Shown here in pieces: positions 1 through 64,000 of a DNA stretch of 64,000 bases. A program made the position numbers and the translations under genes. Each line of letters begins with the position of its first letter. Positions within the stretch are counted from its first letter, which is position 1. The notes under the pieces were generated by a model, which was not told the origin of the DNA, did no database searches, and saw nothing but the letters and a program-made list of their open reading frames with translations. The DNA lies in assembly GCF_003318255.1 (NCBI RefSeq), contig NZ_QOCF01000014.1, positions 186,001-250,000 on the forward strand. The letters run 5' to 3'. The stretch is from Ruegeria sp. A3M17. GTDB taxonomy: Bacteria; Pseudomonadota; Alphaproteobacteria; Rhodobacterales; Rhodobacteraceae.

Positions 1-159
1 GGCAATGTTGACCTGCACGTGAACGTCGATGTTGCAAAGCTGTTTGACGGGCCTTCGCAAATTGATCTGCAAAAGCTCTCATCGGTCAAATTCAACCGCG
101 AAGACGCCGCCATGCTGGCCGACAATTACGAGGCCATGATCACCCCATCGTTTAAGTGA
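1..159 (+). CDS. C-terminal fragment of a possible MbnP-like metal-binding protein
   Basis: The reading frame is open from the first base to a TGA at 157-159 and encodes the last 52 residues of a protein that starts outside the window. The fragment carries a strand-rich stretch (VDLHVNVDVAKLF) followed by ID..KLSSVKF and a short C-terminal helix ending near MITPSFK. That pattern recalls the end of MbnP-type copper-binding proteins, but the diagnostic N-terminal part is missing, so the assignment is tentative. It converges on the outer-membrane protein gene that ends at 199. Confidence 0.4.
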   Translation, partial: GNVDLHVNVDVAKLFDGPSQIDLQKLSSVKFNREDAAMLADNYEAMITPSFK

Positions 160-182
160 ATTCGGATCGTGCAAGGTTTGAA

Positions 183-197
183 GGGCTCAAAAAGCCC
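183..197. terminator. Short hairpin between convergent genes
   Basis: GGGCT and AGCCC form a 5-bp stem around an A-rich loop, between the stop at 159 (plus strand) and the stop at 199 (minus strand). It could act as a weak bidirectional terminator. The stem is short and the U-tract poor. Confidence 0.3.
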
Positions 198-198
198 C

Positions 199-951
199 TC
201 AGAACCGATAGGTCGCGCCGATCAACGGGCCGGACTGGTCAAACGTGAAATCGTTGCCGTCAATCTCGTGATCGAAAGAGATATAGCGATAACCGCCACG
301 GATCACCCACCTGTCGTTGATTTCATAGTCGGCAGTCAGCAAGACCTGCCATGTTTCGCTGTCGCTGCTGAAGCCGCCATAGTCAAAAAAGCCAGTGCCG
401 GACCACCTGTCGTTGAACGCGACGCGGGCTCGGACGCCAATGACCGGGTCGGTCCAGCTTTCATCAACACTGACGGACCGGCCCGGGGCTGCTCCGGGAA
501 GGACGGTGAAATCGGTCTGCGTCCGAAACCAGCGGAAACCGCCGACCAAGTCCACATAGGAAGTATCTGTAGTATAAGCCCGGTACCCAACATAGCCGCT
601 GAAAAATTGTGTTGTGAGAGAGGTTTCAAGACCAGAGCTTGCCGGACCGGGCGTGTCGTTGCTGAAAGAGACGTCCACATAGTTGTAGTCGGCCAATAGT
701 GACCAGCGCCCGTTCGATGCACCAAAGACGCCCATGAAGGCCAGATCGAGATTTTTTAGCGCGTCAGAGAAACTCAGCGTTCCATCAACGGTGCCGCGGG
801 CTGTTTCCTGCGTAACCTCCGTTTCAGGCATGAACAGGTAAATTGTTGCCTCATAGGACCAATCGGACTGCTGCGCCACAGCGGCAGTTGTCATTGGAAT
901 CCAGGTCGCCACGGCCCACGCAGCGGTTGTTATTGCCCTCTTAAAGACCAT
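199..951 (-). CDS. Outer-membrane beta-barrel protein, sulfatase-locus paralogue 1
   Basis: About 250 residues. The N-terminus (MVFKRAITTAAWAVATW...AVAQQ) is a clear Sec signal peptide. The start at 951 has GGAGGA at good spacing; an in-frame start 48 bases further upstream would put charged residues before the signal peptide. The mature part consists of alternating amphipathic strands with many aromatic and Gly/Asp turns and ends in Phe (ATYRF), as expected of an outer-membrane beta-barrel. It is a paralogue of the 271-residue protein at 58898-59713: same YLF.P opening, LADYNYVDV/VDANYVGI strand and RGGYRYISFD/TFGYRYFSVD strand. It is the last gene of the sulfatase-DUF3179 operon. A role in substrate entry or surface binding is inferred from context only. 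Confidence 0.75.
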   Translation of the reverse strand: MVFKRAITTAAWAVATWIPMTTAAVAQQSDWSYEATIYLFMPETEVTQETARGTVDGTLSFSDALKNLDLAFMGVFGASNGRWSLLADYNYVDVSFSNDTPGPASSGLETSLTTQFFSGYVGYRAYTTDTSYVDLVGGFRWFRTQTDFTVLPGAAPGRSVSVDESWTDPVIGVRARVAFNDRWSGTGFFDYGGFSSDSETWQVLLTADYEINDRWVIRGGYRYISFDHEIDGNDFTFDQSGPLIGATYRF

Positions 952-999
952 TTTGATCCTCCGTTTGTTCCAATTTGGCAATCTGATCTGATTGCTCAC

Positions 1000-2244
1000 T
1001 CATTCAGCGGCTTCGCCAGACTGTTGTACGCGCGCACCGACACGGTTGATATCGGTTTCCGGAAAGAACTCGGACCAGACATGCCAGAAAACACCCGCTC
1101 GCAGGGTCTCGACGCGTTGCAGTTTTCCTTGATCTGACATCCCCCAGAAATCGCAGCGGGTGATGGGCTGGCCTTTGTCATTGTACCAAACGCCAAGGCT
1201 TTCGTATTTTGGGTCCAGGCTGACAACCACGTCTCGCCCACCGACATTTGCGTTTACGATCCAGTCATTCTCGACCACGAAATCATCGGTCCAGCAGGCA
1301 GCGTCGTTGCCGATCGTGATCCCCCAGACATAGGACTTATTCGGTAGCCGGTTGTCCGAACTGTCCATGTTGTCCATGACGGGCGCATCTTCCTGATGCT
1401 GGCGCGCGATCCCCCAACCAAAGGTTATCTCGGTCGCCATGTCCAGCAGCCGCAAGAATGGGTTGGGCGAGGGCGTGTTCAGATACACCTCGCCATCGGG
1501 AAACGCTTTTTGAAATCCGCGGAACGTCATCCGATACGTGGGCCAGGGCTGCATCTTTGCGTCAGGGCGCACAGGGCAGGCGGGCCCATCCGCGCCAGTA
1601 TCACGATCTGCCTCGCGAAACCCATAGATCTGTTGGATGGGCTCCCCGGTTTCGTTGTCTCGCAGGATCAGATTGTTGCCATGTTGGGCCAACACTTCAA
1701 GATCCAGCCGGTTGCCTTCGATGCGTGGGGCATAGCCTTGCCCAAGGTTGGCCATCGCGCAAAAGGTCATGACGATATCTTCGCCACCCAGCCCGTCAGC
1801 ATTGCCGGCCAAATGGGGCCGCATGATCTGCGCATCGGGATGCGCGCGGGCGTGACCATTGTTTTCAATAACGATGACCGGCGCGGTCGGGCCGATGAAT
1901 TCTTGCGCCTCGGCAATAGGAAAGAAGGCCGCAGTGTTGAGTTGGTTCCTCAGCCCCAGATGGACCCACACATAGGGAAAGCCATACAGAACAAGAACCA
2001 GCAGCGCCGCGATCAGCCACAACCAGAACGGGCCGCCACCCAGAATGAAATGCGCAAGCGTAGCGACGGCAAATCCGCCCAAACCTATAGCAATCAGGCG
2101 GTACTCGTGCCGGATAAACCGGATCATGTTTTTGCGTTTAACCTTAAGCACCATTTGCGAAATGTCGCCAAGATCGCGGAAATAGACGAACCCGACACCC
2201 AGTGAAACGACCAAACCCAGAGCGAAAATGATGTTTCCTGCCAT
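1000..2244 (-). CDS. DUF3179-domain membrane protein
   Basis: 414 residues. The N-terminal 100 residues contain about three membrane segments (GNIIFALGLVVSLGVGFVYF, a second around residues 51-68, a third ending YGFPYVWV). The rest matches the DUF3179 pattern: a HARAHP motif near the start of the domain, TFCAMANLGQGY where the family has its Cys-containing core, then a beta-rich body with YRMTFRGFQKAFPDGEVYL. No enzymatic function is established for the family. The start has AGGA in AGGATAACCAT before ATG. It lies 48 bp upstream of the beta-barrel gene and 62 bp downstream of the sulfatase on the same strand, so the three are probably one operon. Confidence 0.75.
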   Translation of the reverse strand: MAGNIIFALGLVVSLGVGFVYFRDLGDISQMVLKVKRKNMIRFIRHEYRLIAIGLGGFAVATLAHFILGGGPFWLWLIAALLVLVLYGFPYVWVHLGLRNQLNTAAFFPIAEAQEFIGPTAPVIVIENNGHARAHPDAQIMRPHLAGNADGLGGEDIVMTFCAMANLGQGYAPRIEGNRLDLEVLAQHGNNLILRDNETGEPIQQIYGFREADRDTGADGPACPVRPDAKMQPWPTYRMTFRGFQKAFPDGEVYLNTPSPNPFLRLLDMATEITFGWGIARQHQEDAPVMDNMDSSDNRLPNKSYVWGITIGNDAACWTDDFVVENDWIVNANVGGRDVVVSLDPKYESLGVWYNDKGQPITRCDFWGMSDQGKLQRVETLRAGVFWHVWSEFFPETDINRVGARVQQSGEAAE

Positions 2245-2306
2245 ATGGTTATCCTATTTTCGGGTTCCAATAGGCCGCCTGCGGGAAAACTGCGGGCGGT
2301 CAGGGA

Positions 2307-3974
2307 TTATTGCTGTGGTGCCGCGCGTTTTATGAGAAACGCATCTACGGCTAGCTGGGTTTCGGGGCGGGTGTTTTCGATCCCCTCATAGGGCGCGCCA
2401 TAAGCTGGAGGCACATCCGGGAATTTTTCCTTTCGTGCCATGTGACGACCCAAGATGCGCACAAACTCCTGGCCGCCCCATGCGCCAACCTCGGTCGAGA
2501 CTGAAAATTCTTCACGAGTATCTCGGTAGAGGTCAAAGAACTTGGCCGCGATCGGGTTCTTGCCCGGAGGCGGCAAGATGAGTTTGAGCTGATCCTTGAC
2601 GATCGCTTCGGGTTTTTTGTCCGAATAGATGATCACGTGATCGCGACGCGATTTGGATTCATCGTCGAAAAGTAGCGCAGCGGATTGATCCACTCCGTCA
2701 ATCAGGCGGTCGCGCGGTATGAACTCATCAGCACCGGCAAACCGCGACAAAGTGGTATAAAGGTCCGAGACGTGGATGATACTGTTGAGCAGCCCGTCCG
2801 CTTCGATCATGCCGGGCCATCGAATAAAGGCGTCAACTCGCACGCCACCTTCAGTGGTGTCAGCCTTGCCGCCACGGAAGATCATCGGTGTGAACCCAGA
2901 TTGCGGTGAATATTTGGTAAAATGGCCGTTGTCGCCCATTACAATAACGATGGTGTTCTCAGCCAATCCAAGCTCGTCAATCTTGGCAAAGAGATCTCCA
3001 AGCCATTGGTCAAGTAGCTGCATTTTGTCGACATAAAGGCCGCCATTTGCGCTTTTTGGTCCGGTCCGGCCGGTCCGTGTGTTGTCCAGTGGGATCATCG
3101 GCCAGTATTGCAGGAAGAACTGATCCTCGCCACCAGCCAAGCGCTCTAGTTCTTCCATGGTCTTGTCTTGGAAGGCTTGGTTCATCTCGTCATACTTGGC
3201 CGCGTTCCAGCGTTCGCCGGGTTTCATCCTAATTTCGCGGATGGGCCCCCCGGCCTCGCCTTCAATCACGGTCATCATGGCCGAGGCGTCGGGTCGGAAC
3301 CACTTGTCGACAGTATACTTGTCGTCATAATCGTTGATGGCTACGGAAACCTGCTCCTTAATCGCGTCATCGTGGAATATGGTTAACTGACCTTGCTGAT
3401 GAATCGCATGCTGGGCATAGTCAAACCCCTGATTCATTGCCCAGCTTTCTGAAATGTCACCCATATGCCATTTGCCAACATGACTCGTGGAGTAGCCGGC
3501 CTGCTTAAGCACTTCAGCGAGTGTAATTTCGCCACCCGGCAGGCCTTCTCCGGCAATATCAACTTGTGTGTTCCCCATACCCATACGGACAGGCAGGCGT
3601 CCGGTCATTTGTGCCACGCGCGTTGGTGTGCACGAAGGTTCGGTGTACATCCGAACCATCCGCATGGCCTGATCCGAGAAGTCATTAATGTTCGGTGTTT
3701 CATACCCGCGTACTGCATTCAGCTCTGGGATGCCCATATCCCCAAAGCCCAAGTCATCGATCAGTACACTGACGATATTTGGAGGGTTTCCACCGTTACT
3801 TTCCCGAAACGCAGCCAGTGCTTGGTCAACGGCCGCGTCATCCTGGGCCCATTGCGATCCAAGCTGTGCTTGAAGGATATAGAATTCCGCATCGTGTTGA
3901 ATTGGGTTTTCCTGCGCTTCAGCTGATAAGGCGGCAAAGCCCATCGACAACACAAAAACACACTGCAATTTCAT
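2307..3974 (-). CDS. Secreted sulfatase (arylsulfatase family), copy 1
   Basis: 555 residues with a signal peptide ending near AEAQE, so a periplasmic or exported enzyme. It hydrolyses a sulfate ester; the substrate is unknown. The type I sulfatase core is clear: the metal-binding DD at residues 73-74 (LIDDLGFGDMG) and the formylglycine signature CTPTR with Cys115 (TEPSCTPTRVAQMTGR), followed by HVGKWHMGD and MGDNGH. The Cys must be converted to formylglycine by a maturase that is not in the window. The start has GGGGAG upstream. A roughly 40-residue extension before the catalytic domain (Q..AQLGSQWAQDD) is shared with copy 2 at 56418, as are most landmarks, with the catalytic Cys at the same residue number. 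First gene of the operon with DUF3179 and the outer-membrane protein. Confidence 0.9.
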   Translation of the reverse strand: MKLQCVFVLSMGFAALSAEAQENPIQHDAEFYILQAQLGSQWAQDDAAVDQALAAFRESNGGNPPNIVSVLIDDLGFGDMGIPELNAVRGYETPNINDFSDQAMRMVRMYTEPSCTPTRVAQMTGRLPVRMGMGNTQVDIAGEGLPGGEITLAEVLKQAGYSTSHVGKWHMGDISESWAMNQGFDYAQHAIHQQGQLTIFHDDAIKEQVSVAINDYDDKYTVDKWFRPDASAMMTVIEGEAGGPIREIRMKPGERWNAAKYDEMNQAFQDKTMEELERLAGGEDQFFLQYWPMIPLDNTRTGRTGPKSANGGLYVDKMQLLDQWLGDLFAKIDELGLAENTIVIVMGDNGHFTKYSPQSGFTPMIFRGGKADTTEGGVRVDAFIRWPGMIEADGLLNSIIHVSDLYTTLSRFAGADEFIPRDRLIDGVDQSAALLFDDESKSRRDHVIIYSDKKPEAIVKDQLKLILPPPGKNPIAAKFFDLYRDTREEFSVSTEVGAWGGQEFVRILGRHMARKEKFPDVPPAYGAPYEGIENTRPETQLAVDAFLIKRAAPQQ

Positions 3975-4227
3975 TCTAATCTCCCCTTCAGAATGCCGAC
4001 TCTACAGCGCAGGCTGTTTGTCATATTGAAACATTATTATATTTGCTGTTGAAACGCTACGTTGCAAAAGCCGGGTGGAGGCTGCGTTTCGATTTCTTCG
4101 GAAAGTCCGTCATATGCTGGCCGTATGCCACGTGTCTTTGCGTCTGACGGTAGAACCCCGGAAGGTTGCGAAAACCACCCGAAATGTACGAGCGAGGCGG
4201 GTAATGCGAACTGCGTGTTTCGGTTCG

Positions 4228-5187
4228 TCAAATATTCGGCCCAAACACCGACCATCCGGTTGCGCGGACCAGCTCCTGATATGCAATGCTGGCCAGATGC
4301 GAGTTGCCTTTTGCGTCCAGTCCCGGGCTCCAGGCTGTAACAGCTGCGATGCCTGGAACAATACACAGGATGCCGCCTCCGACACCGCTTTTGGCGGGAA
4401 GCCCGACGCGGAATGCAAACTCGCCCGAGGCGTCATAAGATCCGCACATCATCATCAGCGCAGTCACTCTGCGCGCTCGCTGCGCGGACAGAACGGTTGA
4501 ACCATCTGCCGGGTTCTGCCCCGCGGCGGCCAGATATCGGCCCGCAACCGCCAATTGACGACATGACATGGCGATGCTGCATTGGCGGAAATATAGCGAC
4601 AGAACATCTTCGACCGGCGCTTTTAGGTTTCCCTCGGCTTTCATGAAATGCGCAAGTGCCCTGTTTCTGGACCCTGTCCGCATCTCGGAGTCTGCAACGG
4701 CCTTGTCCACTTGAATGGACTGATCCTCTGCGAGCGTCCGGCAAAGGTTCAGTACATCGTTGACCGCCTCATCCGAGCTTCGGTCTTCTAGCAGAACGTC
4801 GGCCACGACGATGGCTCCGGGGTTTATGAACGGGTTTCTGGGAATTCCACGTTCATGTTCGAGCTGGACGATTGAGTTAAACGGATCGCCCGAAGGCTCA
4901 CGCCCCACACGTTGCCAAAGGGTCGCGCCCACATGTTGCAGGGCTTCTGTCAGCGAAAAAACCTTGGAAATGCTTTGAATGGAAAACAACGTGTCCGCGT
5001 TTCCGGCCGATACAGGCGCGCCGTCAATGGGCGCGACGGCGATGCCGAACTGGTTCAGGTCAACCCCGGCAAGTTCGGGAATATATCGGGCGACCTTTCC
5101 GCGTTCGGACATGCCGGCAACGCGATCGGCGATGTCATCCAGAATGACCTGCAACTCACCGGTTTCAATCACGCTGGGTCTCGGCAT
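4228..5187 (-). CDS. glsA: Glutaminase A
   Basis: 319 residues, usual length for GlsA. It deamidates L-glutamine to glutamate and ammonia in the cytoplasm. It belongs to the serine-dependent, beta-lactamase-like glutaminase family. The S-x-x-K motif is Ser72-Ile-Ser-Lys75 in [11 protein letters not shown], and the family landmarks [19 protein letters not shown] and KSGVGGGI are present. The start at 5187 is preceded by GGAGGAGG five bases upstream and lies inside the end of the symporter gene, giving a 23-bp overlap and probably coupled translation. Longer in-frame starts would extend further into the symporter and lack such a site. Pairing with an AGCS symporter resembles the Bacillus glsA-glnT pair. 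Confidence 0.92.
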
Positions 5188-6604
5188 GTGCCTCCTCCGT
5201 CCAGACAGAGTGGTCCACGCCTTTGTCAAATTCAGGGAATTTGCTTGCAACAAAACGGGGCTCAAGATTCTGTCTGCGCTGCGTGAAATAGTCCACGGTC
5301 AGTTTGTATACCGTGCCCGACAGCAGCACGATGGCGACCAGGTTGATGGTTGCCATTACGCCCATGGCTGCGTCTGCAAAATTGAACACTGTGCTGACCG
5401 CTTGCACCGCACCCCAGACGACCATGGCAAGACAGCCCAGGCGCAAGATGTAGATGGGCACTTTGCCTTCCAGTTTCAGAAACGTCATGGCATTTTCTGC
5501 GTATGAGTAGTTTCCCAATATCGACGTAAAGCCAAAAAACACGATTGCGATTGCGATAAAATGGCGCCCGATTTCACCCAGATGGACCGCTGCTGCATCC
5601 TGAGTTAGTCGCATTCCGGTGGCCCCGTCTGGTTCAATGGCACCAGACAGCAGGATCAGCAATGCGGTCGCGGTGGCGACCAGTATCGTATCCACGAAAC
5701 AGCCAAACGCCTGAACCAATCCTTGGCTCGAAGGATGATGCGGAGCCGGTGTGGCAACGGCCGCGATATTGGGGGCCGAACCCATGCCAGCTTCGTTTGA
5801 AAACAACCCGCGCTTGATACCATTGAGCGCTGCTGCCATCACGCCACCCGTGACGCCGCCTGCGGCTTCCTGAAGGCCAAAGGCCCCTGCAACGATAGAC
5901 CACAGCATTGCAGGCACCTGTGGCAGGTTCATGACGACGACGACACAGGCCAGCAACAGGTAAAGTCCGGCCATGAGCGGCACGACGATTTCGGCAAACC
6001 GCGCAATGGTTCGGATGCCGCCAAAAATGACCACAGCAGCGGCAGCCGCCAGCGCAAGACCAGCAATCAATTTGTTCAACCCGAACGCGCCTTCGAACGC
6101 CTCGGCGATTGAGTTGGATTGGACGGCGACAAAAACAAGGCCGAAACTGACGATCAGGCAGATCGAAAAGATCACACCGGCCCAGGGCGCGTTCAGCGCA
6201 TTGGCCATGTAGAAAGCAGGACCGCCACGGTACCGCCCGTTCGAAGATGTGACCTTGTAAAGTTGCGCCAGAGTGCTTTCGGAATAAGCCGTTGCCATCC
6301 CGACCAGGGCCACGATCCACATCCAGAAGATGGCGCCGGGGCCACCCAGAGTCAAAGCCACAGCGACACCGGCCAGGTTCCCAGTGCCAACGCGTGACGC
6401 CAGACTAACGGTCAGTGCCTGAAATGGTGTAATTCCGCGTTTGTCAGTGGATTTGGACGAGGTCAGAACTCGGATCATCTCGCCGAAATGTAGAAACTGC
6501 AGCGCGCCCAGACGAATGGTAAAAAATACGCCGACGCCGAGCAACCCGTAGATCAGGACGTAGTTCCAAAGAATAGAGTTAATGCCGTTAACAATTGCTT
6601 CCAT
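5165..6604 (-). CDS. AGCS-family sodium/amino-acid symporter, probably for glutamine
   Basis: 479 residues, about ten hydrophobic membrane helices. The family signature is visible in [22 protein letters not shown] and in the segment from [17 protein letters not shown]. The AGCS family imports alanine, glycine or glutamine with Na+. The overlap with glsA downstream argues for glutamine as substrate, which is inference from context. The start has CAGGAGG upstream. The roughly 300 bp before it (6605-6908) holds the promoter region and, at its other end, the terminator of the gene at 6909. Confidence 0.88.
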
Positions 6605-6842
6605 CGTCCGCCTCCTGAGAATTCAGACCGTTCGAAAAAGCAGCTAAAATACGATGCTTGTTCTTCCATCATGCACGAAGGGAGGGTCGCCGAGTCAAGC
6701 TTCAAACCCGAAAATCGGCGAAACGTCCCGACATATACAATTGATTTAACGATGAGAATTTGTTCGGGTGACGACTTTTTGCGCGGCTTCAACTACAGGC
6801 TGACCTGCTTGTTCCGAAGGTTGTGAGCGAACTGCGAAAAGG

Positions 6843-6871
6843 GCTTTCGGGGCGCAGATCGTCCCGAAAGC
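6843..6871 (-). terminator. Rho-independent-type terminator downstream of the cysteine synthase gene
   Basis: GCTTTCGGG and CCCGAAAGC form a perfect 9-bp stem 37 bp past the stop at 6909. Read on the minus strand it is followed by CCTTTTCG, a short T-rich run. Confidence 0.6.
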
Positions 6872-6908
6872 TATAGTTATAGAAGCGTCCAGATGAAGTG
6901 TGCTTTGC

Positions 6909-7985
6909 CTATTCAGCGGCCATCTGTGCGGAAGGTGTCGACATCGAAATCACGCGCTCGTCTTCGGTCATATCTTCTTCGATCCCGTCGAAAAGTGGTG
7001 TGGAGAGATAGCGCTCGCCCGTGTCTGGCAACATCACTAGCAAAATGGATCCCTGTGGCGCTTGCTCGGCCACTTTCATAGCTGCAGCAAGCGTCGAGCC
7101 ACCAGATATTCCCGTAAAAATTCCTTCTTCCGACGCCAGCCGTCTGGACCATTCAATCCCCTCGGCACCGGGGACAGGGATCAATTCATCATAGTAATCC
7201 TTGTCGATCGCCTCTTGCAGAACCCATGGGATAAAGTCTGGGGTCCAGCCTTGAATCGGATGTGGCTCAAAATTCGGATGGCTTTCGGTGGGCTGGTGAC
7301 CCTCGTTGCGGGTGTTTGTGTAACCCGATGACACAATCGCTGCGTTGGCGGGCTCTGTCAGGATGATTTTCGTGCCGGGGCGTTCTTTCCGAAGAACGCG
7401 CGCGACACCGGAAACCGTTCCGCCGGTGCCATAGCCGGTGACCCAGTAGTCCAGCCGCTCACCTTCGAAATCTGCCATGATTTCTCGGGCAGTGGTGTTC
7501 TCGTGAATGTCGGCATTTGCTGACGTCTCGAACTGGCTGGCCAGAAACCATCCATTCTGTTCGGCCAGTTCCTTGGCTTTGACATACATGCCAAAGCCCT
7601 TTTGCGCCCGCGGCGTCAGCACGACCTTTGCCCCCAGAAAGCGCATCAGCTTGCGACGCTCGACCGAAAAGCTGTCGGCCATGGTCAACACCAGGGGATA
7701 CCCTTTGGCTGCACACACCATCGCCAGGCCGATCCCAGTGTTTCCGGATGTGGCCTCGACCACGGTCTGGCCGGGTTTCAGCCGCCCGTCACGTTCCGCC
7801 GCCTCGATTATGTTCAGCGCCAAACGATCCTTGACCGAAGCTGCAGGATTGAAAGCCTCGAATTTCACATAGACCGTGACATGTGACGGCGCGATCTTGT
7901 TGATGCGTATGCAGGGCGTGTCACCTACGGTGTCGAGAACACTGTCGTAAAGCCGTTTGCGTCCCTCAGTCTGCCGAATTCCCAT
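6909..7985 (-). CDS. Cysteine synthase family PLP enzyme
   Basis: 358 residues. PLP-dependent beta-replacement enzyme of the O-acetylserine sulfhydrylase / cystathionine beta-synthase family. The PLP lysine is Lys52 in ASVKDR, the phosphate/substrate loop is TSGNTG (residues 79-84), GTGGTVSG is the PLP phosphate loop and GISGGST the C-terminal loop. Most likely it makes cysteine from O-acetylserine and sulfide. It is somewhat longer than typical CysK (about 310-320), with an extra TNTRNEGHQPTESHPNF insertion and an extended tail, so a related beta-substitution activity is possible. The start has AGAGGGAT upstream. Monocistronic, with its own terminator. Confidence 0.85.
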   Translation of the reverse strand: MGIRQTEGRKRLYDSVLDTVGDTPCIRINKIAPSHVTVYVKFEAFNPAASVKDRLALNIIEAAERDGRLKPGQTVVEATSGNTGIGLAMVCAAKGYPLVLTMADSFSVERRKLMRFLGAKVVLTPRAQKGFGMYVKAKELAEQNGWFLASQFETSANADIHENTTAREIMADFEGERLDYWVTGYGTGGTVSGVARVLRKERPGTKIILTEPANAAIVSSGYTNTRNEGHQPTESHPNFEPHPIQGWTPDFIPWVLQEAIDKDYYDELIPVPGAEGIEWSRRLASEEGIFTGISGGSTLAAAMKVAEQAPQGSILLVMLPDTGERYLSTPLFDGIEEDMTEDERVISMSTPSAQMAAE

Positions 7986-8051
7986 GGCGTTATCCCTCTT
8001 TTGGTTGGCAAAATCTGTGCCAGTTTATACCAATTTCGCTGCTTCGGCGCT

Positions 8052-9113
8052 TTAAACATTTGTCTTGGGAGTGACCGACGAAGTCCCGTGCTGAACCGCT
8101 AGTTCAGGATGCCCATAAGCTTTTGGGTACGTCATCGGCACGAATGGGCCTGCGGGAATGACACCATTCCAGCTTCGACCGAAATACCCTTGCCGGCAGT
8201 GATCCAATGAACTGCTAGTCGCCACCCCGGGCAGGCCATGGACGCGACAAAGCCAGCGCCAGAGGTGCGGGTAATCAAGGATTTTGGCACCATTCAGCTT
8301 CATGCGCAGGTAGTAAACCGGGTCATGGCGGTAGAGTGTTGGGAAAAGCCGCAGATCGGCCTCCGAAAAACGGTCCCCGGTAAGAAAGGGTCTGCCATCG
8401 CTGGCCAAGCGGTCTTCCAGCTGTGCCAAGGTCTTGAAATAAGCGTTGAAACTGGCAGCGTAGATGCTTTGGTCAGACGAGAAGCCGGCTTTGTAAGCCC
8501 CGTTGTTGATGGTGACGTAGATTTGCTGGTTCAATTCGTCAATTTCAGCCCGGATCGCAGGATCATCCGGGTACAGGTTTGGCCGGTCGGTTTCATTGCT
8601 TGAACCGCCCAGCAGCGCCGCATTGTCATTCAGCATACGGATGATCTCTGCGCTTTCGTTGTTAACGACGCGGCTGGTCTTTTTGTCATACAGGATCGGA
8701 ACTGAACGCTCATCTGATCCTTCCGCTCGGTAAATGTCGCGAACCAGCCTGAAACCTTGACCCGTTGCTGTTTCCAGAGTGCATTCCGGCAGCGTTGCCC
8801 CGGTTGCCGCAGCAACAAGTTCGGGGGCAAACTGCCAGTTGTTCGGGCCCTCGGGGTCGTCTTCGCCAGTGCGATTGGGGAAGGCCACATCCATCGAAAT
8901 GCTGTCCTGCAAACCCAACACATTGCGCGCCAGCGTCAACCGATGACACCACGGGCAATTCAGCGCAACAAACAGGTGATAGCGCCCCGGTTCAGCCGGG
9001 AACTCTGGATCGCCGATAGCATGTCGGAAACCACTGACGCCGCGCACGAACTCTCCTCGTGCGCGACGTTCTAAGGCATCGGCCTGATCTTCCTGTTTGG
9101 AATGGTCGGTCAT
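8052..9113 (-). CDS. Glutathione S-transferase of the glutathionyl-hydroquinone reductase type
   Basis: 353 residues. A Xi-class GST: N-terminal thioredoxin fold with FVALNCPWCHRLTLAR, in which Cys53 of the CPWC motif is the expected glutathione-reactive residue, and a C-terminal all-helical domain with GDRFSEADLRLFPTLYR. Such enzymes reduce glutathionyl-hydroquinones in the cytoplasm. Family members usually carry CPWA; here the fourth position is a second Cys (Cys56), which could make it a dithiol centre. It follows the hemerythrin gene by 8 bp on the same strand and is probably co-transcribed, suggesting a redox or oxidative stress context. Confidence 0.82.
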   Translation of the reverse strand: MTDHSKQEDQADALERRARGEFVRGVSGFRHAIGDPEFPAEPGRYHLFVALNCPWCHRLTLARNVLGLQDSISMDVAFPNRTGEDDPEGPNNWQFAPELVAAATGATLPECTLETATGQGFRLVRDIYRAEGSDERSVPILYDKKTSRVVNNESAEIIRMLNDNAALLGGSSNETDRPNLYPDDPAIRAEIDELNQQIYVTINNGAYKAGFSSDQSIYAASFNAYFKTLAQLEDRLASDGRPFLTGDRFSEADLRLFPTLYRHDPVYYLRMKLNGAKILDYPHLWRWLCRVHGLPGVATSSSLDHCRQGYFGRSWNGVIPAGPFVPMTYPKAYGHPELAVQHGTSSVTPKTNV

Positions 9114-9121
9114 GCGTGGCC

Positions 9122-9688
9122 TTATCCTCTTAGGCGGTGGTGCAGGATGATTGGAACCGCAAGGTCTTCCTCATCGCCAAGGTGGCGTTTCAGAAAGGCC
9201 TCGATGGCCTCTGATGTGTCGCGCAGAGATCCGACCTCGGATCGGGCCTGAACCTCATCCAATTGAATGAGCTTGATCACACGATTGGCCGTCCTTGTGT
9301 ATTGGTCAAGGACCAGATCGAGATCGGCATGGTCCTTTTCCAAAACATTTAGCCCGGCGTCAAAGCGGGAATCCGCGGCAGAAAGCTCGGGGAAGTAGCT
9401 ATGATCTTCCCAACCGTGATGGCCATGCAAGTTTCCAACAAGCGCGTTTCCGTAGTGGGACAGGCGCGCGGCATACTCTTCAGGGGACAGGTCCTTTCCA
9501 AGATAGCTTTCTGCATCGGAGCGAACCAGCCGGGCAAGGCGCCGAAACATCAGATGGGCACCCAGCCAGTGACGGGTTTTCTCGGTGAAGCCGGGGTGTG
9601 TTTCCCAGCTGTCGCGTGGATATTGTTCGAGCAAGATCTGCATCTCGCCCGGCATCTCGGCAGTGCGAATGTCGTATGTATCAAGCAT
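9122..9688 (-). CDS. Hemerythrin-domain protein
   Basis: 188 residues from the start at 9688, which has AGGAG seven bases upstream; an earlier in-frame ATG at 9745 has no comparable site. The four-helix hemerythrin HHE pattern is present: HLMFRRL region, HGHHGWEDHSYFPE with the paired His/Glu ligands, EKDHADLDLVLD, and HLGDEEDLAVPII near the C-terminus. These cytoplasmic proteins carry a non-heme diiron site and bind O2 or NO, or repair iron centres. The role here is open. First gene of a two-gene unit with the GST-like gene. Confidence 0.8.
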   Translation of the reverse strand: MLDTYDIRTAEMPGEMQILLEQYPRDSWETHPGFTEKTRHWLGAHLMFRRLARLVRSDAESYLGKDLSPEEYAARLSHYGNALVGNLHGHHGWEDHSYFPELSAADSRFDAGLNVLEKDHADLDLVLDQYTRTANRVIKLIQLDEVQARSEVGSLRDTSEAIEAFLKRHLGDEEDLAVPIILHHRLRG

Positions 9689-10039
9689 GAGCTTACTCCT
9701 TTCCGCAAACATGTGTGTGCGGAAAACTCGCACCGTTAGGCTCAAAGATGCACAGTTGGTGTCTATCTCTGCACATCGTCAAAAGGTGTGTCAGTCAAAT
9801 CGGCCATCTTGCATGGCGCGTCTAATCTTAAGATTGTCACGTCGGCGGGTGCCAATGGAGCGAAGGTGACCCGGTGGCGCAAGGCCGCAAGATTATGCGG
9901 CAGTAGATTTTCGTTTGCCTGCCCTTCTAGCGGCAACCAAACGATTGCTTGGCATAGCTTTTGCAGCTTGTCTATTATCGCCCAAAACGCAAAGCGCTTT
10001 AGTTAAACGGGGCGTTTCAGTCTCGGGCGGTATGGCAAA

Positions 10040-11074
10040 ATGAATGAGAACAAAGTGAATTCTGATAGCGAAACTTGGAATGTTCCAGGTTTTGGCGTGC
10101 ATCACATTGCCAAGCTTCTGGAAAACCGTGGCTCGGATATTGTTGCGCTTCTGAGATCGGCCAACCTACCCGTTGATCTCCACGAAACACCACTGGATTT
10201 TGTTGATGTCCGGAATGAGCTTCGCCTCCTAGAGCTTGCCATTGAAGAGACCGGTGATCCCTTGTTTGCGATCTCAGCGGGAAAAACATTCAACCCCAGA
10301 AAAACGACACTTCTCAGCTATGTCGTTTTGAACTCTCCGACCGCTCGCGACGCAATTGAGAAAGCTGTGACCTACGCGCGCCTGGCGCGGGGCTTCGCCA
10401 AACTGTCATTTTATGAAGAAGAGCGTGGGATGTTCTTGGAGATAGATTCCATCGCTGAACTAATGCGTTCTGATGGAGCTCATAATGAGTTTCGAATATC
10501 CGCTTTCTTGACCAGTATTCAGATTGCAGCTGAAGCGCCCTTGCCAGTCCTTGAGATACGTTTTCCGCATGAATTGACCGAAGAAAGGCAATCCGAAATC
10601 TCCGGTGCTTTAGCGGTCAATATTAAGCAGAGTCAGAGGGTTCCGGGTATCTTGTTTGACAAGACAGTGATGGATATTCCGATCAAAGATACAGACCCCG
10701 CATTGCTTCTGCATCTTGAAAAACATGTGCAAACTTTGATGAAGGATTTGCCGCCTGCAATCGGCGAAACAAGTTCTTTGGTGCAAAGCGAGATTACGTC
10801 CCGACTGTCTTTTAACGCTCCTACACAAGATGAAATCGCGAAGACGCTGGGGATGAGTATCAGTACACTTGGACGCAAACTTGCCAAAGAAGGCACAACC
10901 TATAAACAGCTGCTAAAAGACATTCGCGCAAGGTTGGCAGAACAGTATCTTGATGACCCCAAGCTAAGCCTTTCAGAGATTGCTTTTGCACTGGGTTATT
11001 CTGATCAAGCTGCGTTTACCAATGCCTACAAGACCTGGACGGGCCAATCTCCGGGTAGTGTCCGAACCAATTAG
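10040..11074 (+). CDS. AraC-family transcriptional regulator
   Basis: 344 residues. The N-terminal half matches the Arabinose_bd-like effector domain of the OruR/ArgR-type AraC group (VPGFGVHHIAKLLENRG through IEETGDPLFAISAG). The C-terminal 100 residues form the double helix-turn-helix: DEIAKTLGMSISTLGRKLAKEG and LSEIAFALGYSDQAAFTNAYKTWTGQSPG. It is divergent from the hemerythrin/GST unit across about 350 bp (9689-10039), in which I see no further gene; control of that unit is plausible but not shown. Ends in a strong terminator. Confidence 0.85.
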   Translation: MNENKVNSDSETWNVPGFGVHHIAKLLENRGSDIVALLRSANLPVDLHETPLDFVDVRNELRLLELAIEETGDPLFAISAGKTFNPRKTTLLSYVVLNSPTARDAIEKAVTYARLARGFAKLSFYEEERGMFLEIDSIAELMRSDGAHNEFRISAFLTSIQIAAEAPLPVLEIRFPHELTEERQSEISGALAVNIKQSQRVPGILFDKTVMDIPIKDTDPALLLHLEKHVQTLMKDLPPAIGETSSLVQSEITSRLSFNAPTQDEIAKTLGMSISTLGRKLAKEGTTYKQLLKDIRARLAEQYLDDPKLSLSEIAFALGYSDQAAFTNAYKTWTGQSPGSVRTN

Positions 11075-11122
11075 GTTGATCTCAGGGCATGTAATTCCGT
11101 TGGCACAGTGACTTCGGGCAAG

Positions 11123-11172
11123 AAAGCGGATGCTGATCTGGTGAAACGTAGCCTCAGGCATCCGCTTTTTTA
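11123..11172. terminator. Strong bidirectional terminator
   Basis: AAGCGGATGC (11124-11133) pairs perfectly with GCATCCGCTT (11158-11167), followed by a T run on the plus strand. It lies between the AraC gene and the convergent small secreted-protein gene. Confidence 0.8.
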
Positions 11173-11185
11173 TGTGTCAGCGCCT

Positions 11186-11371
11186 TTATGAGTAGGCATC
11201 ACTGCATGAGTCACAAGGATCGGAATTCGATAGCTCTGGTGTCACTTGGTAGCCGGGGCCAGGCAGATTTACGGTTTGTTGGTTGAGGCCACCCAACGGG
11301 TGCGCCGAGGACATTCCGGCACTTACGATCAGCGCGAACACGGTAGCGGATGCAATTATTACTTTATTCAT
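11186..11371 (-). CDS. Small secreted protein, function unknown
   Basis: 61 residues from the ATG at 11371, which has AAAGGAAC about eight bases upstream; a longer frame reaches 11578 but its N-terminal part is not signal-like. The first 23 residues (MNKVIIASATVFALIVSAGMSSA) form a textbook signal peptide, leaving a mature peptide of about 38 residues that starts HPLGGLNQQ and ends SDPCDSCSDAYS. The C-x-x-C at the end could bind metal or form a disulfide. No family recognised. It faces the AraC regulator across a shared terminator. Confidence 0.6.
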   Translation of the reverse strand: MNKVIIASATVFALIVSAGMSSAHPLGGLNQQTVNLPGPGYQVTPELSNSDPCDSCSDAYS

Positions 11372-11760
11372 TTCTTGGTTCCTTTCAGTTGAGCGTGTTT
11401 GATACGCTGTGTGTGCATTCAATTTGGCATTCTGCGGCTCGGGTTTATTGCGATTGCACGTCAAGGTTTTGAGAAAAGACATCAAGCTGGCGTCGGTTCG
11501 CTTCGCCGCCACGGGAACATTGATCATCACGGCAAGGTGCCGCTTTAACCCCAAGGTGATCAATGCTGTGCCAGGCATGAATGGCCGGTAGCCATAACAA
11601 AGCTGCGGATGGAGATCTTACAGGTCGTCAGATGGGATCAAACCTGCATGGTTCAGCTGCCAGGTTTTTTCGCAACCCACCACATTCACTAAATCACTTA
11701 GGCTAAAATTCTCTGTTCGAGTTCTTTGGTTTTCGCGATGCGCTTAGATGCGTCAGTGGT

Positions 11761-11798
11761 ATGCCACACGGTGGTCCCGGGTTGACCTCGTGTGGCAT
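11761..11798. terminator. 10-bp stem-loop after the nuclease gene
   Basis: ATGCCACACG and CGTGTGGCAT form a perfect 10-bp stem with an 18-base loop, starting five bases after the nuclease stop codon. There is no U-tract on the minus strand, so it may protect a 3' end or act as a factor-dependent stop. Confidence 0.5.
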
Positions 11799-11802
11799 TG
11801 TC

Positions 11803-14800
11803 TTACGCAATCAGGTTTTGGTCGATCACCTCGAACGAAAATTCGTCGACTGTAAACATGGTGTCGTCGATCGCTGACAGCTCTACCGCATCAAAGGTTG
11901 TGCGCCCGAGTGAGCCCGAGAAATCACCGTCGTCGGCATTCGCCACCATGGTGTCGACAAGAACACCGTCATCGTAGAAGGCAACCTCGACTTCACCGCT
12001 GCCGTGACTGTCGCCAAAGCTGAAGATGAACTCCACTGCTTCCTGGTCCGCGTCTTCCAGCGCAATTCTGAGGCTTTCGTCACCGTCAACCGATGCAGCA
12101 TCGCGGCTAAACAACGAGTCGCCGAATGAGAACACGCCAATCGCGCCATGTTTGATCGCAACCAGTTCAAAATTGGTCGGATCAACCGCATCCACTTTGA
12201 TACCTACGTCCGAAAATGTGAGGCTGTTGCGCACCGGGCCAAGCCTGTCGACATCCACAACTTCGCCATCGATGCTTTCAAAGGCCTTGGTTTTGAACCA
12301 GCGGCCCGCTTCGAACTCAACGGCCAAACTCTGGGTTTCTGGAATGAACAGGCTTGCCACCATGGGATCGTGATCCGAGGCGCGCCCGCTGGTTGCTGCG
12401 AACTCTGAGTTGACGTGAACGATGTCAACCAGTGCCCCGGAATGCAGATCCTCGGACACCAGAATATGGTCCAACGATTGGCTGTTGCCCTGAAACTCAA
12501 AGCTATAACGTTCGTCTTCCGGGATATCGTTTGTCAGGTTGACGAGGTCGGTATTGGCCTCAAGGTCAGCTACGGGTGAGACAAATTCAAACTCGTTGAA
12601 GTCACCCAACACAACCGCATTGGCGCCATCACCCAGTCCATTGACGAAATCCTGAACGGCTTGGCTCTGGGCCTGGCGCTCATCCAGACTGCCGTTTACA
12701 TCAACGTCTTCTTGGCGAGCGGCAAAGTCCTGTTCGGTCCCCAGAATAGGCGCGGACCCACCTTTGGATGAAAAGTGGTTATTGACCACCGTGACGGTTT
12801 CACCGTTGAAAACAAAATCAGCGACCAGCGGCAAACGCGCGCCCTCAAAGGCCTCGCCTTCACCTTGCCCACCGATGGTCTGCGCGGATCCTTCCACTAA
12901 CGAGACACGATCAGGATTGTAGAGAAAGGCGGTGCGGATATTGCCGCCTGGCTGACCCCCGGATGTTCCGTCCCCGATAAAGGTGTTGTCGATCACCTCA
13001 TAAGCCGGGCCACCCGCCGCCAGGATAGCCGCGGCCAGTTCCGCCAGGGTTTCCGACGCCGAGACGGTTCCGTCATTGTCCGATCCCGAATTGTCCTGCA
13101 CCTCTTGCAGACCAATGATGTCCGGGCTGTTGAGGTTATTGGTGATCTGCTCGGCAATGGCTGTAAACCGACCGTCGGCAACGTCCTGGTCGTCGTCGCC
13201 ATCATTGGGGTCGAGGTTAAGAACATTGTATGTGGCAATCGTCAGCTCGTTGCTTGAACTGGCGAGTGTGGTCGTTTCCTGTTCCAACCCGGCTGACTGG
13301 ATATTCGCTGTAAAATCCTCGGTCGGCAGGATTTCGTAATTTCCGAAACTATAGCCCACCACACCCGTGACGTCGCCAAGGTGATCGCCGACATTCACCG
13401 TGGGAAAGTCGAAATCGAAAATCCCACTGTCTTCGTCGATCTGGATTTTCTCAGGATTGAAGTCGTCTGGTGAGATATTGAGCGTTCCGCGCTCTGAAAG
13501 TCCGGTTGCGCCACTGCCCTGATCGGCAACCGCAAAGATTTCACCGAACCGGCTGGTTCCGCTGACGGCTTGCAAATCCGTTGCAGTCACGCGCATCCCT
13601 TCCAGGCTTTCGAAGAAGTCGATGCCATCCTGGGTTGGATCGAATGAGGCAAACGCATCATCGTCGATGCTTTGGTTGGGCACCGCCCGCTCACCCGGAT
13701 CATTGCCAATCAGAACCGCTTCGGGCAGCGCATTGCCCGATGACTGCACCTCAAGGTTAAAGACATTGGTCAGTTGGGTGGTCGGCAGGTTGCCACTGCC
13801 TGTGCCGCCGGGAAAGAATTCGGCAACGGTTCCGCCCACGGAAATGGCGTCACCTACTGACACTATAGGGCTTGATCCGGTGAACACGAAAATCGCGTCC
13901 GAGGTCGCATCGTTTCCGTCGCCTTCCGGATCCTGAAGATAGAATCCGTTGGAATCTACCGCAGTGACGATGCCACTGGTTGAAACCATATCGCCCAGAA
14001 CGTTTGATGGGCCGGCAGGCAAGTCCTCGAAGAATTCGGCAACCGTTTGCCCATCTGCCAAAACAAACTCCGACACATGGCCTGAGCCCTGGATTTCATA
14101 GATCGATACGATTTCGATGTCGCTGGCCGAGATGGACACCTCGACAACAGGGGCCAGAATACCGTCGAAAGCAGGATCGCCCGAGGTTACCGTGTGCTGA
14201 ATGTCCACAACCTCGGCTGCTTCGGGCAGGTCGTCGTCAACGGCGGTGACTGCGACTTGTTGAGGCTGGTCAAAATTGGTCGCGTCAAACACCAATTCGG
14301 TTGGTGCAACGTCAAGATCAGCTCCTGCGGCTATGGTGATCGTGACGGGTTGCTCGGGCGCGACAGACAACGTGACTTCATATGAATCCGCCATACCCCC
14401 TTCATCGGCCGCCAGGTCCAGATCATTTATGACGACCGATGGCGAGGGCGCGGCATCCGTGACCGTAAAACCCGTAGGCTCGATATCTTCAATCCTGGAG
14501 TTATTGGTCGTCCAGTTGGCGGGATCGTTAATGGCGGCCTGCAATTCAGCTTTGGTACCAGTAAGCGGGCCGCTATAAACGCCATTGTCGGTTTCAGGGA
14601 TGGCAATTGCGCTGGTACCTACGGTCAGACCCGCGGGCAGTGCAGAGGTATTCGACGATATTGCGTCAGCCTCATACCCGTTTCCATTGAAATGAACTGA
14701 TGCGACAAAAGAAGGTGCAGCGTCATCACCTTGGTAGGCGTGAATCTGATCGCCGCTGGCCGAGAAATTTGGACCGGTAAATGCAGGGTTTATCACTGTA

Positions 14801-15003
14801 CCCGCAGCGATGTTTGCCGGCGCCGTCCAGACGAATACCCCCTCGTTGCTGCGGAACCCACCGGCCGCGAACCAACCGTTGTCGGTGAATTTGACCTCGG
14901 TTCCCGCCTCAATGTCAGTCAAAGCAACAAATGTGAACTCGTCGGGATTGTCCGAATTGAACCCAGTAAACGCAATATCACCCGCAGCCAATGTAGTAAC
15001 CAT
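11803..15003 (-). CDS. Large extracellular endonuclease of the ExeM/NucH type
   Basis: 1066 residues from the ATG at 15003 (AGCGAGG six bases upstream); an ATG at 15045 would add 14 charged residues. Modules in order: an N-terminal lamin-tail-like domain (AGDIAFTGFNSDNPDEF), a Calx-beta-like segment near residues 190-290, an OB-fold region of the ExeM/YhcR type (SGIVTAVDSNGFYLQDP) and an endonuclease/exonuclease/phosphatase domain at roughly residues 585-885. The catalytic motifs are visible: IATYNVLNL, IIGLQEVQD, VLGDFNEF and SDHDPM. The protein is very acidic and has no classical signal peptide, which with the C-terminal extension suggests type I secretion (inference). Likely role: degrading extracellular DNA for nutrients or biofilm turnover. 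Confidence 0.85.
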   Translation of the reverse strand: MVTTLAAGDIAFTGFNSDNPDEFTFVALTDIEAGTEVKFTDNGWFAAGGFRSNEGVFVWTAPANIAAGTVINPAFTGPNFSASGDQIHAYQGDDAAPSFVASVHFNGNGYEADAISSNTSALPAGLTVGTSAIAIPETDNGVYSGPLTGTKAELQAAINDPANWTTNNSRIEDIEPTGFTVTDAAPSPSVVINDLDLAADEGGMADSYEVTLSVAPEQPVTITIAAGADLDVAPTELVFDATNFDQPQQVAVTAVDDDLPEAAEVVDIQHTVTSGDPAFDGILAPVVEVSISASDIEIVSIYEIQGSGHVSEFVLADGQTVAEFFEDLPAGPSNVLGDMVSTSGIVTAVDSNGFYLQDPEGDGNDATSDAIFVFTGSSPIVSVGDAISVGGTVAEFFPGGTGSGNLPTTQLTNVFNLEVQSSGNALPEAVLIGNDPGERAVPNQSIDDDAFASFDPTQDGIDFFESLEGMRVTATDLQAVSGTSRFGEIFAVADQGSGATGLSERGTLNISPDDFNPEKIQIDEDSGIFDFDFPTVNVGDHLGDVTGVVGYSFGNYEILPTEDFTANIQSAGLEQETTTLASSSNELTIATYNVLNLDPNDGDDDQDVADGRFTAIAEQITNNLNSPDIIGLQEVQDNSGSDNDGTVSASETLAELAAAILAAGGPAYEVIDNTFIGDGTSGGQPGGNIRTAFLYNPDRVSLVEGSAQTIGGQGEGEAFEGARLPLVADFVFNGETVTVVNNHFSSKGGSAPILGTEQDFAARQEDVDVNGSLDERQAQSQAVQDFVNGLGDGANAVVLGDFNEFEFVSPVADLEANTDLVNLTNDIPEDERYSFEFQGNSQSLDHILVSEDLHSGALVDIVHVNSEFAATSGRASDHDPMVASLFIPETQSLAVEFEAGRWFKTKAFESIDGEVVDVDRLGPVRNSLTFSDVGIKVDAVDPTNFELVAIKHGAIGVFSFGDSLFSRDAASVDGDESLRIALEDADQEAVEFIFSFGDSHGSGEVEVAFYDDGVLVDTMVANADDGDFSGSLGRTTFDAVELSAIDDTMFTVDEFSFEVIDQNLIA

Positions 15004-15045
15004 GTGAGCCTCGCTTTTTGAATTGGTGAATGAACGGCGGTCCAT

Positions 15046-16214
15046 ATGCGACTCGCCTCAGCACAACTCAAGGTAGCTCAACCTGGCGATGTTATTTAAC
15101 TGGTTGTACGTAGCTGGCCTAATACGGCGGAGCTTTGCCGTCTGAAAACACGGTATCGTTTTTTGATCCGTGCTCGGCTGTCCAACCATCTGTCACCTGA
15201 GGTCAGGGTTTTCCGCCGTGACTGGCCGCACAAAACGGCCTGCGACGAACGAAATCGTGTTCCCACCTGACAAGAGAAGGATTTCTAGCTGGACGAGCTG
15301 CGATTTACATCACACGGTAAAAGGAAATTGTGGCTGTGCAGGCAGTTTTGAGCTAGCCAGTCTGCACCAAAATTCCCTGTTAACAGGGAAAATACAGGGA
15401 AAAATTGCTGATTTTGCCGATATTCCAGCCTGTCGACTTGATTTCGGCAAAGAAAACAGCAGTTTGAGTGGGATTTCCCTAAACATTTTAACAAGGAAAA
15501 TTTGTACCGGTATCAGCGAAATAATTGGTACGAACAGGGAAGCAATAACGGGCCAGATCTTTGCGGCATGGTGGCTGAGCTGCCCAAAATTCCTAAAGCC
15601 GACATTCGAGTGAAGTGCAGCGAATGACTGGAACGAGCCTGTTGCTGTCCTTGATGCAAAGCGCAGCATCCGTCGCGAAGGGCGGATTCCGGACTTTCGC
15701 TGCTCCCGCAAAAATGCATTCACAGTCTCGGTTAGCGGCCATTCAACAGCGCTTGCCATGAATTGACTTTTGGTGCGAACGAAGCTTTCGCTTGGATCTA
15801 TGTTAGCTGCTTGAGCGCTCTAATACGGAAAACGCGAGACGTTTTCCCCCGACATTCTCAGCAGGATGTACGATTGCCGATTTCGAGGTTTTGAAAACCA
15901 TTTTGCGATCAATACTCAGTTCGGCGTAACTTTTTCAAGAGTTTTCAATGGCTTTTATCAAAAAGTCGGAAGTCATTAAGGTGTTGTTTAATATACATAG
16001 TATCTTCAGGCACAGAGAATTCAATGGTTCACTGAATAAGTATTCTTTCTAGATATACAAATTCTGAGCTCATTTTACGGTGCTATGTTAGCGTTATCGC
16101 TTTGAGGTTGACGCTTGATCCCACCGGTTAACCGGCATCCAGCACAATTTGCGAAGCAGTTCGTGTTGTCGACCTAAGTGGTCCGACAGCCAAGGAACAT
16201 ACACTGGAGGAATT
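15046..16214. other. 1.2-kb region without a credible gene
   Basis: Open frames of about 150 codons exist on both strands around 15170-15760, but they overlap each other, start without ribosome binding sites and show no domain. The DNA is A+T-richer than its surroundings. It holds several AACAGGGA-like motifs at 15370-15540, a relic of the dispersed GCGAAAGTCCGG repeat on the minus strand near 15690, and a palindrome at 15827-15847. The last 200 bp must contain the promoter of the transporter operon. Confidence 0.6.
15827..15847. repeat. Palindrome with GGAAAACG/CGTTTTCC arms
   Basis: GGAAAACG, a 5-base spacer (CGAGA), then CGTTTTCC: perfect 8-bp arms. The same arms with a 2-base spacer occur at 30647-30664, between the GNAT and resolvase genes of the transposon. 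This suggests that 15.8 kb holds a relic of a related mobile element, or a common protein-binding site. Confidence 0.5.
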
Positions 16215-17264
16215 ATGTCCCTATTGCAGACCATTACCCGTAGAGCTGCCCTGCTTTCTGTTGCCGCCGTCGCATTGACCGCGGGAACCGCAAATGCGGG
16301 CGATGTAAAAATTGGGTTCCTGCTGAAAACCATGCAGGAAGAACGCTACAAGCGTGACCGCGCTGCATTTACTGCGAAAGCAGAGGAGTTGGGTGCTGAA
16401 GTCATCTTTGATTCAGCAAACAATGATGAACTGACCCAGCTGGCGAAATTCGAAAACATGCTTGCCAAGGGTGCAGAGGTTATTGTGTTGCAGCCTGTGA
16501 ATACTGGTACTGCCGGAAGCATGGTCAGCATGGCCAACAGCGAGGGCGTCCGCGTTGTTGGGTATGACTCAATGCTGGTGGACGGGCCGTTGGATGCGAT
16601 GGTTATGCAGGACAGCTGGGCTGTCGGTCGCTTGCAGGGCGAAGCCATGGTTGAATGGCTCACCGACAAGAATGGAGAGGTTTCCGGAAAGATCGCTCTA
16701 ATTCAAGGCCAGCCTGGCGACTCCAACGCTATTGCCATGAGCAGCGGCGTTCTGGAAATCGTTGAGGCCAATCCAGGATTGGAACTGGTGACCAACCAGG
16801 CACACGAAGGGTGGTCGTCGGAAAAGGCCATGGCAACTGCTGAAAACACGCTGACCTCAAACAGCAACGGCATTGATGCCTTTATCGCCAACAACAGTGG
16901 CATGGCCCGAGGTGTTATCGCGGCGCTGGAAGCACAGGGTTTGGCGTCATCAGATAAGGTGTTTGTCGCAGGTTCTGACGCCGATCTGGCCAATATCCAA
17001 TACGTTGCGCAAGGCAAGCAGGCGGTTGAAATCTGGAAGCAGATCGATCCGCTGGCCGAAACTGCGGCAGAAGTGGCCGTGGCATTGGCAAAGAACCCGG
17101 ACACGGCACCGGCTGATTTGGTTGAAGTCGACAAGGTCATCAACAATGGCTTTGCGGATGTGCCGACGATCGTGACCCCGATCACGCTTGTGACACAGGG
17201 CAACATTGATGACACCATCATCGCTGGCGGCTTCTATTCCAAGGAAGAAGTCTACGGGAACTGA
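16215..17264 (+). CDS. Sugar ABC transporter substrate-binding protein (CUT2, XylF/RbsB-like), copy 1
   Basis: 349 residues from the ATG at 16215 with GGAGG at ideal spacing. A signal peptide (TRRAALLSVAAVALTAGTANAG) leads to a two-lobed Peripla_BP_4-type periplasmic binding protein: IGFLLKTMQEERYKRDRAAF at the start, LQPVNT, VVGYDSM, NNSGMARGVIAAL and VAGSDADL in the sugar-contacting loops. It delivers a sugar to the ATPase/permease encoded downstream. Closest in style to XylF, but the downstream GH65 enzyme argues that the ligand need not be xylose. A large stem-loop follows, as is common after highly expressed binding-protein genes. Confidence 0.9.
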   Translation: MSLLQTITRRAALLSVAAVALTAGTANAGDVKIGFLLKTMQEERYKRDRAAFTAKAEELGAEVIFDSANNDELTQLAKFENMLAKGAEVIVLQPVNTGTAGSMVSMANSEGVRVVGYDSMLVDGPLDAMVMQDSWAVGRLQGEAMVEWLTDKNGEVSGKIALIQGQPGDSNAIAMSSGVLEIVEANPGLELVTNQAHEGWSSEKAMATAENTLTSNSNGIDAFIANNSGMARGVIAALEAQGLASSDKVFVAGSDADLANIQYVAQGKQAVEIWKQIDPLAETAAEVAVALAKNPDTAPADLVEVDKVINNGFADVPTIVTPITLVTQGNIDDTIIAGGFYSKEEVYGN

Positions 17265-17282
17265 TCCCCGGGTCTGTTTCCT

Positions 17283-17354
17283 GAAGGAGGGCGTTTCGCC
17301 ATTTAGCTCCCAATGCGTGTACTCCCCGCGCGCGGTTTCATGGTGCCCTCCTTC
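17283..17354 (+). other. Intercistronic stem-loop after the binding-protein gene
   Basis: GAAGGAGGGC (17283-17292) and GCCCTCCTTC (17345-17354) pair perfectly across a 52-base loop, 18 bp after the stop codon. Such structures often stabilise the binding-protein part of the mRNA or cause partial termination, so that it outnumbers ATPase and permease. The function here is inferred. Confidence 0.6.
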
Positions 17355-17431
17355 CTTAGATACCTCGGTCAAAATTGCCGCGCAGGGTGGGGATTGTCTG
17401 AAACACCTTTCTGAATGTGATGGGAAAAAGC

Positions 17432-18964
17432 ATGTCTGAAGTCGTCCTGAAAATGCAGGGTATCATCAAGGATTTTCCCGGTGTTCGCGCCCTGAACAAT
17501 GTCAACTTCGAAGCCCGCTCTGGCGAACTTCTGGCGTTAATGGGGGAAAACGGAGCAGGCAAATCCACGTTGATGAAAGTGCTCAGTGGGGTTTGGCCCT
17601 ATCCAACCTACGAAGGCGATATCTATTTGCGGGGCGAGAGGGTTCGCTTTGCCAACACTAAGGAAGCCGAGGCCGCCGGAATTGGCATCATCTATCAGGA
17701 ACTCAATCTGATCCCCGGCTTATCCGTTGCGGAAAACATATTTCTTGATCGGCAGTTCACCGATGCCAAGGGCCGGATCAATTGGAACCAGACCTTTGCC
17801 GAAACACAGAAGCTGCTGACCGAACTGGGCATCAATGACATTCGCCCAACCGATCTGGTGCAGAACATCACCGTGGGCAAGCAGCAGATGGTCGAGATCG
17901 CCAAGGCTTTGTCACTGAAGGCAGAAATCCTTGTACTGGATGAACCGACCTCGGCACTGACGGATAAAGAAGTCAAAGATCTTTTCCGCATTATCCGCAA
18001 GCTGAAGGCCGATGGCGTTTGCATGTGCTACATCTCGCACAAAATGGAAGAGATTGAGCAGATTGCCGACCGGATTGCGGTTCTGCGTGATGGTCAAACC
18101 ATCGGTGAAGTTACTCCGATCGCAGATATCACTCTTGATCAAATCATCGCCCGAATGGTTGGCCGCGATATCAAAGACATGTTCCCGAAGGTCGATTTTA
18201 CCCCAGGTGAAGTAACCCTGGAAGTTAACGATCTGTCTGTCACGAACCCCGATATGCCGGGGAGTTATTTGGTTAAGAATGCCAGCTTTGTTGCCCGCAA
18301 GGGTGAAATTCTGGGTATCTCGGGGCTGATGGGTGCGGGTCGAACCGAATTGGTTGGTGGCGTGTTTGGCGCCTACCCGGACCAGACAACAGGCGAGGTT
18401 AAGCTGAACGGGCAGAAGCTGGAGATCAAATCGCCGAAAGACGCGATTGAAGCCGGCATTGCCTTGCTGACCGAAGATCGCAAGGCACTGGGTCTGTTTC
18501 TGGACAAGTCTATTTCGTTCAACACGACGATTTCGTCGCTTGAGACGATCAGCTCGAAAGTTCTGGGCATCATCAACACCCAGCAAGAGCGCAAAGTCGT
18601 TAAGGAATACGTCGATCAGCTTGGTGTGAAAACGCCGTCAATTGACACGGTTATCGGCACGCTCAGCGGGGGTAACCAGCAAAAGGTCATTCTGGGTAAA
18701 TGGCTGAATTCCAAGCCAGATGTGTTCATTCTGGATGAACCCACGCGCGGGATCGATATCGGCGCCAAGGTTGAGATTTACAAACTGCTGAACGAGTTGG
18801 TTCAGCAAGGCGTGACCGTCATCATGATTTCATCTGAGCTGCCTGAGGTTTTGGGCATGTGCGATCGGATTCTGGTGATGTGCGAAGGCGAGATTGTGTC
18901 GAACTTTGAACGGGACGACGCAAAGAAAGAAGCAATCATGGCGTATGCCACCGGCAGCGCGTAA
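17432..18964 (+). CDS. Sugar ABC transporter ATP-binding protein (XylG-like)
   Basis: About 510 residues with two fused ABC domains, the CUT2 arrangement. The first domain has an intact Walker A (GENGAGKST) and LVLDEPTSAL; its signature is the variant NITVGKQQMVEIAKAL. The second has a degenerate Walker A (GLMGAGRTEL), the signature LSGGNQQKV and ILDEPTRGID. This asymmetry is normal for XylG/RbsA. It powers import through the permease encoded 13 bp downstream. The start at 17432 (SMSEVV...) has only a modest GGGA upstream; in-frame ATGs at 17417 and 17420 are no better. Confidence 0.9.
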   Translation: MSEVVLKMQGIIKDFPGVRALNNVNFEARSGELLALMGENGAGKSTLMKVLSGVWPYPTYEGDIYLRGERVRFANTKEAEAAGIGIIYQELNLIPGLSVAENIFLDRQFTDAKGRINWNQTFAETQKLLTELGINDIRPTDLVQNITVGKQQMVEIAKALSLKAEILVLDEPTSALTDKEVKDLFRIIRKLKADGVCMCYISHKMEEIEQIADRIAVLRDGQTIGEVTPIADITLDQIIARMVGRDIKDMFPKVDFTPGEVTLEVNDLSVTNPDMPGSYLVKNASFVARKGEILGISGLMGAGRTELVGGVFGAYPDQTTGEVKLNGQKLEIKSPKDAIEAGIALLTEDRKALGLFLDKSISFNTTISSLETISSKVLGIINTQQERKVVKEYVDQLGVKTPSIDTVIGTLSGGNQQKVILGKWLNSKPDVFILDEPTRGIDIGAKVEIYKLLNELVQQGVTVIMISSELPEVLGMCDRILVMCEGEIVSNFERDDAKKEAIMAYATGSA

Positions 18965-18977
18965 GGGAGGAAACAAA

Positions 18978-20141
18978 ATGAGTGCTGACAGCAACGTTGC
19001 AGGTGTTGGCGTCAACGGCGCCAAGGAAAACCACCTGATAAACTTCATCAAGGACAACGCGACGCTGATTGCGCTGATCGTGCTGGTCATCGGGCTTAGC
19101 TTTGCTGACGATGCGTTCTTTACCGCGCGCAACCTCAGCAACCTGTCCCGTCAGGTGACCATCATCGGGATCATTGCCGTCGGTATGACCATGGTCATCC
19201 TCATTGCCGGTATAGACCTTTCTGTGGGCTCTGTCGTCGGCTTATCGGCTGTGGTGTGTACACTGATGATGCAATACGGAGTACCAACAGTACTCGCGGT
19301 TCCGGCTACCCTTTTGGTCGTTGGCGTTGGTATCGGCGCGTGGAACGGGTTCTGGATAGCCAAGTTCAACATACCACCCTTCATCATAACCCTTGGCATG
19401 CTGACCATCGCACGTGGTTTGGCACTGACCTTGACCAACGGCAGTTCTGTACCGGTAACAAGTGACGTGTTTCCGCTAATTGGTGGGGCTTATATCCCGC
19501 CGATGATGTCCAGCATCGTTTTGATCGTGTGCGCTGCGCTTGCCGTCTATTCGATCTTCCGGGATGTGCAGCAAAGCCGGGCGCACGGCGTCGAAGTCAA
19601 CATGCAGGAATTGCTGGTCAATGGTGCCGTTATGATCGGTGGTTTTGCTTTGGCTTTCCACGTGTTCACCAGCTACAAGGGTATCCCAGTTCCTGTTGCG
19701 ATCTTTGCAGTCATAGCGTTTGCCGGGATCTACACGCTCAATAGCACCCGCTTTGGCCGCCGCCTCTACGCTCTTGGTGGAAACGAAGATGCGGCACGCT
19801 TGTCCGGTATCAATGTCGTTCGCACCAAGATGATCGTTTACACAGTCATCTCGGTACTGTCGGCACTGGCCGGGATTATCCTTGCCTCGCGTTTGAATGG
19901 TGCATCCCCCAACCTGGGTACCATGTTCGAATTGGACGCGATTGCCGCAGTTGTCATTGGTGGCACAAGTCTGGCGGGTGGCTCGGGCAGGGTGAGCGGT
20001 ACCATCATCGGTGCCTTGCTGATCGGCGTTCTGAACAACGGCATGAGCCTGCTGGGAGTGGTGACGTTCTATCAGCTGATCATCAAAGGCCTGATCATCA
20101 TCCTCGCCGTGTGGTTCGATGTGATGCAGAAAAAGAAATGA
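18978..20141 (+). CDS. Sugar ABC transporter permease (XylH-like)
   Basis: 387 residues from the ATG at 18978, preceded by GGGAGG; an earlier in-frame start lies inside the ATPase gene. About ten membrane helices with the BPD_transp_2 family landmarks: GIIAVGMTMVILIAGIDLSVGSVVGLS, NIPPFIITLGMLTIARGLAL, YALGGNEDAARLSGI and GGTSLAGGSGRVSGTIIGALLIGVLNNGMSLLG. It forms the inner-membrane channel for the sugar. Follows the ATPase by 13 bp; a stem-loop separates it from the second binding-protein gene. Confidence 0.92.
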   Translation: MSADSNVAGVGVNGAKENHLINFIKDNATLIALIVLVIGLSFADDAFFTARNLSNLSRQVTIIGIIAVGMTMVILIAGIDLSVGSVVGLSAVVCTLMMQYGVPTVLAVPATLLVVGVGIGAWNGFWIAKFNIPPFIITLGMLTIARGLALTLTNGSSVPVTSDVFPLIGGAYIPPMMSSIVLIVCAALAVYSIFRDVQQSRAHGVEVNMQELLVNGAVMIGGFALAFHVFTSYKGIPVPVAIFAVIAFAGIYTLNSTRFGRRLYALGGNEDAARLSGINVVRTKMIVYTVISVLSALAGIILASRLNGASPNLGTMFELDAIAAVVIGGTSLAGGSGRVSGTIIGALLIGVLNNGMSLLGVVTFYQLIIKGLIIILAVWFDVMQKKK

Positions 20142-20150
20142 GGTGGACCA

Positions 20151-20174
20151 GCCCCCGGTTAGCGTACCGGGGGC
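20151..20174 (+). other. Stem-loop between permease and second binding-protein gene
   Basis: GCCCCCGGT and ACCGGGGGC form a perfect 9-bp stem with a 6-base loop. No U-tract follows, so attenuation or mRNA processing within the operon is more likely than full termination. Confidence 0.55.
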
Positions 20175-20220
20175 ACCGCCAAAATCCCCGAAATCCTGTA
20201 TGACAATTGGGAGGTGAGCG

Positions 20221-21288
20221 ATGGTACCGTCCATTATAGCAACCTTACGCACAAATGGCCTCAGAGTGTTGGGCTTGGCCGGCCTTCTATCGGCATCTTT
20301 GCCTATGATTGTGGCAGCGCAAGACGACGTTACAATCGGATTCCTGCTCAAGACCATGCAGGAAGATAGATATCAGTCTGACAAATCTTTGTTCACTGCA
20401 CGTGCGGAATCCCAAGGGGCAAACGTGATATTCGACAGCAGCGGCAATGATCCATTGCGCCAGTTGCAGCAAGTCGAGGAAATGCTGGATCTCGGAGTGG
20501 ACGTCTTGGTTCTGCAACCCGTCAACACCGCGACTGCCGGAGCCCTTGTTAATTTGGCCCATGATAAGGGCGTCAAGGTTGTCGGATATGACTCGATGCT
20601 TCAGGGCGGTCCACTTGATGTCATGGTTATGCAGGACAGCTGGGCTGTGGGGCAGTTGCAGGCCGAGGCCATGGTTGCCTGGTTGAATGATACAAATGGT
20701 GGGGTGGCAGGTCGCATCGCCCTGATCCGAGGTCAACCCGGCGACGCCAATGCTGAAGCACTGAGTAGCGGCGTGCTTAAGGTCATTGCGGATTATCCGG
20801 GGATAGAACTTGTCGCTGATCGCAGCCACGTTGACTGGTCATCAGACATGGCGCGAGACACTACCGAAAATCTACTGGTCGAATATGACAACGATATCGA
20901 TGCCTTTATCGCCAATAACAGCGGGCTTGCATTCGGTGTTCTGGCGGCATTGTCAGACGAGGACCTGGCATCAACGGATCAGGTTTTTGTCGCCGGATCA
21001 GATGCTGACTTGAGAAATGTCAGGCTGGTCGCCACCGACGTACAAGCGCTGGAGATCTGGAAACAGATAAAACCGTTGGCTTATCGGGCGGCCGATATCG
21101 CCGTCAATATCGCGCAATCACCGGACGCGGAAATCACTGACCTGATTGGTGAACATACACTGATAGACAACGGCTTCGCGGAAATCCCGACGGTAATTAC
21201 CCCTGTCCTTGCAGTAACGAAAGACACGATCGATGCCACCGTAATCGAAGGTGGGTTCTATACCAGCGAGCAAATCTATCAGAACTGA
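20221..21288 (+). CDS. Second CUT2 sugar-binding protein, paralogue of the operon's first gene
   Basis: 355 residues with a signal peptide ending near IVAAQDD and GGGAGG at good spacing before the ATG. It matches the protein at 16215 along its whole length (IGFLLKTMQE, LQPVNTA, VVGYDSML, MVMQDSWAVG, FIANNSG, VAGSDADL, EGGFYTSEQIYQN versus AGGFYSKEEVYGN) but is clearly diverged. No second permease or ATPase accompanies it, so both proteins probably feed the same membrane complex. It might widen ligand range or signal the sugar. The duplication within one operon is unusual and is listed as a finding. Confidence 0.88.
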   Translation: MVPSIIATLRTNGLRVLGLAGLLSASLPMIVAAQDDVTIGFLLKTMQEDRYQSDKSLFTARAESQGANVIFDSSGNDPLRQLQQVEEMLDLGVDVLVLQPVNTATAGALVNLAHDKGVKVVGYDSMLQGGPLDVMVMQDSWAVGQLQAEAMVAWLNDTNGGVAGRIALIRGQPGDANAEALSSGVLKVIADYPGIELVADRSHVDWSSDMARDTTENLLVEYDNDIDAFIANNSGLAFGVLAALSDEDLASTDQVFVAGSDADLRNVRLVATDVQALEIWKQIKPLAYRAADIAVNIAQSPDAEITDLIGEHTLIDNGFAEIPTVITPVLAVTKDTIDATVIEGGFYTSEQIYQN

Positions 21289-21348
21289 AGCTGTTATAGT
21301 GACGTTGGCGTCAGTCGGAAAAGCAGAGCAAACATGTAAGGGACCGAA

Positions 21349-22332
21349 ATGTCGGACAAGATCAATGTCGCAGTACTTGGCCCGATCCCAAGGGACAAGA
21401 TCACCAGCTACCAAGGTGAGAAATTCGAAAAGTTTGGCTGCGCGGTTTACACGGCGGTCTGCATGTCCTCACTGGCTGGTCAGGGATCAAAAATAAATGT
21501 GGTCAGTCACGTACGAGAAACAGACGTCGAAAATATCCGGGGCTTACTGTCCGAATTTCGCCATCTTGATGTTAGCCATATTACTGGAGATGCGGATCAG
21601 GGCGCAGTGATTGATCTGGTCTATGTCGACCAGAACCGGCGCAACGAGAAGCAAACGGGTTTCATGAATCCAATCTTGCCAGAAGATATTGAAGACCTGA
21701 TGGATTGCGATGCCTTCGTTTTCGTTCCGATAACCGACTTTGAAGTGCCGCTGGAGACAATCCGTTACATCAAGACTAACAGCGATGGTCTGGTTGTGTT
21801 TGATGCGCATGGCCCCACCAGCGGCTGCTCGGCGCATGGCGAACGGTATCACAAATTCTGGATCGACCGAGATCGGTGGCTTCCACATATCGATCTGCTG
21901 AAGATGAACCTGGAAGAAGCTCAATGCAGTTGGTTCAAGGGTGAATACGGTTCAGATGAACTGCAAGACATAAGCGAACTAACGATGGACCAGCTGCCCA
22001 AGTTTGCGCGGCACTGCCTGGATCTTGGTGTCAAAGCGCTCTACGTCACGCTGGATCAGCATGGGTGCGCCGTCTACCACAAAGACGAGACCGGCCGGAT
22101 GCGTGAGCACTTGGTCAAACGCGTGCTTGTCGAGGATGTAGTCGACACCACCGGCTGTGGCGATAGCTTTGCTGGTGGCTTGGCCTTTGGCTACCTCAAG
22201 ACCCGCGATTTCGTCAAAGCCTGCCAGTTCGGCAACTGTGCGGGGGCGCAGCGCTGCTCGAGCAGCGAGTTGGACGTCTACGGATCGTTGGAAGAAACCG
22301 AACGTCAGATTGCCGAAACCTACGGCGACTGA
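21349..22332 (+). CDS. PfkB-family carbohydrate kinase
   Basis: 327 residues. The C-terminal PfkB signature is VVDTTGCGDSFAGGLAFGYL, with the catalytic Asp of GCGDSF; LLKMNLEEAQ is the family's nucleotide-side strand. The usual N-terminal GG switch is not obvious (GCAVYTAVCMSSLAGQG stands in its place), so it is not a standard ribokinase or fructokinase. It phosphorylates a sugar or polyol in the cytoplasm; the substrate is unknown. AGGGA precedes the ATG. Between the transporter and GH65 genes it is well placed to phosphorylate the acceptor moiety released by phosphorolysis. Confidence 0.82.
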   Translation: MSDKINVAVLGPIPRDKITSYQGEKFEKFGCAVYTAVCMSSLAGQGSKINVVSHVRETDVENIRGLLSEFRHLDVSHITGDADQGAVIDLVYVDQNRRNEKQTGFMNPILPEDIEDLMDCDAFVFVPITDFEVPLETIRYIKTNSDGLVVFDAHGPTSGCSAHGERYHKFWIDRDRWLPHIDLLKMNLEEAQCSWFKGEYGSDELQDISELTMDQLPKFARHCLDLGVKALYVTLDQHGCAVYHKDETGRMREHLVKRVLVEDVVDTTGCGDSFAGGLAFGYLKTRDFVKACQFGNCAGAQRCSSSELDVYGSLEETERQIAETYGD

Positions 22333-22364
22333 ACTTTCCGAAACATCACCGAATGGAGCCTGAC

Positions 22365-24713
22365 ATGCAGACAATGCTGAGCAGTAGCGATTGGCTGATC
22401 GAAGAAACGCAATTCAGTTTAGACGATGCGAACTTCAAGGAGACCATTTTCACGGTCGGCAACGGTTATCAGGGCACACGCGGATCGCTGGAAGAGGGCC
22501 ATAAAGGAGAGCTGTCTGGCACCTATCTGGCAGGTGTATACGATCACCATGACTCGACTGTGATCGATCAGGTCAATGTTCCTACCTGGTTGCCACTTCG
22601 GGTTCGCGTGGAAGGTGAGGCTCTGGATGTCCAAACGTGCAAAATTGTCGAACATAAGCGCGTATTGGATCTACAGACCGGTTTTTTGCATCGCGATACC
22701 GTTTTTGAAGACAGTACGGGCCGTCGCACTCGCATCAACAGCATCCGGTTTGCCAGTTTTGCCGATCAGCACATCAGCGGCATTCGCCTGATCGTCACGC
22801 CAGTGAACCATTCGTCCGAGATCACCGTCGAAAGCGCGCTTGATGCTCATCGATACAACCTGGACCGCCTGCCAGCATATCAGGGAAACCCTGTCTTCCA
22901 TCCCGAGGTCAAATGGGAGAAGTGGGCCAAAAGCCGACACCTGAAGGTCACTCAGTCACGTGCAAGCAGCGATGCGTCCTATATCGAAGCTCAGACTCTG
23001 GACACCGGCGTTACGATTGGCATGGCGACTACCTTGGATAGTCCTCCCTTCAGCGAGTTCAAAGGCGCAAACCGTGATTATGAGCAGGTTTCGCAAGCCG
23101 TTTCAGTTGATGCGCTCAACGGGCAATGTCTGACCTTCGAAAAGCTGGTGTCAATTTACACGTCACGAGACCTGAACGGTGCAGAGGTGGCGGCAAAATG
23201 CGAAGCGTCGCTGGAGACAGCACAAGCCAAGGGGTTCTCAACCTGTCTGAGCGAAAGCGCAGCAGCTTGGCGAGCGAAATGGGACGCTTGTGATTGCGTG
23301 GTGACGGGTGATCCTGAAGCGACGCGAGCAATGCGTTTCAATATCTATCATCTGCTGATTGCCGCCAACGAAAACGACCCACGCGCGAACATCGGCGCCA
23401 AGTCCATGTCTGGCGAAGGGTATAAAGGTCACGTCTTCTGGGACACCGAAATTTTCCTGCTACCGTTTTACATCTTCACACAGCCGGAGACGGCCAAAGC
23501 GCTTCTGAAATACCGTTACAACACTTTGAAGGGCGCGATTGAAAATGCCCGAATGAACGGATTTGAAGGCGCCCAATACGCTTGGGAATCCGCTGATACC
23601 GGGGTGGAGACAACGCCAAAATGGACGGCGGACGGTGCGAACCGGATTTGGACCGGAGAAGAAGAGATCCACGTCACCGCTTGTGTCGCTTATGGGATCC
23701 TCAGCTACGTTGCGGCGACGGGTGATCACGAATTCCTTCGTGATTTCGGGGCAGAAGTTTTGTATCAGACCAGCCGGTTCTGGATCAGTCGGCTGGAATG
23801 GAACGAAAACAAGGATCGGTATGAGCTGACCAACGTAATCGGGCCGGACGAGTTTCATGAACATGTCGACAACAACACGTTCACCAACCGAATGGCGAAG
23901 TGGCATCTTGAGCAATCGGCACGTGTTTTCAGAGTACTCAGTGAAAGTTCGTCTGAGGTTCATGACGAATTGCGGGTTCGGTTGGATTTGACTGAAAAAG
24001 AAGTGGATCAGTGGTTGGAAACGGCCGAAAAGATCTATGTTCCATTTGATCCGTCCCGCAATCTGATCGAACAGTTTGAGGGTTATTTCCAGCTCAAGGA
24101 TATTCCCATCACCGAATGGGACAAAAACCGTATGCCCGTCTATCCCGAAGGGCATGACCACTTCTCACTGAACGGTTCAATGCTGCTCAAGCAACCAGAC
24201 GTGATCATGTTGAACTATCTCTTACCTGACGAGTTTTCAGACGAAGTCAAAGCGGCGAATTACGCGTTTTACGAAAAACGTACGATGCACAAATCGTCTC
24301 TCAGCCCGGCCATTCATTCAATCATGGGGATCGAAGTCGGCGACATATCTTCTGCCCATCGCTATTTTGATCGCTCGGCCTTTGTCGATCTGATCAACAA
24401 TCAAGGCAACACGCAGGACGGGATGCATATCGCATCGGCCGGCGGCACCTGGCAGTCGCTTGTGTGTGGATTTGGCGGGTTCCGGGTCAAGCATGGGAAA
24501 ATGACGTTCAAACCCTGGCTGCCCGAAGCATGGACTGCCATCCGGTTTAACCTGAAGTGGCAGGGGAATGACGTCGAGGTTACGATTTCTCATGACGAAT
24601 GTCGCTTTCGGTTCATTGCCCCATCCGGCAGTCGAGAAGAGATCGAAGTAATGGGACGCTCTGTTACTTTGGTCGCCGGAGAGGACGTTGTCTTCGCGCC
24701 GCAACCAGCGTAA
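22365..24713 (+). CDS. GH65 glycoside phosphorylase (maltose/kojibiose/trehalose phosphorylase family)
   Basis: 782 residues, a normal length for GH65. These inverting phosphorylases cleave alpha-glucosides with phosphate to beta-glucose-1-phosphate plus an acceptor. Visible landmarks: TVGNGYQGTRGSLEEG (N-terminal domain), GHVFWDTEIFLLPFY, the catalytic-acid motif GPDEFHEHVDNNTFTN with Glu496, HKSSLSPAIHS in the phosphate-binding part and GNTQDGMHIASAGGTWQ. No signal peptide, so cytoplasmic. The start at 22365 has GGAG six bases upstream; the ATG 12 bases earlier overlaps that site. Specificity (trehalose, kojibiose, nigerose, maltose, glucosylglycerol or other) cannot be read from these motifs. 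The beta-phosphoglucomutase nearby completes the pathway to glucose-6-phosphate. Confidence 0.9.
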   Translation: MQTMLSSSDWLIEETQFSLDDANFKETIFTVGNGYQGTRGSLEEGHKGELSGTYLAGVYDHHDSTVIDQVNVPTWLPLRVRVEGEALDVQTCKIVEHKRVLDLQTGFLHRDTVFEDSTGRRTRINSIRFASFADQHISGIRLIVTPVNHSSEITVESALDAHRYNLDRLPAYQGNPVFHPEVKWEKWAKSRHLKVTQSRASSDASYIEAQTLDTGVTIGMATTLDSPPFSEFKGANRDYEQVSQAVSVDALNGQCLTFEKLVSIYTSRDLNGAEVAAKCEASLETAQAKGFSTCLSESAAAWRAKWDACDCVVTGDPEATRAMRFNIYHLLIAANENDPRANIGAKSMSGEGYKGHVFWDTEIFLLPFYIFTQPETAKALLKYRYNTLKGAIENARMNGFEGAQYAWESADTGVETTPKWTADGANRIWTGEEEIHVTACVAYGILSYVAATGDHEFLRDFGAEVLYQTSRFWISRLEWNENKDRYELTNVIGPDEFHEHVDNNTFTNRMAKWHLEQSARVFRVLSESSSEVHDELRVRLDLTEKEVDQWLETAEKIYVPFDPSRNLIEQFEGYFQLKDIPITEWDKNRMPVYPEGHDHFSLNGSMLLKQPDVIMLNYLLPDEFSDEVKAANYAFYEKRTMHKSSLSPAIHSIMGIEVGDISSAHRYFDRSAFVDLINNQGNTQDGMHIASAGGTWQSLVCGFGGFRVKHGKMTFKPWLPEAWTAIRFNLKWQGNDVEVTISHDECRFRFIAPSGSREEIEVMGRSVTLVAGEDVVFAPQPA

Positions 24714-24766
24714 CGATTGCCGTTTTGAGTCAGGCGGTAGTAGCCGACCAAGCCGAGGTGATGCGG

Positions 24767-25936
24767 TCAGTCCGTAAGTGCTTCAGCAACTCGATTGTGC
24801 AACTGTTCCGCGGCGGCATGATCAATGAGCAATTCGTTTACAAGACCTCTGGAGATTAGTTCAAACACCGTATCACCACGTTCTTTTTGAATTGCTACGA
24901 CGACAACGCCGCTTTGATTGGGATCGTCAAAAGCCCGATCTGCTATTGCCTTTACGTGCTCTGTTTTGATCCCGGTCCAAAGCCCGTTCAATTCGTCAAT
25001 CAGGTCCATTTTGATTTGGGATATACCCGTTCTGGGAATCAAAATGCCACCAAGGTCACCCACAACCAGTTGCCTGAGGTCATCAGCCCTCAAACCGCCT
25101 GCCTGAACCAATTCTTCGAAACTACCCAGAACCGGGGTGCTTGAAGACCCTACGCTGGAGATCAGCATGTCCATTTTGTCAATCAAAGCGTCAGGTCCTG
25201 AAAACACGCGGTGAAATCCCGGCGTGTCAGAGATGTACTGCCAAATGGAGCGGCGCATGGTCTCGTCATAGTGGCGGGGAATATATGCCGGGAAGCCGGT
25301 CAGCTGGGGGCTTTCCTCCTGCTTTTCGTTAAACAGCTCATCAAACGTTCCGGCAAGCCGGCTGGCAGAGTATCCGTGCTGCGCCAACGACACCAATTCG
25401 GCGCAAACCGCCGCGAATTCTGTCTTGCGCGATTTATCTATGGGCTGCCTTGAGGCGGCGATCCCCTCCGCCAAAGACTTGATTGTCCGTCCCCAAGCAA
25501 CGCCGATGACGTCTGATTTTTCGATCAGTTCTGTTAATCGTCCAGAGGCGGTTCGTCCAAATCTGGTACGGCGCTGCGCCAGAGCCGCTTCGGTGTTCCC
25601 CGGTCCACTTTCGAAGACGCCAAGCCGGGGTGACCTGAGACCGTTCCTGACGCAATATTCTTTCAGGTCCGAATTCAGCCCAGAAGGAGCCAGTAATTCG
25701 TCCATCTGGCGGATCCATTCATCCGAGAATTGCTCTTTGACGAAGCGCTGTTCGATGACGAGGTAGTTTTGCCGCTCAGCATGTTTCAGCAATCGCGACA
25801 CATGCGGTTGAGACAGGCCACCAAGAACGACGCCGATCTCCACCTGTGACATGTTGTGCGTTGCACGCATATAAGCAGCGCACTGGGAACGTTCTTCGAA
25901 GGGTAGTTTCTTTACGTCAATCATTTGGCCCAACAT
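24767..25936 (-). CDS. SorC/DeoR-type sugar-responsive transcriptional regulator
   Basis: About 389 residues. The N-terminal helix-turn-helix is MSQVEIGVVLGGLSQPHVSRLLKHA (recognition helix around SQPHVSRLL); the rest matches the SorC-type sugar-phosphate-binding domain (SDVIGVAWGRTIKSLAEGI, DLGGILIPRTGI, GVVVVAIQKERGDTVFELISRGLVNELLIDHAAAEQL). Such regulators usually respond to a phosphorylated sugar. It is convergent with the GH65 gene (53 bp apart) and divergent from the beta-phosphoglucomutase gene. Two ATGs are possible (25936, 25924), neither with a strong ribosome site. Likely the local regulator of the alpha-glucoside system. Confidence 0.85.
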   Translation of the reverse strand: MLGQMIDVKKLPFEERSQCAAYMRATHNMSQVEIGVVLGGLSQPHVSRLLKHAERQNYLVIEQRFVKEQFSDEWIRQMDELLAPSGLNSDLKEYCVRNGLRSPRLGVFESGPGNTEAALAQRRTRFGRTASGRLTELIEKSDVIGVAWGRTIKSLAEGIAASRQPIDKSRKTEFAAVCAELVSLAQHGYSASRLAGTFDELFNEKQEESPQLTGFPAYIPRHYDETMRRSIWQYISDTPGFHRVFSGPDALIDKMDMLISSVGSSSTPVLGSFEELVQAGGLRADDLRQLVVGDLGGILIPRTGISQIKMDLIDELNGLWTGIKTEHVKAIADRAFDDPNQSGVVVVAIQKERGDTVFELISRGLVNELLIDHAAAEQLHNRVAEALTD

Positions 25937-25962
25937 TGTCCAGTAAGTCGATCCTGGCGGTA

Positions 25963-25989
25963 TGAATAACTATGCCAGATAAACATTCA
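25963..25989. promoter_or_regulatory. Candidate operator of the SorC-type regulator
   Basis: A 27-bp inverted repeat: TGAATAACTAT (25963-25973), GCCAG, ATAAACATTCA (25979-25989). The TGAAT/ATTCA and TAT/ATA blocks are perfectly symmetrical. It lies in the divergent interval between the regulator and the beta-phosphoglucomutase gene. A near-identical half-site, TGAATAAGTAT, occurs at 16033-16043 about 170 bp before the first transporter gene, with a weaker inverted partner at 16055-16065. Confidence 0.45.
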
Positions 25990-26062
25990 CATGCCAGTCA
26001 ATTGAAGAAAAATCCTGACATGCTACGTGTTTCTGACACTCGCTCGAACCAGGAGATTCAGC

Positions 26063-26725
26063 ATGCCAACCAAAGGACTAATCTTCGACCTCGATGGTGT
26101 TTTGGTCGACACCGTGCCGGCGCATTTTGCGGCCTGGAAACGCATGTTTGAAGAACACGGGTATGAGTTTGGCAAGCCTGAATATCGACGCCTTGTCGAC
26201 GGTCGCCCCCGCTACGACGGAGCTCGTGCGGTCATGACACGGCATTCGGAAAATGAAGTCAGAACCGCCGCCGACAAAAAAAATGACTACTATGTTGAAA
26301 TGATCGAGCGAGGAAAGTTCCGGGTTTTCGATGCAGCGGTTCAACTTGTCAGGCAATGCCAGTCCGAGGGTTACGGGCTGGCAGCTGCTTCCAGCAGCGC
26401 CAACGTTCGATCCGTTCTTGAAAAAGCCGGGCTGTTGGATGCCTTCCCGGTTGTAATCGGAGGCGACGATGTCGAAAATGGGAAACCCAACCCGGATATT
26501 TTTCTCGCCGCAGCCAGCGGACTTGGTCTGACGGTGGACGAATGTGTTGTGATTGAGGATTCTACGTCCGGGGTCGAAGCGGCGAAGAATGGTGGTTTCT
26601 ATTGTATTGGTCTTCTTCACGAAGAACACGAAAGTGAATTAACTGCCGCAGATTATGTCATTTCTTCTCTGGCTGAGATTGACATCGAGCGGATAGATGA
26701 ATCGAGGTCCGAGGTGCATGTTTGA
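26063..26725 (+). CDS. pgmB: Beta-phosphoglucomutase (HAD superfamily)
   Basis: 220 residues from the ATG at 26063 with AGGAG eight bases upstream; a longer in-frame start lacks this. HAD motifs: nucleophile and acid/base Asp in IFDLDGVLVDTVPAHF, the cap domain with an R-x-x-x-DGRPRYDG-like loop, AAASSSAN (motif II Ser), KPNPDIF (motif III Lys) and VIEDSTSGVEAA (metal-binding acids). It converts beta-glucose-1-phosphate, the product of GH65 phosphorolysis, to glucose-6-phosphate in the cytoplasm. A generic HAD sugar phosphatase is the alternative, but the GH65 neighbour makes the mutase more likely. Divergent from the SorC regulator across the candidate operator. Confidence 0.85.
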   Translation: MPTKGLIFDLDGVLVDTVPAHFAAWKRMFEEHGYEFGKPEYRRLVDGRPRYDGARAVMTRHSENEVRTAADKKNDYYVEMIERGKFRVFDAAVQLVRQCQSEGYGLAAASSSANVRSVLEKAGLLDAFPVVIGGDDVENGKPNPDIFLAAASGLGLTVDECVVIEDSTSGVEAAKNGGFYCIGLLHEEHESELTAADYVISSLAEIDIERIDESRSEVHV

Positions 26726-26810
26726 TTGCTGTTTGGCTAAATTGAATTGGATTTCTTTGAGGCAGTATGAAAATTTGCTCTAAGCGTTAGTACCGCATTT
26801 CCGATCTCTT

Positions 26811-26905
26811 GCAGTCGCTGCAAAGGTCCGGTTTGGCAGTGCTGCACTGCAGCTCAGTGACGCTTTCTCGACGACCGCAATGGGCCGCCCATGAAGACGG
26901 CCCAA
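26811..26905. repeat. Dispersed intergenic repeat with hairpin, copy next to the integrase
   Basis: A diverged copy of the GCGAAAGTCCGGTCTGAC element (here GCAAAGGTCCGGTTTGGC) is followed by a hairpin with arms GGGCCGCC and GACGGCCC directly before the integrase stop. The same layout, with a perfect 8-bp stem, borders the truncated integrase at 35502-35592. The hairpin could terminate the integrase mRNA. Confidence 0.6.
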
Positions 26906-26909
26906 GTCG

Positions 26910-27542
26910 TCAGATTTCGATCGCTTCAGCAATAGCGAGTGCGTCCTCAAGTTCAACGCCAAGATATCGGACCGTGCTGTCCATCTTGGTATGCCCAAGC
27001 AGGAGCTGAACGGCGCGCAGGTTGCCGGTCTTCTTGTATATTTGGGTTACCTTGGTCCGTCGCATGGAATGGGTGCCATAGGCGGTTGCTTCCAACCCGA
27101 TTGAAGTGACCCAATCCCTAACGATCCGGGCATACTGCCGTGTTGAGATATGTAGGCGTTCGTGAAATCGACCTGGCCAAAGAAACTCAGATCCGACCAT
27201 CAGCGGATCCTCCATCCATTTCGCGACCGACGCCCGAGTGCCCTCAGAAATCTCGAAGCGAACAGGTTTTTGTGTTTTGCTCTGCAGAACTGAGGCGCGT
27301 TCTTTGATCTGGCCGGACGCCATGACATCCACCACCTGCATCCGGACGAGATCACAGCCGCGAAGCTTGCTGTCGATTGCCATGTTGAAGAGAGCGAGGT
27401 CCCGATGGTTTTCGGCCAGCTCCAGGCGAACTCTGATCGCCCAGACATGTTTTGGCTTCAGCGGGCGCTTCTGGCCGACAATTCGACCCTTGTTCCAAGC
27501 AGGCCGAAGCGCACGAATGGCGGGTAAGTTTGGTGTTTCCAT
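26910..27542 (-). CDS. Tyrosine recombinase/integrase, short form
   Basis: 210 residues, essentially a stand-alone catalytic domain with only about 55 residues before it. The active-site set is complete: Arg61 (KLRGCD), His158 and Arg161 (HSMRRTK), His184 (GHTKMDS) and nucleophile Tyr193 (VRYLGV). It would catalyse site-specific strand exchange; lacking the usual arm-binding and core-binding domains, it differs from phage-type integrases. A nearly identical but 5'-truncated copy in the same orientation lies at 35593-36044, so the two bracket about 8 kb. Probably functional as far as can be seen. Confidence 0.88.
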   Translation of the reverse strand: METPNLPAIRALRPAWNKGRIVGQKRPLKPKHVWAIRVRLELAENHRDLALFNMAIDSKLRGCDLVRMQVVDVMASGQIKERASVLQSKTQKPVRFEISEGTRASVAKWMEDPLMVGSEFLWPGRFHERLHISTRQYARIVRDWVTSIGLEATAYGTHSMRRTKVTQIYKKTGNLRAVQLLLGHTKMDSTVRYLGVELEDALAIAEAIEI

Positions 27543-27693
27543 GACTGATCCTCCTCCGATCCGCCATACCCTCCCACAACGACAACCCGATGTTGACTAT
27601 CTGCCATATCACACCATAACGTGCCGCTACCGATAGCCGCCGCGAGCCCGAGACAGACATCCGTTGGGCAATAGAATTTGCCCAACTGAAATA

Positions 27694-28158
27694 CTAAAGC
27701 GGCACCTGCAATCCAGCTTTTACGCGATTCACGACGACGTTTGAGTGAAACCTTCGGATGTTGGGATTGTCAGTAAACACCTGTCGGCTGAATTCTTCAT
27801 ATGCCGCCATATCCGCGGATGTGACAATCAGAATGAAGTCGGTGTGCCCTGTTACGTAATAGCATTGTTGAACATCATCCAACGCAAGCATGGAGCGGCG
27901 AAATTCATCCAGCAGATCGGTGCGTTCGCGTTCCAGTTCGACTTCAACGATAAAGGTCATGGGGCGCCCGATGGCTTTTGCGGACAGGACAGAAATGTCC
28001 GCTTCGATGATCCCTTCATCCCTGAACCGTTTCATGCGCCGTTGAACCGACGAGCGTGACGTTCCAACATGATCCCCTAATTCGTCTGCCGTCAGGCGAT
28101 TATTCCGCTGAAGCATATCCAGAAGCTTCTTGTCGGTGTCATCCAGCAAAGTTGGCAT
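27694..28158 (-). CDS. Lrp/AsnC-family transcriptional regulator
   Basis: 154 residues from the ATG at 28158 (GTGAG upstream); a GTG nine bases earlier is possible. N-terminal helix-turn-helix: DKKLLDMLQRNNRLTADELGDHVGTSRSSVQRRMKRF, then the RAM effector-binding domain (MTFIVEVELERERTDLLDEF ... VQQCYYVTGHTDFILIV). Such proteins sense amino acids. Divergent from the class IV aminotransferase gene, 126 bp away, which it most likely controls. Confidence 0.9.
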   Translation of the reverse strand: MPTLLDDTDKKLLDMLQRNNRLTADELGDHVGTSRSSVQRRMKRFRDEGIIEADISVLSAKAIGRPMTFIVEVELERERTDLLDEFRRSMLALDDVQQCYYVTGHTDFILIVTSADMAAYEEFSRQVFTDNPNIRRFHSNVVVNRVKAGLQVPL

Positions 28159-28284
28159 ATTGCTCACTCACCTTTTCGATTTTGCGTCACATTGCGCGGA
28201 ATACATCAGTTATCAGGCAAAATGCTCAGAAAAGGCGGATACTTTCAAGCGGACAAGCCGAATCCTCTCGTCGAAAGTTCGATC

Positions 28285-29235
28285 ATGCACAAATTGCCCA
28301 TGTTAACCGCGCGCCACGTTGATCATCGCAACTACCCGCCCGGTGTTGCCTATATGGACGGGCAGTATTTACCGATCCAGGAGGCGAAGCTATCGGTTCT
28401 GGACTATGGGTTCCTGCATTCAGATGCGACCTATGATGTTGTCCATGTGTGGAAAGGCGCATTCTTCAGATTAGGAGACCATCTGGAGCGCTTTTTTCGT
28501 GGTATGGCAGAACTGCATATGTCTATTCCGTATGGTAAGGCCCAAGTGGCTGAATTCCTGCATAATTGCGTCGCCTTGTCCGGGCTCGAAAACGCTTATG
28601 TGGAATTCATCTGCACAAGGGGGACATCCCCGGACTTCAGTCGGGATCCGAGAGATGCAGAAAACCGCTTTATTGCGTTTGCCATTCCATTCGGCTCTGT
28701 CGCCAACAAAGAACAGATGGAACGTGGCTTGCACTTGGCCTTGACGGATGTGCTGCGTATCCCACCATCCTCTGTCGACCCGACGGTCAAGAACTACCAT
28801 TGGCTGGATATGGTGAAGGCGCTTTATGCCGCCTACGAACGGGGGGCGGACACAGCCGTGCTGCTTGATACCAACGGCAATGTATCTGAAGGGCCCGGGT
28901 TCAATATAATTGCAGTTAAGGACGGCAAGGTTTCAACTCCCAATCTGAGCGTCTTGTTGGGAGTTACACGTCAAACCATCTTTGACCTCTGCGCCGAAAT
29001 GGGCATCCAGTGCCACGCTCAGGATATCACGGTTGAAGATTTGAAGTCGACGGATGAGGTCTTTGTGACATCAACGGCCGGAGGTGTCATGCCCGTTTCC
29101 ACAATAGATGGGCAACCCGTTGGATCGGGAGAAGTTGGCCTGCTCTCGAAACTTATGATGGCGCTCTATTGGCAACTCCATGAGGACGACAGGTACCGGA
29201 GCGTAGTCAGCTACCCGGGATCGACTGAGCAGTAA
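28285..29235 (+). CDS. Class IV aminotransferase (D-amino acid or branched-chain type)
   Basis: 316 residues if the ATG at 28285 is used; ATG at 28222 or TTG at 28192 are in-frame alternatives and none has a strong ribosome site. Fold-type IV PLP landmarks: YMDGQYLP and LDYGFLHSDATYDVVHVW near the start, catalytic Lys in TVKNYHWLDMVKA, Glu in NVSEGPGFNI and TSTAGGVMPV for phosphate binding. It transaminates an amino acid or releases an amine-bearing product; whether it acts on D-alanine, branched-chain amino acids or another substrate cannot be told. Regulated in all likelihood by the divergent Lrp protein. Confidence 0.82.
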   Translation: MHKLPMLTARHVDHRNYPPGVAYMDGQYLPIQEAKLSVLDYGFLHSDATYDVVHVWKGAFFRLGDHLERFFRGMAELHMSIPYGKAQVAEFLHNCVALSGLENAYVEFICTRGTSPDFSRDPRDAENRFIAFAIPFGSVANKEQMERGLHLALTDVLRIPPSSVDPTVKNYHWLDMVKALYAAYERGADTAVLLDTNGNVSEGPGFNIIAVKDGKVSTPNLSVLLGVTRQTIFDLCAEMGIQCHAQDITVEDLKSTDEVFVTSTAGGVMPVSTIDGQPVGSGEVGLLSKLMMALYWQLHEDDRYRSVVSYPGSTEQ

Positions 29236-29472
29236 TGCGACGTAATCAAACAGTCCGCAATTTGAATGAAAGCTTTGTCCTGCGACTTGGTCATTGCTCC
29301 AATGAGAACGCTGCGTGTTTTGCGAAAGACAGGGTTGGGCCGTAACGTTCGATATCTGAGAACGAAAGCTGAATTTTCAGTCAACATGCCTGCTTTAAGT
29401 GGGTCGTCAGACTTCGGACCGGGATCGATTAAGTTTACTGTTCCAAAGACAATTGGAAATCTCACACGGGTT

Positions 29473-29985
29473 CTAAGTTGTCAGAAACTGGAACAAAGCC
29501 AACGCGTTGAGAGAGAGCCCGCCCCCTTGCTTTTTGCAAAGGTAATATGCACTTCCTGGTCTAAGGCTCGGTTCTCCGATCCTGACGAGTGCGCCACTGG
29601 AGAGTTCCTCTTCCAACATTGAACCATTCACCAGTGCGATCCCGGCGCCGTTCAATGCTTTGCCTACGGATTGCACATAACTGTTGCAGTGGACTTTAGA
29701 CCGTTTTTCGAAATCCGTAAGTTCCACCTTCTTTGACCAAGTCTGCCAGTTGATCCAATCAGGTGCGAGGTTGTCGAACTCGAGTAGCGGGGGAGAGTCT
29801 TCAAGCTGTGGCTGTCTAGAGAAGACCTTTGATTGCTCCGCTTGCCTGGCAATATCCGGCGCTGCAACCGGGAACATTTCGACATCCAGAATTTTGACGC
29901 AGTCCCAGCCCGGGATGTTCCCGTTGCAATAGACAACAGCTAGGTGTAGCGGATTGAGATTATCCGGCCCTGGGATTGAGATCAT
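29473..29985 (-). pseudogene. 5'-truncated LysR-family regulator
   Basis: 170 residues that correspond to the second half of a LysR substrate-binding domain of the GcvA type: HLAVVYCNGNIPGWD, LFPVAAPD-like MFPVAAPDIA, the HCNSYVQSVGKALNGAGIALVNGSML helix-strand unit and a C-terminal AYYLCKKQGGG...ALFQFL. The DNA-binding helix-turn-helix and the first half of the effector domain are missing. The homology runs up to the transposon end at about 29990, so the gene was probably cut by insertion. The 237 bp between it and the aminotransferase stop (29236-29472) show no feature. Confidence 0.7.
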
Positions 29986-29995
29986 CGCTGATTTC

Positions 29996-30111
29996 GGATC
30001 GGATTATTTGAGACTGTAGTGCGTCTTGGGATCACAATTTCTGAGACTGAGATCAGATTATTTGCGACGGGATCGCATTGCTGAGACTGAGAAAGCCCTT
30101 TTGAGACTGTC
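29996..30111. repeat. Transposon end with tandem transposase-binding-type repeats
   Basis: At least four and perhaps five degenerate copies of GATCnnATTnnTGAGACTG occur at about 29996-30016, 30029-30049, 30051-30070, 30070-30089 and, partially, 30091-30111, spaced 33, 22, 20 and 20 bp. Arrays of about 20-bp repeats of this kind are typical of ends of Tn552/Tn5053/Mu-like DDE transposons, matching the transposase downstream. The array begins where LysR homology stops. Confidence 0.65.
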
Positions 30112-30119
30112 ACGGCTGC

Positions 30120-30620
30120 TCACGGCCGTAGTTTCTTGTTGTAGAAATGGTCGCTGCGCGAATTTCCGTCGATCCTTACGCCATCCGGGTGGGTGGCTAT
30201 TCGTTCGAATCCAAATTTTTCATAGAACCCTATCGCCCGTGCATTTTCAGTATCAACGAATAGTTCGAGCTGCTCTACCCCTGCGCTTTTTGCTTCGTCG
30301 ACAATAGCCATCATAAGATCTCCAGCCGCGCCCTTACCGTGATGTTCTGTTCTTATGTAGAAGGGGCCAACCTCTGCGCGATGGCGGGTGCGCGCCAACC
30401 GTTCTGGTCGATATCCGGCAAACCCAACAAGCTGACTTTGGAAAAAGAGACCACGCATTCCTCCGAAACTCAGAATTTCTGCAGCCCTGTCCACAGTCAT
30501 TTCAGAGGCTTCTTCTACTGTGATCAGAAATCCTAAAGGATAGAGTTCCGCCCCCTCCAATCTGAGTTTGAGCCAATCCGCCGCATGCTCAGCAGTTAGT
30601 GTTTCAACGGAATATGTCAT
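30120..30620 (-). CDS. GNAT-family N-acetyltransferase, transposon cargo
   Basis: 166 residues from the ATG at 30620; a TTG at 30638 is also in frame. The GNAT acetyl-CoA site is seen in EVGPFYIRTEHHGKGAAGDLMMAIVDEAKSAG (Q/R-x-x-G-x-G/A form), followed by ELFVDTENARAIGFYEKFGFE, the hallmark of the C-terminal half. It acetylates an amine on an unknown small molecule or protein in the cytoplasm. It sits nine bases inside the repeat array and points at it, between the transposon end and the resolvase, so it travels with the element. A resistance or detoxification role is possible but not shown. Confidence 0.78.
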   Translation of the reverse strand: MTYSVETLTAEHAADWLKLRLEGAELYPLGFLITVEEASEMTVDRAAEILSFGGMRGLFFQSQLVGFAGYRPERLARTRHRAEVGPFYIRTEHHGKGAAGDLMMAIVDEAKSAGVEQLELFVDTENARAIGFYEKFGFERIATHPDGVRIDGNSRSDHFYNKKLRP

Positions 30621-30646
30621 GTTCAAAAGTGACCTCAATAGAACCC

Positions 30647-30664
30647 GGAAAACGAGCGTTTTCC
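30647..30664. promoter_or_regulatory. Palindrome upstream of the resolvase, candidate res or operator site
   Basis: GGAAAACGAGCGTTTTCC, an 18-bp near-perfect palindrome with 8-bp arms, lies in the divergent interval between GNAT and resolvase. A further GCGGAAAAC half-site lies near 30718. Resolvases of Tn3-type elements bind paired sites upstream of their own gene, which fits this position. Confidence 0.5.
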
Positions 30665-30778
30665 TTGTGGGGGCGACGTTAGCGATGCTCCCGTCAAATA
30701 TCCACCAGAAAAACCGTTGCGGAAAACTTCATTAGCTTGCAGGGTATGGCCTATCTAATCTGGCGGAGTCCGAGCCGA

Positions 30779-31399
30779 ATGCTCATTGGCTATGCAAGGG
30801 TGTCGAAAGCAGACGGGAGCCAGCTCCTGGATTTGCAGCGCGATGCTCTGATTGATGCTGGTGTCGCGGCAGATCGCATTTATGAAGACAAGGCGTCCGG
30901 ACGAAAGGATCACAGACCTGGCCTCGATGCTTGTCTTAAGGCGCTTCAGCCAGGAAACACGTTTGTCGTTTGGAAGCTCGACAGGTTGGGCCGCGATCTC
31001 AAGCACCTGGTCGCAACGGTCGATGAATTGCGCGACCGGGGTGTCGGCCTCCGCGTGCTGGCCGGGGCCGGTGCTGAGATTGATACGACGACGGCCAACG
31101 GGCGGCTGGTCTTTGGCATCTTTGCCAGTTTGGCTGAGTTCGAACGTGAGTTGATCGCCGAGCGCACCCGAGCCGGTCTTGCTGCCGCGCGTGCCAGAGG
31201 CCGCAAAGGTGGGCGGCCGCGCAAGATGGATGTCACCATGTTGCGCATGGCGATGACGGCGATGGCTGACCGGGAAACTCACGCGTCCGACTTGGCCAAA
31301 CGGCTCGGAATTACAACAACCACGCTTTACGAGTACGTCAATGGCGATGGCAGCGTGAAAGCGCCAGGTCAGAAATTGTTGGATGCGGACGCCTCATGA
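30779..31399 (+). CDS. Serine recombinase / resolvase (Tn3 type)
   Basis: 206 residues from the ATG at 30779, which gives the expected N-terminus MLIGYARVSK with the nucleophilic Ser. Further landmarks: DLQRDALIDAGV, DKASGRKDHRPGLDACL, FVVWKLDRLGRDLKHLV, the long E-helix beginning RLVFGIFASLAEFERELIAERT and a C-terminal helix-turn-helix (HASDLAKRLGITTTTLYEYV). It resolves cointegrates made by the transposase. Earlier in-frame starts (TTG 30737, ATG 30746) add a non-conserved leader. Overlaps the transposase start by four bases. Confidence 0.9.
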   Translation: MLIGYARVSKADGSQLLDLQRDALIDAGVAADRIYEDKASGRKDHRPGLDACLKALQPGNTFVVWKLDRLGRDLKHLVATVDELRDRGVGLRVLAGAGAEIDTTTANGRLVFGIFASLAEFERELIAERTRAGLAAARARGRKGGRPRKMDVTMLRMAMTAMADRETHASDLAKRLGITTTTLYEYVNGDGSVKAPGQKLLDADAS

Positions 31400-33030
31400 G
31401 CAAAGGCGGCGGTATACCAGCGGAGGCTTTGCTCGACTTGCGCCGAAGGCTGGATGATCTTGCACCGCGCGATCCGGGGAGGCGGATTATCATTGAAGGT
31501 GCCGCCAATATGTATGGCGTATCACGCGCAACTGTTTACCGGGCTTTGGCCGGTCAATTGCGCCCCAAAGGATTGCGCAGGGTTGATCGGGGCGAACCTC
31601 GCAAAACCCCGCGTGCAGACATGGAGCGGTATTGTGAAATTATCGCGGCGCTGAAGATCCGCACTTCCAACAAGAAGGGGCGCAAGCTGTCGACCGCTCG
31701 GGCGATTGAGTTGCTGGAAAACTTCGGTGTCGAGACACCGGACGGTTTGATCAAAGCACCGGAGGGGACGCTGCATCCGGTAACAGTCAATCGCTATCTT
31801 CGCCTTTGGGGATATGACCATGCCCGCATGACGCGGGCACCGGCGGCAGTGCGGTTTGAGGCACGGACATCGAACGCGCTTTGGCAATTCGATATCAGCC
31901 CATCTGATCTCAAGGGAATCGAGCAACCGTCCTGGATCGACCCAAACCGTAAAGGGCTGCCAGTACCGATGCTGTTCAGTGTGGTCGATGATCGATCCGG
32001 GACGTCTTATCAGGAATATCGCTGTGTCTACGGTGAGGATGTTGAAAGTGGGCTGAGGTTTCTCTTCAATGCCATGGCTCCGAAGGACGGGAACGGCCCC
32101 GCCCTGCAAGGCATCCCCGAGGCCATTTATCTGGACAACGGGCCTATTGCCAAAAGCGGCGTGTTCCATACGGTGATGGAACGGCTGGGCGTGCGCGTCA
32201 TGACCCATGACCCTGCCGGTTCCGATGGACGCCGCCAGACGGCGCGCTCAAAGGGCAAGGTCGAGCGTCCGTTCCGCACAATCAAGGAAGCCCACGAGAC
32301 GCTATACCACTTCCATAAACCGGAGACTGAAGCTGAAGCAAACGTCTGGCTCTGGCGGTTTATTGGTCAATACAATGCCAAACCTCATCGGCGCGAACCG
32401 CACAGCCGGATTGAGGATTGGGTCCGTAACCTGCCTGCAACCGGTATTCGCCAGATGTGTTCCTGGGAACGGTTTTGTGCCTTTGCGCGGGAACCGGAAA
32501 CACGCAAGGTCGCCGGTGACGCTCGTATCCGAATTGATGGCACATTCTACGAGGTCGATCCCGATCTTGCTGGTGAAACCGTCACCCTCTGGTGGGGCCT
32601 GTTTGATCATGAGCTATTCGTTGAATGGAATGACAAGCGGTTCGGCCCCTATCTTCCGTCAGGTGGGCCAATTCCGCTGCATCGTTACCGCAAGCCAAGA
32701 AAAACACAGACCCAGGCGCGTGCTGACCGGATCGGTGATCTGGCGAAGAAAATCTCTGTACCAAGGGCGGCGCTCAGCGGCGTTGACGACGGTTTGGCCC
32801 GCTCTGCCGAAGTTCTGTCTATTGTCAGCCAGCCCTTTGTTGATCCTGATCTTCTCTTCAGAGGAATACTGCTTGCGGGTCGCCCGCTTTATGTCCTTGA
32901 CGATCTTCTCGCCGGGGCTCTGGTTCGTCTTTCTCATCGTCCACTCCTCGGTGGTTACGATGAGCCAGAAACCCTCTCTTATCAAATCGCCCTATTTGGA
33001 CCCATAAGCGCTGACGTCAGACATGCATGA
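31396..33030 (+). CDS. DDE transposase (Mu/TniA-like, integrase-core type)
   Basis: 544 residues. An N-terminal helix-turn-helix (YGVSRATVYRALAGQ) precedes an rve-type catalytic core with D166 (WQFDIS), D247 (YLDNGPIAKSG) and E290 (GKVERPFRTIKE), i.e. spacing 81 and 43, then a Mu-type C-terminal beta-barrel region (GTFYEVDPDLAGETVTLWWGLFDHELFVEW). It catalyses cut or strand transfer at the tandem-repeat end to its left. ATGA overlap with the resolvase and an 8-bp overlap with the next small gene mark an operon. A partner AAA ATPase expected of this class is not found intact. Confidence 0.88.
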   Translation: MSKGGGIPAEALLDLRRRLDDLAPRDPGRRIIIEGAANMYGVSRATVYRALAGQLRPKGLRRVDRGEPRKTPRADMERYCEIIAALKIRTSNKKGRKLSTARAIELLENFGVETPDGLIKAPEGTLHPVTVNRYLRLWGYDHARMTRAPAAVRFEARTSNALWQFDISPSDLKGIEQPSWIDPNRKGLPVPMLFSVVDDRSGTSYQEYRCVYGEDVESGLRFLFNAMAPKDGNGPALQGIPEAIYLDNGPIAKSGVFHTVMERLGVRVMTHDPAGSDGRRQTARSKGKVERPFRTIKEAHETLYHFHKPETEAEANVWLWRFIGQYNAKPHRREPHSRIEDWVRNLPATGIRQMCSWERFCAFAREPETRKVAGDARIRIDGTFYEVDPDLAGETVTLWWGLFDHELFVEWNDKRFGPYLPSGGPIPLHRYRKPRKTQTQARADRIGDLAKKISVPRAALSGVDDGLARSAEVLSIVSQPFVDPDLLFRGILLAGRPLYVLDDLLAGALVRLSHRPLLGGYDEPETLSYQIALFGPISADVRHA

Positions 33031-33172
33031 ACGCGCAAAATCAGTGCTGGCCGCGTTGCGCGGTCAACAGCCAGGTTTTCAGGTTGAAGAGTTCGTAGCC
33101 TCGGCCCCTTTTGCATCCGAAGATCGTCGTCAGCGACTAGAAGATGCACTCCAAACATTAAGTCTAGAATGA
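33023..33172 (+). CDS. Small protein encoded in the transposase operon
   Basis: 49 residues, MHERAKSVLAALRGQQ at the start and RRQRLEDALQTLSLE at the end, mostly helical. It overlaps the transposase stop by eight bases and the next open frame by four (ATGA), so it looks like a genuine operon member rather than chance. No recognised family; perhaps an accessory factor of transposition or a fragment of one. Confidence 0.5.
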   Translation: MHERAKSVLAALRGQQPGFQVEEFVASAPFASEDRRQRLEDALQTLSLE

Positions 33173-33288
33173 TACGCCATTACAATCTGATTTCTACGCG
33201 CCTCAGCCACCTGTTGGATGAGAAGCAACTGCGGTCCTGTCAGACCTTATGCAGCCATCTGTGCTCTTGCAGCGAAAGTCCGGTCTGA
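33169..33288 (+). pseudogene. Truncated third gene of the transposon
   Basis: The frame starts with an ATGA overlap (MIRHYNLISTRLSHLLDEKQL) and then runs straight into a dispersed repeat at about 33240, where the protein becomes Cys/Ser-rich nonsense and stops at 33286-33288. It is probably the beginning of the missing transposition ATPase or accessory gene, cut when the right part of the element was lost. Confidence 0.45.
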
Positions 33289-33360
33289 CAGGCCGCACCG
33301 CAGCGGAGTTCGGGCATGGCCAATGTCCGCAATGGGCCGTCCTCATCGTCGTGATCTAGG
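33271..33360. repeat. Dispersed intergenic repeat, copy at the transposon break
   Basis: The core at 33271-33305 begins AGCGAAAGTCCGGTCTGAC and is almost identical to the core at 35502-35538. It is followed by GCAATGGGCCGTC and a partly paired GGCCC, corresponding to the hairpin of the other copies. Confidence 0.65.
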
Positions 33361-33404
33361 CCCTCCAATGAGATGCTTCGGTTGTTCCGATGACGGCAAC
33401 GAGC

Positions 33405-33448
33405 CCGACCTGCCCATTCGACAGAGCGCAGCGAAGGTCGGCTTTTTT
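33405..33448 (+). terminator. Rho-independent terminator at the 3' end of LysR
   Basis: CCGACCT (33405-33411) and AGGTCGG (33435-33441) form a 7-bp stem, followed by C and six T residues. It reads on the plus strand and would stop transcription coming from the transposon before it enters the LysR gene antisense. Confidence 0.6.
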
Positions 33449-34304
33449 ATGGGTTGGCCAAAAATGCGGCTCGGATCGCGGCCTTCATAGCGTCCTGAGG
33501 CCCTTGTACTTTCGGCTTGCTGGATGCCATCACCAGCTTGGAGGCGGGCGTGTTTCCGAGGTCCAATGCATCGTTCACCACCGATAGACCGCCGTGCAGC
33601 GAGGAGCGACCGAGCAGACCCACTGCGATCCCGGCTTCTACTGCTGCAATCACACCAGAGACGCTTTGGCTGGAGTAGACAACGCGATATGGCTTGCCAC
33701 GGGCTTGCAATGAAATGACCGCCGCGTCGCGCCACCAGCACGCATGATCGAACAAGGCCACTGGAAGGCTTTCATTGGCCGGAAAGTGCCGGTGCGCCGA
33801 CGACACCCAACATGTCGGGTCTTCATAAACAACCTCCTCGTGACTGGACGGGTTTTCGACCTCATAGACCGCAAGGTCCAGCGACCCCTTATCGAGGGCT
33901 TCCGGAAAACTCGTGCTCAAGGCGCAGGTGACATCCAGTTCGACTTTCGGATGTTGACGGGCAAAGGTCGCAATGATCGCCGCAAGTCTGGCGCGCCCGT
34001 GATCGTCGGGTATGCCCAAACGCAGTTTGCCGCTTACCGTGTTCTGTGAAATCTCCCGTAGTGCCGCGTCGAGACGTGCCGTCACCTCCTGCGCGACTGG
34101 AAAGAGCTTTCGTCCCGTGTCGCTAAGGACCACCCCGCGACCATGCCTGTCAAAGACCGGCTGACCCAGGATCGCTTCGAGGCGCTTGATTTGAAGACTC
34201 GTTGCAGACTGCGACCGGTGGATGCGGGCCGCACCGTCCGTGACGCTTCCGGCATCAGCCACGGCGACGAAGGTTCGCAAAAGATCGCTATCCAAGTTTA
34301 CCAT
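33447..34304 (-). CDS. LysR-family transcriptional regulator
   Basis: 285 residues from the ATG at 34304 (MVNLDSDLLRTFVAVADAGS); a TTG 12 bases upstream is also in frame. The helix-turn-helix is SVTDGAARIHRSQSATSLQIKRLEAILGQPVFDR, followed by the substrate-binding domain (GKLRLGIPDDHGRARLAAIIATFARQHPKVELDV). Its start lies 85 bp from the divergent permease gene at 34390, the usual layout for a LysR protein that controls its neighbour. Confidence 0.88.
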   Translation of the reverse strand: MVNLDSDLLRTFVAVADAGSVTDGAARIHRSQSATSLQIKRLEAILGQPVFDRHGRGVVLSDTGRKLFPVAQEVTARLDAALREISQNTVSGKLRLGIPDDHGRARLAAIIATFARQHPKVELDVTCALSTSFPEALDKGSLDLAVYEVENPSSHEEVVYEDPTCWVSSAHRHFPANESLPVALFDHACWWRDAAVISLQARGKPYRVVYSSQSVSGVIAAVEAGIAVGLLGRSSLHGGLSVVNDALDLGNTPASKLVMASSKPKVQGPQDAMKAAIRAAFLANP

Positions 34305-34389
34305 TTGTTTTTCCAATATCGGAAATTGAAACTATGCGTTTCACAGATGCCTTGTGCTGCACTATTTTTCAAGGTCAGAGGAGTATCCC

Positions 34390-35412
34390 ATGTCAGATCA
34401 GACAGTTGTCAACCGACCATCCAACCGGAAACCCTTAGTGTGGGGCCTGTTTCTGCTTCTGTCGGCAGGCGTCTGTCTTGCCTGGCCGGAACACGCCGCA
34501 AACGCAGCAAAGTTTGCCCTATGGAGCCTGATTGTCGTGGCCCCCATCGTCATTCCGGGCATCGTACTAGCAGCTTGGATCATCGCAAGCGGCGCGGATG
34601 CCCACATCGCTGGCGCCTTCGAGGGCAGGACGCTGAGAGCGGTTTTGGCGGCATCGCTTATCGGAGCCATCACGCCGGTCTGCGGTGTGACAGTGCTGCC
34701 CTTAATGGCCGGATTGCTGGCAGCGGGCGTGCCACTCGCTCCGATCATGGCATTCTGGCTGTCCTCCCCAATAACTGATCCGGCGATGCTCGCGACAACC
34801 GCCGCGACACTGGGTTTGAGCTTTGCGATCGGCAAAACACTTGCAGCTTTCGGACTAGGCATATTTGGGGGCGTGGTCACAGGGCTATTCGCCAAGACAC
34901 CGTGGGCGATGAACGCGCTTAGAGATAATGGTCTTGCGCGCCAGCTAAGTGCTGCACGATGCGGCGAAGATCAACCCTTTGATCCTTGGGTCTGGCGGTC
35001 TGAGGCGCGACGTCATTCTTTCAGCAAACAGGTCTGGGCAACCACGCGGCTTATCCTGATTTGCCTGATCCCGGCATTTGCCGCGGAGTATGCCCTGAAC
35101 GCGGCCCTTACACCGGGCGCACTGGCAGCATATCTTGGCGAAGACAAATGGTGGGCCATACCCGCCGCTGTCTTCGTCGGTGCCCCGGCCTATATCGACG
35201 GTTACGCTGCGCTCCCGCTGACACGAGGGTTGATCGACAACGGCATGTCCGACGGCGCAGCGATGGCGTTCCTTGTTTCGGGCGGCGCGGTCAGCATCTG
35301 GGGTGCTATGGCCATCGCACCGGTGCTCAAATTGCAACCGTTCATGCTCTATCTGTTGCTTGCAGTTCTGGGGTCGCTCGGGGCGGGGTATGTATTTGGG
35401 TGGATCGTCTGA
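34390..35412 (+). CDS. Permease of the ArsP/DUF318 (YraQ) type
   Basis: 340 residues from the ATG at 34390 with GAGGAG eight bases upstream. About eight membrane segments in two similar halves. The conserved turn ITPVCGVTVLPLMAGLLAAGVPLAPIMAFWLSSPITDP and, in the second half, VGAPAYIDGYAALPLTRGLIDNGMSDGAAMAFLVSGGAVSIW follow the PF03773 pattern. Members export organoarsenicals or metals, but the typical CSC cysteines are replaced here by a single Cys (PVCGV), so the substrate is uncertain. Probably controlled by the divergent LysR gene. Confidence 0.78.
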   Translation: MSDQTVVNRPSNRKPLVWGLFLLLSAGVCLAWPEHAANAAKFALWSLIVVAPIVIPGIVLAAWIIASGADAHIAGAFEGRTLRAVLAASLIGAITPVCGVTVLPLMAGLLAAGVPLAPIMAFWLSSPITDPAMLATTAATLGLSFAIGKTLAAFGLGIFGGVVTGLFAKTPWAMNALRDNGLARQLSAARCGEDQPFDPWVWRSEARRHSFSKQVWATTRLILICLIPAFAAEYALNAALTPGALAAYLGEDKWWAIPAAVFVGAPAYIDGYAALPLTRGLIDNGMSDGAAMAFLVSGGAVSIWGAMAIAPVLKLQPFMLYLLLAVLGSLGAGYVFGWIV

Positions 35413-35501
35413 GATTCAGCGTTAACGAGACGCAGACGTTCAGCGAACGGCAACAAAGTCCGCGAACTGTGCGTTCGACTGAGCCAGCATTTCGGCATTT
35501 C

Positions 35502-35592
35502 GGCGAAAGTCCGGTCTGACGGGCCGCACCGCAGCGAACAACATTGTGGGCGGACGGCAGCTTTGGGCCGTCGGTGAAGACGGCCCAACTTG
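35502..35592. repeat. Dispersed intergenic repeat with perfect hairpin
   Basis: Core at 35502-35538 beginning GGCGAAAGTCCGGTCTGAC, then a hairpin with arms GGGCCGTC (35565-35572) and GACGGCCC (35579-35586) ending just before the stop of the truncated integrase. Same arrangement as at 26811-26905. Confidence 0.65.
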
Positions 35593-36044
35593 TCAAATTT
35601 CAATGGCTTCGGCGATTGCAAGGGCGTCTTCAAGCTCGACGCCGAGATAACGAACGGTACTGTCCATCTTGGTGTGCCCGAGCAGGAGCTGAACTGCGCG
35701 CAGGTTGCCGGTCTTCTTGTATATCTGTGTCACCTTGGTTCGTCGCATTGAATGGGTGCCATAGGCAGTTGCTTCGAGGCCAATCGACGTTACCCAGTCC
35801 CGAACAATCCGGGCATATTGACGTGTTGAGATGTGGAGGCGCTCATGAAAGCGGCCCGGCCAAAGATATTCGGAGCCGACCATCAACGGGTCTTTCATCC
35901 ATTTCGCAACGGATGCACGTGTGCCTTCTGAAATTTCGAACCGGACAGGTTTCTGCGTCTTGCTCTGTAGGACAGACGCACGCTCTTTGATCTGACCAGA
36001 AGCCATCACATCGACGACTTGCATGCGAACGAGATCGCAAGCGC
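35593..36044 (-). pseudogene. 5'-truncated tyrosine integrase, near-copy of the one at 26910
   Basis: The frame matches the full-length integrase from its Arg-I region (here FRACDLVRM) to the identical C-terminus ALAIAEAIEI, with only a few changes such as Glu111 to Lys and Phe120 to Tyr. The first 60 residues are gone: upstream of about 36044 the sequence is unrelated. HSMRR, GHTKMDS and the Tyr of VRYLGV are all intact. It ends about 145 bp from the 3' end of tRNA-Gln, a classic integration locus. It could still supply a 143-residue product from the internal ATG at 36024, but is best read as a remnant. Confidence 0.8.
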
Positions 36045-36188
36045 GGAAATGGCGATTCCAGACTTTTCAGGGAAACGGGCAGATTATCGGAGATATGTCA
36101 GTCTGGGATAAATTGACACCTCTAAGTCGGCCGAAAATAGCGACAAGAAATCAATAATCCTGAATTATATCAATGGTTTATGTGGTGT

Positions 36189-36263
36189 TGGCTGGGGTGG
36201 TAGGATTCGAACCTACGGTACACTGTACCAAAAACAGTTGCCTTACCACTTGGCTACACCCCA
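36189..36263 (-). tRNA. tRNA-Gln (anticodon TTG)
   Basis: The minus strand folds as a standard cloverleaf: acceptor stem TGGGGTG/CACCCCA, D-loop AGCCAAGTGGTAAGGCA, anticodon stem ACTGT/ACAGT with loop TTTTGGT (anticodon TTG), T-arm GTAGGTTCGAATCCTAC, discriminator G and an encoded CCA (36189-36191). The 3' end points toward the integrase remnant and the mobile region. Confidence 0.95.
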
Positions 36264-36568
36264 ACGGTGAGGCGCTGTCTACGATTGTTGATCGGTGGGT
36301 TCAAGACCTTTCAGACAAAAAAATGAGTGCGGATTGAAAAAAATCTGAAGGTGCCAATTGAAGATCTGAGGGTGGCTTGTTTTCCTGGGAAAGGTGTTCA
36401 ATCCTGCTGTGATCTGGTCGTTTGCCAGGGCCGCGGAGTTTATGCGGAATGGGTCGCCCATTGAGCCTGAACTTGCGGTGCGATGTTTGAAATCTAATGT
36501 TTCGCTAAGGGTTGGATAAGCACATTTTCGGCAGAGCGTTCAGGCCGGAAACTCTGAAAGGGAAGAGA
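36264..36568. other. 305-bp interval between tRNA-Gln and the hydrolase gene
   Basis: It must hold the tRNA promoter (reading left) and the promoter of the dehalogenase-like gene (reading right). I see no further gene, repeat or clear motif in it. Confidence 0.5.
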
Positions 36569-37486
36569 ATGAAGTTTCTGCGTACGCCAGATACCCGGTT
36601 TGTGGGGCTCTCAGATTATCCGTTTGCACCGAATTACGCGCAGGTGGATGACACCGAAGGCGACCAGTTGCGGATGCATTATGTGGATGAAGGGCCAGCC
36701 GAGGCCGATCCGATACTGATGATGCATGGCGAGCCAAGCTGGTCCTACCTTTACCGTCACATGATTGCGGGATTCGTCGCGCAGGGACATCGCGCGGTTG
36801 CGCCAGACCTGATTGGGTTCGGGCGATCCGACAAGCCAACCGAACGAAGCGACTACACTTATGAGCGGCACGTGGCTTGGATGGGTGAGTGGCTGCGCAA
36901 GGTAAACCTGCGCAACATCACTCTGGTTTGCCAGGACTGGGGCGGGCTAATCGGGCTGCGGTTATGGGCAGAGATGCCGGAGAGGTTCGCGCGCATAGTG
37001 ATTGCCAACACGGCGCTGCCAACTGGCGATCAGCCAATGGGCGCAGCGTTTGAGAACTGGCGCAGGTTCAGCCAGGAGGTTCCGGTATTTCCGGCCGGTG
37101 GAATTCTGAAAGGCGGAACTGTATCGTCCCTGTCCGAAGACGTTATCGCGGCCTATGATGCGCCTTTTCCAGATGAAAGTTACAAGGCCGGGGCGCGGCA
37201 GTTTCCTATGCTAGTGCCAGCGACGCCTGATGATCCTTCCTCGGGTCCGAACCGGCGGGCTTGGGAGGTGATCCGAGGGCTTCAGACACCTGTCCTCACT
37301 GCTTTCGGGGCCGATGATCTGGTCATGGCGGGGATTGATGCGGTGTTCCAGAAACTGTGCCCGGGGGCCGCAGGGCAGCCTCATGTTATCTTGCCGAATG
37401 CGGGGCATTTCTTGCAAGAAGACGTTGGTCCGGAACTGGTCAAGCTGACCTGCGATTTCATCGCGCGCACACCCCTATCCGACTAG
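36569..37486 (+). CDS. Haloalkane dehalogenase-like alpha/beta hydrolase
   Basis: 305 residues from the ATG at 36569 with AGGGA upstream; a TTG 57 bases earlier is in frame but adds a basic leader. Alpha/beta-hydrolase fold with HGEPSWSYLYRHM (oxyanion region), the nucleophile Asp123 and halide-stabilising Trp124 in CQDWGGLIGLR, an acid in FGADDLVM and the base His in NAGHFLQED. The D-W pair and HGEPSW are characteristic of haloalkane dehalogenases, subfamily I, rather than epoxide hydrolases. It would convert a haloalkane to alcohol and halide; the natural substrate is unknown. Converges with the SH3 gene one base away. Confidence 0.85.
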   Translation: MKFLRTPDTRFVGLSDYPFAPNYAQVDDTEGDQLRMHYVDEGPAEADPILMMHGEPSWSYLYRHMIAGFVAQGHRAVAPDLIGFGRSDKPTERSDYTYERHVAWMGEWLRKVNLRNITLVCQDWGGLIGLRLWAEMPERFARIVIANTALPTGDQPMGAAFENWRRFSQEVPVFPAGGILKGGTVSSLSEDVIAAYDAPFPDESYKAGARQFPMLVPATPDDPSSGPNRRAWEVIRGLQTPVLTAFGADDLVMAGIDAVFQKLCPGAAGQPHVILPNAGHFLQEDVGPELVKLTCDFIARTPLSD

Positions 37487-37487
37487 G

Positions 37488-38009
37488 TTATTCTCGGATT
37501 TCGGCTGGGTCGACGCCCCAAAGGTTCGTTTTCTGTGCCCAGCCGCGATACCCGCCCGCAGAAATCTGACACCAATCCAACGAACAGCTGCCAAGGCGCG
37601 CCACGACGCCGGTTTCAAATTGGGCGCTGACCGGGGCCTTTGGGTCCGGACTGGTGTAAACGGGCAGTAGTTCGGCATCGACTAACACCGTTCGAACACC
37701 GGACAACAGGGCATAGTGCACCCATCCCCCGGCGCCGTCGCGATCCTGAACCCTGCGCCAGTTTCCGTATTCTGCCGTTATCTGCAGTGGCATGCCGCGC
37801 CGTTTGAAAACCCAATCGATTCGATGAGTCAGTGATGGGCCTCGGCGCACATTGCCCTCGGCGGCTTTCATCGAGACAAACCGTGGAAGGGGCAGATTGG
37901 TGACTTGGCCACGCTTGTCCTGCGCGCTGGCGGGCAGGGTGCCAACCACGGTTAGGAAAACAGCGAATGCCGCCGAAACAAGGCGTTTTACGGGTAGAAA
38001 ACCACTCAC
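37488..38009 (-). CDS. Secreted bacterial SH3-domain protein
   Basis: 173 residues. Signal peptide (LVSAAFAVFLTVVGTLPASAQD), then two SH3-like modules: NVRRGPSLTHRIDWVFKRRGMPLQITAEYGNWRRVQDRDGAGGWVHYALL and VYTSPDPKAPVSAQFETGVVARLGSC...GYRGWAQK. The first carries the classic bacterial SH3 signature with W-R-V and G-W-V. Such domains usually bind peptidoglycan; here probably periplasmic. Divergent from the 2-hydroxyacid dehydrogenase gene. Confidence 0.8.
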   Translation of the reverse strand: MSGFLPVKRLVSAAFAVFLTVVGTLPASAQDKRGQVTNLPLPRFVSMKAAEGNVRRGPSLTHRIDWVFKRRGMPLQITAEYGNWRRVQDRDGAGGWVHYALLSGVRTVLVDAELLPVYTSPDPKAPVSAQFETGVVARLGSCSLDWCQISAGGYRGWAQKTNLWGVDPAEIRE

Positions 38010-38147
38010 TTACTGTCTGCTCTTGTGCCTGTTGATCTTGCTTCGAAAAAAGGTCGACTCAATGCCTATGGGGTTCTTGTGCCCCGCCTTATCCTGCGCC
38101 ACGATGACATGGCGCGCGAAGGTTTGCAAAGCAGTGGGAGTGCAGAG

Positions 38148-39134
38148 GTGTCAAGAGAACGTCTGAGTGTTGTCGTTACGCGACGGTTGCCCGAGGCGGT
38201 TGAAACCCGGTTAAGCGAATTGTTCGATGTGCAGTTGCGCGACGATGACAGCCCGATGACCCGTGAAGAACTGGTGAAGGCCGTGAAAACCGCCGATGTT
38301 CTGGTGCCAACTTTGACCGATACGATCGACGGTGGCCTTTTGGGGCAAGCGGGTGAAAACCTGCGCTTGATCGCGAATTACGGGGCAGGGGTCGACAATA
38401 TCGATGTCTCGACCGCGCGTCAGAGGGGCATTCTGGTGTCGAACACCCCGGGGGTTCTGACCGACGATACCGCTGATATGACCATGGCGCTGATTCTCGC
38501 TGTGACCCGCCGAATTCCCGAGGGTCTGTCTGTCATGCAAAAAGGCGATTGGACCGGGTGGGCGCCGAATGCCTTGTTGGGCGGACGTATCGGCGGGCGG
38601 CGTTTGGGCGTTCTTGGCATGGGGCGTATCGGCCAGGCCGTGGCCCGCCGTGCCAGCGCATTTGGAATGCAAGTACATTACCACAACCGTCGCAGGCTTC
38701 GCCCCGAGATCGAACAAGAGATGGAAGCGACCTACTGGGAAAGCCTCGATCAGATGGTGGCGCGAATGGATGTGATTTCGGTCCATTGCCCGTCGACACC
38801 GTCTACCTTCCATTTGATGAATGCACGACGGCTGAAATTGATGAAGCCGACAGCCGTTATCGTGAATACCTCAAGGGGTGAGGTGATCGACGAAAACGCT
38901 CTGACACGCCGGATACGCTCAGGCGAAATCGCCGGCGCGGGCCTGGATGTCTATGAGCATGGGACGGATGTGAACCCAAGATTGCGACAGTTACCAAACG
39001 TTGTTCTGCTGCCCCACATGGGGTCGGCCACGTTAGAGGGCCGGATCGAAATGGGCGAGAAAGTTATTATAAATATCAAGACTTTCGAAGACGGTCACCG
39101 CCCGCCGGATCAGGTGGTCCCCGCAATGCTTTGA
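38148..39134 (+). CDS. D-isomer-specific 2-hydroxyacid dehydrogenase (glyoxylate/hydroxypyruvate reductase type)
   Basis: 328 residues from a GTG at 38148 with GGGAG seven bases upstream. That start gives the N-terminus SRERLSVVVTRRLPEAVE, in line with the family, whereas the longer open frame from 38025 adds 41 residues that look non-coding. NAD-binding fold with GVLGMGRIGQAVARRA, catalytic Arg in NTSRGEVID, Glu in the EIAGAGLDVYEHG region and His in LLPHMGSAT. It reduces glyoxylate or hydroxypyruvate with NAD(P)H in the cytoplasm. Followed at 67 bp by the gamma-glutamyltransferase gene. Confidence 0.85.
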   Translation: MSRERLSVVVTRRLPEAVETRLSELFDVQLRDDDSPMTREELVKAVKTADVLVPTLTDTIDGGLLGQAGENLRLIANYGAGVDNIDVSTARQRGILVSNTPGVLTDDTADMTMALILAVTRRIPEGLSVMQKGDWTGWAPNALLGGRIGGRRLGVLGMGRIGQAVARRASAFGMQVHYHNRRRLRPEIEQEMEATYWESLDQMVARMDVISVHCPSTPSTFHLMNARRLKLMKPTAVIVNTSRGEVIDENALTRRIRSGEIAGAGLDVYEHGTDVNPRLRQLPNVVLLPHMGSATLEGRIEMGEKVIINIKTFEDGHRPPDQVVPAML

Positions 39135-39201
39135 TCAGGTGTTTCCCGCGTTTTGATGCGGGCGGTGCCAATTTACACACGCATATTTTCAGGAGGATAC
39201 G

Positions 39202-40995
39202 ATGAAACGAAGTCTGATTTCGGGAGTGTTGCTGTCGGCGGTGGTGCTGGTAGGACCATTGACCGCTCAGGAGACGGCAGATGCCGTTGCGCCCGAAGGC
39301 GCGTCCGAGGGGCAGGTGCAAGGCCTGACCGAAGAGGTGATCGCTGCGCTTGAGGCCAAGATGGCAGGGCAGCCGGTCACATCTGAAAACTGGATGGTCA
39401 CTGCTGCGAATCCATTGGCGGTTGAAGCAGGCGCAAAGGTTTTGCGCGCTGGCGGGTCGGCGGCTGATGCAATGGTCGCCGTTCAGGTTGTGCTGGGGCT
39501 GGTCGAACCGCAATCGTCGGGCCTTGGTGGCGGTGCATTTTTGGTTTGGTATGACGCTGCATCGGGCAAGCTGACCACACTGGACGGGCGTGAAACGGCC
39601 CCACTTGAGGCGAACCACAGGCTGTTCCATGACGAAAACGGCGAACCGCTGAAGTTCTTTGATGCGGTTGTCGGCGGATTGTCGGTGGGCACACCCGGGA
39701 CACCGGCCTTGCTGGAAGAGGCGCACCGGCGCTGGGGCCGCAGTCCCTGGCCAAGCCTGTTTGCCGATGGCATCGCGTTGGCGAACGACGGCTTCCTGGT
39801 ATCTCCGCGCCTTGCTGGCCTGGTCGAAAAGGATGCCGAACGCCTGTCGCGCTTTCCTGCAACCGCGGAATATTTCTTGCCCGACGGTAAGCCGCTTGAG
39901 CAGGGGCAACGCTTGACCAACCCGGCCTATGCCGAAACTCTGCATGTTTTGGCCGAGGAAGGCTCGGCCGGTTTCTACGGCGGTGAGATTGCCGCTGGCA
40001 TCGTCAGCACCGTGCGCAACGCCGAAGGCAACCCGGGCGTTCTGTCGGGAATTGATCTGGCGCTGTATCAGGTGATCGAGCGTGAACCAGTGTGCGCAAC
40101 TTATCGCGCCTATGAGGTCTGCGGCATGGGCCCGCCATCGTCAGGCGCGCTGACCGTCGGTCAGATTTTGGGCATGCTGGACGGCTATGATCTGGCTGCA
40201 ATGGGCCCCGAAGACACCGATACATGGCGCTTGATCGGTGATGCCTCTCGTCTGGCTTTTGCCGACCGCGGTCGCTACATGGCCGATCATGATTTTGTTC
40301 CCATGCCAACGCAGGGGTTGGTGGATCCTGCCTATCTGTCGGATCGCGGTGCACAGCTAAGCGGCGAAGCCGCCCTGACAGAGGTCGCGCCGGGAAATCC
40401 TGAGTTCGATCATGCGTCGAATTGGGCCGACGATGTCTCGATCGAATTACCCTCGACCTCGCATATCTCGATTGTTGATCAGTACGGAAACGTCCTGTCG
40501 ATGACGACGACGATTGAGAATGGATTCGGCTCACGACTGATGACAAATGGGTTTCTGCTAAACAACGAACTGACGGATTTCTCGTTTAGAACTCACAGTG
40601 ACAGTGTGCCGATTGCCAACCGGCTGGAGCCGGGCAAACGCCCACGCTCGTCGATGAGCCCGACAATTGTTATGCAGGATGGCGCGCCTGTTCTGGCCAT
40701 CGGATCGCCGGGCGGCAGCCGTATCATCGGCTATGTTGCCAAGTCGATCATCGCCTGGGCGGATTGGGACATGGATGTGCAGCAGGCCTTGTCGCTACCG
40801 CACCTCGTCAACCGTTTCGGCACTTACGACGTGGAAGAAGGAACCGCGGCCGAAGGTTTCTCGGACGCATTGATTGAGTTGGGCTTTGAAGTGAACCCGC
40901 GCGACCTGACATCGGGCCTGCATGCGATTGAGATCGGGGATGTACTGGTCGGCGGTGCCGATCCACGTCGTGAAGGAATTGCGCTGGGCGAATAG
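39202..40995 (+). CDS. ggt: Gamma-glutamyltransferase
   Basis: 597 residues with a signal peptide (LISGVLLSAVVLVGPLTAQE), so periplasmic. It hydrolyses glutathione or transfers gamma-glutamyl groups and matures by self-cleavage before the catalytic Thr419 in LPSTSHISIVDQYGN. Other landmarks: VTAANPLAVEAGAKVLRAGGSAADA, SSGLGGGAFLVWYD, DGRETAP, GPPSSGALTVGQIL, RPRSSMSPTIV and GSPGGSRI. AGGAGGA precedes the ATG. The FAD-oxidoreductase gene begins 24 bp later and is probably co-transcribed. Confidence 0.92.
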   Translation: MKRSLISGVLLSAVVLVGPLTAQETADAVAPEGASEGQVQGLTEEVIAALEAKMAGQPVTSENWMVTAANPLAVEAGAKVLRAGGSAADAMVAVQVVLGLVEPQSSGLGGGAFLVWYDAASGKLTTLDGRETAPLEANHRLFHDENGEPLKFFDAVVGGLSVGTPGTPALLEEAHRRWGRSPWPSLFADGIALANDGFLVSPRLAGLVEKDAERLSRFPATAEYFLPDGKPLEQGQRLTNPAYAETLHVLAEEGSAGFYGGEIAAGIVSTVRNAEGNPGVLSGIDLALYQVIEREPVCATYRAYEVCGMGPPSSGALTVGQILGMLDGYDLAAMGPEDTDTWRLIGDASRLAFADRGRYMADHDFVPMPTQGLVDPAYLSDRGAQLSGEAALTEVAPGNPEFDHASNWADDVSIELPSTSHISIVDQYGNVLSMTTTIENGFGSRLMTNGFLLNNELTDFSFRTHSDSVPIANRLEPGKRPRSSMSPTIVMQDGAPVLAIGSPGGSRIIGYVAKSIIAWADWDMDVQQALSLPHLVNRFGTYDVEEGTAAEGFSDALIELGFEVNPRDLTSGLHAIEIGDVLVGGADPRREGIALGE

Positions 40996-41019
40996 CCCGG
41001 CGTTTCAAAGGGGAAGACC

Positions 41020-42426
41020 ATGGTGCAGGCAGTTGCTTTGCCGCGAAACGAAGTGGGGATCGAGGCAGCTGTCGGCATCCTGAAACAAAAGTTTGGTGAC
41101 CGGTTGCAAACCGGTCAGGCAATCCGCGAACAACATGGTCACACGACTACGTGGATCGAAAACCAATCCCCGGATGCCGTGGTTTTCCCCCATTCTACGG
41201 AAGAGGTCTCCGAGATCGTCAAAACCTGCGCCACGCACAAGGTACCGGTGATTGCATTTGGTACGGGTACATCGTTGGAGGGTCACGTGAACGCTCCTGC
41301 TGGTGGTATCTCGGTTGACCTGACCCAGATGAACAAGGTGCTGGCTGTGAACCCGGGTGATCTGGATTGCGTCGTACAGCCGGGTGTGACGCGCGAAGAC
41401 CTGAATACCCATTTGCGCGATCAGGGCTTGTTCTTTCCAATTGACCCCGGTGCGAATGCTTCGTTGGGCGGAATGGCGGCGACGCGGGCGTCCGGGACAA
41501 ATGCGGTGCGCTATGGCACGATGAAGGACAATGTCCTCAGCCTTGAGGCGGTCATGCCAGATGGGCAGATCATCCGAACCGGACACCGGGCCAAGAAATC
41601 CTCGGCCGGTTATGACCTGACCCGACTGCTGATCGGGGCCGAAGGGACACTGGGCATCATTACCGAGCTTACCTTGCGCCTGCAGGGCATCCCCGAGGCG
41701 ATCACCTCGGCCCGTTGTTCATTTCCGTCGGTGGATGCGGCCTGTCAGGCCGTCATGATGACGATCCAGTACGGTGTTCCGGTGGCGCGGATTGAGCTGC
41801 TGGATGAGATGTCGGTCAAGGCTGCTAACGCCTATTCCGGGCTGAGCTTGCCGGAAACGCCATTGCTCCTGCTCGAGTTCCACGGATCGGAAAACGGTGC
41901 GGTCGAGCAGTCCGAAACCTTCAACCAGATCGCGGAAGAGTTCGGTGGCACCGATTTCGCGGCGACCTCAACGACTGAGGAACGCAATAAACTCTGGCAG
42001 GCTCGGCATGATATGTACTGGGCTTCCTTGCAACTGCGTCCGGGCGCGCGGGGAATTTCCACCGATGTCTGCGTCCCGATCTCGCGTTTGGCAGAGTGCG
42101 TCACCGCGACTCAGGACAAAGCGCGTGAGCTGAGGCTTATGGCCCCTGTGGTTGGGCATGTCGGGGATGGCAATTTTCATTCCTTGCTGCTGATCGACAT
42201 GGAAAACGTGGACGAAGTCAGCAAAGCTGACGAATTCGTCGGTTGGCTGAATGATCTGGCTATTTCGATGGAAGGCACGTGCACGGGCGAACATGGGATC
42301 GGACAGGGCAAACAGCCCTACCTGGTCAAAGAGCTTGGGCCAGCCGTCACGTATATGACTGCCATCAAAAAGGCGCTGGACCCCGATAACATCATGAACC
42401 CCGGAAAGATTTTGCCGAACGAATAA
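41020..42426 (+). CDS. FAD-linked oxidase, D-lactate dehydrogenase (cytochrome) / GlcD type
   Basis: 468 residues. N-terminal FAD_binding_4 domain: PVIAFGTGTSLEGHV, VVQPGVTREDLN, GANASLGGMAATRASGTNAVRYG, AEGTLGIITELTL. C-terminal FAD-oxidase_C domain with VVGHVGDGNFHSLLLID and CTGEHGIGQGKQPYL, whose His residues belong to the catalytic metal or flavin site. It oxidises a D-2-hydroxyacid such as D-lactate or glycolate and passes electrons to the respiratory chain. AGGGGAAG precedes the ATG. With the GyaR-like gene upstream it suggests 2-hydroxyacid metabolism. Confidence 0.87.
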   Translation: MVQAVALPRNEVGIEAAVGILKQKFGDRLQTGQAIREQHGHTTTWIENQSPDAVVFPHSTEEVSEIVKTCATHKVPVIAFGTGTSLEGHVNAPAGGISVDLTQMNKVLAVNPGDLDCVVQPGVTREDLNTHLRDQGLFFPIDPGANASLGGMAATRASGTNAVRYGTMKDNVLSLEAVMPDGQIIRTGHRAKKSSAGYDLTRLLIGAEGTLGIITELTLRLQGIPEAITSARCSFPSVDAACQAVMMTIQYGVPVARIELLDEMSVKAANAYSGLSLPETPLLLLEFHGSENGAVEQSETFNQIAEEFGGTDFAATSTTEERNKLWQARHDMYWASLQLRPGARGISTDVCVPISRLAECVTATQDKARELRLMAPVVGHVGDGNFHSLLLIDMENVDEVSKADEFVGWLNDLAISMEGTCTGEHGIGQGKQPYLVKELGPAVTYMTAIKKALDPDNIMNPGKILPNE

Positions 42427-42526
42427 AATCGGCGCATCCTTGGGAATTCCGCCTCAAAGCCACAAGGGTGCCCAATTCTGCGGCTATCAATTGCGAAAAT
42501 GAGCTGTAATTGATTTTGAGGTCATA

Positions 42527-43774
42527 ATGGGCGCGCTAAGGTTCATTGGGTTTGCGTTGATAGTAAGTCTGGTCGTTGCGGGCTTAGATTATTTTCAGCA
42601 GGACAAAAAATCTGACGGTACGCTTTCGCTTAGCGGATATGTTGAAACCATCTCGGCTCGGTTCGATCAAAGTCAAAAAGAGCGGGAAGTGAAACAAGCG
42701 GCGCGAGAACGTCAAAAGCTATGGGATGCCGGTGCAAAAGCCTTTATTCCGAGCCCCCCAGAGGGTTGGACGCAATATGCCCTGAGCGAGCCCGACACCA
42801 AGGCAGTCTCCAGAGTTCTTTCAGAATTTGGGCCAGTGCCCCTTGTCAGTTCGATCAGCGGGCCAGCCGAATTGCTACAGCTCAACGCTGCCGGCAAAGA
42901 CGGTGCGCTTAGAAAGCTGGATGAGACGGGCACCGTTTACGCAAAAGAAGGCGAACTGATCTGGCTTGATATCACGCTCAAACCACAAGCGGCGCGAAAC
43001 ACTTTGGCCGGATTGGCGCTGAGCGCGCAGGATGCGTTTCTGGACGGGAAGAAAGCCGAGCAAGGCTATGCGGTGATCGACGGTGTCGCTTTCATCGAAA
43101 CAACCGGAAATCTGCTGGATGATACCAAAAAGACCGCCCATCGTGCGTTCACAGGCCGTATCGGCTTTGATCAAGAAGTGGTTATCCGCCTTCATGCAGA
43201 TGCCAGCGATGCGACGATCCGAGAGTTTCTTGGCTTGGTAGATTACGCAGGCCTAAACGCGTTGCTGCCGCATCCGGCCCTGGTTGTCGGCAACGAAATC
43301 GAAGTTCCCCTCATCCGGCAGCCCGAAATAGCAGATGAAATGCACGAACTATACGAAACGATGCAGCTGGCTCAACTCAAACTGGGTCAGGAAAAACTGG
43401 AAAATCTGGATGCGGCGGCTTTGGTGGCGAACACGGTAAGCAGTTCGGGCTTTAATTCCGAAGGCGTCATGGACATCACCAACGGCGAAGTCTTCGAAAA
43501 TCAGGAGCTGTCGCAGCTATCGTACATTCGCACCCAGAACCTGCTGCTTGCGTCCGCGTTGAGCGAGGCGGAAACCGAGGTGGCCAGCACAGGCGGTATC
43601 GGCGGCTTCATTAAGGGATTGATTAGCAAAGTGTCCCACGCCAACGCCAACGCGGATGAACGCGAACCTCAGGTTGTCCCATCGGGTGAGGTCAAGGTCA
43701 GGAAGGGCGGTTTGGGTAAGTCATCCTGTGCAACGTTGGGCAGTAGCAAACGGTGCTCTGTCGGGGGCAACTGA
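42527..43774 (+). CDS. Membrane-anchored protein of unknown function
   Basis: 415 residues. A single N-terminal hydrophobic segment (FIGFALIVSLVVAGLDYF) serves as anchor or uncleaved signal; a charged coiled-coil-like stretch follows (DQSQKEREVKQAARERQKL), then a globular region with no family I recognise. The C-terminus is distinctive: an acidic linker, then SGEVKVRKGGLGKSSCATLGSSKRCSVGGN, with two Cys likely to form a disulfide outside the cytoplasm. Probably monocistronic, about 100 bp after the oxidase gene and 137 bp before the GcvT-fused gene. Confidence 0.65.
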   Translation: MGALRFIGFALIVSLVVAGLDYFQQDKKSDGTLSLSGYVETISARFDQSQKEREVKQAARERQKLWDAGAKAFIPSPPEGWTQYALSEPDTKAVSRVLSEFGPVPLVSSISGPAELLQLNAAGKDGALRKLDETGTVYAKEGELIWLDITLKPQAARNTLAGLALSAQDAFLDGKKAEQGYAVIDGVAFIETTGNLLDDTKKTAHRAFTGRIGFDQEVVIRLHADASDATIREFLGLVDYAGLNALLPHPALVVGNEIEVPLIRQPEIADEMHELYETMQLAQLKLGQEKLENLDAAALVANTVSSSGFNSEGVMDITNGEVFENQELSQLSYIRTQNLLLASALSEAETEVASTGGIGGFIKGLISKVSHANANADEREPQVVPSGEVKVRKGGLGKSSCATLGSSKRCSVGGN

Positions 43775-43911
43775 AACCTTTCACATGAAAAATCGACACT
43801 CTGCGCCATGCACGGGTCGTTTTCTTTATATCACTGGTCGGATGAATGTCGCGCCGGGGCATTCAAATGCGCCATATGGTGTCAACTGAATTCAAGGGGA
43901 GACGCCCGGTA

Positions 43912-46419
43912 ATGAAAACCCAAGTCAAAGCACTGGTCGTTGGCGGTGGTGCCGTCGGCACCTCGATTGCATATCACCTGGCCAAGGCGGGCTGGGACGA
44001 TGTGATGCTGGTCGAACGGGACGAGCTGACATCGGGCTCGACATGGCACGCGGCAGGCCTGCTGCCGCTGTTCAACATGTCCTACGCGACGACACACATC
44101 CACAAGTACTCGGTCGACTTCTACAAACAGCTTGAGGAAGAGACCGGCCTGAACGCAGGTTTTGCCGTTGTTGGCAACCTGCGCATGGCACAGACGCAAG
44201 AGCGTATGGATGAATACATGCTCTACGCGTCGACGGCTGAGACTTGTGATGTCGCCTATGAATGGCTGACGCCGAACCAGATCAAGGAACGCTGGCCACT
44301 GATCGAGACTTCGGATCTGAAGGGCGCGATCTATCACACCGAAGACGGTTATATTAACCCTGCTGACGTAACCCAGGCGATGGCCAAGGGCGCTCGTCAG
44401 CGCGGTGTGGATATTGTCCGTAAGATGCAGGCCGATGCCTTCCACTGGAATGGTACCCATTGGGAAGTCACCTGCACCAAAATGGTCGAAAAAGGCGGCA
44501 ACCTCGTTCCGTCGGATGAGCAGGTCGTCATCACTGCCGAGCACGTCGTAACCGCATCGGGCAACCACGCGCAGCGCACCGCCAAGATGTTGGGCATCAA
44601 GATGCCAGCGATCCCGGTCGAGCACACTTTCATCGTCATGGACAAAGACCCTGAACTGGTCAAATGGCGTGAAGCGGGCAACCCCGAACATCCTGTTGTC
44701 CGCGATGCCGACAATGAATCTTATGCCCGTGAGGAACGCGGTGGCTGGATTTTGGGGATCTATGAACATGGTGCACCTGCGCAGTTCGAACATGGTGTGC
44801 CGGACAGCTTCCGTGCTGACCTATTCCCGCTCGATCTCGACCGCATTGCAGATCAGTACATGGCAATGGCCGAGCGCGTGCCGTCCTGTGCCGAATCCGG
44901 CCTGAAGGACGATTTCAATGGCCCGATCTGCTACACGCCTGATGGCAACCCGTTGGTTGGTCCGGCCCCGGGTCTGCGCAACATGTGGCTAGCCGAGGGG
45001 TTCTCGTTCGGTATCACCGCCGCAGGTGGCACCGGCTACTTTCTGGCGCAGATGATGGTCGACGGCGAAGCTGAGATCGACATGGCTTCGCTGGACCCCA
45101 AGCGCTACAGCAGTAACTGGATGACCACCGAGTTTGCGGCGCGTAAGAACGAAGAGTGCTATGAGCACGTCTACATCCTGCACCATCCGGATGAAGAGCG
45201 TGCAGCCTGCCGTCCATTGCGGACCGTTCCGGCCTATGACCGTCAGAAAGCGCGCGGCGCACAGTTCGGCTGGGTCAACGGCTGGGAACGACCGAACTAT
45301 TTCGGTCCGCTGGATGCACCCGAAAACTTCGACCATGACGCCCGCTCGTTCCGCCGCGGTGGCTGGTGGCAACATGCCGTTGACGAAGCCAAAGCAATCC
45401 GCGAAGGCGTTGGCCTGGTCGATGCATCGGCCTTCACCAAGCATGTCGTCAAAGGCCCCGGTGCGACCCGGTTCCTGGATTGGTTCACCTGCAACAAGCT
45501 GCCCAAGATCGGTCGTATCAACCTGACCTACGCGCTGACATCGCACGGCACCACCCGCACTGAATACACCATCGTCCGCAACGGCGAGAACAACTACTAC
45601 ATCGTCTCTGCCGGGGCATGGACCGAGTATGACGCCGACTTCCTGCGTAAGGCGGCCGAGGACAAGATGGAGGAGTTCGGCTACATCGAGATCCAGGATG
45701 TGACCACCCAGTGGGGCGTCTTCGCCATCGCCGGACCCAAGTCGCGGGACGTTCTGAGGGAGGTCATCAAAGACGCCGATCCGGAAACCGCACTGTCCAA
45801 CAAGCGCTTCCCATGGCTATCGGCCCGTCAGATCGAACTGGGCATGTGCCCGGTCAACGCGATCCGCGTGGCCTATACCGGTGAGCTGGGCTGGGAACTT
45901 CACCACCCGATCGAAATGCAGAACTACCTGTTCGACCTGCTGGAAAAAGCCGGTGAGAAGCATGATATGAAGCTGGTCGGTGCCCGCGCCCAGAACTGGC
46001 TGCGTCAGGAGAAATCCTATCGCGCCTTTGGTACGGAACTGGGCCGCGACGCGACCCCGCTGGAAGCCGACCTGCCGCGCTTTGTTGACCTGTCCAAGGA
46101 CTTTTATGGCAAGGCCAAGCTGGAAGAGACTGGCGTGCGCGTGAAATGCTGTACACTGCTGATCGACGGGCCGGAGGATGCCGATCCGTGGGGCCGTGAA
46201 GTGCTGTATACGCCGGAAGGTGAACGCGTCGGTCGTCTGACTTCGGGTGGTTATTCGGTCGCCTTCGAGAAATCCATCGGCATGGGCTATGTGAAACCCG
46301 ATCTGGCGGTCGAAGGCACCAAGCTGAAGGTCAAGCTTCAGGACAAATTGTGGGATGCAGTCGTAACATGCGACAGCCCCTATGATCCGAAAAACGAAAC
46401 CATCCGCAAGGACGGCTGA
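43912..46419 (+). CDS. FAD-dependent dehydrogenase fused to GcvT domain (dimethylglycine/sarcosine dehydrogenase family)
   Basis: About 835 residues from the ATG at 43912 (AAGGGGAG about ten bases upstream). The first 430 residues are a DAO-type FAD domain: VVGGGAVGTSIAYHLAKAGW, GSTWHAAGLLP, GFSFGITAAGGTGYFLAQ. A linker domain and a GcvT/aminomethyltransferase domain follow (RSFRRGGWWQHAVDEAKAIREGVGLVDASAFTKHVVKGPGA, then YTGELGWELHHP, QEKSYRAFGTEL). The architecture is that of dimethylglycine or sarcosine dehydrogenases, which demethylate N-methyl compounds and pass the C1 unit to tetrahydrofolate. The exact substrate is not readable; a glycine betaine breakdown role is likely in a marine bacterium. 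Confidence 0.88.
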   Translation: MKTQVKALVVGGGAVGTSIAYHLAKAGWDDVMLVERDELTSGSTWHAAGLLPLFNMSYATTHIHKYSVDFYKQLEEETGLNAGFAVVGNLRMAQTQERMDEYMLYASTAETCDVAYEWLTPNQIKERWPLIETSDLKGAIYHTEDGYINPADVTQAMAKGARQRGVDIVRKMQADAFHWNGTHWEVTCTKMVEKGGNLVPSDEQVVITAEHVVTASGNHAQRTAKMLGIKMPAIPVEHTFIVMDKDPELVKWREAGNPEHPVVRDADNESYAREERGGWILGIYEHGAPAQFEHGVPDSFRADLFPLDLDRIADQYMAMAERVPSCAESGLKDDFNGPICYTPDGNPLVGPAPGLRNMWLAEGFSFGITAAGGTGYFLAQMMVDGEAEIDMASLDPKRYSSNWMTTEFAARKNEECYEHVYILHHPDEERAACRPLRTVPAYDRQKARGAQFGWVNGWERPNYFGPLDAPENFDHDARSFRRGGWWQHAVDEAKAIREGVGLVDASAFTKHVVKGPGATRFLDWFTCNKLPKIGRINLTYALTSHGTTRTEYTIVRNGENNYYIVSAGAWTEYDADFLRKAAEDKMEEFGYIEIQDVTTQWGVFAIAGPKSRDVLREVIKDADPETALSNKRFPWLSARQIELGMCPVNAIRVAYTGELGWELHHPIEMQNYLFDLLEKAGEKHDMKLVGARAQNWLRQEKSYRAFGTELGRDATPLEADLPRFVDLSKDFYGKAKLEETGVRVKCCTLLIDGPEDADPWGREVLYTPEGERVGRLTSGGYSVAFEKSIGMGYVKPDLAVEGTKLKVKLQDKLWDAVVTCDSPYDPKNETIRKDG

Positions 46420-46425
46420 TCAAGC

Positions 46426-46453
46426 AAAGGCCCCGGAGATCTCCGGGGCCTTT
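46426..46453. terminator. Bidirectional terminator
   Basis: A perfect 28-base palindrome beginning AAAGGCCCCGGAGA, with A and T runs on the two sides, lies between the GcvT-fused gene and the convergent AhpD-like gene. Confidence 0.85.
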
Positions 46454-46455
46454 CT

Positions 46456-46791
46456 TCATACTGATAGCTCGTCAAAGCATTCCAACGCCCTGGCGGCATA
46501 CATCAGCGACGGACCTCCGCCCATCTGAATGGCCATGGCGAGAACGTCTGACACTTCTTCGCGGCTTGCTCCGGCTTTGATCAGAGCTTCGGTATGAAGC
46601 GTTATGCAAGGCTCGCAGCGGGCAGCGATGGACATCCCCAATGCGATGAACTCCTTCGTCTTGTAATCCAGCGCGCCGCCTTCCTTGACGGATTTACCCA
46701 GTGCGCCAAAGGCACGGGCCGTACTTGGGATTGCAGAGTTAAGGTTGCGCAGGTTGTTCCGCGTATCCGAGAGTTTGTTTTGCCAGTTCAT
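46456..46791 (-). CDS. Carboxymuconolactone decarboxylase / AhpD-like protein
   Basis: 111 residues, the whole CMD fold. The C-x-x-C with the downstream His is RCEPCITLHTEALIKAG, which in AhpD-type members supports peroxidase or disulfide reductase activity. ALDYKTKEFIALGMSIAAR is the preceding helix. Cytoplasmic. Either an alkylhydroperoxidase-like antioxidant or an uncharacterised CMD protein; context does not decide. Converges with the GcvT-fused gene. Confidence 0.85.
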   Translation of the reverse strand: MNWQNKLSDTRNNLRNLNSAIPSTARAFGALGKSVKEGGALDYKTKEFIALGMSIAARCEPCITLHTEALIKAGASREEVSDVLAMAIQMGGGPSLMYAARALECFDELSV

Positions 46792-46859
46792 CTGTCAGGG
46801 TCCTTTAAACATATTCGCTTCTGAATATGATTTGAGTCTCTGACGGGCCTTGATCTCGA

Positions 46860-47513
46860 TCAGGTCACAGGTTTTTCCGCAATGAACGCAAGGTTGTTTG
46901 CTGGCATCTCAACGCCTTCAACCAAGCTCAGTTGACCTCGGTGCAAAAGATCCAGGATATCAGCATCATCTTTGTATCCGATCTCAGGGTCTTGCTGGTT
47001 CAGCGCTGTGTAAAAGTTCTGATCTCCAGTACTGGTCAACTCACCCGCACGCATGAAGGGACCGTAAAGGACAAGGCGGCCGCCGGGGTTCAGTGCCAAA
47101 GCAGATTCCGCCACCAGAACTTCAACCTCGGGCCAGCTTATCAGATGCAGCAGGTTGATCAGGACGATCAGGTCCTGAGTGTCGTGATGGGAATGCCAAC
47201 CAGATTGGATAGCATTCAGTTTGATCGCCGGGGCAATGTTTTGGACGTCCTCTGCGTAAGCGTTGATTGATGCGCGCCGTTCAGTGTCAATCTCGCTGGG
47301 TTGCCAATTCAGATTGGGCAGTCGATTTGCAAAAGCCACGACGTGCTGCCCTGTACCACTGGCTAGTTCCAGCGCGCGACCGGACACAGGGGCGAACCGG
47401 GCCAGCAGATCACACAGCGCGTCGGCATTCCTGCTGGCCGCCGGAGCGACCAATTTTTGCCCATCGGATACCGTCGCGACGCTGGCATTCGCGGGGAGTT
47501 TGCGTTTCGTCAT
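46860..47513 (-). CDS. DUF938-family SAM-dependent methyltransferase
   Basis: 217 residues from the ATG at 47513, which shares an ATGA overlap with the end of the FAD oxidase gene. The open frame continues upstream to 47651 but that stretch lies inside the neighbour. Class I methyltransferase signs: ALELASGTGQHVVAFA (SAM loop), WQPSEIDTERRASI, DLIVLINLLHLISW, ALNPGGRLVLYGPF. The ASRNADALCDLLARFAP region is typical of DUF938. Substrate unknown. Translationally coupled to the oxidase. Confidence 0.82.
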   Translation of the reverse strand: MTKRKLPANASVATVSDGQKLVAPAASRNADALCDLLARFAPVSGRALELASGTGQHVVAFANRLPNLNWQPSEIDTERRASINAYAEDVQNIAPAIKLNAIQSGWHSHHDTQDLIVLINLLHLISWPEVEVLVAESALALNPGGRLVLYGPFMRAGELTSTGDQNFYTALNQQDPEIGYKDDADILDLLHRGQLSLVEGVEMPANNLAFIAEKPVT

Positions 47514-48577
47514 CCACGTAACCTTTCTGGCCTTAGGGCGGAAACGCCGGCCGCCTCCAATTCTGAACGAGCACCAGTCGTCAAATCTGCCACCAGCTGG
47601 GAGGCCGCCGGTGCCGTTTGAAAGCCATAACCGCCTTGGGCGGCCGACCAAATAAACGTAGGCTCAGCAGGGTCGGGGCCCAGAACCAGCGTACCATCCG
47701 GCGCAAAGCTACGAAGCCCGGCCCAGTTTGCCTCGACCCGTGTGACCGGTTCCGTCACCATCTCTTCGTACCGCGCCAGCCCCTCGGCCAAGACCATGTC
47801 GTCTGCATAGGCATCATGGGGGAAGGCCGGGTCTGCCTCGCAAGGTGAGACAATCAGCTTTCCGGCATCCGGTTTTGCATACCAGCCTTCGCCAGCGCCC
47901 AACATCAAAGGCCAACCCGTCACGTCATGACCGGCGGGGGCGGGAATACGGGCCACTGATCGTCGGCGCGATTCTATGCCGATCGGTGTAACACCAGCCA
48001 TCGTGGCGATCTCATCCACCCACGCGCCTGCGGCATTTACAAGGGCTCTGGCCTCGAAAGTTTCTGCCGCCTCAACGAACCAGTGCCCAGCTTTGGTGAT
48101 GCTTTTGACCTTTTGGCGGGTCAGAACCAAGCCACCGTTGGCCCGGATCACACGTGCGAAATCTTGCATCATCCGGTCGGTATCAATGTCAAAAGCAACG
48201 CTGCTGGCGGCGGCAAATCCAACAGTCTGAGGGTTCAGTATCGGAACCCGCGAAATGGCCTCCTCGACCGCGATTTCTGACAGACGAAGGTCAGCCTGAT
48301 CCTGAAGAAACTCACCCCGTTGATCATGCCCGGCGATCAGCATCAACCCGCGTGGCGACAGATAGCCGTTCGATCTCAGATAAGCTTCGCTCGCTGCATT
48401 CAGGGTCTTCACGGAAGGTGGTCCATAGCCCTTTTCGAACAACGCCGCCGACCGGCCAGAGGTGTGATATCCCAGCGCGTCTTCGCCTTCGAGCACGACG
48501 ACATGTCCATGTTCGGACAGACGCGCGCCCGCGCTTAATCCGGCGATGCCGCCACCGATGACCAGGAAATCGATCAT
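47510..48577 (-). CDS. FAD-dependent oxidase of the DAO family
   Basis: 355 residues. FAD-binding Rossmann motif at the N-terminus (DFLVIGGGIAGLSAGARLSEHG) and the DAO C-terminal motif (WAGLRSFAPDGTLVLGPDPAEPTFIWSAAQGGYGFQTAPAASQLVADL). It oxidises an amino acid, amine or 2-hydroxyacid; similar proteins are annotated as glycine oxidase, D-amino acid dehydrogenase or L-2-hydroxyglutarate oxidase, and the motifs do not separate these. Cytoplasmic or membrane-peripheral. First gene of a coupled pair with the DUF938 methyltransferase. Confidence 0.83.
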   Translation of the reverse strand: MIDFLVIGGGIAGLSAGARLSEHGHVVVLEGEDALGYHTSGRSAALFEKGYGPPSVKTLNAASEAYLRSNGYLSPRGLMLIAGHDQRGEFLQDQADLRLSEIAVEEAISRVPILNPQTVGFAAASSVAFDIDTDRMMQDFARVIRANGGLVLTRQKVKSITKAGHWFVEAAETFEARALVNAAGAWVDEIATMAGVTPIGIESRRRSVARIPAPAGHDVTGWPLMLGAGEGWYAKPDAGKLIVSPCEADPAFPHDAYADDMVLAEGLARYEEMVTEPVTRVEANWAGLRSFAPDGTLVLGPDPAEPTFIWSAAQGGYGFQTAPAASQLVADLTTGARSELEAAGVSALRPERLRG

Positions 48578-48757
48578 GTCAGAAACTCCGCTCTGGGATC
48601 ACCCCAAACCGGGTGGATTTGAGATCTGCTTTTGTTCATGCGCAAAGCTTCGCATGCGTAACACTATTGGAAAAGAGGCGTAATTTCCGCAATGTAAACT
48701 TGAACCAGAGAGACTGGCCTGTTTTTAGTGCGGTCAACATCGGAATCGGAGAAAAAC

Positions 48758-49162
48758 GTGACACCGGCAGAGATACATTCAATGGCCACGGGGCATATCC
48801 CCTCATACGTCACGCAGGCAGACGGCAGCGACTTTTTGCTGACCTTCATGTTTGTTTTTACCGTTTTGGTGATCGTTCTGATCGGGGTTGGCTACTTTAC
48901 ACTGCACTCCATCCCGGAAAAAATCGCGCATGAATCCAACCACCCGCAGTTTCAGCTTGTGGGGATATTGGCGCTGTTGGCTCTGTTTACCCACAATGGT
49001 CTGTTCTGGGTGGCGGCCATTCTTGTAGCCGGGTTCCAGTTCCCGGATGTCGCCGCCCCCTTGCGCGCCATTGCCGACGCGATCCGATCCTTGGGGAATC
49101 AAGGCAACGACGTTCCTGCCCCCGCGACCCCATCGCAACCTACCGCGCAGCAGGAGCAGTAA
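48758..49162 (+). CDS. Small membrane protein, partner of the HlyD-type protein
   Basis: 134 residues from a GTG at 48758 with GGAG at ideal spacing; the frame stays open upstream to 48728, and an internal ATG at 48782 is possible. Two or three membrane helices (FLLTFMFVFTVLVIVLIGVGYFTL; LVGILALLALFTHNGLFWVAAILVAG) and a Pro/Gln-rich cytoplasmic or periplasmic tail. It ends three bases before the HlyD-type gene. The layout resembles small membrane proteins paired with EmrA/YiaV-like periplasmic adaptors. No enzymatic motif. Confidence 0.68.
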   Translation: MTPAEIHSMATGHIPSYVTQADGSDFLLTFMFVFTVLVIVLIGVGYFTLHSIPEKIAHESNHPQFQLVGILALLALFTHNGLFWVAAILVAGFQFPDVAAPLRAIADAIRSLGNQGNDVPAPATPSQPTAQQEQ

Positions 49163-49165
49163 GAG

Positions 49166-50398
49166 ATGCTTGAGACACTGATGTGCGCGCTGGTCACCGT
49201 GTTGCCGGATTACCTGTTCCGTCGTTACGTACAGGGCAAACGCATAGGCCATGAAATCACATTGTTCACCATGTGGTATGAACTGCGCTGGGGCCTGACC
49301 ACCTGTGCCATTCTTGCGCTGACGGTGATCACCACGCTGTTCTATTTCCACCCCGCAAGTAAAACAGCGGCGTCCTATTTCCGCACGGTTACGATCCTGC
49401 CACAGCTCGGCGGTCGTGTGTCCGAGGTCTATGTCACTAATAACCAGCAGGTCACTGCCGGTCAGCCGATTTTCCGGATCGAAGATTTCACTCAAACCGC
49501 ACAGGTTGAGGCCGCGCATGCGCAGATCGCACAGGTTCAGGCATCACTGAAAGTGGCGGAGACTGATCTGGCCGAGGCCGACGCAGGGATCGCAGGCGCG
49601 CGTGCTGCATTGGATCAATCGCTTGAGGATCTGGAGCGTAACACCACCCTGCGGGACGAAGGCTCCAGCGCCGTGCGATTGGCCGAGATCGACCGGTTGG
49701 AAAACCTTGTTGCCGAGCGTGAGGCGCAACTGACCGCATCGCAATCCCGACGTGCCGCCGTGGTGCAACAGATCGAAGAACTGATCCCGGCCCAATTGGC
49801 CAGCGCCAACGCCCAGTTGGACGCCACGTTGACCGAGCTGGACAAAACAGTCGTAAGCGCAGGCATAACTGGCCGGGTTGAACAATTCGGTCTGCAGGTG
49901 GGCGACTATGTCAGCCCCTTGCTGCGGCCGGCGGGTATTCTGGTTCCATCAAATTCGGGCCATAATCGGTTTCAGGCCGCATTCAACCAGATGGCCGCTC
50001 AGGTCATCAAACCTGGCATGATCGGAGAGCTGGGCTGCATGACCAAGCCCTTCACCGTCATCCCGATGGTTGTGGTTGAGGTGCAGGATGTCATCCCGTC
50101 CGGTCAGATACGCCCTTCGGATGAGCTGCGCGATGTTCAGACCAACAATAGTCCGGGTTCAATCCTTGTGTATCTGGAGCCTTTGTACAAAGGCATGGCG
50201 GACGACATCCCTCCGGGCAGCAATTGCCTGGCGAATGTCTATACCGACAACCACGAACGGCTGGAACATGAGGATCTGGGCTTTTGGCACGCCGCCGCCT
50301 TGCATGTGATCGACACAATTGGTGTTGTTCATGCTGCGGGTCTGCGCCTGCGTCTGATCCTGATGCCGGTGAATACGCTGGTGCTGACCGGGCATTGA
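49166..50398 (+). CDS. HlyD-family membrane fusion protein
   Basis: 410 residues. A cytoplasmic N-terminus, one transmembrane helix (TTCAILALTVITTLFYF), a biotinyl-lipoyl-like half motif (LPQLGGRVSEVYVTNNQQVTAGQPIFRI), a long coiled coil (about residues 110-215, AHAQIAQVQASLKVAETDLAEAD...) and the returning half (VVSAGITGRVEQFGLQVGDYV). It would form the periplasmic bridge of an efflux or secretion system. The inner-membrane pump and outer-membrane channel are not in the window; the small membrane protein upstream may replace or assist the pump. Confidence 0.85.
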   Translation: MLETLMCALVTVLPDYLFRRYVQGKRIGHEITLFTMWYELRWGLTTCAILALTVITTLFYFHPASKTAASYFRTVTILPQLGGRVSEVYVTNNQQVTAGQPIFRIEDFTQTAQVEAAHAQIAQVQASLKVAETDLAEADAGIAGARAALDQSLEDLERNTTLRDEGSSAVRLAEIDRLENLVAEREAQLTASQSRRAAVVQQIEELIPAQLASANAQLDATLTELDKTVVSAGITGRVEQFGLQVGDYVSPLLRPAGILVPSNSGHNRFQAAFNQMAAQVIKPGMIGELGCMTKPFTVIPMVVVEVQDVIPSGQIRPSDELRDVQTNNSPGSILVYLEPLYKGMADDIPPGSNCLANVYTDNHERLEHEDLGFWHAAALHVIDTIGVVHAAGLRLRLILMPVNTLVLTGH

Positions 50399-50523
50399 TT
50401 TTGACACCATGAATTCGTTGCCGCTTCGGCGGGTCGATCGCCTTTCGAGTTGACGCTCGGGCAATAGGGGATCGAAACGCCCGTAGGCTTGATTGCTCGC
50501 GAACGCAGGCTTACGAGGTGCCG

Positions 50524-50700
50524 GGAAAGAAGGCCTCAGAACCGCCGTTTGCGGCGTTTGCAGCAATGCGCAGAATCCGTACTTTGCAAAGTTCAATGGA
50601 CGGTCCAAACCCGCCATCCAACGACCAACTTCGACTCGGCGGTGCGGTCCTTCAGGCCGGGCTTTCGCTGCAATCGCAAAATCGGATGCCCGGCAATCCA
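50524..50700 (-). repeat. Dispersed intergenic repeat, minus-strand copy
   Basis: On the minus strand, the core at 50638-50671 reads GCAGCGAAAGCCCGGCCTGA followed by GGACCGCACCGC, recognisably the element seen at 33271 and 35502, with a GGACCGTCC stretch beyond. It fills most of the 400-bp gap between the HlyD-type gene and the SDR gene (50399-50797), in which I see no credible gene. Confidence 0.55.
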
Positions 50701-50797
50701 AAAGTCTGCAGAGACTGTGCCCTTCATGGAATCTGAACTCCAACACAGTGACACAAGCGATCACTTGATATTCTGGTTAGACCGCCGTTTGGGACAT

Positions 50798-51643
50798 TTA
50801 GCCAGAGGCTTCGTGCTGGGCAAATGCATCCGAAAATTCAGGATGCCAGCGGGACAGGGCCGGGCGATTGTTTGTGATGTCTCCCAAGGCCCATTCTATG
50901 CGTTTGATGTCGCGCTCCGCAGAGACATCGTTATCCGGACAAAGGATATAAAAATCTCCGGCAGACATGCGCTGCACAAGATATTCGACCGCCTGTTCGC
51001 TGGTCCAGGCGCTATCAGGCTTCTCGGGCATGAACCGTTGTATCATACCGGTATAGGTGAATCCCGGCACGAAGAGATGCGCAGAGATGGATGCATCTGC
51101 TTCACGCAAGTCATGGGTCAGCATCTCTGTCATCACCTTAACCGCAGCTTTGCTGACATTGTATGCCGGGTTACCGGGTGGTGTGGTGATCCCCTGCTTT
51201 GAACCGGTGTTGATGACGACAGCAGGGTGGTTTGCCGCTATCATCCGCGGCAGGAAGGCATGGGTGCCGTTCATGACGCCAAAAAGGTTCACCTCCAGCA
51301 GTTTGCGCCAGTTTTCCGAATTCTCCCAACTGCCGGTGGGAATTGCGATTCCGGCATTGTTCATCAGGACCGCAACCTCACCAAGCGCAAATACCTGATC
51401 TGCCAAATCGCGCACGGCGGTGGCGTCGCCAACATCAATTGGTATCGCCGTCACGCTGACAGATGCACGTGATATCGCATTCAGGTCCGCAGCAGCGGTT
51501 TCCAGCGCCTCGCCGGGTAGATCAACGAGCACAACGCCCAACCCATCTTCCATAAACTTCTGTGCTGCTGCCTTTCCGACACCGCTTGCGGCACCGGTAA
51601 CAACGGCCAAACCACCTTGTTCAATCGCTCTTCTATACATCAT
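50798..51643 (-). CDS. Short-chain dehydrogenase/reductase
   Basis: 281 residues. Classical SDR: TGAASGVG (cofactor loop), NNAGIA, INTGSKQG with the catalytic Ser, and YNVSKAA with Tyr and Lys. VLVDLP after the second strand (Asp) suggests NAD rather than NADP. An oxidoreductase of unknown substrate. AGGAGG precedes the ATG. It follows the next SDR gene by 27 bp on the same strand, so the two probably form an operon. Confidence 0.85.
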   Translation of the reverse strand: MMYRRAIEQGGLAVVTGAASGVGKAAAQKFMEDGLGVVLVDLPGEALETAAADLNAISRASVSVTAIPIDVGDATAVRDLADQVFALGEVAVLMNNAGIAIPTGSWENSENWRKLLEVNLFGVMNGTHAFLPRMIAANHPAVVINTGSKQGITTPPGNPAYNVSKAAVKVMTEMLTHDLREADASISAHLFVPGFTYTGMIQRFMPEKPDSAWTSEQAVEYLVQRMSAGDFYILCPDNDVSAERDIKRIEWALGDITNNRPALSRWHPEFSDAFAQHEASG

Positions 51644-51670
51644 CTGAGCCTCCTGTTGTGCTTGGCGCGG

Positions 51671-52483
51671 TTACGGTGCCATCAAGTCCTTAATGCCGTC
51701 TATGAACATCGCATCGTCCTGGGCCTTTCGTCTATCGAGAAGCGTTTCAGCATCCGGGCCAGCTCGGAAACGCAGGCGATTTCCCGTTTCATTGGCTGCT
51801 TTCCAAATCACGTCGGCCGCGGCTTCGGGTGCGGACGGTTTTGACGCCAGTTTACCAAACAAGCGATCCATGGCTTCGGCCGTCGGCGTATAGTCCTTAA
51901 GGCTGTCGTCCATAGCAAAATCAAACGAACTGCCTCCGAAGTTTGTATTGATCATGCCCGGTTCGACAATACGAACACAGATGCCGAGCGGCTCAAGCTC
52001 GTAGTGAAGCGCTTCGGACAAGCCTTCGACGGCGAACTTTGTGCCATGATAAAGTGTGCCAAGCGGGAACGCGATCTGCCCCCCGATGGATGAGATATTG
52101 ATAATAGTGCCTGCGTGGATTGCGCGCATATGAGGCAAAACGGCTTTTGTGACTTCCAAAAGGCCGATTACATTGGTGTCGAACTGCCGCCGGATGCGAT
52201 CCATCGGGAACGCCTCAAGCGGGCCGTAGGCACCGTAGCCCGCGTTGTTGAGAAGGACATCGATCTTACCAAAACGGTCAATGCTTTCTGCAACAGATGA
52301 AGCAATTGACCCCGCATCTGTTACGTCGAGCCGCGACAGGTGAACATTGTCGAGCTTGCCTAGTTCGGCGCTGCCAGAAGGATCGCGCATTGTGGCGACC
52401 ACATTCCAACCGTTTGCCTGAAATTGTCTGGCGGTTGCCGCCCCGATGCCAGACGAGGCACCGGTGATCAGAATTGTATTCAT
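51671..52483 (-). CDS. Short-chain dehydrogenase/reductase
   Basis: 270 residues from the ATG at 52483 (AGGG upstream); the open frame continues to 52555 without a site. TGASSGIG, NNAGYG, ISSIGG and YHGTKFA are the SDR cofactor and catalytic motifs (Ser-Tyr-Lys). The ATMRDP sequence after the second strand carries Arg, pointing to NADPH. First gene of the SDR pair and divergent from the AraC regulator 147 bp away, which likely controls it. Confidence 0.87.
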   Translation of the reverse strand: MNTILITGASSGIGAATARQFQANGWNVVATMRDPSGSAELGKLDNVHLSRLDVTDAGSIASSVAESIDRFGKIDVLLNNAGYGAYGPLEAFPMDRIRRQFDTNVIGLLEVTKAVLPHMRAIHAGTIINISSIGGQIAFPLGTLYHGTKFAVEGLSEALHYELEPLGICVRIVEPGMINTNFGGSSFDFAMDDSLKDYTPTAEAMDRLFGKLASKPSAPEAAADVIWKAANETGNRLRFRAGPDAETLLDRRKAQDDAMFIDGIKDLMAP

Positions 52484-52629
52484 GTCATAGCCCTTTTCGA
52501 CCTGATCGAAACACAATACTTTAAAGGAGCGCGTTAATCTTTCTGAATTATCCATACTTCTTTCACGATCCTCCAGAATTTTTGGTTTTTAGATATAACT
52601 GAATATCCGACTGTGGTATCCGTCGCCAC

Positions 52630-53538
52630 ATGGCACAGGCAACGAACATGACCAGTCAGACGTTATTGTCACATGTGGCCTCAATCCTGGACGCTGCTGG
52701 TGTGAAACGGGGCGCAATTTACGATGAGCACGCCAACACACACTTGTTGCGGCATGAAGTGACAACTAATCTGGATGCAACAGTCTATCGCCCGCTTTTT
52801 TGCCTGACCCTGCAAGGCGCGAAGGAAGTTGGAACCAGTGCTAAACTACTCAATGTGCGCGCCGGTCAGTCTCTGATCGTGAGCCATGCCTTGCCGGTTG
52901 TTTCTCGGATTACGGAAGCATCGCCTGATCGGCCTTATATCGCGCTGGTCTTTCCGCTAGACCTTGATCTGCTGCGGTCTTTGGCACCCGCCGTGATGCC
53001 AACCTTTGATAAAGCTGCGTCAGATCCGTTTTCCATTTTCCGACGCGACATGGATGAAGGCTTGGAAGATACACTGTTGCGATACTTTGTGCAGTGCAAA
53101 GAAAAGAACACGCGTCATTTGTTGGCCCCGATCACGGCCCGTGAGATCCATGCCCGACTATTGATCGGACGTCACGCTGATGTCCTTCTAAGGCTTCTTT
53201 GGCACGAGAGCGCAGCCAGTCGTATTCACGAGGCGACCCGTGAAATTCAAAGCAACTTGTCGGAGACAATTGTAGTCGGCGATCTGGCACAGCGTATCGG
53301 TATGAGTAGCTCCGCTTTCTTCGAACAGTTCAAAGCAATAACCGGGACGTCACCATTGCAATACCAGAAGGACTTACGTTTGCTTCGGGCGCGGGATGCG
53401 CTTCGGACTACAAAGGCGAAAGTGTCAGAGATTGCGTTGCGGGTTGGGTATGAAAGTTCGGCGCAGTTTTCCCGAGAATACTCTCGAAAATTCGGCAAAT
53501 CGCCGCGACAGGACCGCAACATAGCACCTGTCGAGTAA
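52630..53538 (+). CDS. AraC-family transcriptional regulator (AraC_N type)
   Basis: 302 residues. The N-terminal half fits the AraC_N cupin-like effector domain (YRPLFCLTLQGAKEV, GQSLIVSHALPVVSRI). The C-terminal double helix-turn-helix is VVGDLAQRIGMSSSAFFEQFKAITG and VSEIALRVGYESSAQFSREYSRKFGKSPRQ. Divergent from two SDR genes; such pairs are common and suggest that it activates them in response to an unknown small molecule. Confidence 0.87.
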   Translation: MAQATNMTSQTLLSHVASILDAAGVKRGAIYDEHANTHLLRHEVTTNLDATVYRPLFCLTLQGAKEVGTSAKLLNVRAGQSLIVSHALPVVSRITEASPDRPYIALVFPLDLDLLRSLAPAVMPTFDKAASDPFSIFRRDMDEGLEDTLLRYFVQCKEKNTRHLLAPITAREIHARLLIGRHADVLLRLLWHESAASRIHEATREIQSNLSETIVVGDLAQRIGMSSSAFFEQFKAITGTSPLQYQKDLRLLRARDALRTTKAKVSEIALRVGYESSAQFSREYSRKFGKSPRQDRNIAPVE

Positions 53539-53761
53539 ACGCAAAATATTGCAGACCCGACCCCACGCTGACATCCGGCAGCCAACCGAAGCGCAGAGGC
53601 CGTAACCCGCTTTTTGGACATTCGCATCTGGTACAAAATCGCGGCGTCAGCGAATTCACGATTTACGGCCGAAGCGGTCAACGGTTGACACAATTCTGGC
53701 GGAAAGATTTGTGCAAACCTAATGCAGTTTGAAACAGGTTGCGAGATTGAGGGAAGCCGTA

Positions 53762-54385
53762 ATGCACAGGTTAGTGTTTGTGTTCGTAATGATGGTTTGC
53801 GCTTCATCATCTTCGGCGCAATCAGTGGTAGGGTCTTTCGAAAAAGAGGGAGTGAGTATCTCTCTTCTATTCGATGGTCGCTGGGGCGTCGTTGATAAGG
53901 GTGAAATTGAATGCGGAGACATGCCACACCTTTATGTTTGCATTGAGCAAGCAACGAAATTCTCGGAAGTAGAAAAACTTGCACCACTAGACGTTGACCT
54001 AAGAGGACATGCATTTGCAGATGCGGGTGTCTTTGCCGGGCGAACTTGGGGAGCAAGCTCGGGCAACCATATTGAAATTGCAAGAAGGTTTGCCGGGGAA
54101 TTGTCTTCAGGATACAAAGTTCCAACTGACCACGTTAGACTACTTTCCACTGAAACTGGCACCGTTGGAAACTCTCTATTTTTTCGTTTCGAATTTCTCA
54201 GTGATTTGGAAAATGGGCCGCTTTGGTCAACCATAACGCGGATCAAAAATGGAAGTCGAACCGTGGACGTTGGTACCCATGTTTTCGGTGAGATTTGGAC
54301 AATAAGCCCTGAGATGCTCGCCGTTCGTAAGGATTTTCACAATCGTCTGATAAAGAACTTACCACAAGGTTGGGTGAATGAGTGA
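53762..54385 (+). CDS. Secreted protein of unknown function
   Basis: 207 residues from the ATG at 53762 (GAGGGA upstream); an in-frame start at 53729 would precede the signal peptide. HRLVFVFVMMVCASSSSAQS is a cleavable signal sequence. The mature part is about 190 residues, mixed alpha/beta, with two Cys (ECGDMPHLYVC). No family recognised. Codon use is A+T-richer than in neighbouring genes, hinting at acquisition. The preceding 190 bp hold a possible intergenic repeat relic. Confidence 0.55.
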   Translation: MHRLVFVFVMMVCASSSSAQSVVGSFEKEGVSISLLFDGRWGVVDKGEIECGDMPHLYVCIEQATKFSEVEKLAPLDVDLRGHAFADAGVFAGRTWGASSGNHIEIARRFAGELSSGYKVPTDHVRLLSTETGTVGNSLFFRFEFLSDLENGPLWSTITRIKNGSRTVDVGTHVFGEIWTISPEMLAVRKDFHNRLIKNLPQGWVNE

Positions 54386-54453
54386 AACGCTATCAAAACG
54401 TAAACTAAGACTCGATATCATTGATATGAGGTGACAGATCTGCGGGTTTAGAA

Positions 54454-54481
54454 TTGGCAGCACTGGGCTCGTTGCTGCCAA
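54454..54481. other. Stem-loop in the 54386-54673 gap
   Basis: TTGGCAGCA and TGCTGCCAA form a perfect 9-bp stem with a 10-base loop. No U-tract. The rest of this 288-bp gap shows nothing else. Confidence 0.4.
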
Positions 54482-54673
54482 TCGGTGGTGCAGCGATAGC
54501 TCTCTATTTTAAGGAATCCTGCCGTTGTTCGCGGCCCCATCCTGCCGTTCTTGCCTTGTGCAACATGTTAGGAACAGGAATGCCCAGTTCGCGAAAATCA
54601 ATTTAACCTGACCCCATCCGTAGATGCCTGCCCGATCTAGAACGGCCCCGAAAGCCGAAGAAAAATCTCATCT

Positions 54674-56032
54674 TTACCCGTTTGGCTTCCAACCGGCTCG
54701 TTTCATAGCGGCGCCAAGTTCTTCACCGTATTTTGGATTTTCGAACAAACTTTGAAACAATAGATCCACGCGACTGTCGGGCCACTCACGCGAGAGTTTT
54801 TCCGAAAGGGATTTTGCTTTGCTTTCGTTCCCCAACATCTGATGTGCCGCCATCAGGTAAGCAACAGAAACAGGGCCGACAGGTCCGCCTTTTTCAGTCA
54901 CCTGTTCAAAGGCTGAAACTGCGCCTTCGAAATCCTTCAGATGGAATTTTGCAGACCCCATGGCGTTTTGAAACACATAACCCCGGTCCAGAACGACTTT
55001 CGACAGCGCCTCTTCACTGATTTCTACAACTTGTTCGAACGAACCCGAATAGAGCAGGATCAACGAGACGAATTCTAACACATGTACGTCGATTGGTGCC
55101 AACCGTTGTGCTCTGTAAGAAAACTCCACAGCTTCTGGCCAGTTTCCTTTGGTAAACTCAACCCAGGCCTTTGCGGACTGGCTCCACCCCGATTCAGGTG
55201 CCAGTTCAATCGCTCTGCTGGCCTGCGTGTCAGCATAACTCAACATGTCACGGGACAGATCGGTATCTGAAGTTAACAAGGAAATAGTTGATGCAACCTG
55301 GGCGGCCCCTGCATGACCTCCAAAATAGCTGTCGTCGCTTTCGATTGCTGCTTTGAATATGGTCAGGGCCGCGTTCAGTCTCGCGAGCTCCAGCGCCGGA
55401 AAGATCAGATCGCGACCTGAATTGGCCAGATTTACAGCTTGAAGTCGCATCGGCGAAGCATCGAAAATGGCACCGCGCTCATCGCGGCTCAGGCTGTCGA
55501 TTGGCAAACTGGCCGGAACCTTTTCCTTCGTCGACACCAAGGCGAATACGGTCGCAAAGCAGACAAGTACGAAAATCCCCGCAATCCCGATGAAAAGGCG
55601 AGGCCAAGTACGCGATTTATTTTGGCGTTCACGTAACTTGGTCTGAGACCTCTCGAGCGGCCTGATCGATATTTGCGGTGCATACCCGCCCTTCGGCAAA
55701 TCGAACACGGTGCCCTCGTCACGGCCATCTTCGACATAATATTCGGCCAGCTTGCGACGCAGGCGACCAGCGTCCACCCGCACCACGTTTTCGCGGCGCG
55801 CCATCTCGGCCACTGTCCCACCATAGACATCCATGGCGATGGTCTTGGCGCGAATTTCATCGGCCCGACCGTTGAGCGATTCTTCGACCACATAGACAAG
55901 AAAGTCCTGCAATCGCTGTGATCCCGCGAAAGTCGAGGATCTGACAAGCCGCTGAAGTGCGGCCCGCACATCCTTAGTGTCAGGCGCAGCACCCTCATTC
56001 AGAGGAGGTGACTTGTCTCTGAATACTTCCAT
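54674..56032 (-). CDS. Membrane-anchored transcriptional regulator with TPR-like C-terminus
   Basis: 452 residues. The N-terminal 125 residues (SSTFAGSQRLQDFLVYVVEESLNGRADEIRAKTIAMDVYG, then NVVRVDAGRLRRKLAEYY and DLPKGGYAPQI) form a winged-helix-type module typical of a CadC-like family. One transmembrane helix follows (LFIGIAGIFVLVCFATVFALV). The periplasmic part is a series of helical pairs resembling TPR repeats (RAIELAPESGWSQSAKAWVEFTKGNWPEAVEFSYRAQRLAP). It probably senses an envelope signal and acts directly on DNA. Divergent from the sulfatase-2 operon, which is the likely target. Confidence 0.75.
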   Translation of the reverse strand: MEVFRDKSPPLNEGAAPDTKDVRAALQRLVRSSTFAGSQRLQDFLVYVVEESLNGRADEIRAKTIAMDVYGGTVAEMARRENVVRVDAGRLRRKLAEYYVEDGRDEGTVFDLPKGGYAPQISIRPLERSQTKLRERQNKSRTWPRLFIGIAGIFVLVCFATVFALVSTKEKVPASLPIDSLSRDERGAIFDASPMRLQAVNLANSGRDLIFPALELARLNAALTIFKAAIESDDSYFGGHAGAAQVASTISLLTSDTDLSRDMLSYADTQASRAIELAPESGWSQSAKAWVEFTKGNWPEAVEFSYRAQRLAPIDVHVLEFVSLILLYSGSFEQVVEISEEALSKVVLDRGYVFQNAMGSAKFHLKDFEGAVSAFEQVTEKGGPVGPVSVAYLMAAHQMLGNESKAKSLSEKLSREWPDSRVDLLFQSLFENPKYGEELGAAMKRAGWKPNG

Positions 56033-56150
56033 ATTTTCAGCGAGTTACATCCATGAGTACACCGTATTATGCCCCTATATACCTATTGTTAAAAGTGAAT
56101 TCGTCCAACACTCCATTATATCTGCTGATCCATCGAACGAGACATCGAAA

Positions 56151-56393
56151 TTGAAAGGCCTCGAACTTGATACGCTGTTTCCCGACCACCAGGCCGCAAT
56201 TGCGGACCTACGGCGCGTGGACACTGTGTTCGATGAGATCTGCCGGGACTACCAGCTTCTTAGCGATGAGTATCTCTCGATGAGTACCGAGCCGGGAAGC
56301 CAGTCGTACCAGTTTGAATGCGACATCCGCGAAACCTTGGATGGTCTTCGGGATGAAATCGCCCAGTCGCTGCGACGCGCAGGAAAGCTGTAA
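56151..56393 (+). CDS. Small helical protein, YdcH (DUF465)-like
   Basis: About 80 residues if the TTG at 56151 is the start; there is no in-frame ATG nearby and no strong ribosome site, so the start is uncertain. The sequence LELDTLFPDHQAAIADLRRVDTVFDEICRDYQLLSDEY is a helical hairpin of the YdcH type, extended by a second helix (CDIRETLDGLRDEIAQSLRRAG). It ends 24 bp before the sulfatase gene in the same direction and is probably co-transcribed. Role unknown. Confidence 0.5.
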   Translation: MKGLELDTLFPDHQAAIADLRRVDTVFDEICRDYQLLSDEYLSMSTEPGSQSYQFECDIRETLDGLRDEIAQSLRRAGKL

Positions 56394-56417
56394 TTCGAAA
56401 ATGGGGAAGGGATACCA

Positions 56418-58058
56418 ATGAGATCGATATTGAAACAGACCTCGGTTATGGTGCTGATGGCTGGTGCGGGCTTTGCTCAGGATGCGCCTATCATTCATGA
56501 TGGAGAGTTCCAGTTTCTCCGCGCGCAATTTGGCGAACAATGGGACGCTCAGGATACCGAAATTGAAGCGAAGCTTTCCGATATCCGTGGCGCCAATGGC
56601 GGCAAGCCACCAAATATTCTTTACATTCTGATTGACGATGTCAGCTTTGGTCAGATGGGCAACCGAACGATGAACTATGTCACCGGTTTCGACACGCCCA
56701 ACATCAACGATTTTGCCACTGAAGGTATGTCCTTGATGAGGATGTATACCGAGCCATCCTGCACACCAACACGAACAGCGATGTTAACCGGTCGTCATCC
56801 GGCGCGCGCGGGTGTGGAAGAGGTCAAGGTTGCACTGGTCGGTGAAGGTCTTGCGGCTGAAGAAGTCACGATTGCCGAAATCCTGAAGGAAGAAGGGTAC
56901 AACACAGCGCATGTCGGGAAATGGCATCAAGGCGATATTGAACAATCCTACCCGCACAATCAGGGGTTTGACTGGGCGGCCTTTCCATTGCACCAGCAGG
57001 TTCAACTGAGTCTGATGACACGTGACGCAATGGTCGCCAACAACATGCTTGGCTACCATGCGTCGGGTCAGTCCAACCAGTTTCAATTGGACCAGAGGTT
57101 CAAACCTTACGGTCTGGTAACTGGCGTTGAAGGTGAAGCCGGTGGTCTTGCCCGCGAAGTCGATATGGCACCGGGCGAGGAATGGACGCAGGCAAAATAC
57201 GAGGAAATGAACCTGCGCTATCAGCGTCAGGCATTGGAGCAGCTGGAGAATCTGGCTTCGCAGGACGACCCGTTTTTCATGCAGTACTGGCCGCTCTACC
57301 CGCTGAACTTTGCCTATCCTGATGAGGCCGTTTCCCGCAATGGCGGCTTCCATGCCGACAAGTTGCAGATCCTGGACGGTTGGATCGGCGAGGTGCTGGC
57401 CAAGCTGGATGAAACCGGCAAGGCAGATAATACCATCGTCATGATCATGGCTGACAATGGCTTGATGTATCACTACGAGGGGACATCTGGCCTGAACCAG
57501 CTGATTTATCGCGGCGGCAAAACGCAGCACCTGGAAGGTGGCGTGCGTACCGATGCCTTCATCCGGTGGCCTGGCGCAATCGAGCCGGGAAGCGCAGCTG
57601 GCGATATTGTGCATGTCTCAGACCTGTTCACTACTTTTGCCCGGATCGCAGGTGCGACCGACCGCATTCCGCGCGACCGTGTAATTGACGGGATCGACCA
57701 GACCGCACTGCTGCTTGAAGGCGAAGGAAACTCGCGCCGCGACTACGTCTATGTGTACGAAGGACCGGTCTTGCGCTCGGTGGTCAAGCAGGAGTTTAAA
57801 ATGCACCTGCCTGCCCCCGGCCAGCCGGGCGCGGCGGCACCTGTTTTTAATGTCTACCGCGACCCGCGTGAAGAACATCCCCTTGTCGGGTACTCCCTAT
57901 GGTCTGGGGCGTCTTTTCAGGACATGGTCAAGCGCCATCAGAAAACCATTGCCAAACACCCGCATCTGCCACTTGGAAAGGGTGTTCCCTATGAAGGAAT
58001 CGAGAACCTTCGCCCTGAAAGCGAGCTGACCAGAGAAGTCTTTTCAAGCTGGCAATAA
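56418..58058 (+). CDS. Secreted sulfatase (arylsulfatase family), copy 2
   Basis: 546 residues with a short signal peptide (SVMVLMAGAGFAQD), exported. Catalytic features match copy 1 position by position: DD at 73-74 (LIDDVSFGQMG), formylglycine Cys115 in TEPSCTPTRTAMLTGRHP, HVGKWHQGD, MADNGL. Note that copy 1 has GDNGH where this one has ADNGL, so metal or substrate contacts may differ. It shares the N-terminal extension with copy 1 but is diverged throughout, as expected for different sulfate esters. GGGAAGGGAT precedes the ATG. Substrate unknown; the FGE-type maturase lies elsewhere. Confidence 0.9.
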   Translation: MRSILKQTSVMVLMAGAGFAQDAPIIHDGEFQFLRAQFGEQWDAQDTEIEAKLSDIRGANGGKPPNILYILIDDVSFGQMGNRTMNYVTGFDTPNINDFATEGMSLMRMYTEPSCTPTRTAMLTGRHPARAGVEEVKVALVGEGLAAEEVTIAEILKEEGYNTAHVGKWHQGDIEQSYPHNQGFDWAAFPLHQQVQLSLMTRDAMVANNMLGYHASGQSNQFQLDQRFKPYGLVTGVEGEAGGLAREVDMAPGEEWTQAKYEEMNLRYQRQALEQLENLASQDDPFFMQYWPLYPLNFAYPDEAVSRNGGFHADKLQILDGWIGEVLAKLDETGKADNTIVMIMADNGLMYHYEGTSGLNQLIYRGGKTQHLEGGVRTDAFIRWPGAIEPGSAAGDIVHVSDLFTTFARIAGATDRIPRDRVIDGIDQTALLLEGEGNSRRDYVYVYEGPVLRSVVKQEFKMHLPAPGQPGAAAPVFNVYRDPREEHPLVGYSLWSGASFQDMVKRHQKTIAKHPHLPLGKGVPYEGIENLRPESELTREVFSSWQ

Positions 58059-58064
58059 CAAATT

Positions 58065-58094
58065 TGGGACGGTGGTAGCAAAGCCACCGTCCCA
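58065..58094 (+). other. Stem-loop after sulfatase 2
   Basis: TGGGACGGTGG and CCACCGTCCCA form a perfect 11-bp stem with an 8-base loop directly after the stop codon. With no U-tract it may be a partial terminator or 3' stabiliser before the next gene. Confidence 0.55.
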
Positions 58095-58124
58095 CCAATC
58101 GCACGAATTCTTTTCAGGTACACG

Positions 58125-58871
58125 ATGGCCCGCCATTTCACTATCCAATCATTACTGACGCCCTCGTTGCTGATGGCGGGTATCGCTGCCGGAGCGGAGG
58201 AAAATGCGTCAAACCCACTGGCTGCGGTCAACAACACGGACATTCGCTATCAGTATTTTGATCTGGAAGGTGGAGCAGACCGTCAGGATGCTTTCATAGA
58301 TGGCGCATATATGTTGCGCCCCGATCTGAAGCTGAAATATGAGCTCCACTACAATTCGACAAATTTGACTGGTGCACGGTTCAGCGGGTTTGAAAAAACC
58401 AGCTTCAAAATGATCTACTTCCCGTCGCAGAAACCCCTGAATGACACCTGGACCGTCAAATCCGCGCTTGGGTTGGAATGAATCCTTGATTTTGGCGACC
58501 CCGATGAAGGCATTGGCACCGGGTCGGATCAGATCGCTCCGTTTGGTGGCTTTGCCTTTGCCAACACAAACACCGGGCTGACGCTGATCCCTTTGGTCCA
58601 GCATTTCGCATCGTATAATGGCCCGACCGATGTCAGCCAAACCGCTATGCGCTTGATTGCGCTTCAACTGTTTGGCGATAGGTATTGGGCCAAGGCAGAT
58701 ATCAAAGCGCCCTATGATTGGGAAAACGACGCCTGGCCCGCGACCGCTGAGCTTCAGATTGGCAAAAATCTCAGCCCCGGAATTGCCCTGTATGCAGATG
58801 TGCTGATCGGGATCGGTACTGATCGCCCTTATGACCAAGGCGCTGGAATCGGTCTCAGATTCAACTACTAA
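58125..58871 (+). pseudogene. Outer-membrane-like protein gene interrupted by an in-frame TGA
   Basis: The frame runs from the ATG at 58125 (with AGG upstream and a signal peptide ending AAGAEEN) to a TAA at 58869-58871, about 248 codons, but contains one TGA at 58479-58481. Sequence on both sides is coherent beta-barrel-like protein: DIRYQYFDLEGG and YELHYNST before, FGGFAFANTNTGLTLIPLVQHF and YDQGAGIGLRFNY after, ending in an aromatic residue. The TGA sits in GLE-stop-ILDFGD, where TGG (Trp) would fit. Either a recent nonsense mutation, a sequencing error or readthrough. Lies between sulfatase 2 and the beta-barrel gene, so part of that locus. Confidence 0.75.
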
Positions 58872-58897
58872 GTTCCAAGAACCCCAAGGACAAAGCT

Positions 58898-59713
58898 ATG
58901 TCTCACCTCTCACCACTCGGTGCAATGACGATTGCGACCGGCCTTCTAACGCTGCCGACACTTGCCTATGCTCAATCTCTGCCTGCACCGGATCAGGACG
59001 AAACTGGCTGGCGTCATGGTGCCGTGTTCTATCTGTTCACACCCTTAAGAACCACAGGGACATCGACGGTGGCTGGACAATCCGCTGACCTGGATCTGGA
59101 TCTCGGTGACGTGCTGGACGTGCTCGATTTCGCAGCGGCCGGACGGTATGAGGCATGGAATGGGGATTTTGGAATAATCGTCGACGCGAACTACGTTGGC
59201 ATCGAACAAGATACCTCGCTGCCTGGCCCTTTGGGTTCCGATCTTAATGTCGATGTGCACCAAAAATGGTTTGGTATTCTAGGAGCTTACCGCATTGTAG
59301 AATCTGTGTACGGTGCCGATGGTCTGCGCTATACGATCGATCTCCAGGGTGGCGCTAGATACAACTCCATTTGTCAGGAAATCGACGTAACCACACCGGG
59401 TCCGGGAAATCCGCCCGTTTTGGGTGGTGATCAGAATTGGATCGAGTCCGTAATCGGCGCGCGCGGTATGTGGCGTCTGAATGAGCAATGGACCGGGATT
59501 GCTTCTTTGGAGTTTGGCGGTTTCGGCGCCGGTGGGAATGACCTTCAGATCGGTGTGAATATCGGATTCGATTACCAACCCTCGGAGAAAACGGCACTCA
59601 CATTTGGATACCGCTATTTCAGTGTCGACTACAGCGACACGCTAAGTTCCGGTGAATTCGCATATGACGTCGACCAACATGGCCCAAACTTTGGCATTAA
59701 ATACTTCTTCTAG
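58898..59713 (+). CDS. Outer-membrane beta-barrel protein, sulfatase-locus paralogue 2
   Basis: 271 residues with a signal peptide (AMTIATGLLTLPTLAYAQS) and a strand-rich mature part ending in Phe (FGIKYFF). It is the paralogue of the protein at 199-951, in an equivalent place next to a sulfatase. Alternating pattern, ALTFGYRYFSVDYSD and a terminal aromatic residue point to an outer-membrane barrel of about eight to ten strands. Possible roles: passage or capture of the sulfated substrate. AAGGAC precedes the ATG. Confidence 0.75.
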   Translation: MSHLSPLGAMTIATGLLTLPTLAYAQSLPAPDQDETGWRHGAVFYLFTPLRTTGTSTVAGQSADLDLDLGDVLDVLDFAAAGRYEAWNGDFGIIVDANYVGIEQDTSLPGPLGSDLNVDVHQKWFGILGAYRIVESVYGADGLRYTIDLQGGARYNSICQEIDVTTPGPGNPPVLGGDQNWIESVIGARGMWRLNEQWTGIASLEFGGFGAGGNDLQIGVNIGFDYQPSEKTALTFGYRYFSVDYSDTLSSGEFAYDVDQHGPNFGIKYFF

Positions 59714-59783
59714 GTGTATGGGTGCTGCTCGTCAGCTCACCAAAGGTATGTTGGCTGTTCGGTGATCACGACTAAAAAAAGCA

Positions 59784-60629
59784 TCATCCAGCCAGAACAT
59801 TGGCCAAGCGTTCAACCAACGCTCGTTGTACAACTGCAAACCTTGGCGTGTTTGCTATCTCGTCCAACGTCGCGACCCAGAGCGGAACCTCGAGTTCGGG
59901 GATCACGTCATGCGACCTGTGAAGTCGAGGATCCGCGTCGCCAAAAAATGAAGGCAAGATCGTTTTGCCGACTCCCGAAGCGGCCATCTGCTGTAGCACC
60001 AAAAAGCTATCTGCACCGTTGGTCATTTCGTCGGCACTCACATTTTCTGCCAGCCATTTAGCAGGGAGTGAACGGCTTAACGCCCCATCAAGCCTCATCC
60101 ACTTGCGATTGGGGGAACCATCGTCAAAGACTCCGAATGACAGCATTCCTGCCTGTTGCCCAATTAACCCTTCACCCAGCTTTACCGATGGGCGCACAGC
60201 AATGTCCGCAGTCAGCCGGGATAGATCATGGTGGCTGTTTCCGCTCAACAAAGTCAGTTTCAAGCCCGGGTAAAGATGTGAGATCTCGTTTAGTATTGTT
60301 GGGAGAACAATCTGACAAAGACTATCTGTGGATGTCATGCGTACGTGGCCCACAGGGGATCGATTTGCACCGACAATGGCCCGCTCCACCGAAAGTACCG
60401 CGTCTTCGACACTTTCCATAGCCGATAAGATAGCACCGGCTTCAGGGAGAACGGAATATCCTGATGGGCCCTTCTGAAAAACCATGCAGCCATTTTGCTC
60501 TTCAAATGCAGCAACTCTACGAAGGACCGTGGCATGCGTGACACCCAATGCCGCGGCAGCTGCATTCAATGAACCGTGTTTGCTTACGGCAAGCGCGTAG
60601 CGAATGTTATCCCAATTCTCGTTGTTCAT
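59784..60629 (-). CDS. LysR-family transcriptional regulator
   Basis: 281 residues. Helix-turn-helix at NIRYALAVSKHGSLNAAAAALGVTHATVLRRVAAFEEQNG, slightly unusual in having RRVAAFEE where most have RQIRRLEE; effector domain from GHVRMTSTDSLCQIVLPTIL on. Divergent from the cytochrome c' gene (start 86 bp away) and probably its regulator. Ends 70 bp after the beta-barrel gene, convergent. Confidence 0.85.
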   Translation of the reverse strand: MNNENWDNIRYALAVSKHGSLNAAAAALGVTHATVLRRVAAFEEQNGCMVFQKGPSGYSVLPEAGAILSAMESVEDAVLSVERAIVGANRSPVGHVRMTSTDSLCQIVLPTILNEISHLYPGLKLTLLSGNSHHDLSRLTADIAVRPSVKLGEGLIGQQAGMLSFGVFDDGSPNRKWMRLDGALSRSLPAKWLAENVSADEMTNGADSFLVLQQMAASGVGKTILPSFFGDADPRLHRSHDVIPELEVPLWVATLDEIANTPRFAVVQRALVERLANVLAG

Positions 60630-60715
60630 ATATTAACAAGTGACGACGAATAACAAACAATTACAATAAATTTCGTTCAAGCTAACATTCGGCTTAGTGA
60701 ACAGGGAGGCACATC

Positions 60716-61183
60716 ATGATGAAGAAGTTCTCAATCTTCGCGGCAGGTCTATTGTCAGTTGTCGCTATTGGCGCAGCCATCGCCCATGAAAGCGAAAACC
60801 CGGCTGTGAAAGCTCGGACCTCGATCATGCAGCTCTATGCATTCAATCTTGGTACGCTTGGCGGCATGGCCAAAGGAGAGACGGAATACGATGCAGAGGC
60901 GGCAACACGGGCCGCGAATAACCTGGTCGTTCTAACGCAGATTGATCAATCTGCAATGTGGCTGGCTGGATCAGATAACGTATCTGACCCTTCCACACGT
61001 GCTCTGCCCGCAATCTGGGAAAACTTCCCGGACGTAGCTGCTAAGGGGCAGGCCATGGCTGACGCCGCTGTTGCGATGCAGGCTGCGGCAGGACAAGATG
61101 TTGAAGCCCTGAAGGGGGCAATGGGTAATCTGGGTGGAGCTTGCTCGGCATGTCACAAAGCTTACAGAGCACCGAAAGACTGA
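60716..61183 (+). CDS. Cytochrome c'
   Basis: 155 residues with a signal peptide (FSIFAAGLLSVVAIGAAIAHES), periplasmic. A four-helix bundle with the heme-binding CSACH at the C-terminus (GGACSACHKAYRAPKD), which is the cytochrome c' arrangement. Such proteins bind NO and help in nitrosative stress or denitrification. GGGAGG precedes the first of two adjacent ATGs. The diheme cytochrome gene follows at 13 bp. Confidence 0.9.
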   Translation: MMKKFSIFAAGLLSVVAIGAAIAHESENPAVKARTSIMQLYAFNLGTLGGMAKGETEYDAEAATRAANNLVVLTQIDQSAMWLAGSDNVSDPSTRALPAIWENFPDVAAKGQAMADAAVAMQAAAGQDVEALKGAMGNLGGACSACHKAYRAPKD

Positions 61184-61196
61184 CTGGTAGATAGTT

Positions 61197-62105
61197 GTGC
61201 AGCGGCTTTTCCTCTTCGCTGCTGTCTCTGCACTTTTGGTTGGATTGGCTGGGTTGTTTCTGACCCGGCCAAAAAGCGTCGACCAGGCTATTTTGCATGG
61301 GGTCTCTTCTGATCTAACGAGAGGCGAAATCGTTTTCTATGCAGCTGGATGTGCCTCTTGCCACTCTGCGCCGGATGCCGTTGGGGAGGAAAAGCTCACA
61401 CTCGCCGGCGGTCGTCGGTTCGAGACGAATTTCGGCACCTTCATTGCCCCAAATATATCCAGTGATCCGGCAGCCGGTATTGGTTCGTGGTCCACGTTGG
61501 AACTGGCCAATGCCCTGATCCATGGGACCGGACCCAAAGGGCAACACTATTACCCGGCGTTTCCATATACGACCTACGCCAACATGACCGCAGAGGATAT
61601 TGTATCGCTCCATGCATTCCTCGGCACGCTTCCTGCGGTTGCGACCGAAAGCAAAGCGCATGAAGTTGTTTTCCCCTTTAGCGTTAGGCGGGGGTTGGGT
61701 GGGTGGAAGCTGTTGTTCATGGCGCCAGGTTGGGTGGTAGAAGGCGATTTGACCGATCAACAAATTCGAGGCCGATACTTGGTGGAAGCGCTTGGACACT
61801 GCGCTGAATGCCATACGCCACGAAACGGTTTGGGTGGTTTGAAACGGGATATTTGGCTGACAGGTGCGCCAAATCCCAATGGAAAAGGGCGTATACCAGG
61901 CCTGACATCTGACCAGCTTGATTGGTCCGAGGCTGACATTGCAGAGTATTTGAAATCTGGTTTCACACCGGATTATGACAGCGCTGGTGGCGAGATGGTT
62001 GAGGTAATCGAGAATACATCTCAACTCACAGATGACGACCGTTTGGCAATTGCGGCCTATCTCAAAGTCGTTCCCGGACAATCGACTGAGCTTCTATCAG
62101 AGTAA
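61197..62105 (+). CDS. Diheme c-type cytochrome
   Basis: 302 residues from a GTG at 61197. An N-terminal hydrophobic segment (LFLFAAVSALLVGLAGLFL) is a signal or anchor. Two heme sites: CASCHSAPDA and CAECHTPRNG, each starting a cytochrome c domain with later Met ligands (e.g. GEMVEVIENTSQL). Resembles the cytochrome subunits of alcohol, gluconate or sorbitol dehydrogenases, and small diheme carriers; no dehydrogenase gene is nearby. Forms an operon with cytochrome c', likely controlled by the LysR gene. Confidence 0.87.
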   Translation: MQRLFLFAAVSALLVGLAGLFLTRPKSVDQAILHGVSSDLTRGEIVFYAAGCASCHSAPDAVGEEKLTLAGGRRFETNFGTFIAPNISSDPAAGIGSWSTLELANALIHGTGPKGQHYYPAFPYTTYANMTAEDIVSLHAFLGTLPAVATESKAHEVVFPFSVRRGLGGWKLLFMAPGWVVEGDLTDQQIRGRYLVEALGHCAECHTPRNGLGGLKRDIWLTGAPNPNGKGRIPGLTSDQLDWSEADIAEYLKSGFTPDYDSAGGEMVEVIENTSQLTDDDRLAIAAYLKVVPGQSTELLSE

Positions 62106-62169
62106 CAGCCGTTTGATGGGTGTCGCCAAGTTGCTGAATGATCGTCGTGCATGCCGCTATGTCGCTGGA

Positions 62170-62760
62170 TCATGTGGCCATTGCCGCGGAAAAGCTTTTT
62201 TGCATTCTAAAGACTTCAAAGAACACATTGTCTTCGGATTGAATTTCAACGCTTTCAAGCGTTTCAAACCCACTGGAAAGATAGAGAAGCCTGCCAATCG
62301 GCGTTGCGAGCAGTTCGAGTTCAAAATGACCCGAGAGCCGGGCAGAAACTTCGCAAACAGCCAGTAATGTACGGCCCAAGCCCAGCCGCGCGTAATCAGG
62401 GTCAGTGTACATGGCGCGAATTCGCGCGGGTCCCGATGGATCGGGGCAGGTGGTTTGGTCAGTCGGCTGATGAACCATAGCCATGCGTCTGCTCCATCCA
62501 CCAGATGCTCGGACAACGCCGTCCAGCTCAGCCACAAAATATGAACCGTCGGTTATCAGCCAAGGGTCGAAGGGCGTAAAAACTAAGCAACTTGCTCGCT
62601 GCTCAGCACTTAGAAACGGTCCCAAGAGATCGTGTGTGGCGGAAGTTGCGAGTTTGTCGAGTGCTGGCAAATCTGCCTCGGTCGCCGGGCGTATTGTGGG
62701 CACAACCAAACCAACCCGCAAGTCACCTGAACTAGTGTATCGCAACGGTTTTGATTCCAT
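62170..62760 (-). CDS. GNAT-family N-acetyltransferase
   Basis: About 196 residues from the ATG at 62760, overlapping the end of the ABC binding-protein gene by 29 bp; a TTG at 62721 with AGGTGA upstream is a good alternative. GNAT pattern: TIRPATEADLPALDKLA at the start, ARIRAMYTDPDYARLGLGRTLLAVCEVSARLSG as acetyl-CoA site, LLYLSSGFE near the end. Substrate unknown. Translational coupling to the binding-protein gene is likely. Confidence 0.8.
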   Translation of the reverse strand: MESKPLRYTSSGDLRVGLVVPTIRPATEADLPALDKLATSATHDLLGPFLSAEQRASCLVFTPFDPWLITDGSYFVAELDGVVRASGGWSRRMAMVHQPTDQTTCPDPSGPARIRAMYTDPDYARLGLGRTLLAVCEVSARLSGHFELELLATPIGRLLYLSSGFETLESVEIQSEDNVFFEVFRMQKSFSAAMAT

Positions 62761-63922
62761 CTGCTGCAAAGACAACTTCTCGATAAGTACCGGTTGCGTC
62801 ACCATCTGGCGTAAACTCAACGGAACTCGCGCCGACGTAGTTAATTTCGCCGCCTTCTGACAAAATCTTCAAACCCGTCGCGATTTCGCTATGACCGATT
62901 TCTACACCTGGTGCATTTGCCACGCGCATCAAAGCACTTGAAAGAGAGGTATCTTCGGAATGATGCGCCGCCTGAAAGGCAAAGGCCAAGAGGGCAGCCG
63001 CATCGTAGGCCTCGGCGCGGTACGGTGCTTGCCCGGGAATCCCGTTTTCCAAAAGCTTGGCATCAAATGCAACGGCATCTTCGCCTTCAGCTCCGGGCAG
63101 AGTTCCGATTGAGCCGACCAAAGCATCGCCGAAGGTGTCTATCAGTGAGGCCGCCACCATTCCATCAGGAAAGACGAATTGGTTAAATGCACCCAAATCA
63201 AGTGCTGAGCGCACGATTGCCTGTCCGCCCTGATCCGCATAACCCACCAAAAGCAGAACTTCGGTTCCGCTCGCAGCAAGTGTTGCAACTTCGGCCGAAT
63301 AGTCTCCGGTTCCATCAACATGAGGAACCTCCACCAGTACTTCGCCGCCTTTCTTGGAAAAGGACTTGGAAAACGAAACCGCCAGACCCTTGCCATAGTC
63401 GTTCGCAGTATAGGTTACAGCGATCGATCGAATCCCGTTGGCAATCAGAACATCGGCAAGTACTTCCCCCTGACGCGTGTCAGATGGTGCCGTGCGGAAA
63501 AATAACCCATTATCTCTGAGCGTTGTGAGGTTAGGTGACGTGGCTGTGGGTGAGATCGATAGGATGCCATTCGGAACGGTGACACCACTGGCTACAGCAG
63601 CCGCGACCCCTGAACAATCAGCGCCGATCAGAGCGTCAATTTGGTCTGCAGTTACCAGCCGCTCGGCTGCGGCAACCGCGCGAGATGCATCCACACAGGT
63701 GCTGTCTGCACGTATGGTTTCAATTTGACGTCCGTCCAGAAACAGCCCTGTCTTGTTGGCTTTTTCCAACGCCAGTTCAGCGGATGCAGCGATTTCCGGT
63801 GCCATGGATTCGATTGGCCCGGTGAAACCAAACAGCAACCCAATCCGAACAGGTTTCTCCGATGCGGCAGTCGTGCTTACACAGAATGCAAGCAACGCAG
63901 TCGTTGAAGTCAATCTGAACAT
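62732..63922 (-). CDS. Branched-chain amino-acid-type ABC transporter substrate-binding protein
   Basis: 396 residues with a signal peptide (TSTTALLAFCVSTTAASE). LivK/Peripla_BP_6 fold: IGLLFGFTGPIESMAPEI at the N-terminus, ALIGADCSGVAAAVA, SISPTATSPNLT, AVTYTANDYGKGLAVSF, VLLLVGYADQGGQAI, YDAAALLAFA. It binds amino acids, amides or related polar ligands in the periplasm. The membrane parts are not in the window, so it is either an orphan or the rest lies upstream beyond 64000. Followed, with overlap, by the GNAT gene. Confidence 0.87.
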   Translation of the reverse strand: MFRLTSTTALLAFCVSTTAASEKPVRIGLLFGFTGPIESMAPEIAASAELALEKANKTGLFLDGRQIETIRADSTCVDASRAVAAAERLVTADQIDALIGADCSGVAAAVASGVTVPNGILSISPTATSPNLTTLRDNGLFFRTAPSDTRQGEVLADVLIANGIRSIAVTYTANDYGKGLAVSFSKSFSKKGGEVLVEVPHVDGTGDYSAEVATLAASGTEVLLLVGYADQGGQAIVRSALDLGAFNQFVFPDGMVAASLIDTFGDALVGSIGTLPGAEGEDAVAFDAKLLENGIPGQAPYRAEAYDAAALLAFAFQAAHHSEDTSLSSALMRVANAPGVEIGHSEIATGLKILSEGGEINYVGASSVEFTPDGDATGTYREVVFAADGIKTVAIH

Positions 63923-64000
63923 TGTGTGTCTCCGTATTCTAAATATGCGTGATTGAGACTCGCGGATAGGTAGCCTGGTGCGGTTCCAGACGCGGGGGGG

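Follow-up and report, generated by a model that had tools for sequence, protein, structure and literature searches.

A run of eight open genes in Ruegeria sp. A3M17 (positions 16215-26725 of the window, the 64,000-nucleotide stretch of DNA analysed here) may encode a module that imports an α-1,2-glucoside and splits it by phosphorolysis, with a PfkB-type kinase acting as a β-glucose-1-phosphate 6-kinase. The probability of this reading as a whole, which is built on sequence comparison, is put at roughly 40%.

The genes were assigned from the open reading frames (ORFs) and family profile matches, and all eight match named families. They follow the order CUT2 transporter genes, PfkB-type kinase, GH65, SorC-like regulator and β-phosphoglucomutase (β-PGM), and confirm the contiguous set of families described in an earlier, sequence-only reading:

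16215..17264, plus strand: CUT2 substrate-binding protein 1, XylF/ChvE-like, likely start 16215, with an apparent signal peptide; best PDB match is the D-xylose-binding protein 3m9w
17417..18964, plus strand: CUT2 ABC ATPase, XylG/GguA-like
18978..20141, plus strand: CUT2 permease, GguB/RbsC-like; ORF from 18894, ATG at 18978 the likely start
20221..21288, plus strand: CUT2 substrate-binding protein 2; its identity to binding protein 1 is 58% over 341 aa
21349..22332, plus strand: PfkB/ribokinase-fold kinase, with GC in place of GG and with GCGD and NLEE motifs
22353..24713, plus strand: predicted GH65 α-1,2-glucoside (kojibiose-type) phosphorylase, likely start 22365
24767..25936, minus strand: SorC-like transcriptional regulator with a partial sugar-bind domain
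26063..26725, plus strand: β-PGM-type HAD protein; ORF from 26027, likely start 26063; best PDB match is L. lactis β-PGM 1lvh

The same gene set occurs at loci L002-L004 (two Ruegeria and one Rhizobiaceae MAG), and thus the gene order is not due to chance. Among plasmid records, GH65 matches were found in 260, every one below 60% identity, and the kinase gave a single match, in Halomicrobium (33% identity, query coverage 40%). The transporter genes include the double ATPase, BPD_transp_2 permease and Peripla_BP_4 binding protein of a CUT2 ABC system, and both binding proteins are Peripla_BP_4/XylF-like. The SorC-type regulator proposed earlier as part of the run stands as a thin family assignment, from a PF04198 match confined to residues 120-161 (34 bits against a cut-off of 27); the PDB sequences searched gave no match to it. 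Its place in the run needs correction, because the minus-strand regulator gene leaves the β-PGM gene as a separate, divergent unit.

All three domains of the GH65 enzyme were detected, the central one with 402 bits. Its best PDB match is Caldicellulosiruptor kojibiose phosphorylase (CsKP, 3wiq; 658 bits), with 310 of 699 aligned pairs identical (44%), versus 342 bits for maltose phosphorylase 1h54 and 335 bits for the glucosylglycerol phosphorylase BsGGP (4ktp). A tree of 28 GH65s and four references, from which trehalose, nigerose and rhamnoside phosphorylases are absent, places the window enzyme in one group with CsKP (support 99/98; the group comprises CsKP and 19 other rows, the window enzyme among them) and LbMP and BsGGP on the opposite side, the reference branches being long. 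In this tree the enzyme falls apart from the maltose type, as had been anticipated. Its motif at the correlated positions is DEAPWD, compared with EEAPWE in CsKP, EEAPAS in YcjT, KVFN-S in LbMP and EIGPHP in BsGGP. The sole departure from the kojibiose phosphorylase motif EEAPxx, as given in part of PMC8537180, is Asp in place of Glu at position 64, and Asp occupies this position in 113 of 120 homologues among the matches listed. Judged by the residue criteria in a portion of PMC8626586, the sequence alignment retains the +1-subsite contacts W391/E392/T417 of kojibiose phosphorylase and the phosphate-site Ser, Ser, His and Lys, the exact positions of the latter being read off conserved stretches. 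The stretches AKxxxGEGYKGH, KSSLSP and GPDEFHEH are also retained. The clade and these residues point very strongly to an α-1,2-glucoside phosphorylase, and the likely substrate would most simply be kojibiose or short kojioligosaccharides.

The HAD protein scores above the TIGR02009 subfamily cut-off (173 vs 153) and below that of the β-PGM equivalog TIGR01990 (146 vs 189 bits). Aligned to 1lvh, it keeps the positions of D8, D10, H20, R49, S114, K145, E169 and D170, which we take to comprise the catalytic Asp pair (D8/D10) and the distal-phosphate positions; at K45, presumably so numbered in the L. lactis enzyme, it has Asp. Homology supports the earlier view that uptake, GH65 phosphorolysis and β-PGM form one module.

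The kinase combines a ribokinase fold with the NxxE and GxGD motifs of PfkB/ribokinase proteins, and matches PF00294 (E 9e-19) over residues 176-306 only. The N-terminal GG switch, already reported missing from the sequence alone, is replaced by G30-C31; when 45 sequences, the window kinase among them, are aligned, the Gly is invariant and conservation of the Cys is 90% or more. The highest-ranked folds are TM0415 and an archaeal myo-inositol kinase, at about 20% identity, with ribokinase nearly tied. No close characterised relative was found among PDB sequences, which match the C-terminal half only, and an "adenosine kinase" label from one source was dropped on these grounds. According to the motif criteria in part of PMC5931981, the donor site is of the ATP type (GCGD, NxxE); a pyrophosphate donor was ruled out, since the kinase reads DTTGCGD and has no RxGRGD, the pyrophosphate motif. 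By motif spacing, a sequence reading and not a superposition, Q141 and R145 of TM0415, which bind myo-inositol according to the same portion of PMC5931981, correspond to H154 and S158. Homologues number 2712 at E<=1e-3, the more distant of which may be different PfkB kinases, and the family spans Pseudomonadota, Bacteroidota, Actinomycetota and Thermodesulfobacteriota. The earlier suggestion that marine bacteria have an undescribed pathway here could be true of the kinase. Relatives of the kinase are found as well among Actinomycetota and among genera of Bacteroidota that we take not to be confined to the sea.

The kinase neighborhoods were compared at 80 loci, the best 80 of at least 443 confirmed relatives, a set that consequently leans to close relatives; the kinase tree comprises 59 of the 80, the window and two second copies. 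A GH65 gene lies within 3.5 kb of the kinase at 38 of the 80 loci, and is kojibiose-type at 22, maltose-type at 13, glucosylglycerol-type at two, and kojibiose- plus maltose-type at one. Kinase, kojibiose-phosphorylase-like GH65, β-PGM and maltose-phosphorylase-like GH65 stand in a row at L045, and the kinase at L013 and L041 adjoins a glucosylglycerol-phosphorylase-like GH65 in convergent orientation. The partners of three types fall in four tree clades because the L051 enzyme goes with YcjT. Some maltose phosphorylase operons carry glycerol-type genes. A β-PGM gene was scored as nearby if it lay within 5.5 kb and reached 90 bits; those of L034 and L078 are encoded on the opposite strand, and at L080 the GH65 match is split in two pieces. 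β-Glucose-1-phosphate, β-PGM and often glucose are common to the partner types. Since relatives of the kinase accompany several different sugar-splitting enzymes, its substrate is probably the glucose product common to them and not an exotic partner molecule.

For the 42 loci without a nearby GH65, 41 genomes were searched (L029 is omitted; L016, searched within a further set of ten, is included). GH65 is encoded elsewhere in 39 of the 41, and β-PGM in all 41 at E<=1e-25 and in 39 above the TIGR01990 cut-off. The two genomes lacking GH65 are those of L073, where the contig ends 612 bases past the kinase match with β-PGM in between, and L063, where β-PGM begins 211 bases from a contig start; with contig ends so near, both absences may be assembly gaps. 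Of nine further genomes, whose kinase loci have a GH65 gene close by, GH65 was recovered in 9/9 and β-PGM in 8/9, the exception being the L080 genome. A Flavobacteriales comparison sample, not size-matched, has GH65 in 56 of 146 genomes and proteins above the TIGR01990 cut-off in 57. With 40 of the 41 genomes tested and the chosen centre removed from the 146, GH65 is enriched (38/40 vs 55/145, Fisher p about 1e-11). All four kinase-bearing genomes among the 146, chosen centre included, hold both GH65 and β-PGM; the kinase is absent from 52 of the 56 with GH65.

These associations suggest that the kinase probably serves the shared GH65/β-PGM pathway, as an accessory and not as an aglycone kinase. 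In the proposed mechanism, the CUT2 ABC transporter with its two XylF-like binding proteins would import the α-1,2-glucoside, and GH65 phosphorolysis would yield β-glucose-1-phosphate and an acceptor, probably glucose. ATP-dependent 6-phosphorylation by the kinase, the least secure step, would convert β-glucose-1-phosphate to β-glucose-1,6-bisphosphate, which would prime and fully activate β-PGM. The choice of β-glucose-1-phosphate as kinase substrate is tentative and is drawn from genomic association only. The α-phosphohexomutases include a bisphosphate synthase. As described in part of PMC7608592, β-PGM reaches its maximum rate with β-glucose-1,6-bisphosphate only, and the sole source of this compound in L. 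lactis is β-PGM itself. Put more guardedly still, the PfkB-type family as a whole may be a dedicated β-glucose-1,6-bisphosphate synthase that primes β-PGM in α-glucoside phosphorolysis.

The main rival, though an unlikely one, is a glucokinase, perhaps anomer-specific, for the glucose freed from kojibiose or maltose, such that both halves reach glucose-6-phosphate within a single module. GH65s resembling kojibiose or maltose phosphorylase would be expected to release glucose as the acceptor product, and at L037, L047, L057 and L063 a member of an aldose 1-epimerase cluster comes after the kinase. However, a ROK-type sugar kinase, for glucose or for another sugar, adjoins the kinase at 12 of the 13 loci with maltose-type GH65 only, and a PF02685 glucokinase is encoded elsewhere in the Ruegeria genome; glucose may thus have another kinase, and a second would be redundant. 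A glucokinase also sits poorly with the GH65 partners at L013 and L041, and leaves the absence of the kinase from most GH65-bearing Flavobacteriales unexplained. The sequence-only reading had the kinase phosphorylate the non-glucosyl part (polyol, inositol or pentose) of a heteroside released by GH65, which is now improbable. The adjacency of the two genes, the rank of inositol kinases among the folds, Asp at GH65 position 64, the XylF-like binding proteins, the glycerol-type genes and loci L013 and L041 would all suit a heteroside, but the GH65 partners vary in acceptor type and include maltose-phosphorylase-like enzymes, the kojibiose +1 contacts are kept in the window enzyme, and, by motif spacing, both inositol-binding residues of TM0415 seem to be replaced. 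The heteroside reading rested on a phosphorylated non-glucose aglycone, and the comparative evidence argues against it. It is very unlikely that the kinase product, formed for instance from β-glucose-1-phosphate or the disaccharide, is a phosphorylated effector of the SorC-like regulator in place of a metabolic intermediate: sugar phosphates are common ligands of SorC-type regulators and a related regulator lies at eight of the 80 loci (L002-L009), but none was found at the other 72, some of them short contigs, and neither a scan for 16-base matches with 3 mismatches nor a simple search for palindromes found an operator shared by the region upstream of binding protein 1 and the regulator/β-PGM gap.

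The module's enzymes and its transporter belong to known types, and the proposed role of the kinase in bisphosphate synthesis would be the new part. No description of the kinase with GH65 was found among the matches listed in a literature search of titles and abstract beginnings that covered few subscription journals, which does not establish its absence in print. If correct, the proposal would say what this kinase family, seen here in four phyla, does and explain how some cells supply the bisphosphate needed by β-PGM. Either way, the presence of a kinase beside a glycoside phosphorylase is not necessarily a clue to the aglycone, which calls for caution in operon-based substrate guesses.

TM0415 and the archaeal myo-inositol kinase, of the ribokinase family, resemble the window kinase in fold, although identity is low, RxGRGD is missing and, by motif spacing, the inositol-contact Gln and Arg are replaced. 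CsKP shares with the window GH65 its clade, W391/E392/T417, the phosphorylase-type stretches and the motif xEAPW, whereas the window enzyme has Asp for Glu at correlated positions 64 and 585. In the E. coli ycj cluster, as in the window, a GH65 (YcjT, annotated as kojibiose phosphorylase) adjoins a β-PGM (YcjU) and ABC transporter genes. However, YcjT belongs to a different GH65 clade, and the cluster has no annotated kinase and contains YcjM (annotated as glucosylglycerate phosphorylase) and glucoside dehydrogenases/epimerase. The L. lactis β-PGM has its catalytic and distal-phosphate positions in common with the window HAD protein, which nonetheless falls under the equivalog cut-off, has Asp at the K45 position and is accompanied in its module by an extra kinase.

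The transporter, kinase, GH65, SorC-like regulator and beta-phosphoglucomutase (beta-PGM) set described in the sequence-only reading is present in that order at 16215–26725. The features of this region and its surroundings are as follows.

11803–15045 (−), 1080-residue protein with an endonuclease/exonuclease/phosphatase domain, possibly an extracellular nuclease
16215–26725, left end, two XylF-like binding proteins flanking a CUT2 ATPase and permease
21349–22332 (+), PfkB-type kinase
22353–24713 (+), GH65 protein
Between the GH65 and HAD genes (−), SorC-like regulator
26063–26725 (+), HAD protein, candidate beta-PGM
26910–27542 (−), Phage_integrase-family gene adjoining the module
30737–33030, transposon-like pair downstream, a resolvase and after it a protein that matches the Mu-transposase C-terminal family weakly (below the cut-off)

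A search of the 4.44 Mb genome found a single GH65, and the only HAD protein above the TIGR02009 cut-off is the beta-PGM candidate of the module. The same gene set occurs at two other Ruegeria loci (L002 and L003) and in a Rhizobiaceae MAG (L004). The module is sporadic, since a sample of 289 Alphaproteobacteria genomes yielded GH65 in 12 and the kinase in just one, that of the window itself. Open reading frames of the same integrase cluster also lie near the module in L004 and in a further kinase locus, L005, and the integrase genes at these three places suggest a mobile island.

The GH65 protein is 96% identical to a protein named from Ruegeria meonggei. Its closest solved structure by sequence is the Caldicellulosiruptor kojibiose phosphorylase, CsKP, at 658 bits; maltose phosphorylase scores 342 bits and glucosylglycerol phosphorylase 335. 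A 32-row maximum-likelihood tree places it inside a group of CsKP and 19 other rows, its own among them, with support of 99/98; the deeper order is unsure because the reference branches are long. Residues contacting the reducing glucose of kojibiose are named for FjGH65A in an excerpt of PMC8626586 and are reportedly conserved in CsKP. By alignment, the CsKP contacts W391, E392 and T417 correspond to W411, E412 and T434 of the window protein. The phosphate-site stretches with their lysine, serines and histidine are also retained. At six correlated positions, taken from PMC8537180, the window protein reads DEAPWD and CsKP EEAPWE. We conclude from these comparisons that the protein is a predicted alpha-1,2-glucoside phosphorylase, whose exact acceptor is less well defined because position 64 differs from CsKP. 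The best PDB match of the HAD protein is Lactococcus lactis beta-PGM, with which its main catalytic positions agree except at K45. It falls short of the beta-PGM equivalog cut-off, and the name is therefore based on its residues and gene neighbourhood.

Scanning genomes with the kinase alignment gave at least 443 confirmed relatives, and partners were compared in the best 80 loci. GH65 lies within 3.5 kb of the kinase in 38 of these, being kojibiose-type in 22, maltose-type in 13, glucosylglycerol-phosphorylase-type in two (both convergent to the kinase) and of both kojibiose and maltose type in one, L045; beta-PGM is nearby in 28 of the 38. The maltose-phosphorylase-like partners share 46–50% identity with the L. 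brevis maltose phosphorylase and carry the motif KVMN. A 62-row kinase tree shows seven changes of partner type in total, with 'none' counted as a type. One half of the tree (Pseudomonadota, Actinomycetota and Thermodesulfobacteriota) contains 22 of the 24 kojibiose-type partners; the other, mainly Bacteroidota, contains the 13 partners of maltose type, the two of glucosylglycerol type and two of kojibiose type (L045 and L051). Partners have thus switched a modest number of times, partly in line with phylum. The L045 locus, a Bacteroidota MAG contig, carries in one row the kinase, a kojibiose-type GH65, beta-PGM and a maltose-phosphorylase-type GH65 that is truncated where the contig stops. 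Other arrangements include a tandem pair of kinase copies in two Gammaproteobacteria MAGs (L023 and L079), both with PF03632 matches in the genome, and a GH3 protein directly after the kinase in L016. A small HAD protein of one sequence cluster stands directly upstream of the kinase in 10 Flavobacteriaceae-type loci (L014, L015, L028–L031, L033, L048, L064 and L076), where other neighbours are partly conserved.

For the 42 of the best 80 loci with no nearby GH65, 41 genomes were searched; GH65 occurs elsewhere in 39 and beta-PGM in all 41 (above the cut-off in 39). A comparison set of 146 Flavobacteriales genomes, which counts the genome chosen as its centre and extends down to genomes of 0.3 Mb, has GH65 in 56, beta-PGM above the cut-off in 57 and the kinase in four. 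All four kinase-bearing genomes hold both GH65 and beta-PGM above the cut-off; one of the four kinases carries an in-frame TAG. A Fisher test of 38/40 against 55/145 yields p of about 1e-11, a value with no correction for common descent, for the mixed taxonomy or for genome size. Whatever the acceptor type of its partner, the kinase goes with the GH65/beta-PGM pathway, yet 52 of the 56 GH65 genomes in the Flavobacteriales sample lack it, which makes it a probable accessory.

The partners have in common beta-glucose-1-phosphate and beta-PGM and, for kojibiose and maltose, also glucose. According to an excerpt of PMC7608592, beta-PGM needs beta-glucose-1,6-bisphosphate for its full rate and in L. 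lactis is itself the sole source of that compound. The kinase may be a bisphosphate synthase (probability roughly 0.37–0.4) that would make the beta-glucose-1,6-bisphosphate required by beta-PGM, an activity that would account for its associations with GH65 and beta-PGM. A glucokinase would account for them less well; aldose epimerases adjoining four of the kinases favour this function. A PF02685 glucokinase is encoded elsewhere in the window's own genome, and a ROK-type sugar kinase adjoins the kinase in 12 of the 13 loci whose nearby GH65 is of maltose type only. The heteroside proposed from sequence alone, in which the kinase implied a phosphorylated aglycone, has lost its main support with the association across acceptor types.

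Interest centres on the kinase, whose family is uncharacterised and whose role can be tested; bisphosphate synthesis is our tentative proposal for it. The other enzymes of the module and its transporter belong to known kinds.
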